A stretch of DNA of 64,000 nucleotides from a bacterium (lineage in GTDB: Bacteria; Electryoneota; RPQS01): positions 186,001 through 250,000 of the forward strand of contig DASXUQ010000019.1 in the NCBI GenBank assembly GCA_036504735.1, given 5' to 3'. A program made the position numbers and the translations under genes. The notes below the pieces were generated by a model, which was not told the origin of the DNA, did not search any database, and saw only the letters and a list, made by a program, of their open reading frames with translations. Shown here piece after piece: positions 1 to 64,000 of this stretch. Positions within the stretch are counted from its first letter, which is position 1; each line of letters starts with the position of its first letter.

Positions 1-726
1 GATGTGGTGAAACAGCCGATGAAGGTCAAAGAGCACATCGGCTACATGCCGCAGCGATTCAGCCTCTATCCCGATTTGACCGTCGCCGAGAACCTCCGTT
101 TCTTCGCCGATCTGTACGGTGTGCCGCGAGCCGAGAGACTTGAACGCGAGCAGCGGCTGATGCAGTTCAGCCGCCTCGAGCCGTTCCGCAAGCGCCGCGC
201 CGCGCAACTTTCCGGCGGCATGAAACAAAAACTCGCGCTCTCCTGCACGCTGATTCACACTCCCGATGTGCTGATTCTCGATGAACCCACCACCGGCGTG
301 GATCCGCTCAGCCGCCAGGAGTTTTGGGGCATCTTGCGGGAACTGGCTTCCACGGGGCAGGCGCTGCTGGTCAGCACTCCCTATATGGATGAAGCCCTGC
401 TCTGCAATCGTGTGGCCCTCATGCATCGCGGACGCGTGCTGGCCCTGGGAACACCGCAAGAGGTTACGGCACGGTTCAACCGCAAACTGCTGGAGATTAC
501 CGGACCCGGATTGAACGACGCCCGCCGCATTCTGAATCAGGATGGAATCGCCGGCATTTCCGTCGCGCGTTTTGGAGACAGGCTGCATGTCGTGTATGAC
601 ACCGTCGGGCAGGAGCAGGCCATCGGGCAGCGAATTGCTCAGGCCAACGTCGAGCACCGCGCGGTGGAGCCGACGATTGAGGACACCTTTGTGGCCCTGA
701 TGGACGAGGGAAGGGCGGCCTCATGA
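1..726 (+). CDS. ABC exporter ATP-binding protein, NBD1 (5' partial)
   Basis: ATPase subunit of an ABC-2 type drug/lipid exporter like the first half of E. coli YbhF. The reading frame is open from base 1, so the N-terminus with Walker A lies outside the window. Visible are the Q-loop (YMPQRFSLY), a canonical signature LSGGMKQ and Walker B VLILDEPTTGVDP with its catalytic Glu. The switch histidine expected in the STHYMDEA motif is proline here (STPYMDEA, codon 379-381), so this domain probably hydrolyses poorly. It overlaps the next gene by four bases (ATGA), indicating translational coupling. In E. coli the two NBDs are fused; here they are separate genes. Substrate unknown. Confidence 0.93.
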   Translation, partial: DVVKQPMKVKEHIGYMPQRFSLYPDLTVAENLRFFADLYGVPRAERLEREQRLMQFSRLEPFRKRRAAQLSGGMKQKLALSCTLIHTPDVLILDEPTTGVDPLSRQEFWGILRELASTGQALLVSTPYMDEALLCNRVALMHRGRVLALGTPQEVTARFNRKLLEITGPGLNDARRILNQDGIAGISVARFGDRLHVVYDTVGQEQAIGQRIAQANVEHRAVEPTIEDTFVALMDEGRAAS

Positions 727-1481
727 CGCGAACCCCGCAACCCTCTCCGGAATCACACGCCGATCACGCAGTCTTTGCCCGTGGACTGACACGGCGCTTT
801 GGCAGCTTTGTGGCAGTGGACAACGTGGATCTGGCCGTCAAGCCACAGGAGATTTTCGGCTTCCTCGGCGCCAACGGCGCGGGCAAGACCACCACAATCC
901 GCATGCTCTGTGGCCTCCTCGGACCCAGCGGCGGCGAAGCGTGGGTGGATGGCTTGGCCATTTCCACGCAATCCGATCAGATCAAGCGCCGCATCGGGTA
1001 CATGAGCCAGAAGTTCTCCCTGTACAACGACCTGACGATCGCGGAAAATCTTGAATTTTACGGCGGCGTGTACGGTCTGAGCGCGTCCGAGATTACCGAG
1101 CGCACCAACCAGCTTGCCACACGGCTCGGCCTGATGAGCTATTTGAAAAAACTCCCCTCCGCCCTGCCGCTGGGCTACAAGCAGCGGTTGGCGCTGGGCT
1201 GCGCGGTGCTGCACCGGCCCAAGATTCTCTTTTTGGATGAACCCACAGGTGGCGTGGATCCCGCCGCGCGCCGCACCTTCTGGGATCTGATTTATGAACT
1301 GGCGGACAGCGGCACCACCATCTTTGTCACCACTCACTATATGGATGAGGCCGAGTACTGCGGGCGGGTTTCCATTATGGACAAGGGCCGGATTGTGGCG
1401 CTGGGTTCGCCCGATGAACTCAAGCGGCAGTATGACGCGGCGACCATGCAGGCCGTCTTTCTGAAGGTGGTGACGCCATGA
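723..1481 (+). CDS. ABC exporter ATP-binding protein, NBD2
   Basis: Complete 252-residue ATPase, partner of the preceding subunit. Walker A is GANGAGKTT (49-57), Walker B ILFLDEPTGGVDP (168-180), and the switch His is present (H205 in TTHYMDEA). The signature motif is degenerate: LPLGYKQ (149-155) instead of LSGGQ, as in the second NBD of YbhF-like proteins. Together with the Pro-for-His change in NBD1 this predicts one canonical and one degenerate ATP site in the heterodimer. The start ATG overlaps the stop of NBD1, and the end overlaps the permease gene by four bases (ATGA). Confidence 0.95.
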   Translation: MTRTPQPSPESHADHAVFARGLTRRFGSFVAVDNVDLAVKPQEIFGFLGANGAGKTTTIRMLCGLLGPSGGEAWVDGLAISTQSDQIKRRIGYMSQKFSLYNDLTIAENLEFYGGVYGLSASEITERTNQLATRLGLMSYLKKLPSALPLGYKQRLALGCAVLHRPKILFLDEPTGGVDPAARRTFWDLIYELADSGTTIFVTTHYMDEAEYCGRVSIMDKGRIVALGSPDELKRQYDAATMQAVFLKVVTP

Positions 1482-2584
1482 GACGCATCTGGGCCGTCGC
1501 CGCCAAAGAGTTTCTGCACATTCTGCGGGATCCCCGCAGCCTGATGCTCGCCATCCTGCAGCCGCTGATCATGATTCTGCTCTACGGTTATGCGATCGAC
1601 ATGGACATTAAGCGGCTGCGGGTGGGCATTCTCGATCTGGATCACACCCAGCAGAGCGCCGATTTCGTGCGCCGCATGACCTCCAGCAATTTCATTCTCG
1701 ATGCCGGACGCGTGGCCTCGCGCGAGGAGGTCGAAACCGACTTCCGCCGCTCGCGCTTCCACGCGGTGGTTGTCATCCCCTACGGCTATGCCCGTTCTCT
1801 GACCTCGGAACAGACCACGCCGGTGCAGGTGCTGGTGGATGGCGCGGACGGCACCACCGCGTCCGCCGCCGGAAATTATCTGAATGCGGTCATTGCGCTG
1901 CTTAGCCGCGACATTATGACCGAACAGTTCGGCACATTCAAGCCTCCGGTGGAAGCCCGCACGCGGGTGCTCTACAATCCCGAACTGATCAGCGCGCGCT
2001 TTATTGTGCCCGGCCTGGTGGCCGTGGTGATGATTATGGTCTGCGCGCTCTTGACCAGCGTGGCCATCACGCGGGAAAAGGAGTCCGGCACGCTCGAGCA
2101 GATTCTCACTACTCCGATCCGCCCGGCGCAGGTCATTATCGGCAAAGTGATTCCCTTCGTGGGCATCGGCGTGCTGGATACCGCAATGGTTCTGGCTGCG
2201 GGACGTTTTGTCTTCGGGGTGCCGATGGAAGGCTCGTGGCTGGTGCTAACGGGCTACAGCCTGATCTACCTTGTGATCTCGCTGGGCCTCGGGCTGCTGA
2301 TTTCGGCCATCACCAAGACGCAGCAGATTGCCATGATGATGGCGCAGCTTCTGACCATTCTGCCTTCGATGATGCTCTCGGGTTTTATCTTTCCCGTCAC
2401 CAGCATGCCGCGCGCGCTGCAATGGTTCGCCCATATCATTCCGGCAACGTACTATCTGCGCGTCATCCGCGGGGTGATGCTGCAAGGGGAATCGTGGTTC
2501 CCCTTCGAGGGCGGGATCATGATCCTGATGGCGGCGATTCTGCTGGGGCTGGCGGCCAAACGATTCCGCGTGAGGCTCGACTGA
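1478..2584 (+). CDS. ABC-2 type permease, YbhS-like
   Basis: 368-residue membrane subunit of the exporter. An N-terminal helix (about 25-43) is followed by a periplasmic domain of about 130 residues and a C-terminal block of five to six hydrophobic helices (about 170-365), the layout of ABC2_membrane_3 proteins. The cytoplasmic coupling segment REKESGTLEQILTTPI, typical of the family, lies after the second helix. Stop and the next ATG overlap (TGATG), so both permeases should be made together. With the two ATPases it forms a YbhFSR-type efflux pump; a HlyD-like adaptor would be expected upstream of the window. Substrate cannot be read from sequence. Confidence 0.93.
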   Translation: MRRIWAVAAKEFLHILRDPRSLMLAILQPLIMILLYGYAIDMDIKRLRVGILDLDHTQQSADFVRRMTSSNFILDAGRVASREEVETDFRRSRFHAVVVIPYGYARSLTSEQTTPVQVLVDGADGTTASAAGNYLNAVIALLSRDIMTEQFGTFKPPVEARTRVLYNPELISARFIVPGLVAVVMIMVCALLTSVAITREKESGTLEQILTTPIRPAQVIIGKVIPFVGIGVLDTAMVLAAGRFVFGVPMEGSWLVLTGYSLIYLVISLGLGLLISAITKTQQIAMMMAQLLTILPSMMLSGFIFPVTSMPRALQWFAHIIPATYYLRVIRGVMLQGESWFPFEGGIMILMAAILLGLAAKRFRVRLD

Positions 2585-3729
2585 TGAAATTCCTCCAATG
2601 GTTCCACGCGGTGCGTTATCTGATCCAGAAGGAATTCCGGCAGGTGTTCCGGGATCCGGCCATGCTGCGGATTATCTTCATCGCGCCGCTGATTCAGCTT
2701 TTCATTCTGAGCTACGCCGCCACCACAGATGTCCGGAATATCCGTCTGGCGATTCTCGATCAGGACAACACCAGCCAGAGCCGGCTGCTCGCTCAGTCCT
2801 TTTATCAGAACAATATCTTTATTCCGGTCACCCCTGCCGCCAATCCTTCCGAACTGATGGCCGACTTGCAGCAGCGGCGGGCGGATATTGCGGTGTGGAT
2901 TCCTCTCGATTACGCGAAGAATATTGCCGCCGGGCAGCAGGCCACCATTTCGATTACCATCAATGGCCAGAACTCCAGTGTGGCGGCGCGGGCCCAGGGG
3001 TACGCCGAAACGATTGTACGGCAGGAAGCCAACCGGATTTTCGACGACGCCAGTCTGAAGAATCCCGCGATGAAGAACCGCATCCACCGCATCGAAGCCG
3101 CTACGCGTTTCTTCTATAATCCGGAACTGGAAAGCCGCTATTACATGATTCCGGCGATTCTGGTCATTCTGATGACATTGATCGCCGGCATGCTGACCGG
3201 GATGGCCGTGGTGCGTGAAAAGGAGATCGGCACGCTGGAGCAGCTCATGGTCACGCCGCTCACGCCCAGTCAGCTCATCGCCGGAAAGGTCATCCCCTTC
3301 ACCCTGCTCACCTATTTCGAGCTGACCTTTGCCACCACCATAGCGGTGCTCTGGTTCGGACTTCCGCTGCTCGGTTCCATTCCGCTGCTGATGCTCTGTG
3401 CGCTGGCCTACCTGCTGGTGAGTCTTGCGGTGGGTCTGCTGGCATCCGAGATTTCCAGCACGCAGCAACAGGCCATGTTCACGATGTGGTTCTACATGAT
3501 CTTCGGCATCATGACCAGCGGCTTCTTCTACCCCATCGAGAATATGCCCGCCGGCATTTATTACCTGACCTTCATCAATCCCCTGCGCTATATCGTCGCC
3601 ATCAATCGCGGGGTGTTCCTGAAGGGCGCGGGGCTTACGGACGTTTGGCACAATCTCTGGCCGTTGGTGCTGATGGGCACCGTGCTCTTTACGACCGCCG
3701 TGTTCCGCTTCCGCAAGCGACTCGAGTGA
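2584..3729 (+). CDS. ABC-2 type permease, YbhR-like
   Basis: Second membrane subunit, 381 residues from the ATG at 2584 (MKFLQWFHAVRYLIQ), which overlaps the preceding stop codon; the frame is open further upstream inside the previous gene but that part is out-of-frame translation of a conserved coding region. Same architecture as its neighbour: N-terminal helix, periplasmic domain, coupling motif REKEIGTLEQLMVTPL and a C-terminal helix bundle. The two permeases are paralogues and should form a heterodimer. The gene is last in the operon and is followed 30 bp later by a strong hairpin. Confidence 0.93.
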   Translation: MKFLQWFHAVRYLIQKEFRQVFRDPAMLRIIFIAPLIQLFILSYAATTDVRNIRLAILDQDNTSQSRLLAQSFYQNNIFIPVTPAANPSELMADLQQRRADIAVWIPLDYAKNIAAGQQATISITINGQNSSVAARAQGYAETIVRQEANRIFDDASLKNPAMKNRIHRIEAATRFFYNPELESRYYMIPAILVILMTLIAGMLTGMAVVREKEIGTLEQLMVTPLTPSQLIAGKVIPFTLLTYFELTFATTIAVLWFGLPLLGSIPLLMLCALAYLLVSLAVGLLASEISSTQQQAMFTMWFYMIFGIMTSGFFYPIENMPAGIYYLTFINPLRYIVAINRGVFLKGAGLTDVWHNLWPLVLMGTVLFTTAVFRFRKRLE

Positions 3730-3758
3730 CGCGGCTAATGCCATGCACACAAAATGAC

Positions 3759-3784
3759 ACAGGCTCCCCGGTTGGGGAGCCTGT
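3759..3784. terminator. hairpin between convergent transcription units
   Basis: Perfect 10-bp stem (caggctcccc / ggggagcctg) with a GGTT loop, extendable by one A-T pair. It sits between the end of the ABC operon (+) and the end of the response regulator gene (-). No clear T-tract on either side, so rho-independent function is plausible but not certain. Confidence 0.6.
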
Positions 3785-3817
3785 TGTGCCTCGGACCTGC
3801 GGTAAAGGAGCGACTCG

Positions 3818-4513
3818 TTACTCGCAGTTTCGGGAATCGGTCGTCCAGCGGTAGCCTACCTTGTAAACGGTGTGAATCCACACGGGGGCTTCGGGATTGG
3901 CTTCGATCTTCCTTCGCAGACTGGCGATGTGGCTGTCCACCGTGCGGTCGGTCACATCCGATTCATCACCCCAGACCTCGTCGAGAAGAGCCATCCGCGA
4001 GAGCGCCTGATTGGGATGGGCCGCCAGGGTGTAGAGCAGATCGAATTCCTTCGGCGTCAACGCGACGGCCTGCCCGTCGTGCGTCACCACCCGCGCGCCC
4101 GGATCAATCATAAAGCCGCAGGAGTGCAGGATCGAGGGAATCTCCCGCAGACCTGCCCGACGCAGCACGGCTCGCACCCGGGCAAGCAGTTCCATCAGCG
4201 AGAAGGGCTTCACCATATAGTCATCGCAGCCGGCGCGGAATCCCTCCAGCCGCTGCGTCTCCTTGCCCTTTGCCGTCAGAATAATCACCGGCACCGGATT
4301 GAGATGACGCCGCAGGGCTTTCAGGATATGCATGCCGTCGAGATAGGGCAGCATCAGATCCAGCAGAATCAGATCCGCCACCTCGGCGGTCGCCGCTTCC
4401 AGTCCACTGCGCCCATCGGTCTTCCAACTGACGCGGTAGCCTTCCAGTTCGAGGTTCTTCTTGAGGCGGGACCCGAGGTCGGGATCATCCTCGACGATCA
4501 GAATGTGCGCCAC
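3818..4513 (-). CDS. OmpR/PhoB-family response regulator
   Basis: 231 residues. Receiver domain 1-115 with acidic pocket (ED at 8-9), phosphoacceptor D52 (LILLDLMLP), T80 and K102 (DYMVKPF). A winged-helix DNA-binding domain follows at about 128-228 (LTPKEFDLL ... DRTVDSHIASLRRKIE ... VYKVGYRW). Transcribed with, and overlapping by 29 bp, the sensor kinase gene downstream of its start; the order in the transcript is kinase first, regulator second. Target genes are not known. The adjacent ABC exporter or the MFS/EamA pair are possible targets by proximity only. Confidence 0.95.
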   Translation of the reverse strand: MAHILIVEDDPDLGSRLKKNLELEGYRVSWKTDGRSGLEAATAEVADLILLDLMLPYLDGMHILKALRRHLNPVPVIILTAKGKETQRLEGFRAGCDDYMVKPFSLMELLARVRAVLRRAGLREIPSILHSCGFMIDPGARVVTHDGQAVALTPKEFDLLYTLAAHPNQALSRMALLDEVWGDESDVTDRTVDSHIASLRRKIEANPEAPVWIHTVYKVGYRWTTDSRNCE

Positions 4514-6245
4514 TCGTGCTCCTGATGTGAATCGCGGTTCCTTCCAGCGGCAAGATCACGGTGAACCGCGCACCGCCCAGTTCGCTGTCGCCTACCGAGA
4601 CGCTGCCACCGTGCGCCTCGGCAATATCCTTAACGAGCGCCAATCCCAGACCCAGTCCCGAGGCTCCGGTGAGCGCCGGATCCGAGCCGCGTTCAAAGCG
4701 GAGGAAGATTCTCGGACGGTCCTGCGGCGGCACGCCGCCATCGCTGTCGTCTACGGTGAGGACCGCCGTTCCGTCGGTGGTGCGTAACGCCACAGCCACG
4801 GTCTGCGGCTTGCCCGTACTCTTCTGCAACTGAATCCGCGTGTACCGCAGTGCGTTGTCCAAAAGATTATCCAGCATTGTGACGATCATCTCGCCGTCGA
4901 ATTGCCCCGGCATTGCCCGCAGAGTGGACGGCACTTGCAGCGCAACACCCGTTGAGTGAAATGTGGATTTCCACGGATTCAGTGCATCGCCGATAATCTG
5001 CGAAAGATCGTCCGGCCTGCGTTCCAGCGTCTGTCCGTTTCCGTTCAGACTTATGGCGGCATTTTGCACCGCCCGCTCGATCCGCCCGCACTCATTGCCG
5101 ATGGCTTGCACCACCTCCCGTTCTTCTTCGGGCGAAACGGCGCGCTTCTCCTGTAGCGTGTCCACCTCCAGTCGCAGCCGTGCCACCGGCGTGCGGATGG
5201 AATGCGCCAAATGCGTGAGCGCGGTTTGCCTTGCCAGCCACTGCCTGCGCACCAGTACCAGCATCCACACCAGCAGCAGCGCGAGCCCACCGGCAATCAC
5301 GTCCACGATAACGAGCATGATGTACGGCTGGCGCTGATAGGCTGCCCACCTTTTCCACTCCGCGGGATCCTCGCGATAGACGGCGGAGAATGAAAGCCAC
5401 GGCATAGCCGGCCCTGTTAACGCCGGGAATACATATCCCACATCCGCCGATTTGAGGCCCTGCCACCAGACCGTGTCCCCAAGGAAGATCACTCCCAGGC
5501 CATCCAGCCACGTCTGCGTGGTATCAATTGGAGAAGGTGACCAAAGCACGAAACTCATGCGGCTGTAGAACACGTCCTGCATTCGCTGGGCTACTGCCTG
5601 CCGAATCCACTGCGGATCCACATCGAGTGCGATCACATAGGCAATCAGAGACGGATCCGTTGCCGCCACGCGCAGAAACGGAACGACGCACCCTGAGGAG
5701 TCGAATCCGGCAAGGATCATCCGTATAGTATCCCCTTGCACGGGCATGTCTACAAAACGGGCCCGGTTCTCCATACGGTTGGCAATCTTCGGAACGTAAT
5801 GCGTCGCGCCCACCGGGTACTTCTCGAAAATCTTCCGGCAATCGGTCAAACCATCGGCCAGACCGGCGGGAGCAGGCTCGTTGCCCCACAACACAGTGGC
5901 TCTGTTTGCCAGACAGTAGGCATGCCGCACTCCGGGAAGCATTTCGAACCGCCGCAGCAGAGCCAGCATGGAGTCTGAGGCAACTTGCTCTCCAAGCCGT
6001 GTCTCGTTCAAAGCGTTCACGTGAGGAGCAAAGACGTCATAGGTGTAGTCCCGCGCCGCCACAGCCACGTCGAAACAGGACTTCCATCGGTCATATTCTC
6101 GGCCTGATTCAAACGACGCCTTCAGCCGTTTCACCGCGGTCCATTGGAAAAGGCCGATTCCGGCCACAATCAAGAGCATTACTGCAGCCAGCGCAATGCC
6201 GAAGCGACGGCGCGATTTCATCACGGAAAGAAGATTGAGTTTCAT
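4485..6245 (-). CDS. membrane sensor histidine kinase
   Basis: 586 residues. Two membrane helices (about 16-37 and 307-333) bracket a large extracytoplasmic sensor region of about 270 residues with four cysteines (C58, C111, C136, C186) that could form disulfides. A short HAMP-free linker leads to an H-box HLAHSIRTPVARL with the likely phosphoacceptor H348, then an HATPase_c domain with N-box residues N460 and N464, a DDSDGG G1 box (499-504) and GASGLGLGLALVKDIAEAHG (G2, about 527-546). It partners the overlapping response regulator. The sensor domain is not recognised, so the signal is unknown. Confidence 0.94.
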   Translation of the reverse strand: MKLNLLSVMKSRRRFGIALAAVMLLIVAGIGLFQWTAVKRLKASFESGREYDRWKSCFDVAVAARDYTYDVFAPHVNALNETRLGEQVASDSMLALLRRFEMLPGVRHAYCLANRATVLWGNEPAPAGLADGLTDCRKIFEKYPVGATHYVPKIANRMENRARFVDMPVQGDTIRMILAGFDSSGCVVPFLRVAATDPSLIAYVIALDVDPQWIRQAVAQRMQDVFYSRMSFVLWSPSPIDTTQTWLDGLGVIFLGDTVWWQGLKSADVGYVFPALTGPAMPWLSFSAVYREDPAEWKRWAAYQRQPYIMLVIVDVIAGGLALLLVWMLVLVRRQWLARQTALTHLAHSIRTPVARLRLEVDTLQEKRAVSPEEEREVVQAIGNECGRIERAVQNAAISLNGNGQTLERRPDDLSQIIGDALNPWKSTFHSTGVALQVPSTLRAMPGQFDGEMIVTMLDNLLDNALRYTRIQLQKSTGKPQTVAVALRTTDGTAVLTVDDSDGGVPPQDRPRIFLRFERGSDPALTGASGLGLGLALVKDIAEAHGGSVSVGDSELGGARFTVILPLEGTAIHIRSTSGAHSDRRG

Positions 6246-6390
6246 AAGGGCTCCAAGAATTAAGCTTGGCCCAATATACGCGAGCGCACCGGCTCTGTTG
6301 TGAAGAAGTTGTGAAGAACGTCACACGCTCTCAAGCAACGAATTTCCCCGGACTAAATCAACTGCTGACCATTTGTTCAAATGTAAACCC

Positions 6391-6419
6391 TTTGCATCTG
6401 GCCTTGGGTTTGATATATT
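6391..6419 (+). promoter_or_regulatory. candidate sigma70-like promoter for the MFS-EamA pair
   Basis: TTTGCA, a 17-bp spacer, then TATATT, 48 bp before the MFS start. The match is by eye and the promoter consensus of this lineage is unknown. Confidence 0.4.
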
Positions 6420-6467
6420 GTGGCTTATCTGATTTTTGAACTCTCTATCTGACTCTCTAACAACGCT

Positions 6468-7817
6468 ATGACTCAGCCCGCATCAACCGCTGAAACTCCC
6501 ACCCCGTCGCCCGCGCCGGAAGAAGAACAGATCTCCGTTAAGGAGAGCTTCCGGCTTCTCTTTAAGGCCTCGCGCGGCTTCTGGCTGGTGAACCTTGTGA
6601 ACTTCGGCGACGGCATTGCCTACTTCGGCATTCTCAATCTGCTGACGCTGTACATTCATTGGGATATCGGCATGTCCGACCAGGCCACCGGCGTGGCCGT
6701 GTCGCTGTTTACCGGTCTCGTGACCCTGTTCATGTTCGGCGGCGGCTTTATTTCCGACCGCCTCGGTGTACGGCGGGCCCTGACGCTGTCGATTGCCGTG
6801 GTGCTTATCGGAAGGCTGTTACTCGTGGCCGCGCCCTCTGCGGGCGGTCTGGCCGCGATCACGCTCTGGTTGGGACTGATCTTCATGGGCGTGGCCGAGG
6901 GCGTGGTACAACCCGCGCTGTATGCCGGTGTAAAGGAGTTCACTGATCCGCGCACCGCCACCATCGGCTATAGCCTGCTGTATGCCATCATGAACCTCGG
7001 CATTGCCGCCGAAGCCTTCGTCTCGCCGTTCATTCGTGCGCGGGGAGACATCGGCGGTGTTTTCTGGGTGATGATCGGGTTTACGGTGCTGATGCTGGTG
7101 TGCAACCTGCTCTTCTTTACCAAAAAAGTCGAGCAGCGCGACCGGGTGGTAGAATATGCAGCGCCGACAGGAACAGACACGCGGCACTGGAAAGAGAAAC
7201 TCAAGGATCTGCCGTTCCTCGATACCCGCTTCATCTTTTTCATTTTCGTGCTGCTGCCGGTACGGACTCTGTTCGCCCACCAATGGCTGACCCTGCCCGA
7301 CTATGTGATGCGCTGTTTCCCGGCCAACATTGGCGCGCGCTATGAGTGGTTCCAGGGACTGAACCCGGTCATCATCGTCATCTTCGTGCCGCTGATTGCC
7401 GCGCTCACCCGCAAGGTGAACATCATCACCATGATGATTATCGGCTCGGCCATTTCCGCAGTCACGACATTCATCCTTGTTCCCGGACCGCATCTCTGGA
7501 CGTTGATTACCTATGTGGTGATGTTCTCCTTCGGCGAAGCCGTGTGGTCCAGCCGCTTCCTCGAATATGTGGCCAATCTGGCCCCGGCGGGGCGGGTTGG
7601 AGCATATATGGGGCTGGCAGGTATTCCGTGGTTTCTGGCTAAGGCCACAACGGGGCTCTATTCCGGTCACATGATCGCCGCCTTCCTGCCGGAGCATGGC
7701 TCGATAGACCGGAGCGGCACCATGTGGCTGATCTACGGCTGCATCGCCATGATCTCGCCGATTGGCCTGATCCTCGGCAAGAAGTGGGTGCAGAAGGGTG
7801 TGAAACACGGGGCATGA
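6468..7817 (+). CDS. major facilitator superfamily transporter
   Basis: 449-residue, 12-helix inner-membrane transporter. After a Pro/Ala/Glu-rich N-terminal tail (1-30) the helices begin at about residue 38. The loop after helix 2 carries a family A-like motif, GGGFISDRLGVRRAL (about 92-106), characteristic of MFS. The general layout resembles POT/oligopeptide-type MFS proteins, but the ExxER signature of proton-dependent peptide transporters is not seen, so substrate is left open. No Shine-Dalgarno sequence is obvious before the ATG. The stop overlaps the ATG of the EamA transporter (ATGA), so the two are coupled. Confidence 0.9.
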   Translation: MTQPASTAETPTPSPAPEEEQISVKESFRLLFKASRGFWLVNLVNFGDGIAYFGILNLLTLYIHWDIGMSDQATGVAVSLFTGLVTLFMFGGGFISDRLGVRRALTLSIAVVLIGRLLLVAAPSAGGLAAITLWLGLIFMGVAEGVVQPALYAGVKEFTDPRTATIGYSLLYAIMNLGIAAEAFVSPFIRARGDIGGVFWVMIGFTVLMLVCNLLFFTKKVEQRDRVVEYAAPTGTDTRHWKEKLKDLPFLDTRFIFFIFVLLPVRTLFAHQWLTLPDYVMRCFPANIGARYEWFQGLNPVIIVIFVPLIAALTRKVNIITMMIIGSAISAVTTFILVPGPHLWTLITYVVMFSFGEAVWSSRFLEYVANLAPAGRVGAYMGLAGIPWFLAKATTGLYSGHMIAAFLPEHGSIDRSGTMWLIYGCIAMISPIGLILGKKWVQKGVKHGA

Positions 7818-8716
7818 AACGCGAATCGCTGAATGCCCTGTTCGCGTACCTGACCCTGTGCATCGTGTGGGGCACGACCTATCTGGGGATCAAGATCGCC
7901 CTTGAGGGCTTCGATCCCTTCTTCATGGTGGGCGTGCGCTTTCTGATTGCCGGCCTCTTGATGTCCCCGGTGTTGCTGCGCAAGCGCGCGCAGTTGCCCG
8001 CAGACCGGAAAGAGTGGCTGGCGATCATCGTCTCCGGTATCTGCCTGCTGGTGGGCGGCAACGGTCTTGTGACGCTTTCCGAACGCTACATTGCCTCCGG
8101 CGTTACGGCGCTCACCGTGGCCACCAATCCCGCGTGGGCGGTGCTGATCGGCGGCTGGTTCTTCTCCCGCGAGGAACGCTACGGCAAAATTGCCCTCACC
8201 GGAATGCTGCTGGCCATGGCAGGAGTCGTGCTGCTGCACCATAACCGCTTGAGCGTCGGCAACCATGATCTTCCCGGTGTGCTGGCCGCCTGCGCCTCAC
8301 CGATCCTATGGGCCACGGGTTCGCTCATCGCGCGCAATTACATCCGCCGCACCGATGTGCTGACCACCACGGCCTTGCAAATGCTCGCCGCCACCATTCC
8401 GGTGTTTCTGATTTCCCTCGCTCTCGGAGAATCGTGGCATGTGACCCTCACCGCGCGCGTGGTATGGGCCATGGTCTTCCTGATTCTCATCGGGTCGGTG
8501 CTGGTGTATGCCGCCTATGTCTGGCTGACGCAGCATATGCCGATCTCGCGGATCGTCACTTATACCTACATCAATCCCGTGGTGGCATTGATCCTTGGCA
8601 GGATCGTGCTCGGCGAGCCTATCGAAGCCCATGTCATCCCTGCTTCGGCTCTGATTATCGGCGGCCTGCTGCTTATCTACTTTACCCGCTTCCGAAAAGC
8701 AGCGAGCCGGTCTTAA
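7814..8716 (+). CDS. EamA/DMT-family transporter
   Basis: 300 residues from the ATG at 7814, which overlaps the preceding stop; ten predicted helices in two EamA repeats (about 8-140 and 150-292). The first repeat shows the family pattern CIVWGTTYLGIKIALEGF, the second YTYINPVVALILGRIVLGE, typical of YedA/RhaT-like drug-metabolite exporters. Probably exports a small metabolite or amino acid; the pairing with an MFS carrier suggests a shared physiological role, but the substrate cannot be told. The stop codon lies within a hairpin (stem gagccggtc/gaccggctc, 8704-8726). Confidence 0.93.
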   Translation: MKRESLNALFAYLTLCIVWGTTYLGIKIALEGFDPFFMVGVRFLIAGLLMSPVLLRKRAQLPADRKEWLAIIVSGICLLVGGNGLVTLSERYIASGVTALTVATNPAWAVLIGGWFFSREERYGKIALTGMLLAMAGVVLLHHNRLSVGNHDLPGVLAACASPILWATGSLIARNYIRRTDVLTTTALQMLAATIPVFLISLALGESWHVTLTARVVWAMVFLILIGSVLVYAAYVWLTQHMPISRIVTYTYINPVVALILGRIVLGEPIEAHVIPASALIIGGLLLIYFTRFRKAASRS

Positions 8717-8743
8717 AGACCGGCTCTGCACTGGAATATGATT

Positions 8744-8774
8744 CAGGCGAACCGCAAGGCTCGCCTGTTTGTTT
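8744..8774 (+). terminator. rho-independent terminator of the transporter pair
   Basis: Stem CAGGCGA/TCGCCTG (8744-8750 with 8761-8767) with further partial pairing inside, followed by TTTGTTTA. It is 28 bp after the EamA stop and abuts the convergent hemerythrin gene. A second hairpin (8704-8726) lies just upstream. Confidence 0.6.
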
Positions 8775-9498
8775 ATCCCTTGGGCGTGTATTGCGCCAGA
8801 TCGTTCAGCCCCAACCGCTTCTCGAGGGCGTCAACTTCATCGAGGACTTTCTCAAATCCATCTTCGCCGAAAAGCTGTGTCTCCTGTTTCTCGAAGGTGT
8901 CGCCGAGCTGATGGAGTTCATGCTCGCTCATCGCGTCGCGCAGCGCGGGAAACAGCACCGTATCTTCCCGCGCCTTGTGGGGCCGGTACATGCGATTGAA
9001 GGCCTTCAGGCGATAGGCAATTTGGGCGCGATCCGTATCCGTCTTCGGAGTGCCGGCCAGAGCCAGCCGCGTAATATCACCGGTAAGCTGCCGCCCCGCA
9101 TTATGCTGATCAAGCAGCACCCGCACCAGATCGGGCAGCCCACCGGGCTTGTTCAGGCGCGGAAACACATAAGCTTCCTCGTTGCGTTCATGATAGTCTT
9201 CCACGAACCGCCGCACAATTCCCGCCGCCGCTGCCAGCGCGTCCATCGGAAAGGCTTTTCCTGCCGTCAGCCGGTTTTCTGCCTCATCGTAGATCAGCAG
9301 CACGCGGCTCAGGAGTCCGTGCTCGCGCATCAGATCTTCGGTCGGTGGCAACTTTTCCTCTTTCTTCTTCGCCGGTTTGGGATCGATGGCTTGCGCCAGC
9401 AAAGTAGCCGGTCTGAGGGTAAATGTCGCCGCGGCAATCAGACCTCCCGCGCGCAGAAACTCACGTCGGCTCGAATCGAAGTGCGTAAGTAGATCCAT
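8773..9498 (-). CDS. Tat-exported hemerythrin-like (HHE) protein
   Basis: 241 residues from the ATG at 9498; an in-frame GTG two codons upstream (9504) lies inside the Shine-Dalgarno AGAGG, so ATG is preferred. The N-terminus has a twin-arginine motif SRREFLRAGG followed by a hydrophobic stretch ending at ATLLAQA, indicating Tat export. The rest is a four-helix HHE-type bundle with His/Glu iron-ligand patterns: REHGLL, YHERNEEAYVFPRL, DQHNAGRQ and RPHKAREDTVLFPAL. Such proteins bind a di-iron centre and O2 or respond to NO/O2 stress. Export of a folded, metal-loaded hemerythrin via Tat is consistent with the fold. Monocistronic. Confidence 0.88.
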   Translation of the reverse strand: MDLLTHFDSSRREFLRAGGLIAAATFTLRPATLLAQAIDPKPAKKKEEKLPPTEDLMREHGLLSRVLLIYDEAENRLTAGKAFPMDALAAAAGIVRRFVEDYHERNEEAYVFPRLNKPGGLPDLVRVLLDQHNAGRQLTGDITRLALAGTPKTDTDRAQIAYRLKAFNRMYRPHKAREDTVLFPALRDAMSEHELHQLGDTFEKQETQLFGEDGFEKVLDEVDALEKRLGLNDLAQYTPKG

Positions 9499-10289
9499 AT
9501 ACACCTCTATATGGCTTAATATTCAACCACGAGATAATTTATGTAATCAAGTTGCACTATACGGAAGATAAGGCACCCTGTCGGCATTTACAAGCGCGAA
9601 TGACACCAGCTTAAAGACGGCCCGCCGCGAGACCGCTTGGATTCATTCCGGCATAATGACCTGAAGGTCCATAATCAAATAGTGAGGGGATCGAGATCTC
9701 AATTTTGAGAGGCATGTAACGCATAGGTTTATAAGACCGTTATCGCTTAGCAAAGGTTGGGCCATATCCCCTCGCGAGAGGCAAAAGAGGCATCGGCAGC
9801 AGGAAGGTCGGGACCGTAAGTCGCTCGCAATCTCGCATACCCGTTCCCGCTTGAGCAACTCTCCGTAAGGAATAATAACCCTATCCCACCTGTTCGCACC
9901 CTACACTTACTATAGAGCAACTTATTCAAAGAAGTTTCTGGAGATTATAGTCCTAAATAGGGCACTCGCGCCAATGTGCGCAAGATTTTGCACACAGTCA
10001 GGAGTATTAAGCATACCTTGCCCCCCTGAATCTCCTGCATGAATAGTGTGAGGATTTGACGGATTATCTCTTGTTTTCGCCGATCCAGTTTCGTACATTC
10101 CACGCGAGAGTAAATTGCACAACGGACTTGCCACTCTCGAAAAGAATAGGCGGGCCGGGAGGGCCCCGTCGCTGGCCTATTGTCACTGGAGGATTCGGGT
10201 TTTCGATTCCTTTTCGGCTTGGCGATGAAGAAGGTGGTGACAGAACACGGGGATGCCACTCATCCCCAAGGTGGAAAGGAAGCTGGAGG
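9499..10289. other. long intergenic region upstream of the RRM gene
   Basis: About 790 bp without a convincing coding region. Base composition is lower in GC than the flanks through about 9520-10030 and no family of structured RNA was recognised by eye. The right-hand part would be the leader of the RNA-binding protein gene and contains GC-rich inverted segments (about 10150-10180) and a hairpin at 10249-10267. A small RNA or unannotated short gene cannot be excluded. Confidence 0.5.
10249..10267 (+). promoter_or_regulatory. hairpin in the leader of the RRM gene
   Basis: Perfect 7-bp stem ggggatg/catcccc with a 5-nt loop, ending 22 nt before the start codon and 14 nt before the GGAGG ribosome-binding site. 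It could modulate ribosome access or be a protein-binding site; RRM proteins of this type are often autoregulated in cyanobacteria, which is only an analogy here. Confidence 0.35.
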
Positions 10290-10568
10290 ATGCTGAACAT
10301 CTATGCAGGCAACCTCGCGTACTCCGTGACGGAGGAGGATCTTCGCCAGGCTTTTTCAGCCTATGGCAAGGTGGAACGCGCGTCGGTCATTATGGACCGG
10401 CTGACCGGTCGCAGCCGGGGGTTCGGTTTCGTCGAAATGCAGGACGAAATGGAAGCTCGGTCAGCAATTGAAGGGTTGCATGAAATGGATCTCAAGGGTC
10501 GGAAGATGCTGATCCGTGAAGCCCGTCCTAAGGGCGAGCAAATGGCTGGTGCGCGTAGAGAACGATAG
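10290..10568 (+). CDS. single-RRM RNA-binding protein
   Basis: 92 residues from the ATG at 10290, whose A is the last base of GGAGGA, so the ribosome-binding site abuts the start; the frame is open upstream but without typical protein character. One RNA-recognition motif fills residues 3-78: RNP2 IYAGNL (4-9) and RNP1 RGFGFVEM (43-50) with both aromatic RNA-stacking Phe residues. The C-terminal tail is short and basic (RPKGEQMAGARRER). Bacterial stand-alone RRM proteins bind single-stranded RNA and are commonly cold- or stress-induced. Monocistronic, with a long leader and a strong terminator. Confidence 0.95.
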   Translation: MLNIYAGNLAYSVTEEDLRQAFSAYGKVERASVIMDRLTGRSRGFGFVEMQDEMEARSAIEGLHEMDLKGRKMLIREARPKGEQMAGARRER

Positions 10569-10595
10569 GCCGCAAGCGAACCGTCGTGAGACCCA

Positions 10596-10626
10596 AGAAG
10601 CCGTGCGATTTCCTCGCACGGCTTCT
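10596..10626. terminator. strong hairpin terminator
   Basis: Perfect 13-bp stem agaagccgtgcga/tcgcacggcttct with a 5-nt loop, 28 bp after the RRM gene stop and before the convergent amidohydrolase. T-tract is poor on the plus strand; probably serves both directions. Confidence 0.75.
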
Positions 10627-10661
10627 GTCTATGGCCAACCTTCTTCCCAGCATATTCGCCC

Positions 10662-12023
10662 TCAGAGCCCCGCTCTCTGCCGCAAGGCCTTCGCCTGCAT
10701 TACGGCGTCACGCCGGATCTGCTCTTCATCCCCCCGCACGAGTTGCCCGTCTTTTACGACGAATTCTCCGTTCACCATCACGGCCCAGGCGCGATGACTG
10801 CCGCCGCAGAACAGCAGCGCCGCAATCGGATCTCCCGCGCCGGCATAGGACAACTGCTCCAGATCGAAGAGCGCAATGTCGGCCGCCTTGCCGGATTGCA
10901 GAGTTCCGAAATCCGTTCGGCCTAACAGCCGCGCCGAGTGTTCGGTGGCCAGCGAAATCACCTGATGTGCACTCAGCGCCGACGCGCCGTACATCACGCG
11001 GCCCAGCAGCATCGCCTGCCGCAATTCGCCCAGCATGTCCGAGCTGTCATTGGAGGCGCTGCCGTCCACGGCAAGCCCCACGGTCATGCCGCGCGCCAGC
11101 ATGTCCGGAACGCGCGCCACACCCGATCCCAGGCGCATATTGCTGGACGGACAGTGGGCAATGCCGCAGCCGGTTTTGCTCAGCGTGTCCAACTCCGAGT
11201 CGTTAAAATGCACGCCATGTGCGAACCACACATCCTCTCCCACCCAACCCAAATCTTCCATAAGTGCCAGCGGCCGCTTGCCGAATTTCCGCAAACAAAA
11301 ATCCGTCTCATCCAGCGTCTCCGCCAGATGCGTATGCAGCCGCACCTTGTGCTGCCGCGCCAGCAGCGCGGTTTCGCGCAGCAGCCGCTCCGTGACATTG
11401 AATGGCGTACAGGGCGCAAGGTGAATCTGGCACATGGAGCACTCCGCCGGATTATGCCAGCGGCGAATCACCTCTTCACTGTGCCGCAGCACATGGTCAT
11501 CCTCTTCGATCAGTTCTTCCGGCGGCAGACCGCCCTGTGACTTTCCCATGGTCATCGAGCCCCGCGTCCCGCAGAAGCGAATGCCTAACTCCTGCGCCGC
11601 GTCTACATCGATTCCGAGAGGATCATCGGCCATTCCTTGAGGGAAGAGATAGCAGTGATCGGAGGTTGTGGTGCAGCCCGTCAGCAGCAGCTCGCCAATG
11701 GCCAGCCGCGCCGCAGCCCGCATGGCCTCCGCATTCACGAACCGCCAGACTCCGTAATGGTATCTGAGCCAGTCGAAGAGCTTGCTGTTTTGAGCGGCAG
11801 GCAGGCAGCGGGTCAGAGTCTGAAAGAAGTGGTGGTGCGTGTTCACCAATCCCGGCAGGGCCACCTTGCCCCGGCAGTCGAGCACGCGCGCTCCCTCCGG
11901 CTGCGGCAGATCCTTTCCGACCTTCGCCACCCGCTTGCCTTCAATCAAAAGGTCCACACCCGCCTGTTCGGAGCCGTTCTTTTCGAACACCGCCTCGAGA
12001 TTCTTCAGCAGCCAGCCCGCCAT
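10662..12023 (-). CDS. 8-oxoguanine deaminase-like amidohydrolase
   Basis: 453 residues from the ATG at 12023, which has a good AGGGAGG site six bases upstream. Amidohydrolase-superfamily metal site is intact: NTHHHF (His63/His65), LHTHLAE (H232, E235), FAHG (H269) and VDGSASND (D320). Length, the THHHFFQTLTR segment and the VDGSASNDSSDM motif match 8-oxoguanine deaminases and the related hydroxyatrazine/TrzN-type s-triazine hydrolases (COG0402). Likely deaminates an oxidised purine for salvage; guanine deaminase or another aminohydrolase is possible. Cytoplasmic. Monocistronic. Confidence 0.85.
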   Translation of the reverse strand: MAGWLLKNLEAVFEKNGSEQAGVDLLIEGKRVAKVGKDLPQPEGARVLDCRGKVALPGLVNTHHHFFQTLTRCLPAAQNSKLFDWLRYHYGVWRFVNAEAMRAAARLAIGELLLTGCTTTSDHCYLFPQGMADDPLGIDVDAAQELGIRFCGTRGSMTMGKSQGGLPPEELIEEDDHVLRHSEEVIRRWHNPAECSMCQIHLAPCTPFNVTERLLRETALLARQHKVRLHTHLAETLDETDFCLRKFGKRPLALMEDLGWVGEDVWFAHGVHFNDSELDTLSKTGCGIAHCPSSNMRLGSGVARVPDMLARGMTVGLAVDGSASNDSSDMLGELRQAMLLGRVMYGASALSAHQVISLATEHSARLLGRTDFGTLQSGKAADIALFDLEQLSYAGAGDPIAALLFCGGSHRAWAVMVNGEFVVKDGQLVRGDEEQIRRDAVMQAKALRQRAGL

Positions 12024-12201
12024 CGTTCGCCTCCCTAAAGTATTTCTGACTGATAATATACAAATTTCCATCAAATGAGGTAGAGTGCCGCCTTCCTCAT
12101 GCCGCGAACTGGTTAACGGCCCAACCACTGCCCGCCCCCGGCAGTTCTTCGTGAAAATTCACCTTGACTTTTGATCCACAGGTTTTTACATTCAGGTATT
12201 C

Positions 12202-12274
<73 letters not shown>

Positions 12275-12286
12275 CCTCCCCCCTGT

Positions 12287-12319
12287 AAAGCCCACTGATC
12301 TTCGGATCGGTGGGCTTTT
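12287..12319 (+). terminator. terminator of the tRNA gene
   Basis: 14-bp stem AAAGCCCACTGATC/GATCGGTGGGCTTT (one G-U) with a TTCG tetraloop, ending in TTTT. Confidence 0.9.
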
Positions 12320-12529
12320 GCATTACAAACAACATCTTAGCCAGATCGCCCACTTTGCTTCCGCCGTCTGATGCCCAAAATCTAACCAACGGTTAACCCT
12401 CCGCTTCCCCGCCCCTTCAACTTCCGGAATCGCGGCTCTTGATCGTCTGCCCTAATTCGGCTCCTCCTTCGGCCTGCTGCAAAGCCATCCTCACCCCGGC
12501 AAGGATTTCGTAAATATGTGGGTCTGCCC

Positions 12530-12558
12530 TTGAACCTCCCACAGAAAGCTCGTATATT
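12530..12558 (+). promoter_or_regulatory. candidate sigma70-like promoter
   Basis: TTGAAC, 17-bp spacer, TATATT, 24 bp before the start of the secreted sorting-domain protein; same spacing and -10 as the candidate before the MFS gene. Confidence 0.4.
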
Positions 12559-12581
12559 TCGAGAAAACGAGGAGGATCATC

Positions 12582-14585
12582 ATGCGCGCTGTTCTCTGTT
12601 TCCTCTTGATCATATTGTCCGGAATGTGGTTTGTGGCTTTCGGCCAGCCGGACACTCTATGGACACAGCACCTGCAGATTGGCTATTCCGTGTCTTTGTA
12701 CCGGGCCGTTGAACTGGCGGAGGGAGGCTTTGCTGTAGCCGGGTCGTGCAGCCGTGACGGTGCCACGCTGGATTGGTTTGTCGCCCGGCTCTCCGAAAAC
12801 GGCGACGTGACGTGGTCCCGCGCTTTCGGCACAACCGAGCAGAGCGAGCAGGCCAATTCCATTGTGCAGACCGCCGACGGCAACCTGATGCTGATCGGGC
12901 AGAGTGCTGCCGTCAGCGCCTCCTCGCGCACACTGGCCCTGATGGGTGTCAGCATTGCCGGAGACAGCCTCTGGACGCGCAGCTATTCCGCCTCTCAGGG
13001 ATTGCGAAAGGGTATGGATGGCGCGGCCTTGCCCGACGGAAACGTCATGCTCGTCGGCTACAAACTGGGGACGGATCAGGCACACTCCGATATGTGGCTG
13101 CTGAAGGTCAGCGCTATCGGGGACACCCTCTGGACGCGGCTCTACGGCGGGAATGACACGGACACCGGAAGCCGCATCCTCGCTCCCGGTACCGGAACCA
13201 ATGTCTATCTGGCCGGTCAAACCAAGAGCAACGGCTCCGGCGACTACGATTTCTGGCTCCTTCAGACGGACAGTAGCGGTCAACAGATCGCAGATCATCC
13301 CTACGGCACGCCCTTCATCGAGAAGTGTTTTGATATTGCACTGGGTAATAGCCATCTATATCTGGCTGGACGCACACAGGACAGCCGCAGCGATGCCTAT
13401 CTGGTCAAGGTAAGTTCGAACTATGTCGCCGAATGGTCGCGGGCCTACGACAACGGCGGGGATGAAGAGCAGATTTCCGGCGTGGCTGACCGGCCCGGCG
13501 GCGGCGCGGTCTGCGTGGGCTGGACCGGCGCAAGCACGACCAGCACTCTGCCATGGCTCTTCCGCGTCAATCGCCACGGCACCCTCGAGCAGTCCTGGAC
13601 GTTATCGACGGTTCAGTCCGGACAATTCGCCGGCATTTTGCCCATTACACATGGCGGCTATCTGGCTTGGGGTACGATCACAGCCGCAGGAAATAATGAA
13701 GGCTATGTCGTCAAGTATGCGCCCACCGGCGAGCTTTGCGGCTTCGTGAATGCGGAGGATACTCAGCAGCCTATCGGCGGCGTACACGTGTCTCTTGCAG
13801 ACGGTTCGGTGATGGCCGTGACGGATTCGCTGGGCCACTATTCGCTGGATCTGGTTCCCGGCACGCATGACGTCAGCGCATGGGGGCCGTGCATCTCGCG
13901 GCGGACTCTGTCCAATGTCATCGTGGGGCAGGATTCGTCTACCAACACGGATTTTGAGGTGGGATCACCGCAGTTCGAATGCCGGCAGACGTCGATTAAC
14001 ATGATTGTCCGCAACCATATTCCGAATCAGGCTCCGCTTGCCGTTTACAATACTGGCGAGGGAGAGTTGGAACTGAACCTGACCGTTGAGATGCAGCAAC
14101 CCAATAGCAACTGGCTTGCGGTGGAACCACTGCACTCGGTCATACCGTCCGGTGACTCGCTCATTCTGAATGTTCGGGTTTCCGCCGACACAACGGACAA
14201 CGGGATTTTCGAGTACTACGGCTTTGTTGTGGTGCATACATCCGCTTGCCCCGACAGCATTGCCCGGGTTCCGGTATGGGTTTCGGTCCTCGATGCTCCC
14301 GGCACGCCGCGCACGACCGCGCATGCTTTTGCGCTTGAACCGGCTTATCCGAATCCTTTCAATCCTCAGACAACGTTGTCCTATTCGGTACCACGCGACA
14401 CCCACGTCCGTCTCGCCGTTTATGACGTCACGGGCCGCACCGTAGCCATGTTGTCCGACGGATGGCAATCTGCGGGTACCCATCAGGTTCGTTTCGACGG
14501 CACGGGGTTCGCCTCCGGCATATACTTTGTCCGCATGGAAACCTCCGACTTCTCCGCCATGGAGAAACTCATGCTCCTGAAATAG
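12582..14585 (+). CDS. secreted repeat protein with PNPFNP-type C-terminal sorting domain
   Basis: 667 residues with a signal peptide (1-22) and a good ribosome-binding site GAGGAGG. Residues about 25-390 form six or seven degenerate repeats of about 50 residues (patterns such as DWFVARLSENGDVTWSR and DFWLLQTDSSG), reminiscent of a beta-propeller of the delta-60/SBBP type. A carboxypeptidase-regulatory-like domain follows (about 385-445, GELCGFVNAEDTQQPIGGVH), then a short Ig-like region, and a C-terminal domain from about 588 (YPNPFNPQTTLSYSVP ... GIYFVRMET) ending in MLLK. That ending is typical of type 9-secreted/FlgD-like sorting domains in FCB bacteria. Function beyond surface display or release is unknown. 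Monocistronic. Confidence 0.85.
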   Translation: MRAVLCFLLIILSGMWFVAFGQPDTLWTQHLQIGYSVSLYRAVELAEGGFAVAGSCSRDGATLDWFVARLSENGDVTWSRAFGTTEQSEQANSIVQTADGNLMLIGQSAAVSASSRTLALMGVSIAGDSLWTRSYSASQGLRKGMDGAALPDGNVMLVGYKLGTDQAHSDMWLLKVSAIGDTLWTRLYGGNDTDTGSRILAPGTGTNVYLAGQTKSNGSGDYDFWLLQTDSSGQQIADHPYGTPFIEKCFDIALGNSHLYLAGRTQDSRSDAYLVKVSSNYVAEWSRAYDNGGDEEQISGVADRPGGGAVCVGWTGASTTSTLPWLFRVNRHGTLEQSWTLSTVQSGQFAGILPITHGGYLAWGTITAAGNNEGYVVKYAPTGELCGFVNAEDTQQPIGGVHVSLADGSVMAVTDSLGHYSLDLVPGTHDVSAWGPCISRRTLSNVIVGQDSSTNTDFEVGSPQFECRQTSINMIVRNHIPNQAPLAVYNTGEGELELNLTVEMQQPNSNWLAVEPLHSVIPSGDSLILNVRVSADTTDNGIFEYYGFVVVHTSACPDSIARVPVWVSVLDAPGTPRTTAHAFALEPAYPNPFNPQTTLSYSVPRDTHVRLAVYDVTGRTVAMLSDGWQSAGTHQVRFDGTGFASGIYFVRMETSDFSAMEKLMLLK

Positions 14586-14634
14586 ACCTGTGCTGACGTC
14601 TAAACCTTCCGGCCTGCATCCCCCAATCCTTGTC

Positions 14635-14662
14635 ATCCTGCATCCGTCTTCGGATGCAGGAT
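14635..14662. terminator. hairpin after the secreted protein gene
   Basis: Perfect 12-bp stem atcctgcatccg/cggatgcaggat with TCTT loop, 49 bp after the stop. It may terminate the plus-strand gene or be a copy of a small palindromic repeat, since the sequence has little T-tract. Confidence 0.5.
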
Positions 14663-14790
14663 CTCTCTTTCCGACAACGCCACCGTCTTCCGTGGGGAGC
14701 GGTTACACCGGCCAGTGAGCGGATGCACCGATCCGTGGGCGACTGCAATCCGCTCCTACTTCCGTTTCTATCCTTTCTTCGGCGGACCCC

Positions 14791-14830
14791 AGCAAAAACA
14801 AAAGCGGATCGGGGGTTCCCGATCCGCTTT
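14791..14830 (-). terminator. rho-independent terminator of the OMP gene
   Basis: Perfect 13-bp stem aaagcggatcggg/cccgatccgcttt, 4-nt loop; on the minus strand it is followed by TGTTTTTG. It begins 33 bp after the stop of the outer-membrane protein gene. Confidence 0.88.
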
Positions 14831-14863
14831 GTAACATTGCGCGTTGTGCGCTATGCCCATCGC

Positions 14864-16069
14864 TTACTTGTTGAAGTCGTACTTCAGGGAGACGCGCGCC
14901 AGCATGGCGTTGGTCTGGCCGGAGATGAAATACGGTCCGTTCAGGATGAAATTGGGATCAACCTGCACGTCGAAGATCATGCGATTCCAATAGGCGGTGG
15001 CGCCGAGGTACGTGAAGGTCTGGCTGAAGCCGGCTTCGGGGCTGACCGCGGGGGCAGCGCCGTTATCCTGCTTCTGGGCAACCCAGTTGCGCTCCGCACC
15101 GAGGCGGCCATTCAACCAATCAAAAACCTTGGTCTCGAAACCGATGCGCCAGTAGGGCAGCGCATTGTTGGTGTTCTTCACCGTGGCCGCCGTGCCGCCG
15201 TTCGGTTCGGTCTTGTTCTCGAACGTGTTCATATCGATACCGAACTCGAAGATCGCCAGAGCATTTTCCACCGGCGTCCAGTTGTGGCCTACGCCAAGCT
15301 TAATGTCGGTCGTCGTGAAGGTGCGCTTGTCGCCATTGGCGCCCTTAGCGGCATCCTTCAACGTGAGGAAACGGACATTGGGAACCAACGCCAGTTTCTC
15401 AGCATACATCCACCAGTAGCGGCCGGCAACGTTGATCGCCATCGAGCCGTCGGTCTTGTCTTCGCCGGAGCCGTTGTTGCCCGGCTTCACGCTGCCACTG
15501 ACCGTCTCAAAGCCGATCGCGGCGTCGAGTTTGTTCTCGAGGAAGCTGCCACCAAGGTTGATGCCGATGGCGGACGCCTTCAGTTCATTGGCCGGGGTCG
15601 CGTTGTCCTTGAACGAATGCTGGGAAATGTTCAGGGCCGCGCCAACCTTCATCCCGTTCCAGGGCATGCCCCACGTGAGGCTGAGCTTGCTGGCCGGGGT
15701 GTTCGAGGTCGGGTCAGAAATATTCGGAACGGTCGTCAACTGCGTGTAGCCCGGGCTGTTGAAGAACATCGAATTGATGCCAGGCAGCTTGTCCAGGGAG
15801 ACCTGCAGTACGGATGCGTTGGGGAAACTGTAGTTGAGGTAAGCTTTGTTGAAATCCCAGGTGCCCGTCGCATTGTTGAATTCAGCACCGGCCAGGTTCG
15901 GCCAATCCGCGATCAGTTGCGGCCAAATCTGGGGGTTGGACGCGTCCTTGATGATGTAGTTGGTATTCAAGCCGCCCAGACCGACGACGCGGGTGATGGT
16001 AGCATTAGCGGCGAACGGAAGCAGTACGCACAGCAGAACGGCTACAAATATCCACTTACTCTTGAGCAT
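14864..16069 (-). CDS. outer-membrane beta-barrel protein, function unknown
   Basis: 401 residues from the ATG at 16069 (an upstream in-frame TTG is less likely because the signal peptide starts here: MLKSKWIFVAVLLCVLLPFAANA). The mature part is rich in alternating hydrophobic strands, Gly, Asn and aromatic residues, e.g. WRIGFETKVFDWLNGRLGAE and the C-terminal strand NAMLARVSLKYDFNK, which suggests a barrel of 14-16 strands. No family was recognised. It has its own terminator and appears monocistronic. Strong Asn/Thr content and the well-formed terminator suggest an abundant envelope protein, but this is inference. Confidence 0.8.
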   Translation of the reverse strand: MLKSKWIFVAVLLCVLLPFAANATITRVVGLGGLNTNYIIKDASNPQIWPQLIADWPNLAGAEFNNATGTWDFNKAYLNYSFPNASVLQVSLDKLPGINSMFFNSPGYTQLTTVPNISDPTSNTPASKLSLTWGMPWNGMKVGAALNISQHSFKDNATPANELKASAIGINLGGSFLENKLDAAIGFETVSGSVKPGNNGSGEDKTDGSMAINVAGRYWWMYAEKLALVPNVRFLTLKDAAKGANGDKRTFTTTDIKLGVGHNWTPVENALAIFEFGIDMNTFENKTEPNGGTAATVKNTNNALPYWRIGFETKVFDWLNGRLGAERNWVAQKQDNGAAPAVSPEAGFSQTFTYLGATAYWNRMIFDVQVDPNFILNGPYFISGQTNAMLARVSLKYDFNK

Positions 16070-16158
16070 GTTCACTTCTCCGATTTTTGTTGGGGGAACT
16101 CCGGCCAAGTATAACAAAATACAACCGAATTGTCAATGCTTTCTGTGTATAGGTGGTA

Positions 16159-16175
16159 TAGGCAGGATCTGCCTA
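16159..16175. promoter_or_regulatory. small inverted repeat between divergent genes
   Basis: Perfect 7-bp inverted repeat TAGGCAG-GAT-CTGCCTA in the AT-rich region between the divergent outer-membrane protein and archease genes. Possible operator; no known regulator match. Confidence 0.3.
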
Positions 16176-16284
16176 CTCTTGTTCGCATAAATAGTTGCCT
16201 ACCCAAATTCCTAACATCCTGAAAGCACAACAATTTCCCTTTTTGCCCGCAAACCCTCTCTAAAACCATCTCAAAACATTGGAG

Positions 16285-16301
16285 TTATCCACTTATCCAC
16301 A
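16285..16301 (+). promoter_or_regulatory. two adjacent DnaA-box-like nonamers
   Basis: TTATCCACT immediately followed, sharing one base, by TTATCCACA, the E. coli DnaA consensus. They lie directly before the ribosome-binding site of the archease gene. No dnaA, dnaN or other origin features are nearby, so a regulatory role or chance is more likely than an origin. Confidence 0.4.
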
Positions 16302-16308
16302 GGAGACC

Positions 16309-16752
16309 ATGTCTGACGCGCTGGCTACATCTTACCGTATTGAGGACCACTCCGGTGACTTCAAACTTGAGGCTTGGGGTCGAGATTGCCTGGAGGCATT
16401 AGCCTCCGCCTCCCAAGGATTGGTCCAACAGATCGTCTCCCTCGACCAAATCGAGGAGCGCGAACAGCTACCCGTTACGGTTCGCGGCGACGATCAAGCC
16501 GAACGGCTTATTGCCTTTCTGAATGAACTGCTCTACCTCGTTTACACCCGTCACTGGCTGCCCCGGAGAGTCAAACTGCTGCGCCAATGCAGTCAAAAGG
16601 ACTGTACTGAACTGGAAGCGGTGCTCACAGGTGAACCGCTGGATGCTGCGCGGCATGAAGTGAAATATGACATCAAGGCGGTCACCTATCACAATTTTCA
16701 GATCCGCGAGGAAGGCGGCATTACCACGCTGGAGTTTGTCTGTGATCTATAG
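16309..16752 (+). CDS. archease
   Basis: 147 residues from the ATG at 16309 with AGGAG just upstream. It shows the archease (DUF101) signature near the N-terminus, YRIEDHSGDFKLEAWG, with the acidic/His metal-ligand cluster (canonical DHTAD), a central LNELLYL helix, and the C-terminal IKAVTYHNFQI ... TLEFVCDL strand. Archease activates the RNA ligase RtcB by promoting its guanylylation and turnover. The gene is 12 bp upstream of rtcB, so the two form an RNA-repair or RNA-splicing operon. Confidence 0.93.
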   Translation: MSDALATSYRIEDHSGDFKLEAWGRDCLEALASASQGLVQQIVSLDQIEEREQLPVTVRGDDQAERLIAFLNELLYLVYTRHWLPRRVKLLRQCSQKDCTELEAVLTGEPLDAARHEVKYDIKAVTYHNFQIREEGGITTLEFVCDL

Positions 16753-16764
16753 CAGGAGGAGTCT

Positions 16765-18219
16765 ATGAAGAGCGGCGCTCTCACTATCGAGCAGATCGGC
16801 CCGTTCCGCTACCGCATCCCCCGCTCATCCCGGCCCGACATGAACACCGACGGCATGATGTTTCTGAATGACGCGCTGCTCGCGGCCATGCACGGCGATG
16901 AGTCTCCTGCGCAGGTCGCCAATGTCGCGACGTTGCCCGGCATTGTCGGCAACAGTCTGGCCATGCCGGATATGCACTGGGGCTACGGCTTTCCCATCGG
17001 AGGTGTCGCGGCTTTCGACGCACAGAACGGCGTCATTTCTCCCGGTGGCGTCGGCTACGACATCAATTGCGGCGTCAGCCTGACACGGACAGCCTTCACT
17101 CTGGCCGAAGTCAAGCCGCGGCTCTCCAAGCTGATCGACCGCATGTTTGAGCATATCCCCACGGGCGTGGGCTCCCACGGCGCACTGAAGGTCACCAAAC
17201 CCGAATTCGAACATGTGCTGACTTCGGGCGCCAGATGGGCGGTTGAACGCGGCATGGCCTCCGAAGAGGACCGCCTGCACATGGAAGAGGAAGGCTGCCT
17301 TGATGGCGCCGATCCGCATCAGGTTTCGGAACGCGCACGTGAACGGGGATTCGATCAACTGGGCACGCTTGGCGCGGGAAATCATTTTGTAGAAGTGCAG
17401 GTCGTGAAGAAAGTCTTCGATGAAAAGACCGCGGCGGCTTTCGGACTCTTCGAGGGGCAAATCTGCATCATGGTGCACTCCGGCTCGCGCGGTTTCGGCT
17501 ATCAGATCTGCACCGACTATCTGCCCGTGATGAACAAGGCGGCGGATAAATACGGCATCGCGCTGGTGGATCGGCAACTGGCCTGCGCACCGCTCACCAG
17601 TGAAGAAGGGAAGAACTATCTCGCCGCCATGAAATGCGCGGCCAATTTTGCCTGGGTGAACCGCTTGACCATGCACCACCATGCGCGCCATGTGCTCACC
17701 GACGTCATGGACACCCGTGAGGAGCGCGGCGCATACCGTCTCGTTTACGATGTCTGCCACAACATCGCCAAGTTCGAAGAGCATAAGGTCGACGGCAAGC
17801 CGCGCCGGGTGTGCGTGCATCGCAAGGGAGCGACCCGCAGCCTGCCGCCGAATCATCCGCTGCTGCCTCCCGCCTATCGCCATGTGGGGCAACCCGTGCT
17901 GATTCCCGGGGATATGGGCAGAGCCTCGTGGGTGATGGTCGGCGATGAAAATGCTCTGACAGAATCGTTCGGCTCCGCACCGCATGGAGCGGGCCGGTTA
18001 CTCTCCCGCCATGCAGGCGCAAAACTCATGCGGGGTGAAGAGGTGCGCCAGATGCTCGCCCGCCGGGGAATCATTGTGCAGGCCCGCAGCAAAGCCACCC
18101 TTGCCGAAGAGCAGCCCGATGTGTACAAGAATGTCGATGAGGTCGTGAATGTCGCCGCCGGTGTCGGTCTTGCCAAACCTGTGGCAAGGCTCGAACCCCT
18201 CGGCGGAATCAAAGGTTAG
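16765..18219 (+). CDS. rtcB: RNA-splicing ligase RtcB
   Basis: 484 residues, full length. RtcB joins RNA 3'-phosphate or 2',3'-cyclic phosphate ends to 5'-OH ends using GTP and Mn2+. All catalytic residues are present in order: D99 and C102 (GYDINCGV), H207 (GAGNHFVEVQ), H238 (HSGSRG), H332 (VCHNIAKFE) and the guanylylated H407 (APHGAGR), with the spacing of the archaeal enzyme. Ribosome-binding site AGGAGG precedes the ATG. Paired with archease, the enzyme should be fully active in tRNA or rRNA repair. In bacteria its substrate is often RNA cleaved by toxins or stress endonucleases. Confidence 0.97.
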   Translation: MKSGALTIEQIGPFRYRIPRSSRPDMNTDGMMFLNDALLAAMHGDESPAQVANVATLPGIVGNSLAMPDMHWGYGFPIGGVAAFDAQNGVISPGGVGYDINCGVSLTRTAFTLAEVKPRLSKLIDRMFEHIPTGVGSHGALKVTKPEFEHVLTSGARWAVERGMASEEDRLHMEEEGCLDGADPHQVSERARERGFDQLGTLGAGNHFVEVQVVKKVFDEKTAAAFGLFEGQICIMVHSGSRGFGYQICTDYLPVMNKAADKYGIALVDRQLACAPLTSEEGKNYLAAMKCAANFAWVNRLTMHHHARHVLTDVMDTREERGAYRLVYDVCHNIAKFEEHKVDGKPRRVCVHRKGATRSLPPNHPLLPPAYRHVGQPVLIPGDMGRASWVMVGDENALTESFGSAPHGAGRLLSRHAGAKLMRGEEVRQMLARRGIIVQARSKATLAEEQPDVYKNVDEVVNVAAGVGLAKPVARLEPLGGIKG

Positions 18220-18229
18220 GGCGACCAAT

Positions 18230-18480
18230 GGCGAGACGGGCACGACATGGCCGGTGAAGCCGAGATCTCGCTCTGCGGATCGTGCCCCTACGACGGATTC
18301 CTTTTCGGGTATGATCGTGCCCGCAGACCCCCATCCCCCGGCCCCCGCCTTCGTCGAGGTCTGGGACCTTTCCCCATGAAATGGAGAAAGGGGAGAAAGA
18401 GGGACCGCGCGGTCTTCCCGCGCTGTCCCCCCGCCGGTAGGCGGCCCCGGGTCAAGGGGTCACCCCTTGGGCATGGGGTT
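18230..18480. repeat. dispersed noncoding repeat with hairpins
   Basis: Intergenic stretch after rtcB. It contains an inverted repeat GGGCACGA/TCGTGCCC (18238-18245, 18280-18287) and a segment AGACCCCCATCCC...GGCCCC...CTTTCCCCATGAAAT.G that recurs at about 49731-49785. The TTTCCCC ATGAAAT GGAGAAAGGGG part can fold on itself. No gene seen. Confidence 0.5.
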
Positions 18481-18530
18481 TGCAGAACTCTGGGGCGACA
18501 GATGGCGCACATTTTACAGGATGGAGAGAT

Positions 18531-18926
18531 ATGTTGCCGCAAACTCCCAAGTGTCTGGTGGTCGATGACAGCGACAGTATGCTGCGGATGTTGTCGCTCT
18601 TTATGGAGCATCTCGGGTTCGAACCGTTGACCGCGCGTGATGGCGATGAGGGCATCAGTGCGGTGCGCGAGCATCATCCGGACCTCGTGGTATCCGACAT
18701 CCACATGCCGAATCGCAACGGCCTGTTGCTGCTTCAAGACATCAAAGAGCTGAATCCCTCGCTGCCGGTCATTTTGATCACGGGCTATATCCATTTCAAG
18801 GCCGACGCCAATGCCGTCGCCACGCAACCCGACGTCTTTATGGAGAAACCGTTTACTCTCGAGCAGATGCGGGATGCGGTAGACAAACTTAAACCTGCCA
18901 TCGAGCGGGCCTGGAGCGTTCATTAA
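18531..18926 (+). CDS. stand-alone receiver-domain response regulator
   Basis: 131 residues from the ATG at 18531 with GGAGAG upstream. CheY-like receiver with acidic pocket (VVDDSDS), likely phosphoacceptor Asp in VVSDIHMPNRNG, Thr in LITGY and Lys in MEKPF. No output domain follows, so it acts as a phosphorelay or protein-interaction regulator. No kinase gene is adjacent. It is separated from rtcB by about 310 bp of repeat-containing DNA and is probably an independent unit. Confidence 0.92.
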   Translation: MLPQTPKCLVVDDSDSMLRMLSLFMEHLGFEPLTARDGDEGISAVREHHPDLVVSDIHMPNRNGLLLLQDIKELNPSLPVILITGYIHFKADANAVATQPDVFMEKPFTLEQMRDAVDKLKPAIERAWSVH

Positions 18927-18956
18927 GCGGTGCCGGCGAGCAGCGCATGAGATACA

Positions 18957-18988
18957 ACAAACCCGGCGGATTCTTCCGCCGGGTTTGT
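18957..18988. terminator. bidirectional terminator
   Basis: Perfect 14-bp stem acaaacccggcgga/tccgccgggtttgt with TTCT loop followed by CATTTTC on plus, located between the convergent receiver and subtilase genes. Confidence 0.85.
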
Positions 18989-19015
18989 CATTTTCAGTCC
19001 CCAAGCGCCGCAGCG

Positions 19016-22000
19016 TTACTTCAGCAGCAGCACCTTCCGCACGGCAATCGCGTGCCCTTGTGTTTCAAGACGGGCGAAATACACGCCGGTGGTCAGGCGC
19101 GTCGCATCAAAGCTCTGCGTGTGCACACCCGCCGGGCAGACGCCGTCGAAAATCACCGCCGCTTCGCGTCCCAGCACGTCATACAGCGCCAGCCGGATTG
19201 TCGTCGTGCGCGGCGCACTCCACGAAAAGGTCGTTGTCGGGTTGAAGGGATTCGGATAGTTCTGGTTGAAGACATACTCTTCAGGCAGCGCGTGAGGCGA
19301 CGGATCTGCCACATTGGTTGCCAAGGTATCCGAGGTGATCAGCAGCGAGCGGCCCGCCGCAATCGGCGCGGCGTGGGTGTCGAAGTTCCACTGGAAGCCG
19401 TATTGTACGCCATCGGTGCCGCTGGGTTTCTCCAGACCGATAGTCATGTAGCGGATGCCACGGCTGACCTGATTGTACTGGAAGCGGATCACGCCATCAC
19501 CCGTCGGGCTGCTCACAAAGTGCGGATCATAGAGGATGGCCTGGAACGTTGCCCGGCCCGTGCTGTCGTAATTCTCGACGTTGAACCACTCCACAATCAC
19601 CCGGTGGCTGTCAGCCTGGCTGTAGTAAAGGACGCGTCCACCCGGATGCTGCGGCTCCCAGTCGGCCCACCACGGAGCCATGTAGCCGTTGGGCCGAAGC
19701 GTGCTCGGGATCGGTTGCGGAGCCCAATCGGAATCGAGATTCGCGGTGTAGGTTCCCGGCACGATAAAGCCGTTGGCGCTGATCGAAATCTGCGAGTAAT
19801 CCGTGCCGTAAAAACGGAACATGAACGGCAGCGTTTGCGGAATCACGCCGTCACCGCCCGTGTTCACCTGCTGTCCCGGCAAGCCGCCCGCATTCGGATT
19901 GATCTCCACCCAATCGAAGGCCGCCGCCGGAGTGTCGAAGTTGTCATAGATGAAGTAGCCGGCGCTGTCCGGACCGGTGGGCTGTGTGCGCGGCGAGAGC
20001 AAAAGGTTCAGCGTGATCGCGTGATTCTCCGGAGTAATGACCACGGCCAGAGTGTCGCGGCGGTAGGGAAGTTCTCCGAAGACAAACCGGTACAGGCCGC
20101 GGTGCGCTTCAAAACTCGCCACCCCGGAAACATCCGTGGTGAGCATCGTCTCGCTCAGTTTGAGCACAGTAATTCCCGCACCTTCCATCGCCGGATTCAA
20201 TTGCAGTGTGACTGTGATCGCCGGACCTGTAATCAATGTAACGTTTTGCGTAATCGTGCCGCCCGCGGCATTCACGCTGATCACGGAATCGGACAGGCCT
20301 TCCTTCTCGAACCGGACATTGTGCGTGCCGGATTGCAGCCAGAGACTGTAATTGCCCGACGTTCCACTGAATACCGGATTGGTGCCTTCTGCGGAAACGC
20401 GCACATCGGCCAGCGGACCGTTGGGCCCGGAGACTGTGCCGCTCAACAGAGTCATTTGCGCCACACCCAGAGTAGCCGCGCCATAGGGACGGATCTTGCC
20501 GAAACCCCATACGGTATCAAATCCCGCCGCTCCCGCATCGACAGCGCTGTTCACAATCAACAGATAGGCTGCTTCCGGAGTAATTCCCGGAAACTTGGAA
20601 TAAATCAGCGCGCACGCTCCGCCGACGTGCGGCGTCGCACCGCTGGTGCCGCTGATGGAACTGCAGCTCCCTTGTGAACGCATCGCCAGAGAAGGAGTAA
20701 TGGTCGGCGCGGTGATGTCGGGCTTGGACAGCCCTCGCTGTTCGCCGTGATGATATGGATAATCATTATACGGGAAGGAATTCCCGTGTCCCGGAGGGCC
20801 GCAGAAGGCCATGCGCGGATCCACGCACAAATCTTCCCGCGACCACGCGCTCGGCCCGAAGGCGCCTGAAGAAAGGCCGCCCGACGAACTGTAGGCGTTG
20901 ACTCCAATGATCGAACTTAAACCGCCATGAATCGGATGCGAAGGCGTCATGGCAGGCGGCGGACAATCGGAAGGAGCCGCCAATGACAAGGGCACATTCG
21001 GCGAGAGCTGATTACCTGTCGAATTCGCGTGAATCAGTCCTGCCGCCAGTTCCATTTCGCACACGATCCGGTGCGCAACGCGGTTCGGGCAATCCAGCGC
21101 GCCCGTCGGATAGGCTTGACAATCCGACTGCTTATAGCTGACGCTCGAGGAGATCACCTGTGCGCCTTTCAGAATGGCGTATTGGCTGGCCTCCCAGAAG
21201 GCGGCCTGCGAAAGGAACGCGGACAGTTCCATGATCTTTGCACCGGGTGCAACCGATACCGTATCGCAAGGAGTAAAGTTGGCGCTGATTACCGATGCGG
21301 TCTTGGTGCCGTGACCGTAGTTCTGGCTGGCGCGCGGATTGTCGCGAATATCGTTATTATCCTGATCGAATCCCCAGCCCCAGAAGTCGTCTACATAACC
21401 GTCGCCATCATCATCCACGCCGTTGGAATCGGCTGCCGTAACCGCACCGTCGTGATTGACATCTTCGCCCGGATTGATCCACAGGTGGCCCGCAAAGCCG
21501 GGGTGGAACAGATCCAGGCCGGCGTCCTTATGCCCCACAATCACTCCACTGCCGTCCGCCCCGAAATCCGTCCAGAACTGCGGCGCCTGCATGTCCCGTA
21601 CACCCCACCCCGCGTTGTCCAGCGTGTTTTCATGATCGGGATTCCCGGCAATGTACGTCACTTCCGGAAAGCCGCTGTCGAGGGCGGAAATCAGATCCGC
21701 CGTGCCCGTCACACGCACCGCATTCAGGATCCACAGCGGCCGCAACAGAGTCACATGCCCGTTCTTCTTCTCGGTTTCGAGGTAGTCCATCACGCGACTG
21801 CCCATTTCCTTGAACCGGGATTGCAAGGTCTGCACGACATATTCCCGGCGGGCATCCATCGGCAAAGAGACCGCCACCGGATAGATATCGTCCATGGTCA
21901 GACGGTTATCCAGGAAAAGGACCAGCGGAACTGGCTGTCCGGCCTCGGTAGACGCCACCAACTCATCCAGATTGGGCGCGTGCTCGGCGGCCCATGCGGT

Positions 22001-22054
22001 CGCGGCCAGCAAGGCGGCGGCGGCAAGGATTAGAAGTTTTGCCAACGATTTCAT
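19016..22054 (-). CDS. secreted subtilase (S8) with PNPFNP-type sorting domain
   Basis: 1012 residues with signal peptide 1-23 and an N-terminal inhibitor-like prodomain (about 40-145). The catalytic triad is visible: D177 (GHKDAGLDLFHPG), H248 (NYGHGTKTASV) and S471 (SGTSGATPHVGG), with oxyanion N348 (ANSTGN). A Ca-binding-like Asp-rich insertion (VNHDGAVTAADSNGVDDDGDG, split 199-219) sits between Asp and His. After the protease domain come a carboxypeptidase-regulatory-like domain (about 540-600), a beta-rich region, and a C-terminal sorting domain starting NQNYPNPFNPTTTF (about 935) and ending VLLLK. Predicted cell-surface or released protease. Monocistronic, strong ribosome-binding site GAGGAGG. 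Confidence 0.93.
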   Translation of the reverse strand: MKSLAKLLILAAAALLAATAWAAEHAPNLDELVASTEAGQPVPLVLFLDNRLTMDDIYPVAVSLPMDARREYVVQTLQSRFKEMGSRVMDYLETEKKNGHVTLLRPLWILNAVRVTGTADLISALDSGFPEVTYIAGNPDHENTLDNAGWGVRDMQAPQFWTDFGADGSGVIVGHKDAGLDLFHPGFAGHLWINPGEDVNHDGAVTAADSNGVDDDGDGYVDDFWGWGFDQDNNDIRDNPRASQNYGHGTKTASVISANFTPCDTVSVAPGAKIMELSAFLSQAAFWEASQYAILKGAQVISSSVSYKQSDCQAYPTGALDCPNRVAHRIVCEMELAAGLIHANSTGNQLSPNVPLSLAAPSDCPPPAMTPSHPIHGGLSSIIGVNAYSSSGGLSSGAFGPSAWSREDLCVDPRMAFCGPPGHGNSFPYNDYPYHHGEQRGLSKPDITAPTITPSLAMRSQGSCSSISGTSGATPHVGGACALIYSKFPGITPEAAYLLIVNSAVDAGAAGFDTVWGFGKIRPYGAATLGVAQMTLLSGTVSGPNGPLADVRVSAEGTNPVFSGTSGNYSLWLQSGTHNVRFEKEGLSDSVISVNAAGGTITQNVTLITGPAITVTLQLNPAMEGAGITVLKLSETMLTTDVSGVASFEAHRGLYRFVFGELPYRRDTLAVVITPENHAITLNLLLSPRTQPTGPDSAGYFIYDNFDTPAAAFDWVEINPNAGGLPGQQVNTGGDGVIPQTLPFMFRFYGTDYSQISISANGFIVPGTYTANLDSDWAPQPIPSTLRPNGYMAPWWADWEPQHPGGRVLYYSQADSHRVIVEWFNVENYDSTGRATFQAILYDPHFVSSPTGDGVIRFQYNQVSRGIRYMTIGLEKPSGTDGVQYGFQWNFDTHAAPIAAGRSLLITSDTLATNVADPSPHALPEEYVFNQNYPNPFNPTTTFSWSAPRTTTIRLALYDVLGREAAVIFDGVCPAGVHTQSFDATRLTTGVYFARLETQGHAIAVRKVLLLK

Positions 22055-22181
22055 ATATTGAATCCTCCTCAGTGTTGCAAACCTCAGCCAATTTGCTATA
22101 GGGAATCCCGAAACGCACGTATCATCCCGCCAAACGTGGGCTGACTGGCGAGGCTGGCCCTACCTCCTGATTGGGATAGCG

Positions 22182-24101
22182 GTGCTGCTTCGCACGGTCC
22201 ACATTTTCAACAGCCGCTCCAACCCGACCTTTTGGGCGCCGGCAATCGATCCGGCGTGGTATGATCAGGCGGCCTTGAACATCCTTCAGGGAAACTGGGG
22301 GCCGTTTCCGCTGTTTCGCGCCCCGCTCTACCCCGCCCTGCTCGCCGCCACCTACGGCGTTTTCGGCCACGATCTGGTCGCCGCCCGGATGCTCAATGTC
22401 CTCTTTCAGGGCATTGCCGTCTGGATCATCTACCGGGTCGGGCGATCCTACTTTTCTGCCCCGGTAGGCGTGGTCGCCGCCGCCCTCTTTGCCGTCAACG
22501 GCATGGCGATCTATTTTGCCGCCGAGATGGTTTCCACCAGCGCGGAAGTCCTCGCCGCCGCCGTCATGATGTGGGCCACTCTGCGCCTGACCCGCGACAC
22601 CAGCCCGGTGACGCTGATTCTATGCGGCCTGGCTTGGGGCCTCAGTGTGATCGTCCGCCCCAATTTCCTGTTTATGTATCCCGTTCCGGCGCTGGTGATC
22701 TACCTGCTCTCGAAGCAGGGTCCCGCTGACCGCTGGTGGCCGCAAAAGGGTGACCTGATGCGCCGCCTTCTGCCCGTGGTTATTTGGGGCGTGGCCGCCG
22801 TGGTGCCGATCTTGCCTGTCACTGCCGCCAACTGGATAAAGGGCGGTGAACCGGTGTTGGTGGCCACACAGGGCGGCATCAACTTCTGGATCGGCAATAA
22901 TCCCGAGTCCACCGGTATACTGTCGTTCCTCCCCGGATACGGCAGCACTTGGACCATGGAGGATGCTCAGACCGAAGCGGAAGCCGATGTGGGCCATCCG
23001 CTGAAACAGGGCGAATTGTCAAACTACTACTTCGCCAAGGGATGGCACTACCTGCTCTCCGACCCGCTGGGCTCCATTCGGTTTATGATACGGAAAACCT
23101 TGCTGTTTTTCAACCATATTAAGATCTCCAACAACAAGCATATCGGATATTTTTCAGCTTTAAGCCCCTGGCTGCCTCCCCTGACCCAAATAGACTTCGC
23201 AGTTCTTATCCCCTTGAGCTTACTGGGGCTATGGGCTTTTTGGCGGCGAATGGATGTCAAAATTCTGGGAGCGATGACCGCGCTGTATACAGTCAGCGTG
23301 GTCCTGTTCTTCATCACCAGCCGCTTCCGGTTGCCCACTACGCCCTGGCTGAGTGTCCTCGCAGCGGCGGGTGCCGTGTGGACCGTTCAGACTATCTTAA
23401 GCCGCCCACGCCTGAAACAGCTTGTGCCCCTATCCATTCTGGTTCCCGGTACGGTGCTGGTATTGATGAACCCCTGGCACATGGAGGATGCCAACGTTGG
23501 TTGGGCGCGCTACATGGAAGGCAATGCCTACCTGAAACTGAACAACCTCGACTCCGCCCGTGTCTGCTTTCTTGACGCGCTGAAGGACTCCACCGCGGTG
23601 GCGCGCGCGGAGCTGAATCTTGGGGTCATTGCGGGCAAGAAGGGCAATCTCGCGGAGGCGCGTAGTTGGTATGAAGCCTCTCTCGACTTCGATTCCTCCA
23701 ACGCCGACGCGTGGAATAACATCGGGACCACCCGGGAATCGCTCGGCGATACCAGCGGAGCACTGGAAGCGTATCGTCATGCCCTCACACTCAGGCCTAC
23801 CGCGCCGGATCCGCGCCACAATCTCGCCGGAACCTACTTCCGTCTCGGAGTCAAGGCGCTCAAGCAGGGCGATGATGCCACGGCAATCCGGCAACTCACC
23901 TCCTGCGTGGAACTCGAACCGGCTTCGGTCGCCTATTATGATCTGGCCATTGCCTATGGCCGCAGCGGAGCCACGGAACAGGCGCTGTCCAGTCTGGATC
24001 GCGCGCTTTACCTTGATCCGCGCTATGTGCCCGCGATGCAGCTCAAGGAGATGATTGCGAAGGGGACTGCAACATATCCAAAAGCCGGCGGGACTCCTTA
24101 A
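22182..24101 (+). CDS. GT39-like polytopic membrane protein with C-terminal TPR repeats
   Basis: 639 residues counted from GTG at 22182. The N-terminal 420 residues hold about ten membrane helices with a glycosyltransferase-39/ArnT-type layout: an extracytoplasmic acidic motif soon after helix 1 (APAIDPAWYDQAALN), then helix pairs. Residues about 440-635 are TPR repeats (e.g. AELNLGVIAGKKGNLAEARSWYE, split 478-500; AWNNIGTTRESLGDTSGALE). GT39 enzymes transfer sugars from polyprenyl-phosphate donors. The start is uncertain: the frame is open back to 22062 and encodes a hydrophobic run WPYLLIGIAVLL just before the GTG, as expected for helix 1, but without ATG/GTG/TTG. The 3' end overlaps the convergent next gene by 59 bp. 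Confidence 0.85.
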   Translation: MLLRTVHIFNSRSNPTFWAPAIDPAWYDQAALNILQGNWGPFPLFRAPLYPALLAATYGVFGHDLVAARMLNVLFQGIAVWIIYRVGRSYFSAPVGVVAAALFAVNGMAIYFAAEMVSTSAEVLAAAVMMWATLRLTRDTSPVTLILCGLAWGLSVIVRPNFLFMYPVPALVIYLLSKQGPADRWWPQKGDLMRRLLPVVIWGVAAVVPILPVTAANWIKGGEPVLVATQGGINFWIGNNPESTGILSFLPGYGSTWTMEDAQTEAEADVGHPLKQGELSNYYFAKGWHYLLSDPLGSIRFMIRKTLLFFNHIKISNNKHIGYFSALSPWLPPLTQIDFAVLIPLSLLGLWAFWRRMDVKILGAMTALYTVSVVLFFITSRFRLPTTPWLSVLAAAGAVWTVQTILSRPRLKQLVPLSILVPGTVLVLMNPWHMEDANVGWARYMEGNAYLKLNNLDSARVCFLDALKDSTAVARAELNLGVIAGKKGNLAEARSWYEASLDFDSSNADAWNNIGTTRESLGDTSGALEAYRHALTLRPTAPDPRHNLAGTYFRLGVKALKQGDDATAIRQLTSCVELEPASVAYYDLAIAYGRSGATEQALSSLDRALYLDPRYVPAMQLKEMIAKGTATYPKAGGTP

Positions 24102-25920
24102 GGTCCGGCGCCAGTTGCAGCGCGATGGTCGCTTCATCCCGCGCCGCGGAAATATCTCCCCTTGCAGCCAGAATCAGCGCCAGATTGTTGTGGCATTGCG
24201 CGGATCCGGGAGCTATGGCCACGGCCTCACGCTCCATTTTTAGGGCCGCATCCAGTTGCCTCTCTTGTGTGAACCGCCCCGCTTCGGCTTCGTAGAGGCC
24301 CGCCCACAGCGAGTCACCACGGTTCATGACCAGCTCGTAGATGCGCCACGTGGTCTTGTAGAGCGTGCCGGGCCTGAGCAGGGTCATCCGGTACGGCCAG
24401 ACCGGTTTGGCGTCGGGAAAGGTCTGCACATACAGGGGATCGGTCGCCCCAAGATGCAGCCATACGGTATCGACATGGGCGCCGCGCAGTTCGATCAGCA
24501 GTTGCCGCAATTCGGTCGGATTGGCCGCGGTAAAGAATTCATGCTCCGGCCACAGCGGCGCCAGATCCGCGCACTGTGACATTGTCGGACAGATGATGGG
24601 CGTTCCCAGCTTCGGTCCTCCGAAGCGGATGCGGTCGGAGATCTCGGCATAGCGCGCCTGCACCAGCGCCGCGGAACTCAGCGTTTGCACGGCGGTGAGG
24701 GCCAGTAATACACCGAAGGCCCAGCCACGCGCGCGCCCGGACTGGTACAAATCAATCAGCAGCAACGGCACAGCCGCAAGTAAGATTCGCGGTCCCCAAT
24801 GGACACCTTCCCAGACCGGCGCGCTGAGAACAGTCAGCAGGATCGTCGCCAGAGCAAGATAGAGCGCCGGGCGGTTCCGGTACGGCGGCACGGCCAGCAA
24901 TGCAACCCAAGGCAGGCAGGCCAGCAAGGAATTGGCGTACATCAGCACCAGCGGCGGGAGCGTGGCCGACCAGAGCCGGTACTGATACAGCCCAACCCAC
25001 AGCAGCAACAGTCCCAGAGCAAGGCCGAGCATGGTCTTGCTCTTTTTCTTTTCTGCATACAGCAGCAGGCCCACACCGCAGGCAAAGCCGGCCAGCAGCA
25101 ATGCAGAGAGCCAGCCGGCGAGGTCCATTCGCACGAGCAACCCATAGAACGCCTCAGGACGCGCCGTAAGCCATCCGGCAAGGCCTTTTTGTCCGGGTCC
25201 TATCAGGTTCAGGCCGATCTGCGTCAGCGCCGGCTGTGTGGACGTCAGGGCATGCCACACCATCATCACTGCAATCCCGGCGGCAGCTCCAGCGGCGAGC
25301 ATCAGCGATTTGGCATAGGATCTCGTGATCAATAACCATGCTCCCAGCACCGCTCCCAGAAGTGCCGTTTCGGGACGCAGCAGAACGGACAGTGCGAACA
25401 GAAATCCGGCAGCCGCCGGCGGCAGCCCACCCGCGCCGGATTTCGGCCTTGCCGTCAGCCACACCGCCGGCCAAAGGAGCAACCAGCTCGCCACGTGTTC
25501 CCACGGCACCAGGCCGTAAAACGTGAGAGGCAGCAGCAGAAAGGCCCAAGCGAACCCGCGCCGCGCCAGCACCAGCCACAGCGCAATCGCGAACAATGCC
25601 GGTGCCAGTCTCGACAGAGTATTTCCGCCGAGCGCGATCAGTTTGAACAGGGCGCGTGTCCAGGGAGAAAATCCGAAGGCAAAGCCGCCCTCTACCCGCG
25701 TGGCGAACGGCGCATGCAGCGGTGGAAAGGCTGCAGGGTCGGACAGTTCACTGCGGACACTGCCATCCGGCAAAACATCTGCCCACGGCCCCGTAGCGCT
25801 CCGCGCGGCAATGTGTTTGATGCTGTCATCGATGGTCCATGCGCCATTACCCGGTAGAAGCAAGGCGGTGGCCACTAATGCCAGAGCCCAGAGGATTGCC
25901 AGCCTGCGCGACAGATTCAT
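24043..25920 (-). CDS. polytopic membrane protein with TPR tail, possible glycosyltransferase
   Basis: 625 residues from the ATG at 25920; a further upstream extension would run through a terminator hairpin and is rejected. An N-terminal signal/anchor (about 10-28), an extracytoplasmic acidic motif (TIDDSIKHIAARS), and about ten hydrophobic helices up to residue about 430 suggest a GT-C type fold. Then comes a soluble domain and a short TPR segment (about 555-620, AQCHNNLALILAARGDISAARDEA, split). Same overall plan as the convergent neighbour, with which it shares 59 bp tail to tail, so they may act on the same glycan or be distant paralogues. Substrate unknown. Confidence 0.8.
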   Translation of the reverse strand: MNLSRRLAILWALALVATALLLPGNGAWTIDDSIKHIAARSATGPWADVLPDGSVRSELSDPAAFPPLHAPFATRVEGGFAFGFSPWTRALFKLIALGGNTLSRLAPALFAIALWLVLARRGFAWAFLLLPLTFYGLVPWEHVASWLLLWPAVWLTARPKSGAGGLPPAAAGFLFALSVLLRPETALLGAVLGAWLLITRSYAKSLMLAAGAAAGIAVMMVWHALTSTQPALTQIGLNLIGPGQKGLAGWLTARPEAFYGLLVRMDLAGWLSALLLAGFACGVGLLLYAEKKKSKTMLGLALGLLLLWVGLYQYRLWSATLPPLVLMYANSLLACLPWVALLAVPPYRNRPALYLALATILLTVLSAPVWEGVHWGPRILLAAVPLLLIDLYQSGRARGWAFGVLLALTAVQTLSSAALVQARYAEISDRIRFGGPKLGTPIICPTMSQCADLAPLWPEHEFFTAANPTELRQLLIELRGAHVDTVWLHLGATDPLYVQTFPDAKPVWPYRMTLLRPGTLYKTTWRIYELVMNRGDSLWAGLYEAEAGRFTQERQLDAALKMEREAVAIAPGSAQCHNNLALILAARGDISAARDEATIALQLAPDLKESRRLLDMLQSPSQSSP

Positions 25921-25948
25921 ATGCATGTGTCCAGAGGAGTGCAAACAG

Positions 25949-25980
25949 CGAGGGCTGCGGAGAATTTTCCGCAGCCCTCG
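25949..25980 (-). terminator. terminator of the five-gene exported operon
   Basis: Perfect 13-bp stem cgagggctgcgga/tccgcagccctcg with short loop, 40 bp downstream of the last gene of the minus-strand operon (stop at 26021). Confidence 0.8.
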
Positions 25981-26020
25981 GACCTCACAACGTATCGATG
26001 ATTTCGTCCCTGCGTCCGGA

Positions 26021-28234
26021 TCAGGGATTCGGACGGCCGCCGCCGAAGTTGGTACTAAAGACGCGCGGCTGGTTGAAGAACAGGGCTTCATAGGCGATGA
26101 CCGCGGCCACCTTCGTTCCACCCATTTCCGGCACGTAGTCGTTCTTGATAAAGGAAAGCGGGAAGGTGAACAGACCCGAACGGAACCGCGTCCACAGTTC
26201 GATATTGAATCGGCCCTGATCGCGGTTGTAGGTGATCACGCTCTGGTAGCGGATGTAGTTCGTCGCCACCGGCTGATCGTGGCTGGGTTGGATCGGAATG
26301 TAGGTGTAATCGACCTGCAGTGAATCCGAATCCTGCCAGGCACCTGCGGTTGCCGGCGTGGAGACCACAATGCGCCACTCGCCGGGAAGACCACTGGGCA
26401 GAATCTCGCGGTCCACGGCGATCACTTCGCCTGCTACGCCTCGTGTTGCATTGAACACACGGCTCACATTCAGAATCCGCGTGTGGCCTGCGGCGGGACG
26501 CAGATTGGCTCGCGACGGCGTGGAGGAGACTACCATGCAGTCCACATTGAACGCGCTATCTGACGCCAACGACGAGCAGGAATTATAGTTGTAGAGGGAC
26601 ACGGTATATTCCGTGCCGGAAGCGGCGCCGCTGCGGCCAAAGTAGTCCACCTCGGGCAGGCAGTAATAGCGCTGGCTATGGTAGATCATGCGGTGCACAA
26701 GGGCGGTATCCACTTCAAGGCCCGGCAGCAGCCGGTCGGTCGTCGTGGCGCCGCCGAAGTCCGCCGCTTGCGACATGTTGGTCGCCTGCTGACCCTTTGC
26801 GCACACCGTCGAAAGGTTGTGGTAATCGCGGAAATGGCGATCTGCCCAGTTGGAAGCCGTAGGTACAAGGTCGCCGCACTGAGTCAGACCGAAATCGCGG
26901 AAGACGCCGCGGCCTGAAAACAGAACCTGACCGCCAACCTTCATGTATTCCTGCAGCACCTTGACGCGAGATTGAATATCCGTCGGTGCGTTACGGGACA
27001 GATTGTCGGAAATGACCCAGACCCATTTGTAGTGACGGATATGGTCAATGGGCACCCGGTTATTGAGCGTGAAGTCCTTGTCAAGATACCAGTCGTACTG
27101 GTTCGGAATCGGAGTCGGATTCGCCAGCGGGTTTAGCGCACGCCACTGCTCGGCCAGCGCCAGACCTTCCGGGATCACGGCATTGTAAAAGTCCGTAATC
27201 TCCTGATCGTTGCGCATACCGAAATTGGTGGAGTCGATGCCGGCGGTGGGATGAGCAGTCCAATCCACCACCAAAAGCTGACGGTCGAAGTTGCGGCCCT
27301 CGACGGCGCTGACGGCGCGGAACGTCGCCCAGCATACCGAATCCGGTGTGGATTCGGTCAAGCCGTCGTCACGCACCTTGAGGTAGAATTTGTAGGACCC
27401 GTCCAGTTGGAAGTTCGGGTCAACGGCGAAGGCCGCCGCCGCCGCAAACGTCACCTGAGCCTCGGAACTCCATGGGCTCCATCCCTGGGCATAGCCGACG
27501 ACATGGTTGCTGTCGTCCCGAATGGCATAGGGGAAGATTTCGCCGGTCGTCTCATTCTGCAGCATGTAGCTGTAGGTGAGCGGGATCACATTCAGCGCAC
27601 GGCTGTCCGGATCACTTCCCTTCCACAGGAAACCGATGCCCGGATAGGTGGACGTCAGCGTGTCCCCCCAGAACAGGGTGTCGGGAATGTCATAGTGAAG
27701 CTGATAGTCCTGCGGTCTGTCCGGCGAAGTGCGGGTAACATCCAGCGCCCACTTGACCGACGGGGCGTAGGGCGGATTGTTGGTGCGGAAGAATGTGCGC
27801 ACCTTGACGGAGGAGAACGCGCCCTTGTCGTCCACGCAGCGGAGCATGAACACGTGCTCCGTGATGGTCGTGTCGGCGGCGCGGCGCAGATAAACGGTGT
27901 CCGCGTTGCTGTACGTTGTCACCCAGGCTGAGGCCGGCAGCGAGTTGATGTACTGCTGCAGGGCCGCATCGCCCGCCCGGTACGCATTCACCGCGGCGGT
28001 ATCGCCCGCGTCATGGTACTGGAAAGCGTTCACCAGACCGTCAGCATCGTACCCGTACCAGCGCACGACGGGAGCATAGCTGAAGGTCGTGCTGTCCAGC
28101 GGGATATTGACGAAATGAACCTCGGGCGCGCGATTTTCCGAAAGGCCGTCACCCAACCGGTTACATCCCCAGAAACTCGTCCCCAGGAAAATAGCCAGGA
28201 TGACAGCCAGCAAAACTTTCGTTCGATGAAGCAT
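26021..28234 (-). CDS. large lipoprotein, function unknown (operon gene 5)
   Basis: 737 residues; signal peptide with lipobox-like FWGC, so lipidated at C24 is likely. Good ribosome-binding site GGAGA. The N-terminal half has repeated Ig/fibronectin-like beta segments with the pattern NRAPEVHFVNIPLDST ... VRWYGYDADG and NNPPYAPSVKW, also KGSDPDSRA. The central part has a Rossmann-like stretch (about 345-470, RQLLVVDWT ... KWVWVISDNLSRNAPTDI) where the frame describes loss of access, as in GldG/DUF4350-type domains, but no family can be named with certainty. Last gene of the operon, 70 bp after the PorV-like gene. Confidence 0.75.
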   Translation of the reverse strand: MLHRTKVLLAVILAIFLGTSFWGCNRLGDGLSENRAPEVHFVNIPLDSTTFSYAPVVRWYGYDADGLVNAFQYHDAGDTAAVNAYRAGDAALQQYINSLPASAWVTTYSNADTVYLRRAADTTITEHVFMLRCVDDKGAFSSVKVRTFFRTNNPPYAPSVKWALDVTRTSPDRPQDYQLHYDIPDTLFWGDTLTSTYPGIGFLWKGSDPDSRALNVIPLTYSYMLQNETTGEIFPYAIRDDSNHVVGYAQGWSPWSSEAQVTFAAAAAFAVDPNFQLDGSYKFYLKVRDDGLTESTPDSVCWATFRAVSAVEGRNFDRQLLVVDWTAHPTAGIDSTNFGMRNDQEITDFYNAVIPEGLALAEQWRALNPLANPTPIPNQYDWYLDKDFTLNNRVPIDHIRHYKWVWVISDNLSRNAPTDIQSRVKVLQEYMKVGGQVLFSGRGVFRDFGLTQCGDLVPTASNWADRHFRDYHNLSTVCAKGQQATNMSQAADFGGATTTDRLLPGLEVDTALVHRMIYHSQRYYCLPEVDYFGRSGAASGTEYTVSLYNYNSCSSLASDSAFNVDCMVVSSTPSRANLRPAAGHTRILNVSRVFNATRGVAGEVIAVDREILPSGLPGEWRIVVSTPATAGAWQDSDSLQVDYTYIPIQPSHDQPVATNYIRYQSVITYNRDQGRFNIELWTRFRSGLFTFPLSFIKNDYVPEMGGTKVAAVIAYEALFFNQPRVFSTNFGGGRPNP

Positions 28235-28304
28235 AGTGGTCTCCGGTAGCGAACCGCACGCCAGCGCCGCGGCTCAGCAGATCTGCGGGATCCCTTCAGG
28301 AATG

Positions 28305-29390
28305 TTAAAAGATCGGCTTCTTAAACTTGTATCCGAGGGAGAAGCGGTGGATGTTGTCGAGGAACGTGATGCCGGTAAACGCGTAGTCTACACTCAAACC
28401 GATCTTGTCGAACCTGAAGCCGGCCCCAACGGTCGCGCCGTTCTGGAAGAACTTGCCGTCCGGCGAGAACAACGGGTATTCGGCAAACGGATCATAGTTC
28501 TTAGCGTCCTGACCGGCAAGAATCCGCTTCTCGTATTCGTCCCAACTGTACCGTTTGATGGCGTTGATCTTCTTGCCAAAGCGCAGGAAGGCCATGTTCT
28601 GGTAACCGTATTCCAGACCGATATTGTACACTTCAAGGTTATCGTTCGGGTGCGACCAGGATAAACCGAGCAGCAGCGCATGCGTGCCGACCGAGTCCGT
28701 GCCCGTCGTCCACTGGTAATCCTTGGTGTTCAGCAGGTATCCGGCCAAGCCGAACGTGAAGTTCATCGGCATGGGATAGGGCGTGTTCACCATCTTCATG
28801 TCCGGGCCGAAATTCGACGTCAGCATGGCGATGCGCACGCTGCGCCAGCCCGTGGCATAATAGGTGCCCACGTCGGCCGACCAGCCGTTGGCCGACTTAT
28901 CGGCCAGCGTCTCGTTGATATACTTGATCGTGCCACCCACAGAGAACTTGTCGGTGAGCTTCTGACTGTACGTCAAACCGCCGGCGATGTCTCCTGCGGA
29001 GAATGTGCGTCCGGTGCCTTGCGGCATCAGAGTCGTGGTCTCGTCCATGTCGCCCGTCGTCAGATAGGTGACCGACACGGCCCACGCGCCATTCCATTTG
29101 TTCATGGGATGCGAAATCCCGAGGTATCCGTAGCTGAGTCCCGCGGCATAGTCCACATAGCTGACCATCGCCTCGGGGTCGGCCAGGCGGGCCAAGGCCC
29201 CGGGGTTGTGATAGATGGCGCTGGCATCATTGGCGACTGCCACATATGCCTCGCCCATTCCGACCGCGCGGCAACTCGGGCTGATTTTGAGGAACTGCAC
29301 TCCGGCGGTTCCCACTTTGGCCTGAGCCCACACGGCTTGAGGAATCAGTGGAAGTACGGCCAGCAGGACAAAAAGCGGCCATCGCTTCAT
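28305..29390 (-). CDS. PorV/PorQ-family outer-membrane protein (operon gene 4)
   Basis: 361 residues, signal peptide 1-22 and AAGGA ribosome-binding site. The segment AGVQFLKISPSCRAVGMGEA ... ASAIYHNPGALARL is the hallmark of PorV/PorQ (UPF0164-like, FadL-related) proteins; the rest is a beta-barrel ending in FSLGYKFKKPIF with the terminal Phe typical of outer-membrane proteins. In Bacteroidetes PorV is the outer-membrane shuttle for type 9-secreted cargo. Here it is embedded in an operon of exported proteins, 36 bp after the large exported protein, which suggests it serves those partners. No other T9SS core gene is in the window. Confidence 0.9.
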   Translation of the reverse strand: MKRWPLFVLLAVLPLIPQAVWAQAKVGTAGVQFLKISPSCRAVGMGEAYVAVANDASAIYHNPGALARLADPEAMVSYVDYAAGLSYGYLGISHPMNKWNGAWAVSVTYLTTGDMDETTTLMPQGTGRTFSAGDIAGGLTYSQKLTDKFSVGGTIKYINETLADKSANGWSADVGTYYATGWRSVRIAMLTSNFGPDMKMVNTPYPMPMNFTFGLAGYLLNTKDYQWTTGTDSVGTHALLLGLSWSHPNDNLEVYNIGLEYGYQNMAFLRFGKKINAIKRYSWDEYEKRILAGQDAKNYDPFAEYPLFSPDGKFFQNGATVGAGFRFDKIGLSVDYAFTGITFLDNIHRFSLGYKFKKPIF

Positions 29391-29426
29391 GGGAGGGTCC
29401 TTCCGTCTATATAAAGCATCTGAAGC

Positions 29427-32384
29427 TTAGCGAATGATGACAAACTTTCCGGTCTCAATCTTGTGTCCATTCCCCGGCGTTAAGTCTTCCACGGAGAACA
29501 GGTAAATGCCGGACACCACCTGTTGCCTGTTGCGGGAGTTGAGGTCCCACCGCTCGGAATTCAGACTCGGCCACGCGGACTTGTCGCCCGTCGTGTTGTG
29601 GGGAATGATCTGCACAAGGTCGCCGGCCACGGTGAAAATCCGGATCAGGCACTGGTCGGGCAGGTTCATGAACTCAAGGCGGCGGTCAGCCTGCGGATAG
29701 AATCCGGTTGTGCCGTCGTTCATATTCTCCCAGCTCCCTCCACCAGGGCCGCCGTAAGTCTGCGTGTAATCCTGGTAGGCACGGTACGGATTCGGCACCA
29801 CGCGCACCGGATCGTGGGCACTGCCGGCGGGCGCCAGCAGCACCGCGTTGGCGGTGGGACGGGTCTCCAGCGGACCAAGCCCCGAATGCGGATCGCCAAA
29901 GTCCTTAGCCACCACGGAATAGTAACGCGGCCAGAGACGGTTCGCCTTGATATGATATTCGTACGTCGAATCGTTGCCCGCCATGCGGATCGATTCGAAG
30001 CCCGTATTGTTGCTCACCGCATGCAGCGTGCCACGCTTGCCCAGAATCGTGCTGTCACCTCGGCCCGCGGCCATCAAAGAATCGTACATCGCTTTGTTGA
30101 CCGGGATCGTCATCATCGAATCGGTATCGATCGAGAAATAGGCGAAGTCCACCAGATCGAACTCGTCCAGCAAATTGTACTGGTCGTCCTGGTTTACATT
30201 GGCCCAGAGGATCTTGTAGCCTTCGAAGTCCTGCACCCGCGAGAAAGGATCACGGTAGTCGACATTTTCCGAGGACTTCTTCGCCCAGCGCAGAATCACT
30301 TCGTCGCCCCGCAGCTCGTAGCCGAGGCCGCCGATGTAGTCCTGGTCCGTACGCACCACACCGCCCGCATGACTCGCGGAGTTGTGGGTGCCGGGCAACG
30401 CGTAGAGCAACGCCGGAATCGGCGGAGGCGGCGGACCGGTAAAGTCCGGAACACCGTCGCCCTGATCGAGGAAACCATTCCCCGCCATCCAGCCCATATC
30501 CCAATCGCCCAGTTTCGGGACACCATGGTAGATCAGATTGTCAGGGATAATCTGGTCTTCGGAAGACCATGAATTATTGGCGTTGGAGACCGAGTCAATC
30601 CTGCCGTTGCGCTCCGAACCGTCACAGTCAGGCCCGGTGTAATAGCCGGCGAATTTCGCGTTAGCGCCGGCGTGCAGCGCCGGATCCCCTTCGGTGAAGT
30701 ACCAGACGGGGATACTGTCATAAGGCTGGCTCGGATCGTTGCAGTTCCTTGGGCGGAAGCCGGCGGGCATTTCGGTATAGATACCGTCGGTGCCGACGTC
30801 CTCGCCGTACCAGCCATCGCCCACATCCGGTTTGCCGTCGCCATCAAGATCCCACATCGGCGTATCATGCATCCGGTTGTCGTAGACTTCCAACGCCCAA
30901 CGCGCGTTCTGGCGCAGATCCGAGAAGTTGAACAGGCTCGAATCGATATTCTGGTTGGACGGCTGCGGATGGCTCGGATCGTGGAAGTTCTCGCCGCCCA
31001 CGTAGGCGATCGTCATATTGAACTTCTCGCCCGGGTTCAGGCGGTAGATCCGACGGCCGGATTCGTCGGTATAGTCGTAGACGCCCAGCGGACCCCAGGA
31101 CAGCAGGTAACGAGTATCGTACCCATTGGCAATGTCCGCGGCGTTCGGTGACGGGTCGTCCGTGCACCAGCCCTTGTTAATCGGATTGCTGACGGTGCCG
31201 ATATTCTGCGGCGCAACCTGGGACATCTTGTCCACCATGATCTGCCAGAAATCGAATTCGCCGTTGCTCAGGATCTGATACTTGTGCTCGTCGCCCATCG
31301 GTGTTCCGAACAGGCGTGTCCATCCCATGCCCATACTGTCGCGGCGGCAGTAATCTTCCCAGGACGGGCCGTAGTCCAGCGTCACGTCGCCGTTCGAGAT
31401 CCACCAGTTGAAGGAGGTCTTGAGGCGCGGGTTCGGACCGCGGATGACGCGGGTGCCGGTCACATTCGGGACAATCAGCGGACCGGACGTCATGGTTGGA
31501 TCGCGCCCGTCGTTGTCCGCGATCCATGCCACGTTGATCGGAATCGTCACCGTATCGGCGCCGTTCACTTCCTGATAATTTTCCAGGAAGCCGCAAATAT
31601 CGTCCGTGTGCTGATTGAGCATGTCCTTCCGGCCCACATCGGCGTCCACATACAGACCGACGTAGAGATTCTTCAGGAAGTTCGAGGCGATATTTTCGAT
31701 CTCAAAATCCACGAGGATGAAGTCTTCGGCAAACGCCTGGCTGAACGCATAGGACTTCTGCGAAATCTTGATGCCCAGCGGACGATGCACACCGTCCACG
31801 GGATCGTTGTCCACGAAGCCGGGATCCTTCAGCGTGTCGGCGTAACTGCAGATGAAATCCTGATCCGAAACCGCATTGGCTTCATCGGTCACATACTCGC
31901 CGAGGCAGTTGGTGCGGCCGGGACGCGTCGAACGCTCAATGATGCCATTCGCGGCGCCGGGGCCAGGCCAGAATTCGTTGATCGACGGGGAAAACCAACC
32001 GTCGGTACCGGTACTGACGCGCTTGGTTTCGAATCCCTGTTCAACGATCAGCGCGCCGACCCACAGACCGGCCTGGAACAGATATTCCTGGCCGCTCCCT
32101 GCGGGAAATTCGCACTGGTCGGCCCACTGGTTGGGCGGACAGGGATTCTTGAGGGCGGTGCTCTGACCGGGGCCGTCATTTCCCAGGTAGCCGTGGTTGG
32201 TGATGTTCATCTTCATCTTGCCCACGTCATGAACCCGGTTCTGGGCGTTGGGCCGAGCGAACATTGGGCGCACCGGTCCACGGACCCGCGATGCGTCAAA
32301 TGGTCCGTTCGCAGCCAGAGCACTCAGCGCCAGGCCGCAGACAAATGCCACCGATAAAACCACTCGAACAGATAATCTGTGCAT
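29427..32384 (-). CDS. large exported protein with C-terminal sorting-like domain (operon gene 3)
   Basis: 985 residues from the ATG at 32384 with GGAGG upstream; signal peptide cleaved near ALA24. The body is mostly beta-structured with Asp/Asn-rich segments resembling Ca loops (LDGDGKPDVGDGWYG) and many Trp/Tyr. The C-terminal about 110 residues (VRVVPNPYRAY ... LIRIFTVAGDLVQII ... GIYLFSVED ... GKFVIIR) is a FlgD/sorting-like domain that begins with VPNPY instead of YPNPFNP. Proteins of this kind occur widely in FCB candidate phyla without assigned function. It sits between a beta-helix lipoprotein and a PorV-like protein and is the likely cargo of the latter. Confidence 0.82.
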   Translation of the reverse strand: MHRLSVRVVLSVAFVCGLALSALAANGPFDASRVRGPVRPMFARPNAQNRVHDVGKMKMNITNHGYLGNDGPGQSTALKNPCPPNQWADQCEFPAGSGQEYLFQAGLWVGALIVEQGFETKRVSTGTDGWFSPSINEFWPGPGAANGIIERSTRPGRTNCLGEYVTDEANAVSDQDFICSYADTLKDPGFVDNDPVDGVHRPLGIKISQKSYAFSQAFAEDFILVDFEIENIASNFLKNLYVGLYVDADVGRKDMLNQHTDDICGFLENYQEVNGADTVTIPINVAWIADNDGRDPTMTSGPLIVPNVTGTRVIRGPNPRLKTSFNWWISNGDVTLDYGPSWEDYCRRDSMGMGWTRLFGTPMGDEHKYQILSNGEFDFWQIMVDKMSQVAPQNIGTVSNPINKGWCTDDPSPNAADIANGYDTRYLLSWGPLGVYDYTDESGRRIYRLNPGEKFNMTIAYVGGENFHDPSHPQPSNQNIDSSLFNFSDLRQNARWALEVYDNRMHDTPMWDLDGDGKPDVGDGWYGEDVGTDGIYTEMPAGFRPRNCNDPSQPYDSIPVWYFTEGDPALHAGANAKFAGYYTGPDCDGSERNGRIDSVSNANNSWSSEDQIIPDNLIYHGVPKLGDWDMGWMAGNGFLDQGDGVPDFTGPPPPPIPALLYALPGTHNSASHAGGVVRTDQDYIGGLGYELRGDEVILRWAKKSSENVDYRDPFSRVQDFEGYKILWANVNQDDQYNLLDEFDLVDFAYFSIDTDSMMTIPVNKAMYDSLMAAGRGDSTILGKRGTLHAVSNNTGFESIRMAGNDSTYEYHIKANRLWPRYYSVVAKDFGDPHSGLGPLETRPTANAVLLAPAGSAHDPVRVVPNPYRAYQDYTQTYGGPGGGSWENMNDGTTGFYPQADRRLEFMNLPDQCLIRIFTVAGDLVQIIPHNTTGDKSAWPSLNSERWDLNSRNRQQVVSGIYLFSVEDLTPGNGHKIETGKFVIIR

Positions 32385-32446
32385 AGATGTCAAACCTCCA
32401 GCGGGTAGGCGGCCGGTGCCGCGCCCGGTGTGTTCCAGCTTGAAAA

Positions 32447-34495
32447 TCACTTTGAAGCGAGCCCGCCGGATGATTGCCGGATGGCTCCTGCGCCGACACT
32501 GCCGCCGTTCGGGCCGCCGAAGGCGCCCATATCCGTCGGCGAGCCGTCGGGATTCATGCCCGCGTTACGGCAGGGTGAGGAGGCGGACAGGTGGAAGTCC
32601 GTCTCGCCGGCAAACTGCGGATCCGCGTTGAGATCCGTCAGATGGGCGATTCGGTCTGCCGGCATGTAATTCCAGTCCGTGGAGTTCTGCCCGCTGATGT
32701 ACACATGCCCGAAAACGTCGTTGTAGTCGAGAACCGGCGTGGACGATTCCACGACATACAGTCCGTACCGGTCGTTATGGTAGACGATCGTGTTGCGGAG
32801 ATGCGGATCGCAGTTGTTGGTCATGTCCATGCCGTGATAGCCGTTGTGGGCAAACACGTTATTGGTGAGGACCGGACTGCTGAACGCCTCCAGCGCCAGA
32901 CCGACCGTCACGTTGGAATGCACGATACAGTTCGTGATTTCCGCCGCCGTTCCCGCATTGCGCAGCCAGATGCCACGGCCGCGGCTGGCGCGGATCACCG
33001 TGTTGCGGATCGTCGTCGCAGAACTGTCCGCCTTGATGCCGTACAGACCGCACGCGTTGAACGTGCAATCCGCGACACGCACGGTGTCGGTAAAGTCGGG
33101 GGTCTGTGTGGCGATCTGCATGCCGTAGTCGAATCCGTGGTCGAACAGACAGTTCTCGAACACAACACCCGGCTTGTAGACGTCAACAACTTTATAATCC
33201 ACCATATCCAGACCCCGCACCGTCGAAGGCGTAAACAGGGAGTCCGTATTGAAGAAGCGAATACCGCCCCACAGATCGCCGCCCGTCGCGCCCACCGAAA
33301 TGCGCGCGCGGGACGTGGAGTTGCCGTCCACGATCAGCTTGCCATGGACTTCGATAGTGTACAGACCCGTGGTTTCGATGTGCGTCCCGGCGGGTATCGT
33401 CAGGATCGTGCCCGGATTGATGCGGACGTTGCAGGACATGCGGTAGGTAATGCCCGCATTCAGGGTGCCGGAGACCACGCCGCGCAGCTCGCCGCCCGAC
33501 TGGACGTAGGGCAGCGTGCCCATGTCGGCGCGGGTATTGTCTACCTGGTCGAGGTCTTCACCCGCCGGGCCGGCATCAATGGCCGGTGAGCAGGATTGCA
33601 GCGCCAAATCGCTGCCGTCACGCAGCCACGTGCGGGGGGGATCCGCCTCTGTGCCCGTGTCGCCCATGTAGGTCAGCTTCGGATCCAGATCGATGTTGAA
33701 GAACCGGTCGCAACTGTCCAGATTCTGGTTGGTCTGGAATTTTACGCCGTACCGCGAGGAGTCGTATCCCATCAGGAACGAGATCGCGTGGTTGCCGCCG
33801 ACGCAGTTGTAAGACACATCGGGGCGTCCGGTTTCGCCGACTCCTTCGGGGAGTTGCACCGATGTGTCGGCGCGAACCGCCGAAGCGTCGTTGAACGTCA
33901 GCACATTGTAGCGGATTCGCGGAGCGCTGCCCGCGCCCGTCATATAGACAGCATTGTTCTGATTGGCCACCACCACGCAGCGTTCGATAACCGGGCTCGA
34001 GTTGTTGATCGCCAGCATGCCGCGGTAGGTCTGCGCCTCGACGTTGGTGGTGTCCGTGTCATAGAACGCGCCCCAACTGAATACGCAGTGCTCAAATCTC
34101 GAAGGATCGGTGGGATTGTGCAGTTTGAAGCCGCGCCACTGCCCCATGGCCGGACTGGTGCGGGCCGACGTAAAGATAATCGGCTGGGAGGCCGTACCGA
34201 CGGCGGTAATCTTTCCCGCCACGTCCACCCACCACAGACTGTCGAACATGATCTCCGTACCGGCTTGGATCTCCACGGTCCGGCCTTCGGGGATCACCCA
34301 GTTCTCCGACACAATGTACGGCCTGTCGGCGCGCGCGATGTAGGTCGCGTTTACGTCGAGGGGGATGCCGTCACGAAACTCGGGCGGCGGAGTCACGGGA
34401 TTCGAGTCGGGCTTGGAACAGCCGATCAATCCCGCGATGATGAGCAGGCTCAAAAGGGAGCCGCGAAGGAGTTTAGATTTCACCATGGCTTTCAT
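32447..34495 (-). CDS. right-handed parallel beta-helix lipoprotein (operon gene 2)
   Basis: 682 residues from the ATG at 34495 (ATG at 34486 is an alternative). Lipobox LIGC gives a lipidated C26. Two stretches of parallel beta-helix repeats follow (about 60-290 and 340-640) with rungs such as TVEIQAGTEIMFDS, PVIERCVVVANQNNAVYMTG, TTIRNTVIRASRGRGIWLRN and PHLRNTIVYHNDRYGLYVVE (pectate-lyase/NosD-like PbH1). Such folds bind or cleave polysaccharides or act as adhesins; catalytic residues were not identified. The C-terminus ends with Gly/Ser-rich sequence rather than a sorting domain. 54 bp after the TonB-dependent receptor gene. Confidence 0.88.
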   Translation of the reverse strand: MKAMVKSKLLRGSLLSLLIIAGLIGCSKPDSNPVTPPPEFRDGIPLDVNATYIARADRPYIVSENWVIPEGRTVEIQAGTEIMFDSLWWVDVAGKITAVGTASQPIIFTSARTSPAMGQWRGFKLHNPTDPSRFEHCVFSWGAFYDTDTTNVEAQTYRGMLAINNSSPVIERCVVVANQNNAVYMTGAGSAPRIRYNVLTFNDASAVRADTSVQLPEGVGETGRPDVSYNCVGGNHAISFLMGYDSSRYGVKFQTNQNLDSCDRFFNIDLDPKLTYMGDTGTEADPPRTWLRDGSDLALQSCSPAIDAGPAGEDLDQVDNTRADMGTLPYVQSGGELRGVVSGTLNAGITYRMSCNVRINPGTILTIPAGTHIETTGLYTIEVHGKLIVDGNSTSRARISVGATGGDLWGGIRFFNTDSLFTPSTVRGLDMVDYKVVDVYKPGVVFENCLFDHGFDYGMQIATQTPDFTDTVRVADCTFNACGLYGIKADSSATTIRNTVIRASRGRGIWLRNAGTAAEITNCIVHSNVTVGLALEAFSSPVLTNNVFAHNGYHGMDMTNNCDPHLRNTIVYHNDRYGLYVVESSTPVLDYNDVFGHVYISGQNSTDWNYMPADRIAHLTDLNADPQFAGETDFHLSASSPCRNAGMNPDGSPTDMGAFGGPNGGSVGAGAIRQSSGGLASK

Positions 34496-34549
34496 GGGCA
34501 AGATTCGAAAACGGGACGCGCCGAAACGCGATGAACGTAAACGTGCCGC

Positions 34550-37500
34550 TTACACCGACAGCTTCACGTGCAGCAGAATCTGCCGCGGTGCGCTGTAGTT
34601 GCGCGGATTCATGTCCGAGTCCGATCGGCCGGGCACCCACGTCGGATCCAGCCGATTGATGGATTCACCGGTGGTACCGGTGGCCGGATAGATGGCCCGG
34701 ACGTTCCCGCGGTTCAGCAGGTTGTAGATTTCGAAGCCTGTGGCGAGCTTGAGCTTCTTGCTCAGGTTCCAGAATTTGTCGAACTTCAAGTCGGTCGAAA
34801 CCGTCGCCGGCATGCGCGCCGAATTGGTCAGGATCTGATTGGCCGGAACCCCCGTCGTGTAGGTGGACGGCGTGTAGGGGTAGCCCGAGCCGTACGTGAA
34901 TTCCAGCGTCGCCAGCCAGTTGTTGGGGATCTTCATTCCCAACGGCTTCGGATGATCCTTGTCGCTGATCATCAGCGTCAGGTAGGCCGACACCGTATGG
35001 GTCTGGTCCCAGTTCAGCGGGTGCTCGTCATAGTTTTCCGGCACGTTCGTGTTGCGGTTCAGCAAGCCGTCCGCCGCCGCCGACTCCTTGCCGTAGGCAT
35101 AGGAGAAGTCATAGTTGGTGGTCAGGGCCCACATGCTCGAGAACTTCTTCTCCAAAGAGAATTCGAAGCCGCGGGCACGAGCGTATCCCAGATTGAAATA
35201 GCGGTTGAAAACCAGCGGGCCGTCGCGGAACTGGACGGTACCGATCTGGTTGAACACGTCACGGTAGTAACCCGCCACGTCAATCACCCAATCTTCCGCG
35301 AACTCCGAGTTCACGCCGACTTCGTAGGACACCGTCTTCTCATATTCGAGATTCGGGTTGCCGACGAGGGTGTTGGGAGACAGGTTGGCCGTCGCGCTCG
35401 TATAGAAGTACTGGAACTGCGGAGTCTGATAGTAATGCCCGTAGTTGAAATACAACTTGGACTTGGCGGAAATCGGATGGCTGATACCGAGACGCGGGGC
35501 AATCGTGAACCGGCCGCGCTGCGCCAGCAGGGCACCCGGCTGATTCTTATCGAGCTGCTTCTGCGTTTCGTCGATCAGGTCGTTCGGCTGGATGACGAAG
35601 TCGCTGCGCAGACCCGCGCGCACGATCATACCCTCGAACTCCATCTTGTCCTGCACATACAGTGCGCCTTCCCACGGACGATGCTTGTAAAAGTCGCGGA
35701 TTGCGCCGCGGTCCGGATAGGGCGAACCGGCCGGCAGCGGAACGTCCGTATTGGTATACGGCTGGTCCGGACCGGAAATCGAATTCATCGTCAGCGTACG
35801 GTATTTGAGTTCGAAACCGGTCTTCATTTCGTGGAACTTGTTGACCTGGCTCGTCAGATCGAATTTAGCCGACCACTCGCTGGACTGGCGCTTCTCCCAC
35901 AATGCCGTGGCGTCATACTGGCCGGGGTTGAGGAAGAAGTCCGGCAGGGGGTCCTGCGTGCCGTTGCCGTTATAATCGGTATAGCTCTCGCGCGGCAGGT
36001 GGCCGGTCTGGCCGGGATACAACTGCTTGCCGTTGTCCCATACATTGTTGGGCGGATCGAAGATCCAGTGGGCGCGCTGGCTGAAATCACTGCCACCGTC
36101 ATCCAGCGTCACGTTGGTCCACGTGGACTTGCCTTCGATGTAGTGGTAATATCCGGGGATGCCGTTGGTCATCGGCAGGTTCAACCAGTCCTGGCCCGTG
36201 TAACGTCCGCCGGCGTCGCGCATGCCGTTGCCCACGTCGCCGTAGGTGTACAGTACGGGATACCGCGGATCCGTGCCGAATTCCATCCGGGCCGGATAGG
36301 TAAACAACTCGTATTCGTCGAAGGCGCTGTTGGGGCCGTCATAGATGCCGTCCGTCGTCGGCGTGCCCGATCGCTGGAAGGCGCTGACGTAGGAGCTGGG
36401 CAGATCGTACCAATACTCGCCCGAATCCCACACGCCATTGTAGTTGCCGTTCGAGTCGGGAAGATCGATAAACGGCTCGCCCGTGTCAAACCACTGGTCG
36501 CCATCGACGAACGGCTCGCCCAACGCTTCCTTGCTGGCGTCGAACAGGTCGCGCGTGTTGATCTTGCCGTCACTATTCTTGTCGTCGAAACCTTCGCCGA
36601 AACCGTCGTACTTGCCGTTCTTGTTGGCATCCTGGAAACGTTCGCCGTCCCATTTGCCGTTGTGGTTCCAGTCCTGCTCGGCAAGCTGCGGTTCCGCCGG
36701 ATCCCAGCGACCGTTCTTGTTCAGATCCACGTAAGGATCCCACGGGTCCTTGACTCCGAGGTTGTTGCGTCCGGTGACCGGATCGGCAACATCGACCCAC
36801 GGTTCGGCTTCATCATAGACGCCGTTGCCGTTCAGGTCTACCCAGTCTTCGCCGCGGTCCCAGCGGCCGTTGGCATTGACGTCATCGTAACCTTCACCCT
36901 GACCGTCATACTTGCCGTTGCGGTTGGCATCCACATAACCGTCGGGGAAACCGTTCTTGTCCTGGTCCACGCCACCCGTCACCCGGCGGCTGTCGTCCTC
37001 GGCATCCTTGGAGAGCGTAAACTCGTCCGGGTTCTTGCCGCGCGACCGAATCGTGGTATTGGTGGTGAAGTTGCCGACGCTGATTTCGTAGAGCGTCGTT
37101 TTCGAGACATTGTGGGAGAAAGACAGGCTGACGGACTGGCGGGTAGTTTCGTAGAAGGGACGGTTGGCGACATTATACTTGTACTGCCAGCCGTAATTGC
37201 CGTCGACCGCCGCTTCGCCGTCCGGATAGATGTCGTAAAGCTGATAGTCGCGCTGGAAGCTGAGGTTCAGCTTGCGCTTCTGATCCATGCGATAGGTGAA
37301 CTTCCAGAACGTCGAGTAGTCGTTGTCCTGACGTTCGGGAAGTTTGATGCCGACGCCGAGAATGTCCGCGGGGCTGCGGCTGATGCTATAGGGCGTATAG
37401 GTGTTGCCCATGCGCGCCGTGCCCGAGGTGAAGAAGCTGAGCTTCTGCTTGCCCAGGAACCTGTCCGCAAAGGGAACCGGACCGGACAGCGAGTAATCGT

Positions 37501-38320
37501 ACTGATCCTGATCGAAGCTGGCATTCCACAGCTTGTTGGACTGGCCGTAGAAGGGCTTGTACGGATCGGCGGTCTTGAACAGCCGGTCCGTGCGGTACTC
37601 GAGCACGCCCGAGTAGTCGGTCATCGAGCCTTCCGGCGTCGTGACATTAATCAGGGCGGCCTGGAAACCGCCGTAGCGGGCGTCGCCGCCCGTCAGCACT
37701 TCGATTTCCTCGACGTTCAGCGCGGACATATTGACGAGCTGCTTGGAACCGGTGACCAGCGGGTCACGGAAGTCCATGCCGTCTACCTTCACCAGCATGT
37801 CGGCGCCACGGCCACCGCGCACATGCATTTCGCCCGCCGGGTCCACCTTAAAGCCCGGCTGCTTCTTCAGCATGCCGGCAATGCTCGGGACGGCGCGGGT
37901 CTGCATGTCCTTGGCCGTAATACGCACTTCCTTCGACGAGACGTCAATCTTGACGGCAGGCGGCGTATACGTAATAATCTGTTCCGTCGTCTGAATGGCC
38001 TCTTCAGTGAGGGTCGCATTCAAGGTCGTCGTCAAATCGCCGCTGACACCGACATCCCGGAAGGACTGGGGAGCATAGCCGACACTGCTGATACGAACGG
38101 TGTAGGACCCCGGCTGCACGCCAAGGATCACATACTGGCCGTCCACACCCACCGCAGCGCCCTGCTTGGTCTCCGTCACCTGCACGGACGCACCGATCAC
38201 CGGCTCACCGCTGGAATCCACGACCTTGCCGGCGATTTTGCCCGGTCCCGCCAACGCAGGACTCACGGCTAACATCAGGACGCCGGCAAGTAAAAAACCA
38301 AAGAATAAAACGCGTTTCAT
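34550..38320 (-). CDS. TonB-dependent receptor with carboxypeptidase-regulatory-like and Ca-loop insert (operon gene 1)
   Basis: 1256 residues from the ATG at 38320. Signal peptide 1-24; carboxypeptidase-regulatory-like domain 25-115 (GKIAGKVVDSSGEPVIGASV); TonB plug about 140-260 (ITAKDMQTRAVPSIAGMLKK, VRGGRGADMLVKVDGMDFRD); then a beta-barrel ending with HVKLSV. This is the SusC-like/OMR family architecture. Residues about 450-642 hold nine Asp/Asn-rich loops of the DxNxNGxxD kind in what should be an extracellular loop. SusD is not adjacent; the next gene is a beta-helix lipoprotein that could play a similar surface-capture role. First gene of a five-gene operon; AGGA site precedes the ATG. 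Confidence 0.92.
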   Translation of the reverse strand: MKRVLFFGFLLAGVLMLAVSPALAGPGKIAGKVVDSSGEPVIGASVQVTETKQGAAVGVDGQYVILGVQPGSYTVRISSVGYAPQSFRDVGVSGDLTTTLNATLTEEAIQTTEQIITYTPPAVKIDVSSKEVRITAKDMQTRAVPSIAGMLKKQPGFKVDPAGEMHVRGGRGADMLVKVDGMDFRDPLVTGSKQLVNMSALNVEEIEVLTGGDARYGGFQAALINVTTPEGSMTDYSGVLEYRTDRLFKTADPYKPFYGQSNKLWNASFDQDQYDYSLSGPVPFADRFLGKQKLSFFTSGTARMGNTYTPYSISRSPADILGVGIKLPERQDNDYSTFWKFTYRMDQKRKLNLSFQRDYQLYDIYPDGEAAVDGNYGWQYKYNVANRPFYETTRQSVSLSFSHNVSKTTLYEISVGNFTTNTTIRSRGKNPDEFTLSKDAEDDSRRVTGGVDQDKNGFPDGYVDANRNGKYDGQGEGYDDVNANGRWDRGEDWVDLNGNGVYDEAEPWVDVADPVTGRNNLGVKDPWDPYVDLNKNGRWDPAEPQLAEQDWNHNGKWDGERFQDANKNGKYDGFGEGFDDKNSDGKINTRDLFDASKEALGEPFVDGDQWFDTGEPFIDLPDSNGNYNGVWDSGEYWYDLPSSYVSAFQRSGTPTTDGIYDGPNSAFDEYELFTYPARMEFGTDPRYPVLYTYGDVGNGMRDAGGRYTGQDWLNLPMTNGIPGYYHYIEGKSTWTNVTLDDGGSDFSQRAHWIFDPPNNVWDNGKQLYPGQTGHLPRESYTDYNGNGTQDPLPDFFLNPGQYDATALWEKRQSSEWSAKFDLTSQVNKFHEMKTGFELKYRTLTMNSISGPDQPYTNTDVPLPAGSPYPDRGAIRDFYKHRPWEGALYVQDKMEFEGMIVRAGLRSDFVIQPNDLIDETQKQLDKNQPGALLAQRGRFTIAPRLGISHPISAKSKLYFNYGHYYQTPQFQYFYTSATANLSPNTLVGNPNLEYEKTVSYEVGVNSEFAEDWVIDVAGYYRDVFNQIGTVQFRDGPLVFNRYFNLGYARARGFEFSLEKKFSSMWALTTNYDFSYAYGKESAAADGLLNRNTNVPENYDEHPLNWDQTHTVSAYLTLMISDKDHPKPLGMKIPNNWLATLEFTYGSGYPYTPSTYTTGVPANQILTNSARMPATVSTDLKFDKFWNLSKKLKLATGFEIYNLLNRGNVRAIYPATGTTGESINRLDPTWVPGRSDSDMNPRNYSAPRQILLHVKLSV
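36395..36972 (-). repeat. nine Ca-loop-like repeats within the TonB-dependent receptor
   Basis: In-frame repeats encoding DQDKNGFPDG, DANRNGKYDG, DVNANGRWDR, DLNGNGVYDE, DLNKNGRWDP, DWNHNGKWDG, DANKNGKYDG, DKNSDGKINT and DSNGNYNGVWDS, separated by acidic linkers. The pattern resembles EF-hand/thrombospondin-type-3 calcium loops. The DNA repeats are diverged at synonymous sites, so they are not a recent expansion. Confidence 0.8.
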
Positions 38321-38424
38321 GAAGCAATCCTCGCAGTTGAGGAAGTCTTGTGGCAGTTTCTGCAACAAGGAAAGCAATCTATCGTCTAACAAAGGGAGGG
38401 CTTTGTGCACCCGGTAAACACACG

Positions 38425-38455
38425 ACAGACCTTGACAGGACTTCCGCCGGTCTGT
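38425..38455 (-). terminator. weak hairpin after icd
   Basis: 7-bp stem acagacc/ggtctgt with a 17-nt loop right after the icd stop, without T-tract. It may partly separate icd from the downstream receptor operon (136-bp gap). Confidence 0.35.
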
Positions 38456-38456
38456 T

Positions 38457-39704
38457 CTATATATGGCGGATAATTTCGTCCGCAAATTCGGACGTCTTCA
38501 GTTTCGTCGCGCCGTCCATCTGGCGGTGGAGGTCGTAGGTGACGCGCTTGGCGTCAATCGCTCCGGCGATCCCGCGATGGATGGCCTTGGCCACGTCGCC
38601 CCAGCCCAGATAATCGAACATCATCGCGCCGGAGAGAATCACCGAGCCCGGATTGATGACATCCTGGTCCGCATACTTGGGGGCCGTGCCGTGCGTGGCC
38701 TCAAAAACCGCGTAAAAATCGGAAATATTGGCGCCGGGAGCCATACCCAGACCGCCCACCTGCGCGGCGCAGGCATCCGACAGGTAGTCGCCATTCAGAT
38801 TCGGCGTGCACAGCACCTGATATTCATCCGGGCGCAGCAGAACCTGCTGGAAAATGGAGTCGGCAATGCGGTCCTTGAGCAGGATCTTGCCCGCCGGGAG
38901 CTTGCCATTGTGCTTCGCCCACAGATCGTCTTCGGTGACGACCTGATCGGCGAATTCGGCGGCCGCGCACTCGTAACCCCACTCGCGGAACGCGCCTTCC
39001 GTAAACTTCATGATATTGCCCTTGTGCACCAGCGTCACGCTCGCCAGCTTGTGGTCAATCGCCCAGCGGAGCGCCTTGCGCACGATGCGGTACGTCCCGG
39101 TCTTCGAAATCGGCTTGATGCCGATGCCGCTGTCCAGGCGCACGGTCTTTCCCAGCTCTTTGATGACGTCGATGAGCTTCAGAGCTTCAGGAGAGCCGGC
39201 GGGCCATTCGATGCCGGCATAGACATCTTCCGTGTTCTCACGGAAGATGATTACATTCAACTTCTCCGGATGCTTGACCGGGGAAGGCACGCCCTGAAAC
39301 CAGTTCACCGGACGCACACAGGCGTACAGGTCCAGAACCTGACGCAGCGTAACATTCAAAGAGCGGATGCCGCCGCCGATCGGAGTCGTCAGCGGACCTT
39401 TGATGGCAACGATGTACTTCTTGATCGCGGTCAGCGTATCTTCGGGCAGCCAGACGCCGTCGCCGTAGGTCTCCACGGCTTTCTCGCCTGCATAAACCTC
39501 GAACCATTCTACACGGCGCTTGCCGCCGAACGTCTTTGCAACGGCGGCGTCAAAGACCTTGCGGCTGGCTTTCCAAATGTCGCGACCGGTGCCGTCACCT
39601 TCAATAAATGGAATAATCGGATCATCGGGGACGTTAAGACGGTTACCCTCGATAGTAATCGGGTGCCCTTGAGTAGGAGGCACGAGCTTTTGGTAATCAG
39701 TCAT
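38457..39704 (-). CDS. icd: isocitrate dehydrogenase (NADP+)
   Basis: 415 residues, full length. Oxidatively decarboxylates isocitrate to 2-oxoglutarate in the TCA cycle. Substrate loop [13 protein letters not shown] (the Ser phosphorylated in E. coli), [23 protein letters not shown], and the coenzyme segment [11 protein letters not shown] match prokaryotic NADP-IDH; the Lys-Tyr pair after HGTAP indicates NADP+ rather than NAD+. No aceK-like kinase is in the window. No clear ribosome-binding site before the ATG; a structured leader precedes it. Confidence 0.97.
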
Positions 39705-39823
39705 GGTAGTGAATTGGAGAGCGTTAGGCTTATTTACCGGACCCGGAGCGGGAAACGGCAGGACATGGGAGAATTCTGAGGAGTCTGCGGATGGATAACG
39801 GGCGGTAAACAGCCTGAACCGGG

Positions 39824-39903
39824 CATGACCGGGCGGTCATGGGACCCGATGAGAAGAGGACCACCGACGGCCAGAAAGCACTCGATAGATCGAGTTGGCC
39901 GTC
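39824..39903 (-). promoter_or_regulatory. structured leader upstream of icd
   Basis: Two hairpins about 120-200 nt before the icd start: catgacc/ggtcatg (39824-39841, loop GGGC), and a nested helix with outer stem gacggcca/tggccgtc (39866-39873, 39896-39903), inner stem actcgat/atcgagt (39880-39895) and a one-sided 6-nt bulge. No known riboswitch family recognised. Confidence 0.45.
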
Positions 39904-39971
39904 CTCAGGCTTGTTATCCAATTCTCGAAGATACTCAACTTTCCACCAAAAGTCAACCCCAATGTCCTTGG

Positions 39972-39997
39972 AAAAAAAACACCGACCATAGTCGGTG
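39972..39997 (-). terminator. orphan rho-independent terminator
   Basis: On the minus strand: stem caccgac/gtcggtg with TATG loop followed by eight T. It lies about 270 nt upstream of icd and has no annotated minus-strand gene before it, so it ends a small RNA or works as an attenuator in a long icd leader. Confidence 0.85.
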
Positions 39998-40168
39998 CTT
40001 TCAGCGCGCGTCCGAGGAGAAGAGAAGACGCTCAACCAAGAGAGATAGTGCCGGATGCCCCGATAACCGTGGTGACGACTCAAAGGTCGCTGCCCTCTAA
40101 ATTGGGGATCACTGATGCAAAATAAAAAGAAGAAGGGAAGGCCTCGCGAAAACAAGGGTGCGGTGCGA

Positions 40169-40267
40169 GTCAACCGTGCCGTGGTGCGATACTAAGAAAC
40201 CGTGCCTGATGCTGCGCAAAGAAACCGTGCTGGATGAGATGCTGGAAACCGTGCCGTCATCTTGTGC
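40169..40267. repeat. 25-bp tandem repeat, about four copies
   Basis: Units at 40169-40193, 40194-40218, 40219-40243 and 40244-40267 share the core (G)AAACCGTGC followed by a GATG-like segment. The unit length is not a multiple of three, so it is not a protein repeat; copies are contiguous without spacers. Confidence 0.7.
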
Positions 40268-40765
40268 GAACCACAACACCGGGGAACAATCTAAGCAGGA
40301 TGACGTTCTCCGGAGGCCTTCCTTCTTCTTTTCTATCACGCTCCGCCACCGGCCGATTGGTGCCGCGCAAGGCCGGGCAACGGAGGCTACCCGGAAGTAT
40401 CCGGGAGGAGGAGTCATTGTCTGACTTAATGTATAGCAACCAGTATGCCAGCACAATATTTTACAAGTAAACAACAGCTTAGTATTATCTGACAAGTTAG
40501 AGATAGTGCAAGCCTTGCGTTGATCACGCCAGGTCTGCACAACGCTCTATTTCCACCCTCACTCCTCCGCTACTCCCAGAATCCGTCACGTCGTACGCAG
40601 ATGCTGAATTACCATAGTGATCCCATGGCCTGCCGGTCTCCAGTTACCCAACAGAGCATTCTCCGGAACCTACGCAGAGATGTATCGTTGAAGGGGTGAA
40701 AATGGCGGCTAACTACGCCGCAATCTTTACAAGATGGTCCAATTCAATCGAGGAGAAGTCTTAGA

Positions 40766-41419
40766 ATGAAACACCGCCTGTCGGTTCTCATTACCGTTGT
40801 CGCCTTCGCATTTGCCACGGTTGCCTTTGCCCAGACCGCGCCGGATTCGGTCAAGAAGGCAGAGCCCGCTATCAAGCATCACAAGGTTGAGGCGACGGAA
40901 AAATCGGGAATGGAGAAACCCGCCAAGCCCGGGAAGATGCAGGAAACCTTGCTGCAGCGCATCAACAGCGCAAAGTCTCTGTCGACCTTTGCTTCCCTGC
41001 TCAAAGAGGCCGATCTGGAAAAGACTCTCGAGGGACCCGGTGAGTATACGGTGTTTGCACCCAGCGATGAGGCCTTCAAGGCCTTGCCTGCCGAGACCAT
41101 GAATTCGCTGAAGCAGGACAAAGCGAAGCTGGCTGATGTGCTGAAGAACCATATCGTGGCCGGCAAGCGGATCTCGCGCATGGAACTGGCAAAGATGAAG
41201 GGACAGAAAGTTACCGCCCAGAGCGGTCTGGCCTTGGCCATTGCCCAAACGGGTGGTAAGTGGATGATCGGCAATGCAGCCCTGAGCGGTGTGAACCTCA
41301 AGTCGACCAATGGACCGATTCACGAGGTCGATAGCGTCATCACCGCTGGCGAAGCAGCGGCAGCGCCAATGGAAAAGACGGTTCCGGATCACACGGGCGT
41401 GAAGGCAGATAAGAAGTAA
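40766..41419 (+). CDS. secreted fasciclin (FAS1) domain protein 1
   Basis: 217 residues; signal peptide 1-22 (cleavage after AFA), a Lys/Pro-rich linker to about 55, then one FAS1 domain about 58-195 with conserved H1 box GEYTVFAPSDEAFKALP and H2 box GPIHEVDSVI. FAS1 domains mediate adhesion or bind small ligands outside the cell. The C-terminal tail is short and charged. First of three consecutive FAS1 genes; its own terminator follows at 41451, so it is probably transcribed alone. Confidence 0.92.
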   Translation: MKHRLSVLITVVAFAFATVAFAQTAPDSVKKAEPAIKHHKVEATEKSGMEKPAKPGKMQETLLQRINSAKSLSTFASLLKEADLEKTLEGPGEYTVFAPSDEAFKALPAETMNSLKQDKAKLADVLKNHIVAGKRISRMELAKMKGQKVTAQSGLALAIAQTGGKWMIGNAALSGVNLKSTNGPIHEVDSVITAGEAAAAPMEKTVPDHTGVKADKK

Positions 41420-41450
41420 GATCGATTTAGAAGCACGGCAATCTTGGCAA

Positions 41451-41475
41451 GGCCCCGGTCATTTCGACCGGGGCC
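41451..41475 (+). terminator. terminator of fasciclin gene 1
   Basis: Perfect 10-bp stem ggccccggtc/gaccggggcc, loop ATTTC, followed by ATCATTTTG. Confidence 0.85.
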
Positions 41476-41657
41476 ATCATTTTGAACATCGCTTATATTA
41501 ATCTTATTAATACTTTACGGCAATTAGTTGCACCAACTACCTCCGGAACTGCCATGCTCACGGAAAAGTAAAAAGGTTTGCTTGGTGTTACTCGAACGTG
41601 GCACCCGGCCAAGTTGTAACACTATTAGAGCGTCAGTTTAAGCAGGAGATATAAAAG

Positions 41658-42353
41658 ATGAACCGCAGAACAGTTACTACCCTGGTTGTGATCGTGGCGA
41701 TGCTTATAGGCAGCGGAATGCTTCTCGCGCAAGAGCGTGCGAACCGTAACCGTACTACGACGACAAGGACTGGGAGAATGAGCGAACGCACCATATGGGG
41801 CGTCGCGAAGAAGGATAGAGCACTGGGGCTGGACAAGTTTGCCAAGTGGGTGGACAAGGCCGGCATGGAAAACCGGCTGGACAGCAAAAAGGGTGAGTAC
41901 ACCGTATTCGCGCCCAACGACGCGGCGATCAACACTCTTTCCCCCACGGATAGCGCCTTCTTCTGGGCAAAGAATGACACGGCGATGTCCAATGCCGTGA
42001 AGTACCATGTGCTCAGCGGCCGCCGACTGATGGCATCCGACCTGATGCAGATGGACGGCCAGATGCTGACGATGGATAACGGCCTGCAGTTGCCCGTGAA
42101 GGTGACCAACGGCAAAGTGATGGTCGGCAATGCCAATGTCGTAGATGCCGATCATATGGCCAGCAATGGCGTCATTCACGTGGTGGATGCCGTACTGCTG
42201 ATCAACAAGATGATGCCGATGACGAGCGGCAGCCCGACCTCGACGCAGCAGCGCGAACAGAACACTCCGATGTCCGCGCCCACTCCGATGGGCACGTATC
42301 CGGCTGACACGATGAACAGCATGGACACGATGCGGATGCCGCGCAACCGGTAA
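41658..42353 (+). CDS. secreted fasciclin (FAS1) domain protein 2
   Basis: 231 residues; signal peptide 1-25, AGGAGA site 9 nt before the ATG. FAS1 domain about 45-185 with GEYTVFAPNDAAINTLS and NGVIHVVDAVLL. The C-terminal tail (about 190-231) is rich in Met, Thr, Pro and Ser and looks unstructured. Compared with its neighbours it has extra residues in the domain core. Flanked by terminators on both sides, so expressed as a single gene. Confidence 0.92.
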   Translation: MNRRTVTTLVVIVAMLIGSGMLLAQERANRNRTTTTRTGRMSERTIWGVAKKDRALGLDKFAKWVDKAGMENRLDSKKGEYTVFAPNDAAINTLSPTDSAFFWAKNDTAMSNAVKYHVLSGRRLMASDLMQMDGQMLTMDNGLQLPVKVTNGKVMVGNANVVDADHMASNGVIHVVDAVLLINKMMPMTSGSPTSTQQREQNTPMSAPTPMGTYPADTMNSMDTMRMPRNR

Positions 42354-42387
42354 CGGGTTGTGACGATGTTCCGCAAAGCATACAGAG

Positions 42388-42420
42388 CACAGCCCCGATC
42401 TCCATCCGGTCGGGGCTGTG
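42388..42420 (+). terminator. terminator of fasciclin gene 2
   Basis: Stem cacagccccg/cggggctgtg, extendable by three pairs, followed by TTATT. Confidence 0.85.
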
Positions 42421-42457
42421 TTATTACAGACCAGAGATGTTCAAGGAGGAAGTATTC

Positions 42458-43027
42458 ATGAGAGCACGGATGATGGTCCCGCTGGCGATGGCACTGGCAT
42501 TGCTATGCAGCACGATGATTGTGGCGCAGGATAAGGCCGGCCCGATGACGACCAAGGTGCCGACCAATACCGCACGGGCGAGTATTCTGACCACCGCGAA
42601 GAACGACAGCGTCATGGCGCTGTTTGTCAAGCACGTCAACAAAGCCGGCTTGGGCAGTACGCTCGATGCGAAGGGGCCGTACACGGTGTTCGCGCCGACG
42701 AACAGCGGCTTCAATGCCCGCACAAAGGAAGATATCGATGCCGAGCATGCGGACACGGCGGTGCTGAACAGCACGATGCGATATCACATTCTCAGCGGCA
42801 AGGCGCTGACGACATCGGACCTGATGAACATGAACGGTCAGATGCTGACGATGGACAATGGGATGCAGCTTCCGGTCATGGTGCAGGGACAGGTCATCCG
42901 GGTGGGCACGGCCACGCTCAGTGGGAGTGACATCCTGGCGACCAACGGCGTGATCCATGAGGTGGATCACGTGCTGATCCCCGGCAAGGAGATGCCGATG
43001 GGTACCCCGGTGCCGATGGGCAAATAG
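42458..43027 (+). CDS. secreted fasciclin (FAS1) domain protein 3
   Basis: 189 residues from the ATG at 42458, seven bases after AAGGAGGA; an upstream in-frame ATG (42437) would place the ribosome-binding site inside the gene. Signal peptide 1-23 (STMIVAQ). FAS1 domain about 35-180 with GPYTVFAPTNSGFNAR and NGVIHEVDHVLI. A near-identical stretch MNGQMLTMDNGMQLPV is shared with protein 2 (MDGQMLTMDNGLQLPV), showing that genes 2 and 3 arose by tandem duplication. Confidence 0.92.
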   Translation: MRARMMVPLAMALALLCSTMIVAQDKAGPMTTKVPTNTARASILTTAKNDSVMALFVKHVNKAGLGSTLDAKGPYTVFAPTNSGFNARTKEDIDAEHADTAVLNSTMRYHILSGKALTTSDLMNMNGQMLTMDNGMQLPVMVQGQVIRVGTATLSGSDILATNGVIHEVDHVLIPGKEMPMGTPVPMGK

Positions 43028-43050
43028 CGCGCTTTTCGAAGCCCTTTTTG

Positions 43051-43080
43051 AAGCCCTAACCTTTGGTTGGGGCTTTTCTT
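43051..43080 (+). terminator. terminator of fasciclin gene 3
   Basis: Stem aagccctaacc/ggttggggctt (one G-U), TTT loop, then TTCTT. Confidence 0.85.
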
Positions 43081-43548
43081 ATGCGGTTATCTTTACACGG
43101 AATTTTATTTGGACCAAACGAACCCCTTTACCGTAGGAAAATACTGAAAATCTGAAGGGCTGAACGGCTGAAAAAAGGGCAAAAAAGCCCAAAAAACCGG
43201 GTGACAAAGGTGAGAAATTCATTCTTAGAAATTCATGATGCAAAGGGAAGAAGAGCTGCCCGCTTATGGGAGTAAGATAACTCTGGAAGGGAGGGAATAC
43301 AAGGAAAATTATTCGAATGTTCAAGTACCGGTGCCTGCGGTGGTTGACAAGGAGGATTTGTGGACAAGGTGTGGCGGGAATGGTGTTTTGGAAGGGGTAA
43401 GTGGGACGTGCAGAATGGGGAAGGTTGGGGATTTGTGGGGAGGCGGGAGGGGGAAATCCCAAATCCCCCAAAATACAAAAGCGGCCTCATTACGGCGATG
43501 AAGGAAGGATAGGACTTACGGGCAAACATCACGGCACGAATCCGGATA
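43081..43548. other. intergenic region at the left edge of the accessory island
   Basis: About 470 bp, purine-rich on the plus strand, with a small GGGC-A6-GCCC hairpin near 43178 and no credible gene. It separates the fasciclin array from the lower-GC Abi_C/HEPN genes. Confidence 0.5.
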
Positions 43549-44337
43549 TCAAATCTTCGCCTCGTAAGTCTCCATGAGAAATGTTACGAGGGTGGCTGCG
43601 CTACCGACTACGAGCCGAGCATGACGCACTGAGACTCCGGATCGCTTGGTTCTGCCATGTCCTGTGCCATACAGGTTGCGTAATTCGTCAATACCGATAG
43701 CGACTTGACCCAAATTGCTGAGGACGCGGCGGACTGTATCAGCTCCTTTCGCGTTTACGGTGATCGCACTCGGATCAAGATCGAGCATCTTTTGAACACG
43801 CCGCAGAAGTTGCGGGAAATCATCTCCGCCCGGTTTTTCACCGCTACCTTCGATGATCACTTTCAGAACGCTCTCTACCAGTTCCTTTGCCGAACCAATT
43901 GCCTGCTCCGGGTCAGAATCAACGGCTTCTCTAATTCGCCGCAAATGGTGTGTTACGTCATGCGAATTGCGAATGGCTACCTTCTCGAGTGGTTCAAAGA
44001 TCAGATCGGGGTCACCGAACAGGTAGCTTGCTTCGCTTGGATAATTCTCCTTGAGCCAGTCGCGCAGCTTGATGAAGTCAAGCATTGCGTCCACGACCTG
44101 AGCATCAGCCTTAATGAGCCCTTCCACAACGTCGAAAATACAAGACTTGTAGTCCTCGTCTCCGAAGAACATACTACGGAAGAGCCGTGGATGCTCATAG
44201 ATGATCTTCTGGCCATGCGTTATATATGCGAGTTCATCCCATTCCGATTGGCTGAACGTGGCGTGGATGCACCGGACAATTGCCAGCACAAGCCTGTCGC
44301 GCTCTTTCTTTCCTGATTGCAGTTCGATCGCTTCCAT
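43549..44337 (-). CDS. abortive-infection-type protein with Abi_C domain
   Basis: 262 residues. The C-terminal half (about 130-262) matches the Abi_C pattern: a helix with AIGSAKELVESVLKVIIEG, a segment DFPQLLRRVQKMLDLDPSA, VRRVLSNLGQVAIGIDELRN, then the RNLYGTGHG motif and HARLVVGSAATLVTFLMETY. The RN..G.GHG element is HEPN-like and could be a nuclease or toxin site. The N-terminal half is helical and unassigned. Codon and base usage are visibly less GC-rich than the flanking genes. No clear ribosome-binding site. Likely phage-defence function by family; not demonstrated. Confidence 0.8.
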   Translation of the reverse strand: MEAIELQSGKKERDRLVLAIVRCIHATFSQSEWDELAYITHGQKIIYEHPRLFRSMFFGDEDYKSCIFDVVEGLIKADAQVVDAMLDFIKLRDWLKENYPSEASYLFGDPDLIFEPLEKVAIRNSHDVTHHLRRIREAVDSDPEQAIGSAKELVESVLKVIIEGSGEKPGGDDFPQLLRRVQKMLDLDPSAITVNAKGADTVRRVLSNLGQVAIGIDELRNLYGTGHGRTKRSGVSVRHARLVVGSAATLVTFLMETYEAKI

Positions 44338-44456
44338 ATTGGGTTTGTCGGTTTTTCGGCGTGGCTGGTTAAGCTTTGCGCGTCCACTCGCCTGCTTCGG
44401 ATCGATTGCAGTCCTTGTGCTCCAAAACGTTCGGGGCGATGATCTCGAAAAGGCCG

Positions 44457-45176
44457 TCAGATATGCGCATCTGACATAGGGTCAACAGCGGTATCTTCGT
44501 GGGCAAGCATCTTCTGTAGGGCGGGAGTCAAAATCAATCCGCCATCTTGCATGCCTTTGATTGTTGCCATCGCAACAATGGCTGCTGTACTCCGATACGC
44601 TACAAGCGCATCAGAAGCTATGTCGTCGTGTGGTTTCGAAAAGTAGTGAAGGTACTGCCTGCGAAGTTTCCGAATACGCGTAAATTCGGCCATATCGTCC
44701 TTAGTGATAACCTGGCGACTGCGGAGTTTGTTAACGCGTGTATCCTGCGGCCACTTCCCATAATCGATCTTTGCTTGTTTCTCTCCACTTACTGCGCGAA
44801 TGAGGTCTGGGGTCTCGTTGAAGGGGACCCATTCAAGGAGGAAGATCGCCACCATTTCAGCGACAAAACCACACAGCGCAATCACCGAAAGGTAATTCCC
44901 GAGCATGAAGCTCGCCTTCGCATTCCGCATCGGCCAGTAGAATTTCTCAAGCACCACTGGAAGTCCGGGCACGACCGCAAAACGCGGGTTGTCGTCCCCG
45001 ATCACGGCATACCGTTTCATGATACTGTCGGCATCAGAGCCGACACCGGGTGTGCATAAGAAATCCAAGAGCGTGTCGAACGGAAGTTTTCCGCTCTGCC
45101 TGATGTCCTCGGCGCCGCCAAGACCACCAATCTCAAACTGGCCAATCCATCCCGGAATTAGTTTGCCTTCAGCCAC
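44457..45176 (-). CDS. HEPN-like protein of unknown function
   Basis: 239 residues starting at GTG (45176), preceded by AAAGGA at good spacing. It is mainly helical after residue about 75; a hydrophobic helix NYLSVIALCGFVAEMVAIFL may be buried or membrane associated. Near residue 170-180 the motif RKLRRQYLHYFSKPHDD contains an R-x4-H arrangement as in HEPN ribonucleases. No family name can be given. It lies 119 bp upstream of the Abi_C gene in the same direction and shares its lower GC, so the pair may be a two-gene defence module. Confidence 0.7.
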   Translation of the reverse strand: MAEGKLIPGWIGQFEIGGLGGAEDIRQSGKLPFDTLLDFLCTPGVGSDADSIMKRYAVIGDDNPRFAVVPGLPVVLEKFYWPMRNAKASFMLGNYLSVIALCGFVAEMVAIFLLEWVPFNETPDLIRAVSGEKQAKIDYGKWPQDTRVNKLRSRQVITKDDMAEFTRIRKLRRQYLHYFSKPHDDIASDALVAYRSTAAIVAMATIKGMQDGGLILTPALQKMLAHEDTAVDPMSDAHI

Positions 45177-46263
45177 AGCATGTCCTTTCAGATTGAAACT
45201 ACGTGAGGCCTATGGAGCGAGAGCGCGGACTGTCGTCCTGTACTACGACAGGGACGAAGGACCAGCCTCAATAGGTTGTGAGGTTCGTTCAATATACATA
45301 TAGGGCAAGTCGTTGTCAAGGCTGGGAAGTGATGATGGTGTTACAAATTGATACTCCTTTTTGCAATATATATGTTTTGCGCGGTTATGGCGTGGAAGTG
45401 TAGGGAAATTGTACAGAAGGGAAGGAGTGAAGTGGTGGGTCGGCTGTCCGCTTTCGGTGAGATTGCGAAGCTGACAAGCGGCCATACATCGCAGGGAGAA
45501 TTCACGTGGGCGCGGCAGGGGGGCTGAGGTCCTTCCATCGCTGTGCGATGTCAGGATGACAGGTGGAGTTGCGTGGGGTTGCGCGCGGGGTAAGGACACC
45601 CCGCGCGGCGAGGCCGTGTGTGATCGGGCTCTTGTGTTGGCTGTCCGCCTTTGGCGAGATCTCGTTTCGCGGATAAGCGGCCATACACAGTGCGGAGAAA
45701 TCACGTGGGCGCGGCAGGTGGGCTGAGGTCCTTCCATCGCGGTGCGATGTCAGGATGACAGGCGGGGTTGCGCGGCGACGGTGCGAGAACATTGGCGGGG
45801 GACTCTGGAGAGTCCTCACTGCGCTTTGAGAGTTGAGAATTTCGGGCGGGCGAGGGCGCCCGCCTCGGCGGAGAGAAGATGCGCGAGGGGGGACGGTATC
45901 TGGCTCAAATACGAAATCGCGGCGGGGGACAAAGAAAACGCCCGCACAGGCGGGCGGTGACGTGATCCTTGCGCGCGATCAGGTCTCATTTGTGTCCACG
46001 GTTCGGAATCGTTTGGGTCACGGTTGTCTTCGGACTCTGTGCGGCACTCTCTTTGGTGGTGAACCTGCCGGTTCCGCAATCGCGGACTTCTTTTCTGCTA
46101 CTCGATCCAGCCATGATGGTTCTTCCTTTCCGATTCATACAAGGGGTTCATGTATGCTGCGGCGCACGTGGGCGCACACACAGGTGCGCCCCTACGATCG
46201 GACGGTGGCTCCTTCCCTTTCACCTTCATTCGAAAGGCTGGGATTCGGTATGTGATGCGGAGA
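45177..46263. other. 1.1-kb noncoding region with duplicated segments
   Basis: No credible gene. Contains the direct repeat listed separately, an inverted repeat cgcgcggggt/accccgcgcg near 45580-45608, and a hairpin cgcccgc/gcgggcg at 45939-45956. It separates the accessory genes from the aromatic degradation cluster. Confidence 0.55.
45442..45778. repeat. imperfect direct repeat of about 140 bp
   Basis: Copies 45442-45580 and 45639-45778, offset about 197-199 bp. Both contain GGCTGTCCGC, AAGCGGCCATACA, CACGTGGGCGCGGCAGG and GCTGAGGTCCTTCCATCGC followed by GTGCGATGTCAGGATGACAGG. Divergence between the copies is moderate. Looks like a duplicated noncoding element. Confidence 0.75.
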
Positions 46264-47247
46264 TCAGGTTACGAATTCCGGTCTATCCTTCAGAGGCGGA
46301 GAAGACACAGGGAGAAGCTCGTGGGTGCGGATGTCCTCGACGAAGGATGCTTCATCAAACCAGGACTTGGGGGGGATGTGGCCCCAGAAGGTGGCGCGGC
46401 GGGGATCGGACAGGCTCCAGCGGACGGGGGGCATATCCCAATCACTCAGCAGATAATCACTGGTGAAGAGTTCGATGCGGTTGCCGTCGGGATCGCGCAC
46501 ATAGAGAAAGAAGGCATTGGAAATGCCGTGGCGTCCGGGACCGCGCTCGATGGACGACGCATAGCCCATGGACGCGAGCACATCGCAGGCGGTAAGAATG
46601 CTGGTGCGGTCATAGACCCAGAAGCCGATGTGATGCAGGCGCGGGCCGACGCCGTTCATGAGCGCGATGTCATGGACATTCTGTTTGCGATGCAGCCACG
46701 CGGCCCAGATTTTTTCGGGCTGATCATCGGTGGCGGTGTATTCGGAGCAGTGGAAGTTCAGCCGTTTGGTGTACCAGTCATAGCCCTTCTGCACGTCGGT
46801 GACCTGACAGTTGAAATGATCGAGACGCATGACGGACGCGCCGCGATATTTGTGGAAGTGCTGGATCTGCCAGTCGCGGCGGGTGTGCTTGTGGAAGAAC
46901 TCGATGGGAATGCCGTTGGGATCCTGAATGCGCAGCGCTCTCCCCTGCCCCGGCTCGCCGTCGGGATTGACCCAGACCGTGGGGAGTTCATCTTCTGCGG
47001 CGATCTGCTGGAGCGCGTCGAGGTCGGTCTCCTTTTCCACGCGGAAGGCGACATGGGACAGGCCGGGGCTCTCGGCTTTGCGGAGCACGAAGCTGAAGAG
47101 GTCCCGCTCTTCCATGCCGCCGAGGAAGAGCGCGTCCTGGGTCTCGCGGGTGACAAGAAAGCCTAACGTCTCCACATAGAAATGCCGCGCGGCTTCCAGA
47201 TCGGTGACGCGGTACTCGGCATGGGCGGAACGGAGGATGGTGGGCAT
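46264..47247 (-). CDS. hpaD: homoprotocatechuate (3,4-dihydroxyphenylacetate) 2,3-dioxygenase
   Basis: 327 residues, a two-module vicinal-oxygen-chelate extradiol dioxygenase. The C-terminal catalytic module shows the metal ligands: H144 (RLDHFNCQVTD), His205/206 (RLHHIGFWVYD) and E259 (GNRIELFTSDY). Length and the WDMPPVRWSLSDP ... FWGHIPP tail match the Fe/Mn homoprotocatechuate dioxygenases of Brevibacterium/Arthrobacter. It opens the ring to 5-carboxymethyl-2-hydroxymuconate semialdehyde. AGGA site before the ATG. 91 bp after hpaC across an AT-rich spacer; last gene of the cluster. Confidence 0.93.
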   Translation of the reverse strand: MPTILRSAHAEYRVTDLEAARHFYVETLGFLVTRETQDALFLGGMEERDLFSFVLRKAESPGLSHVAFRVEKETDLDALQQIAAEDELPTVWVNPDGEPGQGRALRIQDPNGIPIEFFHKHTRRDWQIQHFHKYRGASVMRLDHFNCQVTDVQKGYDWYTKRLNFHCSEYTATDDQPEKIWAAWLHRKQNVHDIALMNGVGPRLHHIGFWVYDRTSILTACDVLASMGYASSIERGPGRHGISNAFFLYVRDPDGNRIELFTSDYLLSDWDMPPVRWSLSDPRRATFWGHIPPKSWFDEASFVEDIRTHELLPVSSPPLKDRPEFVT

Positions 47248-47338
47248 TTGATCCTAAACTATAAATTATAAATTAAAAATGAAAAAGGAAGAACCGATCC
47301 GCATTCCTTTTTGGTTTTTGATTTTTCATTTTGTAAAA
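47248..47338. other. AT-rich low-complexity spacer in the hpa cluster
   Basis: About 90 bp of CTATAAATTATAAATTAAAA-type sequence with partly complementary arms (AAAATGAAAAAGGAA and TTCCTTTTT...TTTCATTTT). Strikingly AT-rich compared with about 60% GC flanks. Confidence 0.6.
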
Positions 47339-47899
47339 CTACCACGGATCATAAAAAATGTGGGCAGGGCCTTCGGCAAGGTCATCGCGACCGGGGGCCA
47401 GCAGACCGCCGCCTTCAAGCCGGACATAGCGCCCGCGAAAATAGAGCAGCGGGCGGTCGGGGTTCGTGCCCTGAAACAGGCCGACCACGGTGCCGATGAC
47501 AATCCAATGGTCGCCGCCTTCAAGCAGCTCCGCCGTCTCGCAGCCGATGGCCGCCAGCGCTCCCTCCAGCCGCACCCCGCCCGCCCAGGTGACAAAGCGG
47601 ATCTCGGGCATGACTTCGGGCCGGCGGTTGGCCCCTGCAAAATGGTTGCTGACGCGCGACTGGTCCTCCCGCAGCACATTCACCGTGAAGGGCACGCCGG
47701 GTTTGAGCAGCACGGCCATCTTCGCCTTCTTGGCCACGCAGATGATGATCTGCATGGGGTTCAGGGAGAGCGACGTCACGGCATTGGCGGTCATGCCGTG
47801 AATCTCCTCGCCGATCTCGGCGGTAATTACGGTGACTCCCGTGGGCAACAGGCCGACGGTATCCTGATAGCGCCGGGCATCGAGGCCTTGTGGACTCAT
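47339..47899 (-). CDS. hpaC: 4-hydroxyphenylacetate 3-monooxygenase, flavin reductase component
   Basis: 186 residues, flavin-reductase-like domain: LPTGVTVITAE near the N-terminus, NAVTSLSLNPMQIIICVAKK flavin-binding region, FTVNVLRE and the C-terminal PLLYFRGRYVRL. It supplies FADH2 to the oxygenase component HpaB. The ATG overlaps the hpaB stop by four bases (ATGA), supporting the pairing. Cytoplasmic. Confidence 0.92.
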   Translation of the reverse strand: MSPQGLDARRYQDTVGLLPTGVTVITAEIGEEIHGMTANAVTSLSLNPMQIIICVAKKAKMAVLLKPGVPFTVNVLREDQSRVSNHFAGANRRPEVMPEIRFVTWAGGVRLEGALAAIGCETAELLEGGDHWIVIGTVVGLFQGTNPDRPLLYFRGRYVRLEGGGLLAPGRDDLAEGPAHIFYDPW

Positions 47900-49410
47900 A
47901 TGCGGATAGAGGTCTCCAGCAGGGAAACTTCACCTTGCTTGTCGGAAGGAGCTTCGCTCTGCGCTTCGTCCTTGCCGCGCGCGAGAAACTCCCGCACCAG
48001 ATCCATGTAGGGCCGGCGATCGTGGGCATTGAAGACGGCACTGGACATGCGCACCGGATCGCCGAAGAAATAGTATTCATACAGAACCTGCCGCGTGGCA
48101 AAGGCGGACAGGCTGGCGTCCCACGCGAGACGGAAGAGCGGAATGCGTTCCCAGGCATCGGCGCGCGCCGACTGGAAGTAGCGTTTGATATCCACGGCGA
48201 GGGGTCCTGTAACGTCGGCCTCGGTCGGCATGGACACCAGACCGCTGGCCCCGAGTTGCTGAATGATCTGAATCAGGCGGCCATAGGTTTTGGGGAAGAA
48301 GTTCCGCGCGGCGTCCAGCGGATTCCAGGCGGGACGCATCACGCCGTAGCTATCGAGCGCGGCATCCTCTTCGGCAGCGCGCAGGAAGGCCTTGAGGGAT
48401 TCGAGGGTCACCCAAATGTCGGACACCTTCTCGTGGATGTGCTGGAACTTCTCGACGCCGATAGCATCCACCATCAGCGAAGCCAGACCCAGCAGGAATT
48501 CCGTCTTGGCGATATTCTTGACGACCACCTGATGAGACATGTGCATCACCGAGCCGGTAGCGGCGTAGGCGCGATTGCAGCGGTCCACGTCGCGATAGAG
48601 GAACACGCGCTCCCACGGCACGAAGACGTCTTCGAACAGCACCACGGCATCCTGCTCTTCGAAGCGCGCGGCGAGAGGATGATCGTACACGCTGCGGCCA
48701 TAGTCCACGGTCTCGCGGCAGAGGAACTTGAGTCCCGGCGTGGCGCAGGGGATGGCGAAGCCGAAAGCGTAGGGTGCATCATCGGGGTTGCTGGTAAGCA
48801 GCGTGGACGGAAAGACCATGATCTCATCGGCGGAAGGCAGCGTGGCCAGCATGCGCGCGCCGCGGATGATGATGCCGTCGTCGCGTTCTTCCTTTACCCG
48901 CGCGCCGAGGAAGGGATCGGCCTGCTGGGCGACTCCCGCACCGCGATTGGCCTGCGGATGAATCAGCGTGTGCGTCAGGCAGAGATCGTTCTCCCGAATG
49001 TGATGATGGTAGCGGCGGATATTCTCAGCAAAGCGCGGATCCTGTTCCCCCAGGAAATCTGCACCGCCGGCGTAGGCGGAGATTGCGCGGTTGAGATAGT
49101 CCGGCGAGCGCCCCATCATTCCCATGCTGAAGTTCGCCCAGTGCTTCATCATGCGGCTGATGCTCTTCAACTCATCTTTAGTGCGCGGGATCATGAAGGA
49201 GCGGCCCACCTTGTCGCCGGTGGCCGGCGACTCGAAGAGCATTTCGGAAGGGTGCTCCCATTGCAGATCGTAGAGCGCCGCGAGGCTGTGCACGCCGTTG
49301 GCAAAACCGGGTGCGGTCGTGACGTCCTTCACCCTTTCTCCCCGGTGCCAGATTTCCGCCGGGTTCTCGCGCAGCCTTCGCAGAACGTCCGCGCCATGTC
49401 GTGCTGGCAT
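47896..49410 (-). CDS. hpaB: 4-hydroxyphenylacetate 3-monooxygenase, oxygenase component
   Basis: 504 residues. FADH2-dependent hydroxylase of the HpaB/acyl-CoA dehydrogenase-fold family, converting 4-hydroxyphenylacetate to 3,4-dihydroxyphenylacetate. Diagnostic segments are MGRSPDYLNRAISAYAGG (about 93-110), LTHTLIHPQANR, ARMLATLPSADEIMVFPS and VPWERVFLYRDVDRCN. Good AAGGAG site eight bases before the ATG. It is separated from the rest of the cluster by a 576-bp repeat-bearing gap, so a second promoter may lie there. Confidence 0.95.
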   Translation of the reverse strand: MPARHGADVLRRLRENPAEIWHRGERVKDVTTAPGFANGVHSLAALYDLQWEHPSEMLFESPATGDKVGRSFMIPRTKDELKSISRMMKHWANFSMGMMGRSPDYLNRAISAYAGGADFLGEQDPRFAENIRRYHHHIRENDLCLTHTLIHPQANRGAGVAQQADPFLGARVKEERDDGIIIRGARMLATLPSADEIMVFPSTLLTSNPDDAPYAFGFAIPCATPGLKFLCRETVDYGRSVYDHPLAARFEEQDAVVLFEDVFVPWERVFLYRDVDRCNRAYAATGSVMHMSHQVVVKNIAKTEFLLGLASLMVDAIGVEKFQHIHEKVSDIWVTLESLKAFLRAAEEDAALDSYGVMRPAWNPLDAARNFFPKTYGRLIQIIQQLGASGLVSMPTEADVTGPLAVDIKRYFQSARADAWERIPLFRLAWDASLSAFATRQVLYEYYFFGDPVRMSSAVFNAHDRRPYMDLVREFLARGKDEAQSEAPSDKQGEVSLLETSIRI

Positions 49411-49986
49411 AAATATTCTCCTTCAGTTCGCCGTTAAGCTTATTGCATGTGTATTTGCATTAGCGATATGATATGCAGACATAGTTTGGCAGACGGGCAC
49501 GGCATGGCCCTTCGGCCACCCCCCTGAATCCCCCCACTGAAGTGGGGGGAACACAGAACCCCTATCCCCTACGGCCGATTCCATGCCTCGATTTGATGGT
49601 GTCACAGACCTCTCTCCTTGCCATTGTCGTGCAGGAGAGGGTTAAGGTCTGCCGCAACCTTCCCGTGTTGCTTATTGCCGGGATCATAGCGGGCGGGCGG
49701 ACCGTTATTCCCTTTTGATTGTGCCGGCAGACCCCCATCCCCCCGGCCCCCTTTCCCCATGAAATAGGGAAAGGGGGAGCGGAAGAGCCGGGCACAATCC
49801 TTCTATGTGCCGGGCATGCGAAATCTTAAGACGCATGCCGCGGCGAAGCGTGGGGGCACAGCAACGCGTAGAGTCGTGCGCACTTACCGTGTATGAGTTG
49901 ACTCATTCCTGCCTCTTTCGACCCCGATGAATCGGGGGGCTACCAAGATGGTAGAGATGAATCGGGGCTGCCAACGGTTATGGGCC
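49411..49986. repeat. intergenic repeat region in the hpa cluster
   Basis: No gene. Contains GGGCACGGCATGGCCCTTCGGCC and a segment AGACCCCCATCCC..GGCCCC..TTTCCCCATGAAATAGG (about 49731-49780) that recurs near 18321-18385, with a fold-back TTTCCCC/GGGAAA. Also ATCGGGGGGCTACCAAGATG-type repeats of ATGAATCGGGG (49927, 49957). Confidence 0.55.
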
Positions 49987-50430
49987 CTAGTAATCGAAGG
50001 TCACGGTGATGCCGTCGCTCACTTCCAGACCCGTAAGGATCAGATCGGGGAAGGGCAGCCAGCGCGCAAGATCCACGGTGATGTCATTGCCATCCACGGT
50101 GACGGGCTGGCCCTTCAAGGCCTCCTGAATAAGGCCGGAGGTCAGATGGGACATCAAATCTATAGGCGTCTCGCCGAGAATGCCCGCGTGATTCAGAGTC
50201 AGCTTGAGCCGTGTACCATGGACCTCGAAGCCGGTGAGTTCAAGATCGAAGGCCGGGATCAGGGGAATATCATGTTCGACATGCACCGTGATGCGGTTGA
50301 AGTCAAGATGAATGTCCTTGGGTTCGACGCGGGCGGTGCGCCCCATCGGCAACTGCACACCCTTGAGGGGATTGTAGCGTTCCAGCGTGCGCCTGATGAA
50401 ATCTTCCGACACGCGAATTTCATTCAGCAT
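49987..50430 (-). CDS. conserved-looking hypothetical protein in the hpa cluster
   Basis: 147 residues from the ATG at 50430 with AGGGA at good spacing; longer in-frame starts would run into hpaE. No signal peptide. Sequence alternates hydrophobic beta strands with LPFPDLILTGLEVSDGITVTFDY at the end and a helix IDLMSHLTSGLIQEALKG, somewhat like a small lipid-binding or DUF2993-type beta protein. It occupies the slot between hpaE and hpaB where hpaF might be expected, but lacks the N-terminal Met-Pro of tautomerase-type HpaF. Function unknown. Confidence 0.7.
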   Translation of the reverse strand: MLNEIRVSEDFIRRTLERYNPLKGVQLPMGRTARVEPKDIHLDFNRITVHVEHDIPLIPAFDLELTGFEVHGTRLKLTLNHAGILGETPIDLMSHLTSGLIQEALKGQPVTVDGNDITVDLARWLPFPDLILTGLEVSDGITVTFDY

Positions 50431-50465
50431 GGTATTCCCTCGCGATAATGACGTTGAAGCGCTCG

Positions 50466-51962
50466 TCAGCCGATTTTGGGAATGGGATGATCTGTCAAGG
50501 GGACCTGAACAGTCTTGGTCTCCATATAGAATTCTTCGAAGCTCCATCGGCCACCTTCGCGGCCAATGCCGCTGAACTTGCTGCCGCCGAAGGGAGTGCG
50601 CAGATCGCGCACGTTATGGGAATTGATCCACACCATGCCGCATTCGAGACTCTGCGCCACGCGGTGAGCGCGCGTCACGTTTCCTGTCCAGATATAGCCT
50701 GCAAGGCCGTAGCGCACATCATTGGCCAGGCGGATGGCTTCGGCTTCATCGGCAAAGGGCATAACGACCAGTACCGGGCCGAAGATCTCCTCCTGGGCAA
50801 TGCGCATGCTGTTGCGCACGTTGGCGATCAGCGTGGGAGCGAAGTAGTTGCCTTTGGCAAGGGATGAAGGATGAAGGATGAAGGATGAAGCCGGGCGGTC
50901 TCCGCCGACGAGGATTTCGGCGCCTTCTTCGCGGGCAACGTCCATGTAGCTGCGGACGCGGGACCAGTGCTCGGGGTGAATCAAAGGGCCGATTTCAGTG
51001 GTAGGATCATTCGGATCACCAATGCGGATTTGGGCGACGCGTTCAGCGAGCCGTTCCACAAAGCGATCATAGATGCTCTGTTCGAGCAACAGCCGTGAGG
51101 CGGCGGTGCAGCGCTCGCCGTTCAGGCTGTAGACCTGCCAGAGGGCAGCGTCGAGGGCCCGGTCCAGATCGGCATCGGCAAAAATGATATTGGGTGATTT
51201 GCCGCCGAGTTCCATGCTGTAACGCTTGAGGGTATCGGCGCCGTTCTTGATAATCAGTTGTCCGGTGGTGGTTTCGCCGGTGAAGGAGATAAGCTGTACA
51301 GCGGGATGGGCCACCAGCGGCGCGCCGGCGGTTTCGCCGAAGCCGTGCACCAGATTGAAGACTCCGGGCGGCAGATCGGCTTCCAGAATGATCTTGGCCA
51401 GCTTGTCGGCAGAGAGCGGCGACCATTCGGCGGGCTTCAACACTACCGTATTTCCCGAGGCCAAGGCCGGCGCGACCTTCCACGTCTCCAACATGAACGG
51501 TGTGTTCCACGGGGTGATCAAACCCGCAACGCCGATAGGCCGATGCACCGTGTAGTTGATCCACTCTCCGGTCACACTGTACGCGTCGCCATGAAACAGC
51601 GAAAGCTGATCGGCAAAGAAATAAAAATTGTCCGCCGCCCGGGGGATAGCCTGACCGGAAACCTGACTGCGGGGAATGCCGGTATCTTCGATTTCCAGTT
51701 CGGCGATTTCGGCGGCGTGTTTGATAATCAGATCACCGATTTGCCGCACCTTGCGGGCTCGCTCGAGCACCGGCATGCGGGACCAGACGCCGCTGTCAAA
51801 CGCCTTCCGCGCGGCTTTGACGGCGCGGTCCACGTCGGCAGGCTGGCCGCTGGCGCAGCGGCCGATGACCTCATTGGTGAGCGGAGTGAGAACGTCAAAG
51901 ACTCCGCCGTCTACGGAGTCTTCAAAGCGATTGCCGATGAAGTGCTGGATTCGGTGGCTCAT
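50466..51962 (-). CDS. hpaE: 5-carboxymethyl-2-hydroxymuconate semialdehyde dehydrogenase
   Basis: 498 residues, aldehyde dehydrogenase superfamily. Active-site E251 (YSMELGGKSPN) and C285 (NGERCTAASR), NAD-binding WNTPFML and FTGETTTG. It oxidises the ring-cleavage semialdehyde. Compared with typical HpaE (about 486-488 residues) it has a roughly 10-residue insertion, SFILHPSSLAK (about 360-370), encoded by four copies of a 7-bp repeat. 11 bp downstream of hpaG and 35 bp before the hypothetical gene. Confidence 0.95.
   Translation of the reverse strand: MSHRIQHFIGNRFEDSVDGGVFDVLTPLTNEVIGRCASGQPADVDRAVKAARKAFDSGVWSRMPVLERARKVRQIGDLIIKHAAEIAELEIEDTGIPRSQVSGQAIPRAADNFYFFADQLSLFHGDAYSVTGEWINYTVHRPIGVAGLITPWNTPFMLETWKVAPALASGNTVVLKPAEWSPLSADKLAKIILEADLPPGVFNLVHGFGETAGAPLVAHPAVQLISFTGETTTGQLIIKNGADTLKRYSMELGGKSPNIIFADADLDRALDAALWQVYSLNGERCTAASRLLLEQSIYDRFVERLAERVAQIRIGDPNDPTTEIGPLIHPEHWSRVRSYMDVAREEGAEILVGGDRPASSFILHPSSLAKGNYFAPTLIANVRNSMRIAQEEIFGPVLVVMPFADEAEAIRLANDVRYGLAGYIWTGNVTRAHRVAQSLECGMVWINSHNVRDLRTPFGGSKFSGIGREGGRWSFEEFYMETKTVQVPLTDHPIPKIG
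50862..50889. repeat. heptanucleotide microsatellite inside hpaE
   Basis: Four perfect tandem copies of GGATGAA (TTCATCC on the coding strand). A change of one copy would shift the reading frame of hpaE after residue about 360. Confidence 0.9.
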
Positions 51963-51973
51963 GCGGGATCCAA

Positions 51974-52747
51974 TCAGGATTTAGTGGGAAAGCGGTACGC
52001 CGTTTCCGGGCCGCGTGCTATGGGATTTTGCAGCACGCCGATGCCTTCAATCTCCATCCGCATCGTGTCTTCTACGTAAACATGGGAAATCCCCTTCGGG
52101 GTTCCCGTCCAAATCTGGTCGCCGGGCTCGAGCGTCATAATCATGGAGGCGTACTCGATCATCTCTTCGAGAGAGTAGATCAGGTCGCGGGTATTGCCCT
52201 GCTGCCGCAGTTCCCCATTGACATAGGCGCGCAGTTCGACGTTGTGCGGATCGGGAGCTTCATCGGGAGTCACCATCCACGGCCCGACGGGACCGAAGGT
52301 GTCCCAGCCTTTGCCGATGAGCGGCGGTCGGAAGTAGTTCCCGATGTAGTCCCGCACCGTGACATCATTGCCCACAGTATAGCCCGCCACCACATCCAGC
52401 GCATGCTCCGCCTTCACATAGCGGCAGCGCCGGCCAATGATGGCCACCAGTTCTGCCTCATAGTGCATAAACTGGCTCCACGGCGGCATCAGTACCGTTC
52501 CCATGTGGCCGATGAGAGAGGTTTGGGGCTTGAGAAAGATGGCCGGCAATTCCGGCTCGGCCAGCTTCAATTCCGCCGCATGGTCGCGGAAGTTCAGCGC
52601 AATACCAATCACTTTAGACGGCACGCTGGGTGGCAGCCACACCACGCTTTCTTCGTGATAATAACTTCCATCCGTCGCGATGAGCCAGTGATCTTCGCAG
52701 TGGCCGTCCAAGATGCGGCCAGCCGCCGCCCAGCGTGCAAGTTTCAT
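51974..52747 (-). CDS. hpaG: fumarylacetoacetate hydrolase-family enzyme, HpaG-like
   Basis: 257 residues from the ATG at 52747. It matches the C-terminal half of E. coli HpaG (decarboxylase/isomerase of the homoprotocatechuate pathway): metal-ligand region YEAELVAIIGRRCRYV, VAGYTVGNDVTVRDY, DPHNVELRAYVNGELRQQ and WTGTPKGISH. E. coli HpaG is a two-domain protein of about 430 residues; here one domain is present, as in many non-enteric pathways where a homodimer is used. Predicted to convert 5-oxopent-3-ene-1,2,5-tricarboxylate to 2-hydroxyhepta-2,4-dienedioate. Weak ribosome-binding site. Confidence 0.88.
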   Translation of the reverse strand: MKLARWAAAGRILDGHCEDHWLIATDGSYYHEESVVWLPPSVPSKVIGIALNFRDHAAELKLAEPELPAIFLKPQTSLIGHMGTVLMPPWSQFMHYEAELVAIIGRRCRYVKAEHALDVVAGYTVGNDVTVRDYIGNYFRPPLIGKGWDTFGPVGPWMVTPDEAPDPHNVELRAYVNGELRQQGNTRDLIYSLEEMIEYASMIMTLEPGDQIWTGTPKGISHVYVEDTMRMEIEGIGVLQNPIARGPETAYRFPTKS

Positions 52748-52797
52748 GGCAAAAACCAAAATGTTAAAATGCCAAAAAGCCAAAATGTAATGGCGGA

Positions 52798-53337
52798 CTA
52801 TTTCAACAGGACGGCCCGGCGAATCTCCGTGAAGCCGGGGGCAGACATACGGATCAGATACAGCCCGGACGCATGTTTGTCCGCGTTCCATTGAATGGCA
52901 TGCTCGCCGACGCTGAAATTCTGATCGGCAAGGGTTTCTACAAGCTGCCCTTCCACGTTGAACACCTTGAGGGTTACGCGCGCCGCGCTGGGGACCTCAA
53001 AGCGAATCTCTGTGGCGGGGTTGAAGGGATTGGGATAGTTCTGGCGCAAACTGAAGCTCCTGGGCAGCGACGGCGGCGGATCACCCACGGCTGACGGGGC
53101 AGATGCCCGGGTGGTGTACCAGAACCCCGCCGAATCGGCATAGGAAGCGCCGGTGGACACGCTGATAATGGGTTGACCGACGGTGCCCCTGATCTGGTAA
53201 CTGGCGCCGAGCATGCTGCTGGCGCCATTAGCTACTGCGCTGCTGGGAATGGCATATTGCTGTGCCATGGCCGCCGAGGCGAGCATCAGAGCCAGCAATA
53301 CCACAAGGGGCAGCCCTTTGTGTGTATGACGAAGCAT
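52798..53337 (-). CDS. small secreted protein with PNPFNP-type sorting domain
   Basis: 179 residues from the ATG at 53337 (AAGGAG upstream). Signal peptide 1-24 (ASAAMA). A short beta domain (25-75, SYQIRGTVGQPIISVSTG and YADSAGFWY) is followed by a Pro-rich linker and a C-terminal sorting domain from about 98 (LRQNYPNPFNPATEIRFEVP ... GLYLIRM) ending VLLK. Such minimal proteins in FCB genomes are surface or released proteins of unknown role. 11 bp after the next exported gene, so the two are co-transcribed; not related in sequence to the flanking hpa genes. Confidence 0.88.
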   Translation of the reverse strand: MLRHTHKGLPLVVLLALMLASAAMAQQYAIPSSAVANGASSMLGASYQIRGTVGQPIISVSTGASYADSAGFWYTTRASAPSAVGDPPPSLPRSFSLRQNYPNPFNPATEIRFEVPSAARVTLKVFNVEGQLVETLADQNFSVGEHAIQWNADKHASGLYLIRMSAPGFTEIRRAVLLK

Positions 53338-53348
53338 AGCGGCTCTCC

Positions 53349-54191
53349 TTAACGGGCTTTTTCGACAGACTTTTGCGGGTGGTGGCTGCGCATGGCGGCA
53401 GCGGTTGCCGCTGCAGCGGTGGCCGGATACCATGTGGCGGTTGTACCGGCATACCAGAAGTGGTCAGCGGTATCCTGGCCTTCGAGCATCTGGCCATTCA
53501 GGTAGAAGGTGTAGGTTCCGGCCGCCGCAACGGGAACGACCGTTTGCACGGGGAGCGTCACATCCTGATACTGGGTCGGTTCATCGGTGGCAATCAGGTA
53601 AGTTGAAATCATGTCGTAGTCGGGGCCTTGGCCCGTGGCGGTCGTGTCATGCGTGACTTGCACCCGGTCTGAGGTCCCCTGCACGTGGTTGATCTGCAGC
53701 CACGCGGTGGAATGCACAACCACATACCCTGGGCCGGGGCAGTATAAGGTCAATTGCTCGTCCTCATAATTTGTCCATCCCGTGCTAATGGTCGTTGTGG
53801 CGCTGGAACTCACAAACCCCATCACCGGCGCATTCAGGCTGTAGGGAGAAGCCGTCAGCAGCGTACGGGGCGAAAGTTCCGCGCCGCCGGCCACTGCGAC
53901 GCCAAGGAACAGCGGCTTATCGAAGGCCTTGGTGATGGGCACCACAGATCCGAGTACGACATTGAAAATGCCGTGGCTGACAGCGGTTAACTGGGCTTCG
54001 GTCCAGAGGGCGGTGCCGCCGCTCAGGGTGTCATAGAGAGACAGAGTCAAATCGTAGTTGCCGTCGGGAACCACCACGCCGGAGGCATTGGTGAGGACTC
54101 CCTGATAGCTGATCTTCTGAGGGACCGCGGCGAATGCGGCGCCCGCCACTACCAAACTGATAACCATCATTACCATCATCGTGCGTTTCAT
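53349..54191 (-). CDS. secreted protein of unknown function
   Basis: 280 residues; signal peptide 1-22, GGGAG site. Residues 24-115 form a domain seen in many secreted proteins of these lineages: KISYQGVLTNASGVVVPDGN, LTLSLYDTLSGGTALWTE, GIFNVVLGSVVPI. The middle third is beta-rich. The C-terminus is low-complexity (Ala-rich, then SHHPQKSVEKAR) and has no sorting signal. Likely assembled with the small sorting-domain protein downstream. Function not known. Confidence 0.8.
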   Translation of the reverse strand: MKRTMMVMMVISLVVAGAAFAAVPQKISYQGVLTNASGVVVPDGNYDLTLSLYDTLSGGTALWTEAQLTAVSHGIFNVVLGSVVPITKAFDKPLFLGVAVAGGAELSPRTLLTASPYSLNAPVMGFVSSSATTTISTGWTNYEDEQLTLYCPGPGYVVVHSTAWLQINHVQGTSDRVQVTHDTTATGQGPDYDMISTYLIATDEPTQYQDVTLPVQTVVPVAAAGTYTFYLNGQMLEGQDTADHFWYAGTTATWYPATAAAATAAAMRSHHPQKSVEKAR

Positions 54192-54241
54192 CGAGCATTC
54201 TCCCGACCGGAAATCCGGTCACCTTTGGTTAAGATCAAACG

Positions 54242-55150
54242 TCATACCTTCGAGCCCATACTGTTCGTTGTAGTCAACAAGTGATACGCGGACATGACAT
54301 CCCGCAGTTTCTTTTCGTTATCGTCACTCATCGGGGCCAGCGGCAGGCGCACTTCGGGGCTGATTTTGCCCATCCAGCCGAGCGCGGTCTTGACGGGCAC
54401 CGGATTGATTTCGAGGAACACGGCGTCGTTGATCGGCAGCAATTGGAAGTGCAGGGCACGCGCCTCCTCCCATTTGCCGGCCTTAGTCAGATCATACAGC
54501 CGCGCCACCTCGGTGGGTAGCACATTGGCCGTAGCACTGACATAGCCCGCGCCGCCGATAGCCAGAATGGGAAAGCATAGCAACTCGATTCCGGAGTAGA
54601 CCAGAAAATCGCTGCCCATGCGGTAGATCAGGCGGTTGATGTGCTCGAAATCCTTGTTGGATTCCTTGACGCCGATAATATGGGGACAGAGATCCCGCAG
54701 CCGCGCCAGGGTGTCCACTTCAAGGTTCACCGCCGTGCGTCCGGGAATATTGTAGAGAATGACGGGCAGCCCGACCTGCGAGGCCACGGCTTTGAAGTAT
54801 TGAAACAGCCCCTCCTGCGAAGGGCGCGAATAATACGGAGTGATGATCAGCAGGGCATCCGCGCCGAGTTTCTGGGCGTGATGCGAAAACAGCAAAGTCT
54901 CTTCAAGATTGTTCGAGCCCGTACCCGGGACAAAGGGCACGCGTCCGGCAATCGCTTCTTTGGCGACGTCAAACACCCGCAGCCGCTCGGGATGCGACAG
55001 GGACGAGGGCTCGCCCGTGGTGCCGGTCACGGAGATGCCATGCGAGCCGCTCCGAATCTGCCAGTCAATCAATTGGGCGAGGCCGTCCTCATCCAGCCTT
55101 CCATCCCGGAAGGGCGTGACCATGGGGACAATAGAACCCGTGGGTTTCAT
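54242..55150 (-). CDS. DapA-family aldolase (4-hydroxy-tetrahydrodipicolinate synthase or hpa-pathway aldolase)
   Basis: 302 residues, class I aldolase TIM barrel. Active-site residues of DHDPS are present: T44/T45 (GTTGE), Y133 and R138 (YNIPGRT), Schiff-base K162 (GVKESNK), and YYSRPSQEG. By sequence it could be lysine-biosynthetic DapA. Because it lies upstream of the hpa genes on the same strand and no class II HpaI aldolase is seen, it may instead cleave 2,4-dihydroxyhept-2-enedioate; this is inference. An inverted repeat GTTTCA/TGAAAC (55144-55164) overlaps its start codon. Confidence 0.85.
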   Translation of the reverse strand: MKPTGSIVPMVTPFRDGRLDEDGLAQLIDWQIRSGSHGISVTGTTGEPSSLSHPERLRVFDVAKEAIAGRVPFVPGTGSNNLEETLLFSHHAQKLGADALLIITPYYSRPSQEGLFQYFKAVASQVGLPVILYNIPGRTAVNLEVDTLARLRDLCPHIIGVKESNKDFEHINRLIYRMGSDFLVYSGIELLCFPILAIGGAGYVSATANVLPTEVARLYDLTKAGKWEEARALHFQLLPINDAVFLEINPVPVKTALGWMGKISPEVRLPLAPMSDDNEKKLRDVMSAYHLLTTTNSMGSKV

Positions 55151-55164
55151 ATTATAAGTGAAAC
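55144..55164. promoter_or_regulatory. inverted repeat over the start of the DapA-family gene
   Basis: GTTTCA, 9 bp, TGAAAC; includes the start codon. Could be an operator or an mRNA hairpin that masks the start. Confidence 0.35.
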
Positions 55165-55356
55165 AGTCTCCGTGTCATAGACGCGGGGCGGGGGTGAGGC
55201 AATTCATTCACGACAGGACAGAGAGCGGCATATCACACAGCAACAGCGACTGTTAATTGAATGCATCGGCAAAAGAAGATGTTCCGGCTTGAACAATCCA
55301 CATCTAATTGTATCAACCATTCCTGAGAAGCATCTATTCGGAGTAGCTGTTTTCAC

Positions 55357-55385
55357 TTGCGTTTAATAGTTATTAGCGTTATCTT
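55357..55385 (+). promoter_or_regulatory. candidate promoter for nrfAH
   Basis: TTGCGT, 17-bp spacer, TATCTT, 58 bp before the nrfA start, in the AT-rich divergent region shared with the DapA-family gene. Confidence 0.35.
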
Positions 55386-55442
55386 TCACAACTTTTTAGC
55401 CGAACTATGGCTACAGAATCTGCTCTTTAAGTCACCCACGAG

Positions 55443-56822
55443 ATGCTTATGCGCACATCCCTCCGCAATACTGTTGTTCTGATCGGCAGTGTTGTCCTCA
55501 CGATCATTATCGCCGCTTTGCTGGTCAACATTTTTCAGCACAAGCAGGAAGCCCGGCTGACCTACGTCCACGTGACACAGGTTCAGCCCGGAGATCCCAA
55601 CTCCGACAACTGGGGGCCGAATTTTCCGCGCGAGTATGACCTGTACAAGCGCACCATGACCACAACCACCTTTACCGAGTACAGCAAGTACGGACGGTAT
55701 GGAGGCAGTGAGAACTACTCGCGGCTGGACAAGTACCCGAATCTGCGGCGGATGTTTGCGGGGTATCCGTTCTCGGTGCAGTATACCGAGGAGCGCGGCC
55801 ACATGCATGCGCTGGAGGATATGCTGGCCAGCCAGCGATTAGGAGACAAGAAGCCCGGGCCATGCATCACCTGCAAGAGCCCTCAGGTGCCGCAGTTTAT
55901 CGAAAAGTACGGCGCGGAGCGGCTGTATCATACTCCGGTGAAGACCTTGGTGGACTCGGCGGGCTTCAAGTTCACCATTGGCTGCGCCGACTGCCACAAT
56001 GCGGAGACCATGGCGCTGACCGTGCGCCGCCCGGCCTTTATCGAAGCCATGGCCAAGCGGGGAATTGATGTCAAGAATGCCACGCATTCGGAGATGCGGA
56101 TCTATGTGTGTGCGCAGTGCCACGTGGAGTACTACTGGCCGAAGGAGACGCTGTATTTGACGTTTCCGTGGGCCAAGGGGACCGTGGTAGACAGCATCGA
56201 AGCGTATTACGACTCGCTGCATTTTAAGGACTGGATCCATGGCGAGACGGGCGCACCGATGATTAAGATGCAGCATCCTGAGTTCGAGATTTTCACGTCG
56301 GGGATTCATTACCGCGCGGGGGTGAGTTGCCCGGATTGCCATATGCCGTATATCCGCGAGGGCGCGACGAAGATCACCGACCATTGGATCCGGACGCCGC
56401 TGGCGCATATTCAAACCTCCTGCCAGACGTGCCACCGCGAATCCGAAGAGGAACTGCGCAGTCGGGTGTTCCAGATTCAGGACCGGACCTTCTCCGAGTT
56501 GAAGCGGGCGGAGAATGCGATTATCGCCGCGATGGACGGGATTAAAGCGGCAATGGCGATGGGAGCGACGGATGCGGAGTTGGATGTGCCGCGGGCACTG
56601 CACCGCCGGGCACAGATGCGTTGGGACTTTGTCAACGCGGAAAACAGCATGGGCTTCCACAGTGGACAGGAGACGGCGCGGGTGCTGGGCGACGCCACCG
56701 ACTTTGGCCGGCAGGCGGAACTGGCGGCGTTTCGGGTGCTGATCGCGCACGGCGGCAGCGCCGTGCCGCCGCCCCAGCCACAGGGCACGCCGATTCCATC
56801 CACCACACCTACCCGACACTGA
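55443..56822 (+). CDS. nrfA: ammonia-forming cytochrome c nitrite reductase, catalytic subunit
   Basis: 459 residues. Pentahaem enzyme reducing nitrite to ammonium in the periplasm. The active-site haem uses CITCK (141-145, Lys ligand), diagnostic for NrfA; four CxxCH sites follow at C181, C223, C296 and C327. The N-terminus has a single hydrophobic helix (10-31), a signal or membrane anchor. Distal ligands and the Tyr/Arg residues expected around 105-125 are in place (AGYPFSVQYTEERGHMH). An ATG six bases downstream is an alternative start. 13 bp before nrfH. Confidence 0.97.
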   Translation: MLMRTSLRNTVVLIGSVVLTIIIAALLVNIFQHKQEARLTYVHVTQVQPGDPNSDNWGPNFPREYDLYKRTMTTTTFTEYSKYGRYGGSENYSRLDKYPNLRRMFAGYPFSVQYTEERGHMHALEDMLASQRLGDKKPGPCITCKSPQVPQFIEKYGAERLYHTPVKTLVDSAGFKFTIGCADCHNAETMALTVRRPAFIEAMAKRGIDVKNATHSEMRIYVCAQCHVEYYWPKETLYLTFPWAKGTVVDSIEAYYDSLHFKDWIHGETGAPMIKMQHPEFEIFTSGIHYRAGVSCPDCHMPYIREGATKITDHWIRTPLAHIQTSCQTCHRESEEELRSRVFQIQDRTFSELKRAENAIIAAMDGIKAAMAMGATDAELDVPRALHRRAQMRWDFVNAENSMGFHSGQETARVLGDATDFGRQAELAAFRVLIAHGGSAVPPPQPQGTPIPSTTPTRH

Positions 56823-56835
56823 AAGGGTGGCCCGC

Positions 56836-57276
56836 ATGAAAGCGTCCACCCTTCTGACGGTGCTGCCGCTGGCCGCGCTGGGCATAGTGCTCGGCATCAG
56901 CGCCTATACCTTCTATTTTGCGCGGGGCTATTCCTACCTGTCCAACAACCCGGACGCCTGCGTCAACTGCCATGTGATGAAGGACAAGTTCGACGCGTGG
57001 CAGGTCTCCCCGCACCGCTTTGCGCTCTGCAATGACTGCCATGTGCCGCACAATCTGATCGGCAAATATGCCACCAAGATGGAACACGGCATCCGGCACT
57101 CCTATGTCTTCACCTTCGGCAATCCGCAGGTGATCCGGCTGAAGAAATCGGGCGAGGCGATTGTGGAAGGCAACTGCATCCGCTGCCACGAGACGATGGT
57201 CTCGAAAATCTTCCATGGCTTCAAAGGAGACCGCCGCTGCTTCGATTGCCATCGCGGCATGGGGCACGCGTTTTAA
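56836..57276 (+). CDS. nrfH: NrfH tetrahaem quinol dehydrogenase
   Basis: 146 residues from the ATG at 56836 (preferred over the GTG at 56827 because of a GGTGG site at good spacing). One membrane helix (8-28), then four CxxCH haem sites at 42-46 (CVNCHVM, with the Met typical of NrfH haem 1), 65-69, 114-118 and 135-139. NapC/NirT family; passes electrons from menaquinol to NrfA. Gene order here is nrfA-nrfH, reverse of the usual nrfHA. Confidence 0.95.
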   Translation: MKASTLLTVLPLAALGIVLGISAYTFYFARGYSYLSNNPDACVNCHVMKDKFDAWQVSPHRFALCNDCHVPHNLIGKYATKMEHGIRHSYVFTFGNPQVIRLKKSGEAIVEGNCIRCHETMVSKIFHGFKGDRRCFDCHRGMGHAF

Positions 57277-57343
57277 GCAGGGGTACCCCCTGCAGCAGGC
57301 GTGACGCCTGCACCCGTGTCGCCTTCGGCGCGCTATCGATGAC

Positions 57344-57374
57344 GAAAGGGCAACCCTGTGGGTGCCCTTTCTTT
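57344..57374 (+). terminator. terminator of nrfAH
   Basis: Stem gaaagggcaaccc/gggtgccctttc (one bulge), loop TGT, then TTTG. A smaller hairpin gcaggcg/cgcctgc lies just upstream near 57296-57312. Confidence 0.75.
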
Positions 57375-57411
57375 GTAAGCGATATGTGATTCAGCTTATC
57401 CGTCATCATGT

Positions 57412-58302
57412 TTAACCTTTGCGAAGATTCGCAGGGGCTATTTTATGAGCGGGGGTGAATGCAATGGGTTTGCGGGCGAGCTTCCGATAAAGAGCCATGA
57501 CCGCGCCGTGGATGACAAGCAACGCGGCCATGGTGGTGAGAATCGTTGGGGCGGCAGGAGTGTCGAGCGAGAAGGCGGTGAGCAGGCCGATCACACTGCA
57601 GAAGAAGGCAAAGCTCCAGCCGACAGCAAGGCGCACTCCGGTGCGATCTGAGGCCAGGACTCCGGCAACAGCGGGAATGACCAGCAGGCCAAAGACCAGC
57701 AGCACCCCGGCAATGCCCACCGACGAGGTAACGACCACGCCGAAGCTGGTGTAGAAGAGCACATCCCATAAGAAGAGATTGCGACCCTGTGCCCGTGCCT
57801 GATCGGGGTTGTTGGTGATCTGAAAGAGCGGCTTACGCATGACGAAATGCAGCGCACCGATGATGCCGTAGATAATGGCAGTCTTGATGACCGTGGCTGG
57901 GCTGACGGTGAAGATTGTGCCAACGAGAGTCTCTTTCAAATGCTCCGTACCGGAAGGGCTATGCTCGAGGATGAGCAGCACCAAGGCCTGTGCCGTGGCG
58001 AAGACGATGCCGATGAAGGCTTCGAGGGGCACGCGATGCTCGAGATGCCTGAGCCAGGCAAAGACCACTGCGCCCACGAGGGTCATGCCCACCGGGAAAA
58101 GATAGTTCGCCAGCGGATAGTCATGCAGGTTAAGCAAAATGGCCACGGCCAGTCCCAGCGCGGCCATCTGGGCCAGCGAAAGATCCACGAAAATTACGCC
58201 ACGTTTGATGATATGAAAACCAAGATAGGAGTGAATGCCCGCCAGCACAAGGCAGGCGGCAAGCGCCCACCACATGAAGGGATAAGTCAGTGCGGTCAGC
58301 AT
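57412..58302 (-). CDS. metal ABC transporter permease, ZnuB-like
   Basis: 296 residues, eight to nine membrane helices, ABC-3 family. The helix-loop LVFGLLVIPAVAGVLASDR (about 200-218) and the early FVDLSLAQMAALGLAVAI motif are typical of ZnuB/MntB permeases. It is translated 3 bp after znuA-like gene stop, so tightly coupled. The cognate ATPase (ZnuC) is not found beside it; the operon ends here. Transports Zn2+ or Mn2+ by family. Confidence 0.93.
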   Translation of the reverse strand: MLTALTYPFMWWALAACLVLAGIHSYLGFHIIKRGVIFVDLSLAQMAALGLAVAILLNLHDYPLANYLFPVGMTLVGAVVFAWLRHLEHRVPLEAFIGIVFATAQALVLLILEHSPSGTEHLKETLVGTIFTVSPATVIKTAIIYGIIGALHFVMRKPLFQITNNPDQARAQGRNLFLWDVLFYTSFGVVVTSSVGIAGVLLVFGLLVIPAVAGVLASDRTGVRLAVGWSFAFFCSVIGLLTAFSLDTPAAPTILTTMAALLVIHGAVMALYRKLARKPIAFTPAHKIAPANLRKG

Positions 58303-58305
58303 GGG

Positions 58306-59184
58306 TCAACTCACCGTTTTGAGTGCATCGAAGATTTGCTGAAAATGATCGAAGTAAGAAGTCGCATCCACGCCATTACAAGACGGCGGAAGCTTGAGCA
58401 CTTTGACGGGAGTCTGCCGCGCCAGATAGTTGGCGGCATCCTCGGAGAAATACGGTTCCTGCAAGGCAATCTTGACGTTGTTTTCGCGGATGATATTCAG
58501 CAATTCGGCCAAATGGCTGCCGGTGGGCGGAATGCCCGGCACGGGTTCGATGCGGGCCACAATGTTGAAGTCAAAAGCATGTGCAAAGTAGACCCACGAC
58601 GAGTGATAGGTGATGATATTGCGATTGGGGATGGCAGCGGCGGCCGCTTTCCAAGCGGTTTGGCGCTGCACGAGATCACTTTTGAATTTCTCCAGGTTGG
58701 CCGCGTAATCGGTTGCACCGCCCGGATCGGCCGCCGTGAGGACTTCGGCGATATTCTGTGCGATGACGACACCGTTATCCGGGTCCAGCCAGTAGTGCGG
58801 ATTGCCGTCCGGATGCACGTCGCCCATGGACGCATCCACTTTGCCCACAGGTTTTTCCAGCACGGCAATGCCGCGCGAGCAGTCCATGACACGAACAGCG
58901 GAGTTGCGTGCGCCGTCGATAATCTGGTCGGCCCACTGATCGAGGGCCAGTCCGACTTTCAAATATATATCGGCGTGCGAGACCTTCACCATGTAGGTGG
59001 GCAACACTTCCACACTATGAGGATCGGCGGTATTGCGAGCAATGGAAAAAGCCTCGATGCGGTCGCCGCCGATGTACGAGGCAATAGATGCCAGGTCCGG
59101 CAGGGACGCCGCGACCTTGACTTTGGCCATCGCGGCGTGCCCAACGAGCAGCGACAGCGTGAGCATCAGCAGAATACGTTTCAT
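58306..59184 (-). CDS. metal ABC transporter substrate-binding protein, ZnuA-like
   Basis: 292 residues with signal peptide 1-20. Cluster A-I binding protein with metal-ligand His residues H56 (NTADPHSVE), H130 (GNPHYWLDP) and H194 (ITYHSSWVYFAHAF) plus an acidic residue near the C-terminus. The His-rich loop seen in proteobacterial ZnuA is reduced to DVHPDGNPH (122-130). Zinc is favoured but manganese cannot be excluded. Between the outer-membrane protein gene (14 bp) and the permease gene (3 bp). Confidence 0.93.
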   Translation of the reverse strand: MKRILLMLTLSLLVGHAAMAKVKVAASLPDLASIASYIGGDRIEAFSIARNTADPHSVEVLPTYMVKVSHADIYLKVGLALDQWADQIIDGARNSAVRVMDCSRGIAVLEKPVGKVDASMGDVHPDGNPHYWLDPDNGVVIAQNIAEVLTAADPGGATDYAANLEKFKSDLVQRQTAWKAAAAAIPNRNIITYHSSWVYFAHAFDFNIVARIEPVPGIPPTGSHLAELLNIIRENNVKIALQEPYFSEDAANYLARQTPVKVLKLPPSCNGVDATSYFDHFQQIFDALKTVS

Positions 59185-59198
59185 GAATATCCCTCGCT

Positions 59199-60260
59199 TT
59201 AGAATTGGTGAGCCTTGTGCGGGCCCATGGACCAGACGATTTGCAGTGTGTAGAGATTGGAGGCGGCGCCGCTTGCGGGAAAGATACGGTTCCAGTTCAG
59301 GCGAAAGAGCGTAGTCTCTTCCATCGGCAAAAAGCCCGCAAACAGGCCAACCGCTTGCTCCCAGGGCTTGCCCGGCTCGGAACGCTGAAAGCGCTCATAG
59401 GTCGCGCCGCCGTCGAAGCGTTTGTGATAGGCATAGTCGGCAAAAAAATAGCCGCCCAGCGGGCGGATATGGCTTTTGCTGAGGGCTCCGGTAACGCTGT
59501 CCACGGCGGCCAGTTCGCGATCCTGCGCAAGGAATTCAGCTTGCAGAATCAGCGCATTCAGCGGGGAGAACCAGAGCTTGGCCTTGGCATCGGCGCCGTA
59601 GATGGCCGTGTGCGTCTCGTGGAGGACATCGTTAGTGCCCTCCGTGGCCGAGACGCCGACCTCCATGGAGGATGGATCTTTCAGGCTGAAGAAGTTTGCC
59701 CAACGCGCCACCCATGCGGGGCGCGCCCCGGATTGACCGGGATGAAAGGTGTTGCCCTGCAGGATGTCGGCGGAAATCGTCGAAGAAAGATCACCGGGCA
59801 GCGGCAGTCGATAGGAAACCTGGCCGCCGACGTCATTGTAGGATTCCGGTCCGGGCAAATACTCGGCCAGCACGCGGAAGCGATAGATGAACGGATACGC
59901 GTGCGGATGTACCGGGTTCAAGCGTCCAAAGCCGACGCGGTATTTGCCCGCTTTGAAGGCCAAGCCGCTCGGAAGGCCGCGCACGATGTTTAAATAGCCC
60001 TCCTCCACGTCAACGCCACCGTTGGCAATGGAGAACACAAAGGTGCCGTGAGCATAGGGATTGAGTGCGGCGTCGGCCACCACTTCGGATTCATCGAAAG
60101 AGAACTGCGCACGATTGCGATTGGAGTCGCCGCGGTCATCGGTCATGAAGGTGCGCATCTGACCGATAACGGAGATATCGGGATTGGTCACGCCGGCGAA
60201 AGCAAGGGAGCATAAAGCCACCAGCGCCAGAGCGGACACGAAAAAGCGAACGGAGATCAT
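59199..60260 (-). CDS. outer-membrane porin-like protein of the metal-uptake operon
   Basis: 353 residues; signal peptide 1-22 and a barrel-like body with alternating strands (HGTFVFSIANGGVDVEEGYL, YRVGFGRLNPVHPHAYPF) ending in GPHKAHQF, terminal Phe. The segment VGFGRLNPVHPHAYPF and the His-containing C-terminus could coordinate metal. It is the first gene of the unit, 14 bp before the metal-binding protein, so it probably provides outer-membrane passage for the metal. No family named. Confidence 0.8.
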   Translation of the reverse strand: MISVRFFVSALALVALCSLAFAGVTNPDISVIGQMRTFMTDDRGDSNRNRAQFSFDESEVVADAALNPYAHGTFVFSIANGGVDVEEGYLNIVRGLPSGLAFKAGKYRVGFGRLNPVHPHAYPFIYRFRVLAEYLPGPESYNDVGGQVSYRLPLPGDLSSTISADILQGNTFHPGQSGARPAWVARWANFFSLKDPSSMEVGVSATEGTNDVLHETHTAIYGADAKAKLWFSPLNALILQAEFLAQDRELAAVDSVTGALSKSHIRPLGGYFFADYAYHKRFDGGATYERFQRSEPGKPWEQAVGLFAGFLPMEETTLFRLNWNRIFPASGAASNLYTLQIVWSMGPHKAHQF

Positions 60261-60281
60261 GGAGTAACCTCGGGATGTGCA

Positions 60282-60293
60282 GCATAGCTATGC
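60282..60293. promoter_or_regulatory. palindrome upstream of the metal-uptake operon
   Basis: Perfect 12-bp palindrome GCATAGCTATGC, 22 bp before the outer-membrane protein start; shares a TAGCTA core with the palindrome at 60665. Candidate metalloregulator site. Confidence 0.35.
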
Positions 60294-60356
60294 GCGCGTA
60301 CTCGCGCAGCATGAGAGCCGCGTGGAGTCTACAGCAGAAACTGAAGAATCGTGAGG

Positions 60357-60650
60357 TTACAGGACGGGAGGAGCGCGGGGATCGGACGGGGAAGGGAGCG
60401 GGCAGCCTGCTGGCAGGCTGATGAGAAGAGGGGCGCAGATGGCGGCGGGTTGGTCCACCGATAGGTCAAAAACGGCTGTGGTCGCCGCAGCGGAGGATGC
60501 CACGGAGCAGAGCGCGCAGCGGTCGGGATCATGGCGCGAGGTGTCCGTGCAATCATGTTGGGCGGCGGCAAATCCAGATCCCGCCAGAAACGCGCACAAC
60601 ATGACCGCCAGCAGCGAATGTAAAAACTTGCGGTTCAGCCTATCGCCCAT
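60357..60650 (-). CDS. small exported Cys/His protein
   Basis: 97 residues; signal peptide MGDRLNRKFLHSLLAVMLCA-type hydrophobic N-terminus cleaved near 28-31, then QHDCTDTSRHDPDRCALC, a cluster of Cys and His that may bind a metal. The C-terminal third is Pro/Leu rich. It resembles small periplasmic proteins found next to metal importers, but no family is assigned. It lies 96 bp upstream of the outer-membrane protein gene on the same strand. Coding status is likely but not certain. Confidence 0.6.
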   Translation of the reverse strand: MGDRLNRKFLHSLLAVMLCAFLAGSGFAAAQHDCTDTSRHDPDRCALCSVASSAAATTAVFDLSVDQPAAICAPLLISLPAGCPLPSPSDPRAPPVL

Positions 60651-60664
60651 TAAAGTGCAGATGG

Positions 60665-60674
60665 ATTAGCTAAT
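60665..60674. promoter_or_regulatory. palindrome before the small Cys/His protein gene
   Basis: ATTAGCTAAT, 15 bp before the start codon. Same TAGCTA core as at 60282-60293. Confidence 0.3.
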
Positions 60675-60723
60675 AAGAAGATTTGGAAACGTCATAATTG
60701 CCGAAGAGATTTACCCAAATACA

Positions 60724-60749
60724 AAGGGCAGCGAGTTACTGCTGCCCTT
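60724..60749 (-). terminator. terminator of the nuo operon
   Basis: Perfect 9-bp stem aagggcagc/gctgccctt with an 8-nt loop; on the minus strand followed by TGTATTTGG. It is 29 bp past the nuoN stop. Confidence 0.75.
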
Positions 60750-60777
60750 CTTAAACATGCAAACCGGGAATCGGTTC

Positions 60778-62253
60778 CTACCAGGTCTTCAGGCCGATCC
60801 ATTCGGCCAAGGGACCCCACCAGAGACCTAAAATCAGCGTGGGGGCAATGGCGAGAAGAGACAGGGTGGCCAGCAGGCCTTTGAACTTGATGCCGGGATT
60901 GGGCAGCAGAGCCGCCGTATCGGGCATGGGCTCATAGAGGAACATGTCGCGGATCACGCGAATATAGTAGTACAGCGAGACGACGGTGTTGGCAATGCCG
61001 ATCATCGCCAGCGCCCACAGCTTGCCCTTGACCAGCGCGGCAAACAGCAGGAACTTGCCCGTGAAGCCCGCCAGCGGCGGAATGCCGGTCAAGCTGAACA
61101 GGAACACGGCCAGCAACAGAGCAGGAACGGCATTGGTGCGGCCAAGGCCACGGAAGTAACTGATGGCGTCGCCGCCGGTGTGGCGCTCGATCAGGTCCAC
61201 AATCAGGAACGCGCCGAAGTTCATGAACAGATACACCGCAAGGTAGAACATGATCGCCTGCGTCGCCAGCGCGGCTACATCCATTGAAGGATTGGACGCC
61301 AGCACCGCAAAGCCCATCAGGATATAACCCGCGTGAGCAATCGACGAATAGGCCAGCAGCCGCTTGAGACTGGTCTGATAGAGCGCGCCAAGATTGCCGA
61401 AGGTCATGGTGACGGCGGACGCCACGGTGAACAGCGTGAGGGCATTGACGCCCCAGCTCGTGTTCAGCGACGTGAAGACGCCCATTAAGCGGTACAGCGC
61501 GGCAAAGCCTGCGGCCTTGGGAACGACGGAGAAGAAGGCGGTCACCGCCGTCGGCGAGCCTTCATAGACGTCCGGGCACCAGAAGTGCATCGGCACCATG
61601 GCGATCTTGTAGCCGATACCGGCCAGCACCAGTACCAAGGCGATCAGCAGCATCGGATCGTTCGCGCCGATCTTGCCGAGATGACCCGCCATGTTCACCA
61701 GCGAGGTGGAGCCGGTCATGCCATAGAGGAAGGAGAAGCCGTAAAGCATGAGGCCCGAGGACATCGCGCCGAACATCACATATTTCAGTGAGGCTTCGCC
61801 CGAGCGAACATCGTTGCGTTTGTATCCTGCCAGCACATAAGACGGTATGGACACCAGTTCCAGCGCCACAAACAGCGTGACCAGATCGTTGGAACCGGCC
61901 AGCAGGAACATGCCCAGCATACTGGAGAGCATCAGCAGGAACGGCTCGCCGTCATTCGGAAAGCTGAAGACCATCAATCCTAACGAGAGTGCGGTTGCGG
62001 CGCAGAAGAAGATGCGGAAGAAGACCGTCACGCCGTCCTGCACCACCGAGCCGAAGAGATACTCTCCGACAGATTCGTCGCCGCCCATTGCGAACACGCA
62101 GACGACGGCCAGCAGGATCACGCCGCCAATCGCCATCACCTTGCCCCGCCCGCGCTTCACCACAAGGTTGACAATCAGCAGCAGCAGCAGCCCGGCTGAA
62201 AAGATCAGTTCGGGCAGCAGCGGGCCGAGGTCGACCTGCAAGCCGGACATCAT
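60778..62253 (-). CDS. nuoN: NADH-quinone oxidoreductase subunit N
   Basis: 491 residues, 14 membrane helices. Proton-pumping antiporter-like subunit of complex I. The segments LVTLFVALELVSIPSYVLAGY (helix with the conserved Glu) and LLAYSSIAHAGYILMGF match NuoN. The ATG overlaps the nuoM stop by four bases. Last gene of the nuo operon visible here. Confidence 0.97.
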   Translation of the reverse strand: MMSGLQVDLGPLLPELIFSAGLLLLLIVNLVVKRGRGKVMAIGGVILLAVVCVFAMGGDESVGEYLFGSVVQDGVTVFFRIFFCAATALSLGLMVFSFPNDGEPFLLMLSSMLGMFLLAGSNDLVTLFVALELVSIPSYVLAGYKRNDVRSGEASLKYVMFGAMSSGLMLYGFSFLYGMTGSTSLVNMAGHLGKIGANDPMLLIALVLVLAGIGYKIAMVPMHFWCPDVYEGSPTAVTAFFSVVPKAAGFAALYRLMGVFTSLNTSWGVNALTLFTVASAVTMTFGNLGALYQTSLKRLLAYSSIAHAGYILMGFAVLASNPSMDVAALATQAIMFYLAVYLFMNFGAFLIVDLIERHTGGDAISYFRGLGRTNAVPALLLAVFLFSLTGIPPLAGFTGKFLLFAALVKGKLWALAMIGIANTVVSLYYYIRVIRDMFLYEPMPDTAALLPNPGIKFKGLLATLSLLAIAPTLILGLWWGPLAEWIGLKTW

Positions 62254-63806
62254 AGTGCGCTCCCGGCGGTTTGAATGGCCTGAGTAATCGGGTGGCTGCC
62301 TGCCTGCATGATCTGCCCGAGATATGTCATGGAAGAATTCATCAGATCGAGAATCGGCTGCGGCCAGATGCCGAAGATCAGCACGATGACCGCCAGCGGA
62401 ACCAGCGTAATCAGTTCGCGCGTATTGATGTCCGGCAGCGAAATGTATTTCTCATTCACCTGGCCGAAGAAGACGCGCTGCAGCGTCCACAGCAGATAGG
62501 CCGCCGTAATCACGATGCCGCCGATGGACACCATGGTGTACAGACGCCAGATCGGGAACGCGCCGATGAAGCACAGGGCTTCGGCAATGAAGCCGGACAG
62601 GCCCGGCAGACCCATTGACGCAAAGAAGGCGATCGCGGTCATGCCCATATACTTGGGCATGACGTTGGCCAGACCGCCGAAACCGTTGATCTCGCGGTGG
62701 TGGGCACGGTCATAAATGACGCCCACCAGAAGGAAGAGCATGGCCGTAATGGTGCCGTGGGTGAACATCTGCAGCACCGCGCCGTTCATTCCGGCGGGGG
62801 TGAAGCTTGCCATGGCCAGCATCACGTAGCCCATGTGGGAAATCGAGCTGTAGGCCACCAGTTTCTTCAGGTCCTTCTGCGCCATGGCGCAGAACGCGCC
62901 ATAGATGATATTGATCATCCCCATCAGCGCCAGGAACCAGCCGAAGCTGCGGGTAACGTCCGGCAGAATCGGGTACATGATCCGCAACATGCCGTAGGTT
63001 CCCATCTTCAGCAGCACGCCGGCCAGAATCACGGAAATGGCGGTCGGCGCTTCCACGTGGGCGTCGGGCAACCAGGTATGGAACGGGAAGACCGGCACCT
63101 TGATGGCAAAGCCGATGAACAGCCCGAAGAACAGCAGCACACGCACGGTGTTCACGTTGAGCAGGCCCGAGTGGGTATTCTGCGTCATCATGGTCAGCAT
63201 GTTGAACGTGTGCAGATGGGTGGTCGGATCGGTCACATTGAAATACAGCACCAGTAACGCGATCAGCATCAGCACCGAGCCGAACAGCGTATAGAGGAAG
63301 AACTTGATAGCGGCGTACACGCGCCGCGGTCCTCCCCACACGCCGATCAGGAAATACATCGGCAGCAGCATCACTTCCCAGAACACGTAGAACAGGAAGA
63401 AATCCAGCGCGACAAAGGTGCCCATCATGCCGGTCTCCAACAGGAGAAACAGCGCGAAGTAGCCCCTCAGTCCGGTCTTGATGCCCCACGATGCAATCAC
63501 GCAGATCACACACAGCAGCGCGGTCAGCAGCACCATGGGGAAGGACAGACCGTCCACTCCCACGAAGTAGCTGATGCCGTAGGCCGGGATCCAGGAGGCC
63601 TGTTCCGTAAACTGGAACGAGGACGACTGGTTGATACCCACCGCGCCGCGATCAAACTGCGGGAACAGCGACAGGGTGATCACGAGGACGAGCGCGGTAA
63701 AAAACACCGCCGTCCAGCGGATCAATTGATGGTTATCTTTCGGCAGGAAGGCGATGATAGCCGCCCCCAGCACGGGAAGAAACGTTATGAGAGTAAGTGG
63801 ACCCAT
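62250..63806 (-). CDS. nuoM: NADH-quinone oxidoreductase subunit M
   Basis: 518 residues, 14 membrane helices. The conserved Glu helix FFLFYVFWEVMLLPMYFLIG, the HTWLPDAHVEAPTAISVILA loop and LVAYSSISHMGYVMLAM identify NuoM. 53 bp after the nuoL stop; stop overlaps nuoN start. No obvious ribosome-binding site. Confidence 0.97.
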   Translation of the reverse strand: MGPLTLITFLPVLGAAIIAFLPKDNHQLIRWTAVFFTALVLVITLSLFPQFDRGAVGINQSSSFQFTEQASWIPAYGISYFVGVDGLSFPMVLLTALLCVICVIASWGIKTGLRGYFALFLLLETGMMGTFVALDFFLFYVFWEVMLLPMYFLIGVWGGPRRVYAAIKFFLYTLFGSVLMLIALLVLYFNVTDPTTHLHTFNMLTMMTQNTHSGLLNVNTVRVLLFFGLFIGFAIKVPVFPFHTWLPDAHVEAPTAISVILAGVLLKMGTYGMLRIMYPILPDVTRSFGWFLALMGMINIIYGAFCAMAQKDLKKLVAYSSISHMGYVMLAMASFTPAGMNGAVLQMFTHGTITAMLFLLVGVIYDRAHHREINGFGGLANVMPKYMGMTAIAFFASMGLPGLSGFIAEALCFIGAFPIWRLYTMVSIGGIVITAAYLLWTLQRVFFGQVNEKYISLPDINTRELITLVPLAVIVLIFGIWPQPILDLMNSSMTYLGQIMQAGSHPITQAIQTAGSAL

Positions 63807-63859
63807 GGCGTTTGTTCTATGTCAGAAGATTCGATTTTCGTCGCAAAGGATGTTCCGGC

Positions 63860-64000
63860 CTACTTCCAGCCCTGGAACACATTCAGAATGATAATAAGAC
63901 CCACCGCTACCAAGGTGTAGAACAGGTAGCGTTGAACCTGCCCGCGCTGGAACGTGCGGGTAAAGCGTCCCCAGAAGCCCACAAAAGACGCGGTGAAATT
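63860..64000 (-). CDS. nuoL: NADH-quinone oxidoreductase subunit L, C-terminal end (partial)
   Basis: Last 46 codons and stop of a gene running off the right edge. The peptide GFWGRFTRTFQRGQVQRYLF followed by a hydrophobic helix and FQGWK is the C-terminal helix of NuoL (typically RxxQTGxVQxY). Position upstream of nuoM in the usual nuoLMN order supports it. Confidence 0.88.
   Translation of the reverse strand, partial: NFTASFVGFWGRFTRTFQRGQVQRYLFYTLVAVGLIIILNVFQGWK

Follow-up and report, generated by a model that had tools for sequence, protein, structure and literature searches.

The window, a stretch of 64,000 nucleotides of bacterial DNA, contains within positions 26021-38320 five open reading frames, all on the minus strand. 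In the direction of transcription, these encode: (i) a TonB-dependent receptor of 1256 aa (TBDR; 34550..38320) with a signal peptide, a CarboxypepD_reg domain, a Plug and a beta-barrel; (ii) a beta-helix lipoprotein of 682 aa (BHLX; 32447..34495; PF13229 1e-27, lipobox LIGC); (iii) a large exported protein of 985 aa (EXP; 29427..32384) with a signal peptide and a PorU/PorZ-like C-terminal domain; (iv) an outer-membrane barrel of the PorV/PorQ family of 361 aa (PORV; 28305..29390); and (v) a lipoprotein of 737 aa (LIPO; 26021..28234) with tandem Ig/Fn3-like domains, an alpha/beta domain and a C-terminal beta domain. The coordinates and the intergenic gaps (54, 62, 36 and 70 bases) are those of the original prediction, which also gave every product a signal peptide or a lipobox. 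Inspected by eye, this is plausible for all five: signal peptide cleavage would fall between VSPALA and GP in TBDR, between ALSALA and AN in EXP, and between QAVWA and QAKVG in PORV, and the lipoboxes read LIG-CS in BHLX and FWG-CN in LIPO.

Upstream, the operon adjoins a minus-strand isocitrate dehydrogenase gene (38457..39704), which lies outside the module and occupies this place in most loci of candidate division KSB1, the nearest named relative of the host phylum. A terminator was sought in the interval between this gene and the receptor gene, where hairpins are inconsistent among relatives. Downstream, the operon is closed by a hairpin formed by a perfect inverted repeat (25949..25980, minus strand), beyond which the gene of a TPR membrane protein (24043..25926, minus strand) is a conserved neighbour according to the gene call and the KSB1 loci. 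The hairpin had been described as a strong terminator. This holds for its position, but its T tail is weak in the host genome and it was not called by a consensus terminator scan. Since a strong hairpin of different sequence stands at the equivalent position in eight related genomes, several times with T-rich tails, a real terminator site is very likely here. Within the operon, a promoter scan of the intergenic gaps found no promoter-like site, the scan itself being barely above shuffled sequences (9 vs. 5.9). From its layout and recurrence, the five-gene operon can be regarded as real and conserved across the host phylum: the order is kept, as far as contigs extend, in all genomes of the same family and order with an EXP orthologue, and loosely across the rest of the phylum. 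This conservation of gene order is far above chance.

The receptor is a TonB-dependent receptor by its Plug and outer-membrane beta-barrel (PF07715 6.2e-8 and PF14905 2.9e-18), preceded by carboxypeptidase-type domains (PF13620 2.9e-17, PF13715 4.2e-15), and among solved structures its profile finds TonB receptors (8the, E 2.2e-23). The proposal that it is SusC-like had to be dropped: with the SusC/RagA model TIGR04056 it scores 62.9 bits vs. a curated cut-off of 368, and it belongs to a family of its own, distinct from the other receptors of the host genome. An insert at about residues 452-585 (36566..36967, minus strand) contains eight D-x-[DNS]-x-[DNS]-G motifs and is probably calcium-binding, as its motif content suggests. 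The whole receptor has 10 such motifs (shuffled mean 0.42), full-length KSB1 orthologues have 8-14, and many receptors of other phyla have none or one.

No Pfam domain was matched in EXP, a protein whose family is present in 112 of 386 genomes. The most informative part of the protein is its C-terminal domain (29427..29804, minus strand), predicted from its PorU/PorZ matches to be a type IX export and docking signal. When the family profile of this domain was compared with the PDB, the sole significant match was PorU (6za2, E 0.0014), the protein that is held on PorV. Relatives of EXP match the PorZ model NF052228 at 1.5e-5 to 6.6e-4, and a search of the host genome with the EXP-type domain recovers PorU at 8e-5. 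The conserved Ig-like C-terminal domain of type IX substrates is thus found with the family profile and in the relatives, while the EXP of the window, taken alone, gives only a weak match (0.11). Regarding the rest of the protein, a whole-length profile gave nothing significant against the PDB. A structure model (pLDDT 74) gave Foldseek matches to beta-sandwiches of GH94, GH116 and aldose epimerase (E 1e-5 to 1e-4), whose query TM-scores of 0.14-0.19 are too weak for assigning EXP an activity and leave its N-terminal fold uncertain.

The exporter that such a domain would require is encoded outside the operon. The host genome carries PorU and an SprA translocon (TIGR04189, 744 bits), and outside the host phylum SprA occurs in 69 of the 74 genomes with EXP vs. 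22 of 273 others (p about 1e-46), so the presence of EXP tracks that of SprA. The idea of a self-contained machine is therefore not sustained: export of EXP would need an SprA encoded elsewhere, and the five-gene operon has no genes for TonB, ExbB or ExbD. In some phyla, ExbB, ExbD and TonB genes sit between the receptor and EXP genes.

The barrel PORV is a member of the PorV/PorQ family (NF033709, 200 bits vs. a cut-off of 90), and its sole significant match in the PDB is PorV (6h3i_F, 1.1e-9). It falls below the equivalog cut-offs of PorV, PorQ and PorV2, and was rejected both as a PorV equivalog (NF033710, 79.9 bits vs. 250) and as a PorQ equivalog (NF033711, 113.9 bits vs. 220). In the host genome, the PorV adjacent to PorU is another gene (208.7 bits), and a PorQ-like protein is encoded by yet another (scoring 200). 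In a phylogenetic tree, PORV groups with barrels from other such cassettes (support 98/97), apart from the PorU-adjacent PorV and the other barrels of its own genome, so that tree and models together rule out that it is the general PorV or PorQ of this genome. The link to the cargo shows in the gene order: across 13 genomes, a PorV-family gene lies directly after 39 of 60 strong EXP-type-domain genes (0.037 expected), the arrangement of a cognate cargo-shuttle pair, and 11 of the 60 have no PorV-family gene nearby. PORV is thus predicted to be dedicated to EXP as shuttle and anchor, as had been proposed. According to another explanation, EXP would be ordinary type IX cargo, cleaved by PorU and attached to the surface, with the receptor merely co-regulated and PORV a spare shuttle. 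In Bacteroidota, type A domains are indeed generally shuttled by PorV (PMC12618676), and the host genome has both PorU and SprA; but the EXP domain matches the one that PorU retains and not the common tails, a separate PorU-adjacent PorV is available, and EXP-type genes pair with a distinct clade of barrels far more often than chance would give. This explanation is accordingly considered improbable.

The comparison among phyla indicates which genes belong together. The triad TBDR-EXP-PORV is kept throughout the host phylum and recurs outside it in many phyla that have been little studied, where it was found in 27 of the 42 EXP loci read; three more are cut by contig ends, and the triad is missing from the remaining twelve. 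Where a triad could be read completely, hardly any gap separates its genes. In eight genomes, 42 of 48 full-length receptors of the family lie within 8 kb, on the same strand, of a gene with an EXP-type C-terminal domain, vs. 0 of 31 other receptors under the same terms. Some EXP copies occur without a receptor. LIPO, whose lipobox cysteine is invariant, is a same-strand neighbour in about 16 of the 27 triad loci of other phyla; its structure model (pLDDT 84) gave Foldseek matches to Fn3/Ig-type domains only, and a sequence search against the PDB gave nothing significant. Judged by gene order, then, the conserved core is the triad, often with the end-of-operon lipoprotein, and the five-gene order expected by the original prediction holds for the host phylum but not elsewhere.

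This distribution also bears on the proposal of a five-protein machine in which the beta-helix lipoprotein takes the part of SusD. In KSB1 loci its gene directly follows that of the receptor, the usual place of SusD; nevertheless, it is absent from all 42 EXP loci outside the host phylum and missing from multi-copy triads, where the constant partner of the receptor is EXP. For this reason a SusD replacement is very improbable, the least probable of the readings weighed here, and the gene pattern marks the beta-helix lipoprotein as a phylum-specific accessory.

SusD itself (PF07980, PF14322) was found neither in the host genome nor in 11 other triad genomes, whereas the positive control, the genome of Bacteroides ihuae, was matched. 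In a triad-rich genome of another phylum (G381), triads are followed by a protein with starch-binding CBM20/X25 modules, by GH130, GH3, GH5, GH92 and GH127 enzymes, by melibiase-like and GHL10 enzymes, and by sugar ABC and SSF transporters. The glycan predicted for such triads would be of mannan type where GH130 or GH92 is the neighbour and of starch type where CBM20 is. Glycoside hydrolases were found in 0 of 30 control proteins, and the difference in enzyme content between triad flanks and control (p 0.014) is only indicative because the flanking genes scanned were chosen by eye. Beside the copy in the window there is neither a glycoside hydrolase nor another enzyme of this kind. Uptake, one of the two roles originally suggested, is the likeliest function.

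Two further explanations touch on this context. The first is a complex akin to PorQ-PorZ with a housekeeping role in surface assembly, acting on surface glycan or LPS, with a receptor for maintenance and not for nutrition. It would suit a single copy kept phylum-wide beside a core metabolic gene and free of neighbouring enzymes, and PORV and EXP partly resemble PorQ and PorZ. It becomes quite improbable because one genome has up to 16 copies (16 places with receptor and EXP-type domain), with enzyme neighbours of various kinds, and because the host genome encodes a separate PorQ-like protein. The second takes the receptor for a secretion or assembly device comparable to Oar, a receptor used for secretion (PMC6434023): TonB energy would be directed outward to place or release EXP, and PORV would hold the product. 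The shared domain plan (PF13620 and Plug; PMC6434023) and the almost constant vicinity of receptor and exported protein speak for it. But an exporter for EXP already exists, given its type IX domain and its co-occurrence with SprA; moreover, triads adjoin glycoside hydrolases and sugar transporters, which fits uptake, and some EXP copies have no receptor. Although unlikely, it is the strongest of the alternatives.

The preferred reading, to which we give a probability of roughly 60%, is that the operon is a SusD-free TonB-dependent surface uptake module, in which a type IX-exported EXP is docked on a dedicated PORV. EXP would pass the inner membrane via Sec and then be exported through the SprA translocon; PORV would collect it by its PorU/PorZ-like C-terminal domain. 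We infer that EXP then remains docked on PORV at the cell surface, like PorU on PorV and PorZ on PorQ, and that this pair physically joins and works with the receptor. EXP and LIPO, together with the beta-helix lipoprotein in the host phylum, would capture a ligand, presumably a glycan or similar, and present it to the receptor, which TonB would open for inward transport. This reading draws on the triad, the PorU-like domain, the cargo-barrel pairing, the separate barrel clade, the co-occurrence with SprA, the absence of SusD and the glycan context of other triads, all of them features of genomes and their sequences.

On a wider scale, the odds seem even that many phyla with SprA and without SusD use a TonB receptor whose type IX-exported partner is seated on a PorV-family barrel of its own. 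This architecture would have grown into polysaccharide utilisation loci free of SusD, and it would add PorV-type barrels and PorU-like domains to the known cases of cognate shuttle pairing. The main known tasks of type IX secretion are the release and the attachment of enzymes and adhesins; if the reading is true, it also supplies TonB-dependent importers with their ligand-binding half, and barrels of the PorV family serve as fixed platforms and not as shuttles only. The order receptor, EXP, PorV-family barrel would then be a signature by which to find loci for glycan uptake, in KSB1 as well as in other phyla, where SusC/SusD searches find nothing, and a family of large surface proteins now without a domain match would receive a name. 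In the open-access journal papers searched, no description was found of the triad, of PorV in KSB1-like phyla or of SusD-free loci, in line with the earlier view of an undescribed system.

Four known systems are closest. Oar of Myxococcus xanthus (PMC6434023) is likewise a TonB receptor with CarboxypepD_reg and Plug domains linked to an exported protein; reports of that protein, PopC, mention neither a type IX domain nor a PorV partner, whereas triads have the SprA exporter. The type IX attachment complex of P. gingivalis provides the docking precedent, with its PorU:PorV and PorZ:PorQ pairs (PMC5562754): EXP, too, is predicted to be a surface protein whose C-terminal domain keeps it on a FadL-like barrel from the PorV/PorQ family. 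Unlike PorU and PorZ, it has no sortase or propeller domain, and PORV differs from PorV and PorQ in its sub-equivalog scores and its genetic tie to a TonB receptor. In F. johnsoniae, type B CTD cargo has cognate PorP/SprF shuttles (PMC9143113, PMC12618676), that is, one cargo and one dedicated barrel directly downstream, with the cargo anchored, as predicted for EXP. The triad uses instead the PorV/PorQ family and a PorU-like domain, and PorV handles all type A domains according to Paillat et al. Finally, the SusC/SusD systems of Bacteroidota PULs share with the triads a CarboxypepD_reg TonB receptor beside a dedicated surface partner, the multiplicity of copies and, as regards triads of another phylum, the presence in the locus of glycoside hydrolases and of a CBM20 protein resembling SusE/F. 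They differ in that the 12 triad genomes have no SusD family member, the triad receptor lies far below the SusC model cut-off, and its partner is not a surface lipoprotein but EXP with its type IX domain and a PorV-family barrel. The triad set may be an undescribed alternative to the SusCD nutrient uptake of gut bacteria.

The five genes lie on contig C19 of a 4.16-Mb genome (hereafter G000), on the minus strand from 38320 to 26021, and are separated by 54, 62, 36 and 70 bases, a layout that agrees with the original prediction of a five-gene exported operon. In order of transcription, they encode: (i) TBDR, a TonB-dependent receptor; (ii) BHLX, a beta-helix lipoprotein; (iii) EXP, an exported protein of 985 residues without a Pfam domain; (iv) PORV, a barrel of the PorV/PorQ family; and (v) LIPO, a lipoprotein, also without a Pfam domain. 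An inverted repeat (25949-25980) stands at the operon end; its T tail is weak in G000, and at the same spot eight related genomes carry strong hairpins, mostly of unlike sequence and several with T-rich tails. Residues about 452-585 of the receptor (36566-36967) form an insert with a cluster of calcium-type D-x-[DN]-x-[DN]-G motifs. This cluster is kept in the orthologues of the phylum and in some other phyla; many triad receptors lack it.

The phylum is here provisionally called KSB1 after one of the two named EXP-bearing relatives (candidate division KSB1), the other being labelled just "bacterium". Relatives' loci, read by tblastn, show the order isocitrate dehydrogenase, TBDR, BHLX, EXP, PORV, LIPO and TPR protein, and the predicted unit held together on this check: up to contig limits, all genomes of the same family or order with an EXP orthologue keep the seven-gene order (loci L041-L051 and L078). 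The isocitrate dehydrogenase gene (38457-39704) is a conserved upstream neighbour across much of the phylum. In other KSB1 families the order is mostly the same, usually with two genes added between PORV and LIPO (L053, L056, L060, L070, L073, L074): (i) a beta-helix protein of 1300-1800 residues with a type IX tail; and (ii) a TPR lipoprotein of roughly 200 residues. A second set in G000, on contig C17 (L063, C17:15000-34999, at 5039-14681), runs TBDR-EXP-lipoprotein-PORV-LIPO, the gene between EXP and PORV being a 367-residue ORF, and has type IX tail proteins on its flanks. Some genomes also have additional full-length EXP paralogues with no receptor, barrel or lipoprotein gene beside them (L064, L065, L067, L068 and other loci).

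The core of the operon is the triad TBDR, EXP and PORV. Of 386 sampled genomes, 112 contain the EXP family by profile search, and the three genes stand together on one strand at 27 of the 42 EXP loci read outside the phylum; three more stop at contig ends after TBDR-EXP, and 12 are without the triad. A LIPO relative is present in about 16 of the 27 triad loci, and BHLX in none of the 42 loci read. Gene order differs among phyla, which points to a maintained linkage and not merely to one inherited stretch. When compared with the profile of KSB1 receptors, those of triad loci outside the phylum reach 190-312 bits, versus at most 110 bits for the other receptors of G000. In several non-KSB1 loci, ExbB, ExbD and TonB genes, recognised by size and sequence (with Pfam confirmation for two loci), lie between TBDR and EXP.

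Searching with the C-terminal domain of EXP gave 60 strong matches in 13 genomes; a PorV-family gene lies directly downstream of 39 of them (0.037 expected by chance) and within 12 kb of 10 more. Likewise, 42 of 48 full-length members of the receptor family in eight genomes lie within 8 kb of a same-strand gene with an EXP-type domain, compared with none of 31 other receptors; genome G381 has 16 such receptors, and G015 and G095 seven each. Fully read triads from the searched genomes are contiguous, with gaps mostly of 10-30 bases. Behind one triad, at L178 (G381:C1:986500-1000000), stand three genes in tandem, each encoding about 1120 residues with an EXP-type domain at the C-terminus, which suggests one barrel with several cargoes.

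In the PDB, the profile of the EXP C-terminal domain has one significant match, the PorU sortase (6za2, E 0.0014); the equivalent C-terminal profile made from KSB1 EXPs finds the PorU of G000 at 8e-5, as well as PorU-type proteins encoded next to PorV elsewhere, but few common tails. EXP relatives match the PorZ model C-terminally (E 1.5e-5 to 6.6e-4), the window EXP itself weakly (E 0.11). For PORV, the sole significant PDB match is PorV from the SprA-PorV structure; like the tested triad barrels from elsewhere, this PorV/PorQ-family member scores under the PorV, PorQ and PorV2 cut-offs. G000 also encodes a distinct PorU-adjacent PorV and a distinct PorQ-like protein, and a tree of 83 barrels separates all 49 cassette barrels, at a branch supported at 98/97, from the other barrels of G000. 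Since PorU sits on PorV and PorZ on PorQ (PMC5562754), EXP probably remains docked on PORV.

SprA, the type IX translocon, is encoded in G000 and in 103 of the 112 EXP genomes among the 386. Outside the phylum it occurs in 69 of 74 genomes with EXP versus 22 of 273 without (p about 1e-46, kinship of the genomes ignored). A cluster of PorU, PorV and an M6-like protein (L124, G000:C5:214000-228000) was also found; therefore, G000 encodes a type IX sortase together with attachment genes, here in a phylum other than Bacteroidota.

As to function, downstream of the G381 triads are encoded: (i) one protein that has three CBM20/X25 modules and weakly matches SusE/F; (ii) GH130, GH3, GH5, GH92, GH127, GHL10 and melibiase-like enzymes; and (iii) an aldose epimerase, sugar ABC transporter parts and sodium:solute symporters. 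Of 90 triad-flanking ORFs with at least 250 residues, at least 14 encode a domain of a glycoside hydrolase, carbohydrate-binding or epimerase type, versus none of 30 control proteins from evenly spaced regions (p 0.014); as the flanking proteins were picked by eye and not blind, 14 is a minimum and the difference indicative. At the window copy, no neighbouring enzyme gene points to a ligand, and isocitrate dehydrogenase stays its neighbour throughout the phylum. The strongest rival to uptake gives the receptor an Oar-like secretion role (PMC6434023). The best-supported reading is a TonB-dependent importer with a surface partner supplied through type IX secretion; its basis is genetic linkage, family assignment and genomic context, from which we infer a physical complex, inward transport and, for triads in general, a glycan or similar ligand. 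In such an importer, SprA would export EXP, and PORV, as EXP's own barrel, would take it up after export and hold it; EXP would partner the receptor as SusD partners SusC, and LIPO (in many sets) and BHLX (in this phylum) may be accessory surface binders.

No description of the triad was found in the open-access literature searched, and it is regarded, with moderate confidence, as a variant of known systems previously undescribed there. It resembles SusCD in working, but lies outside that family because it has neither a SusC-level score nor SusD; no SusD family was found in 12 triad genomes. According to a 2025 paper (PMC12618676), PorV recognises every type A domain. The cargo-barrel pairing of EXP and PORV is like that known for type B cargo and SprF in Flavobacterium johnsoniae (PMC9143113; PMC12618676), but instead joins a PorV/PorQ-family barrel to a PorU-like domain.
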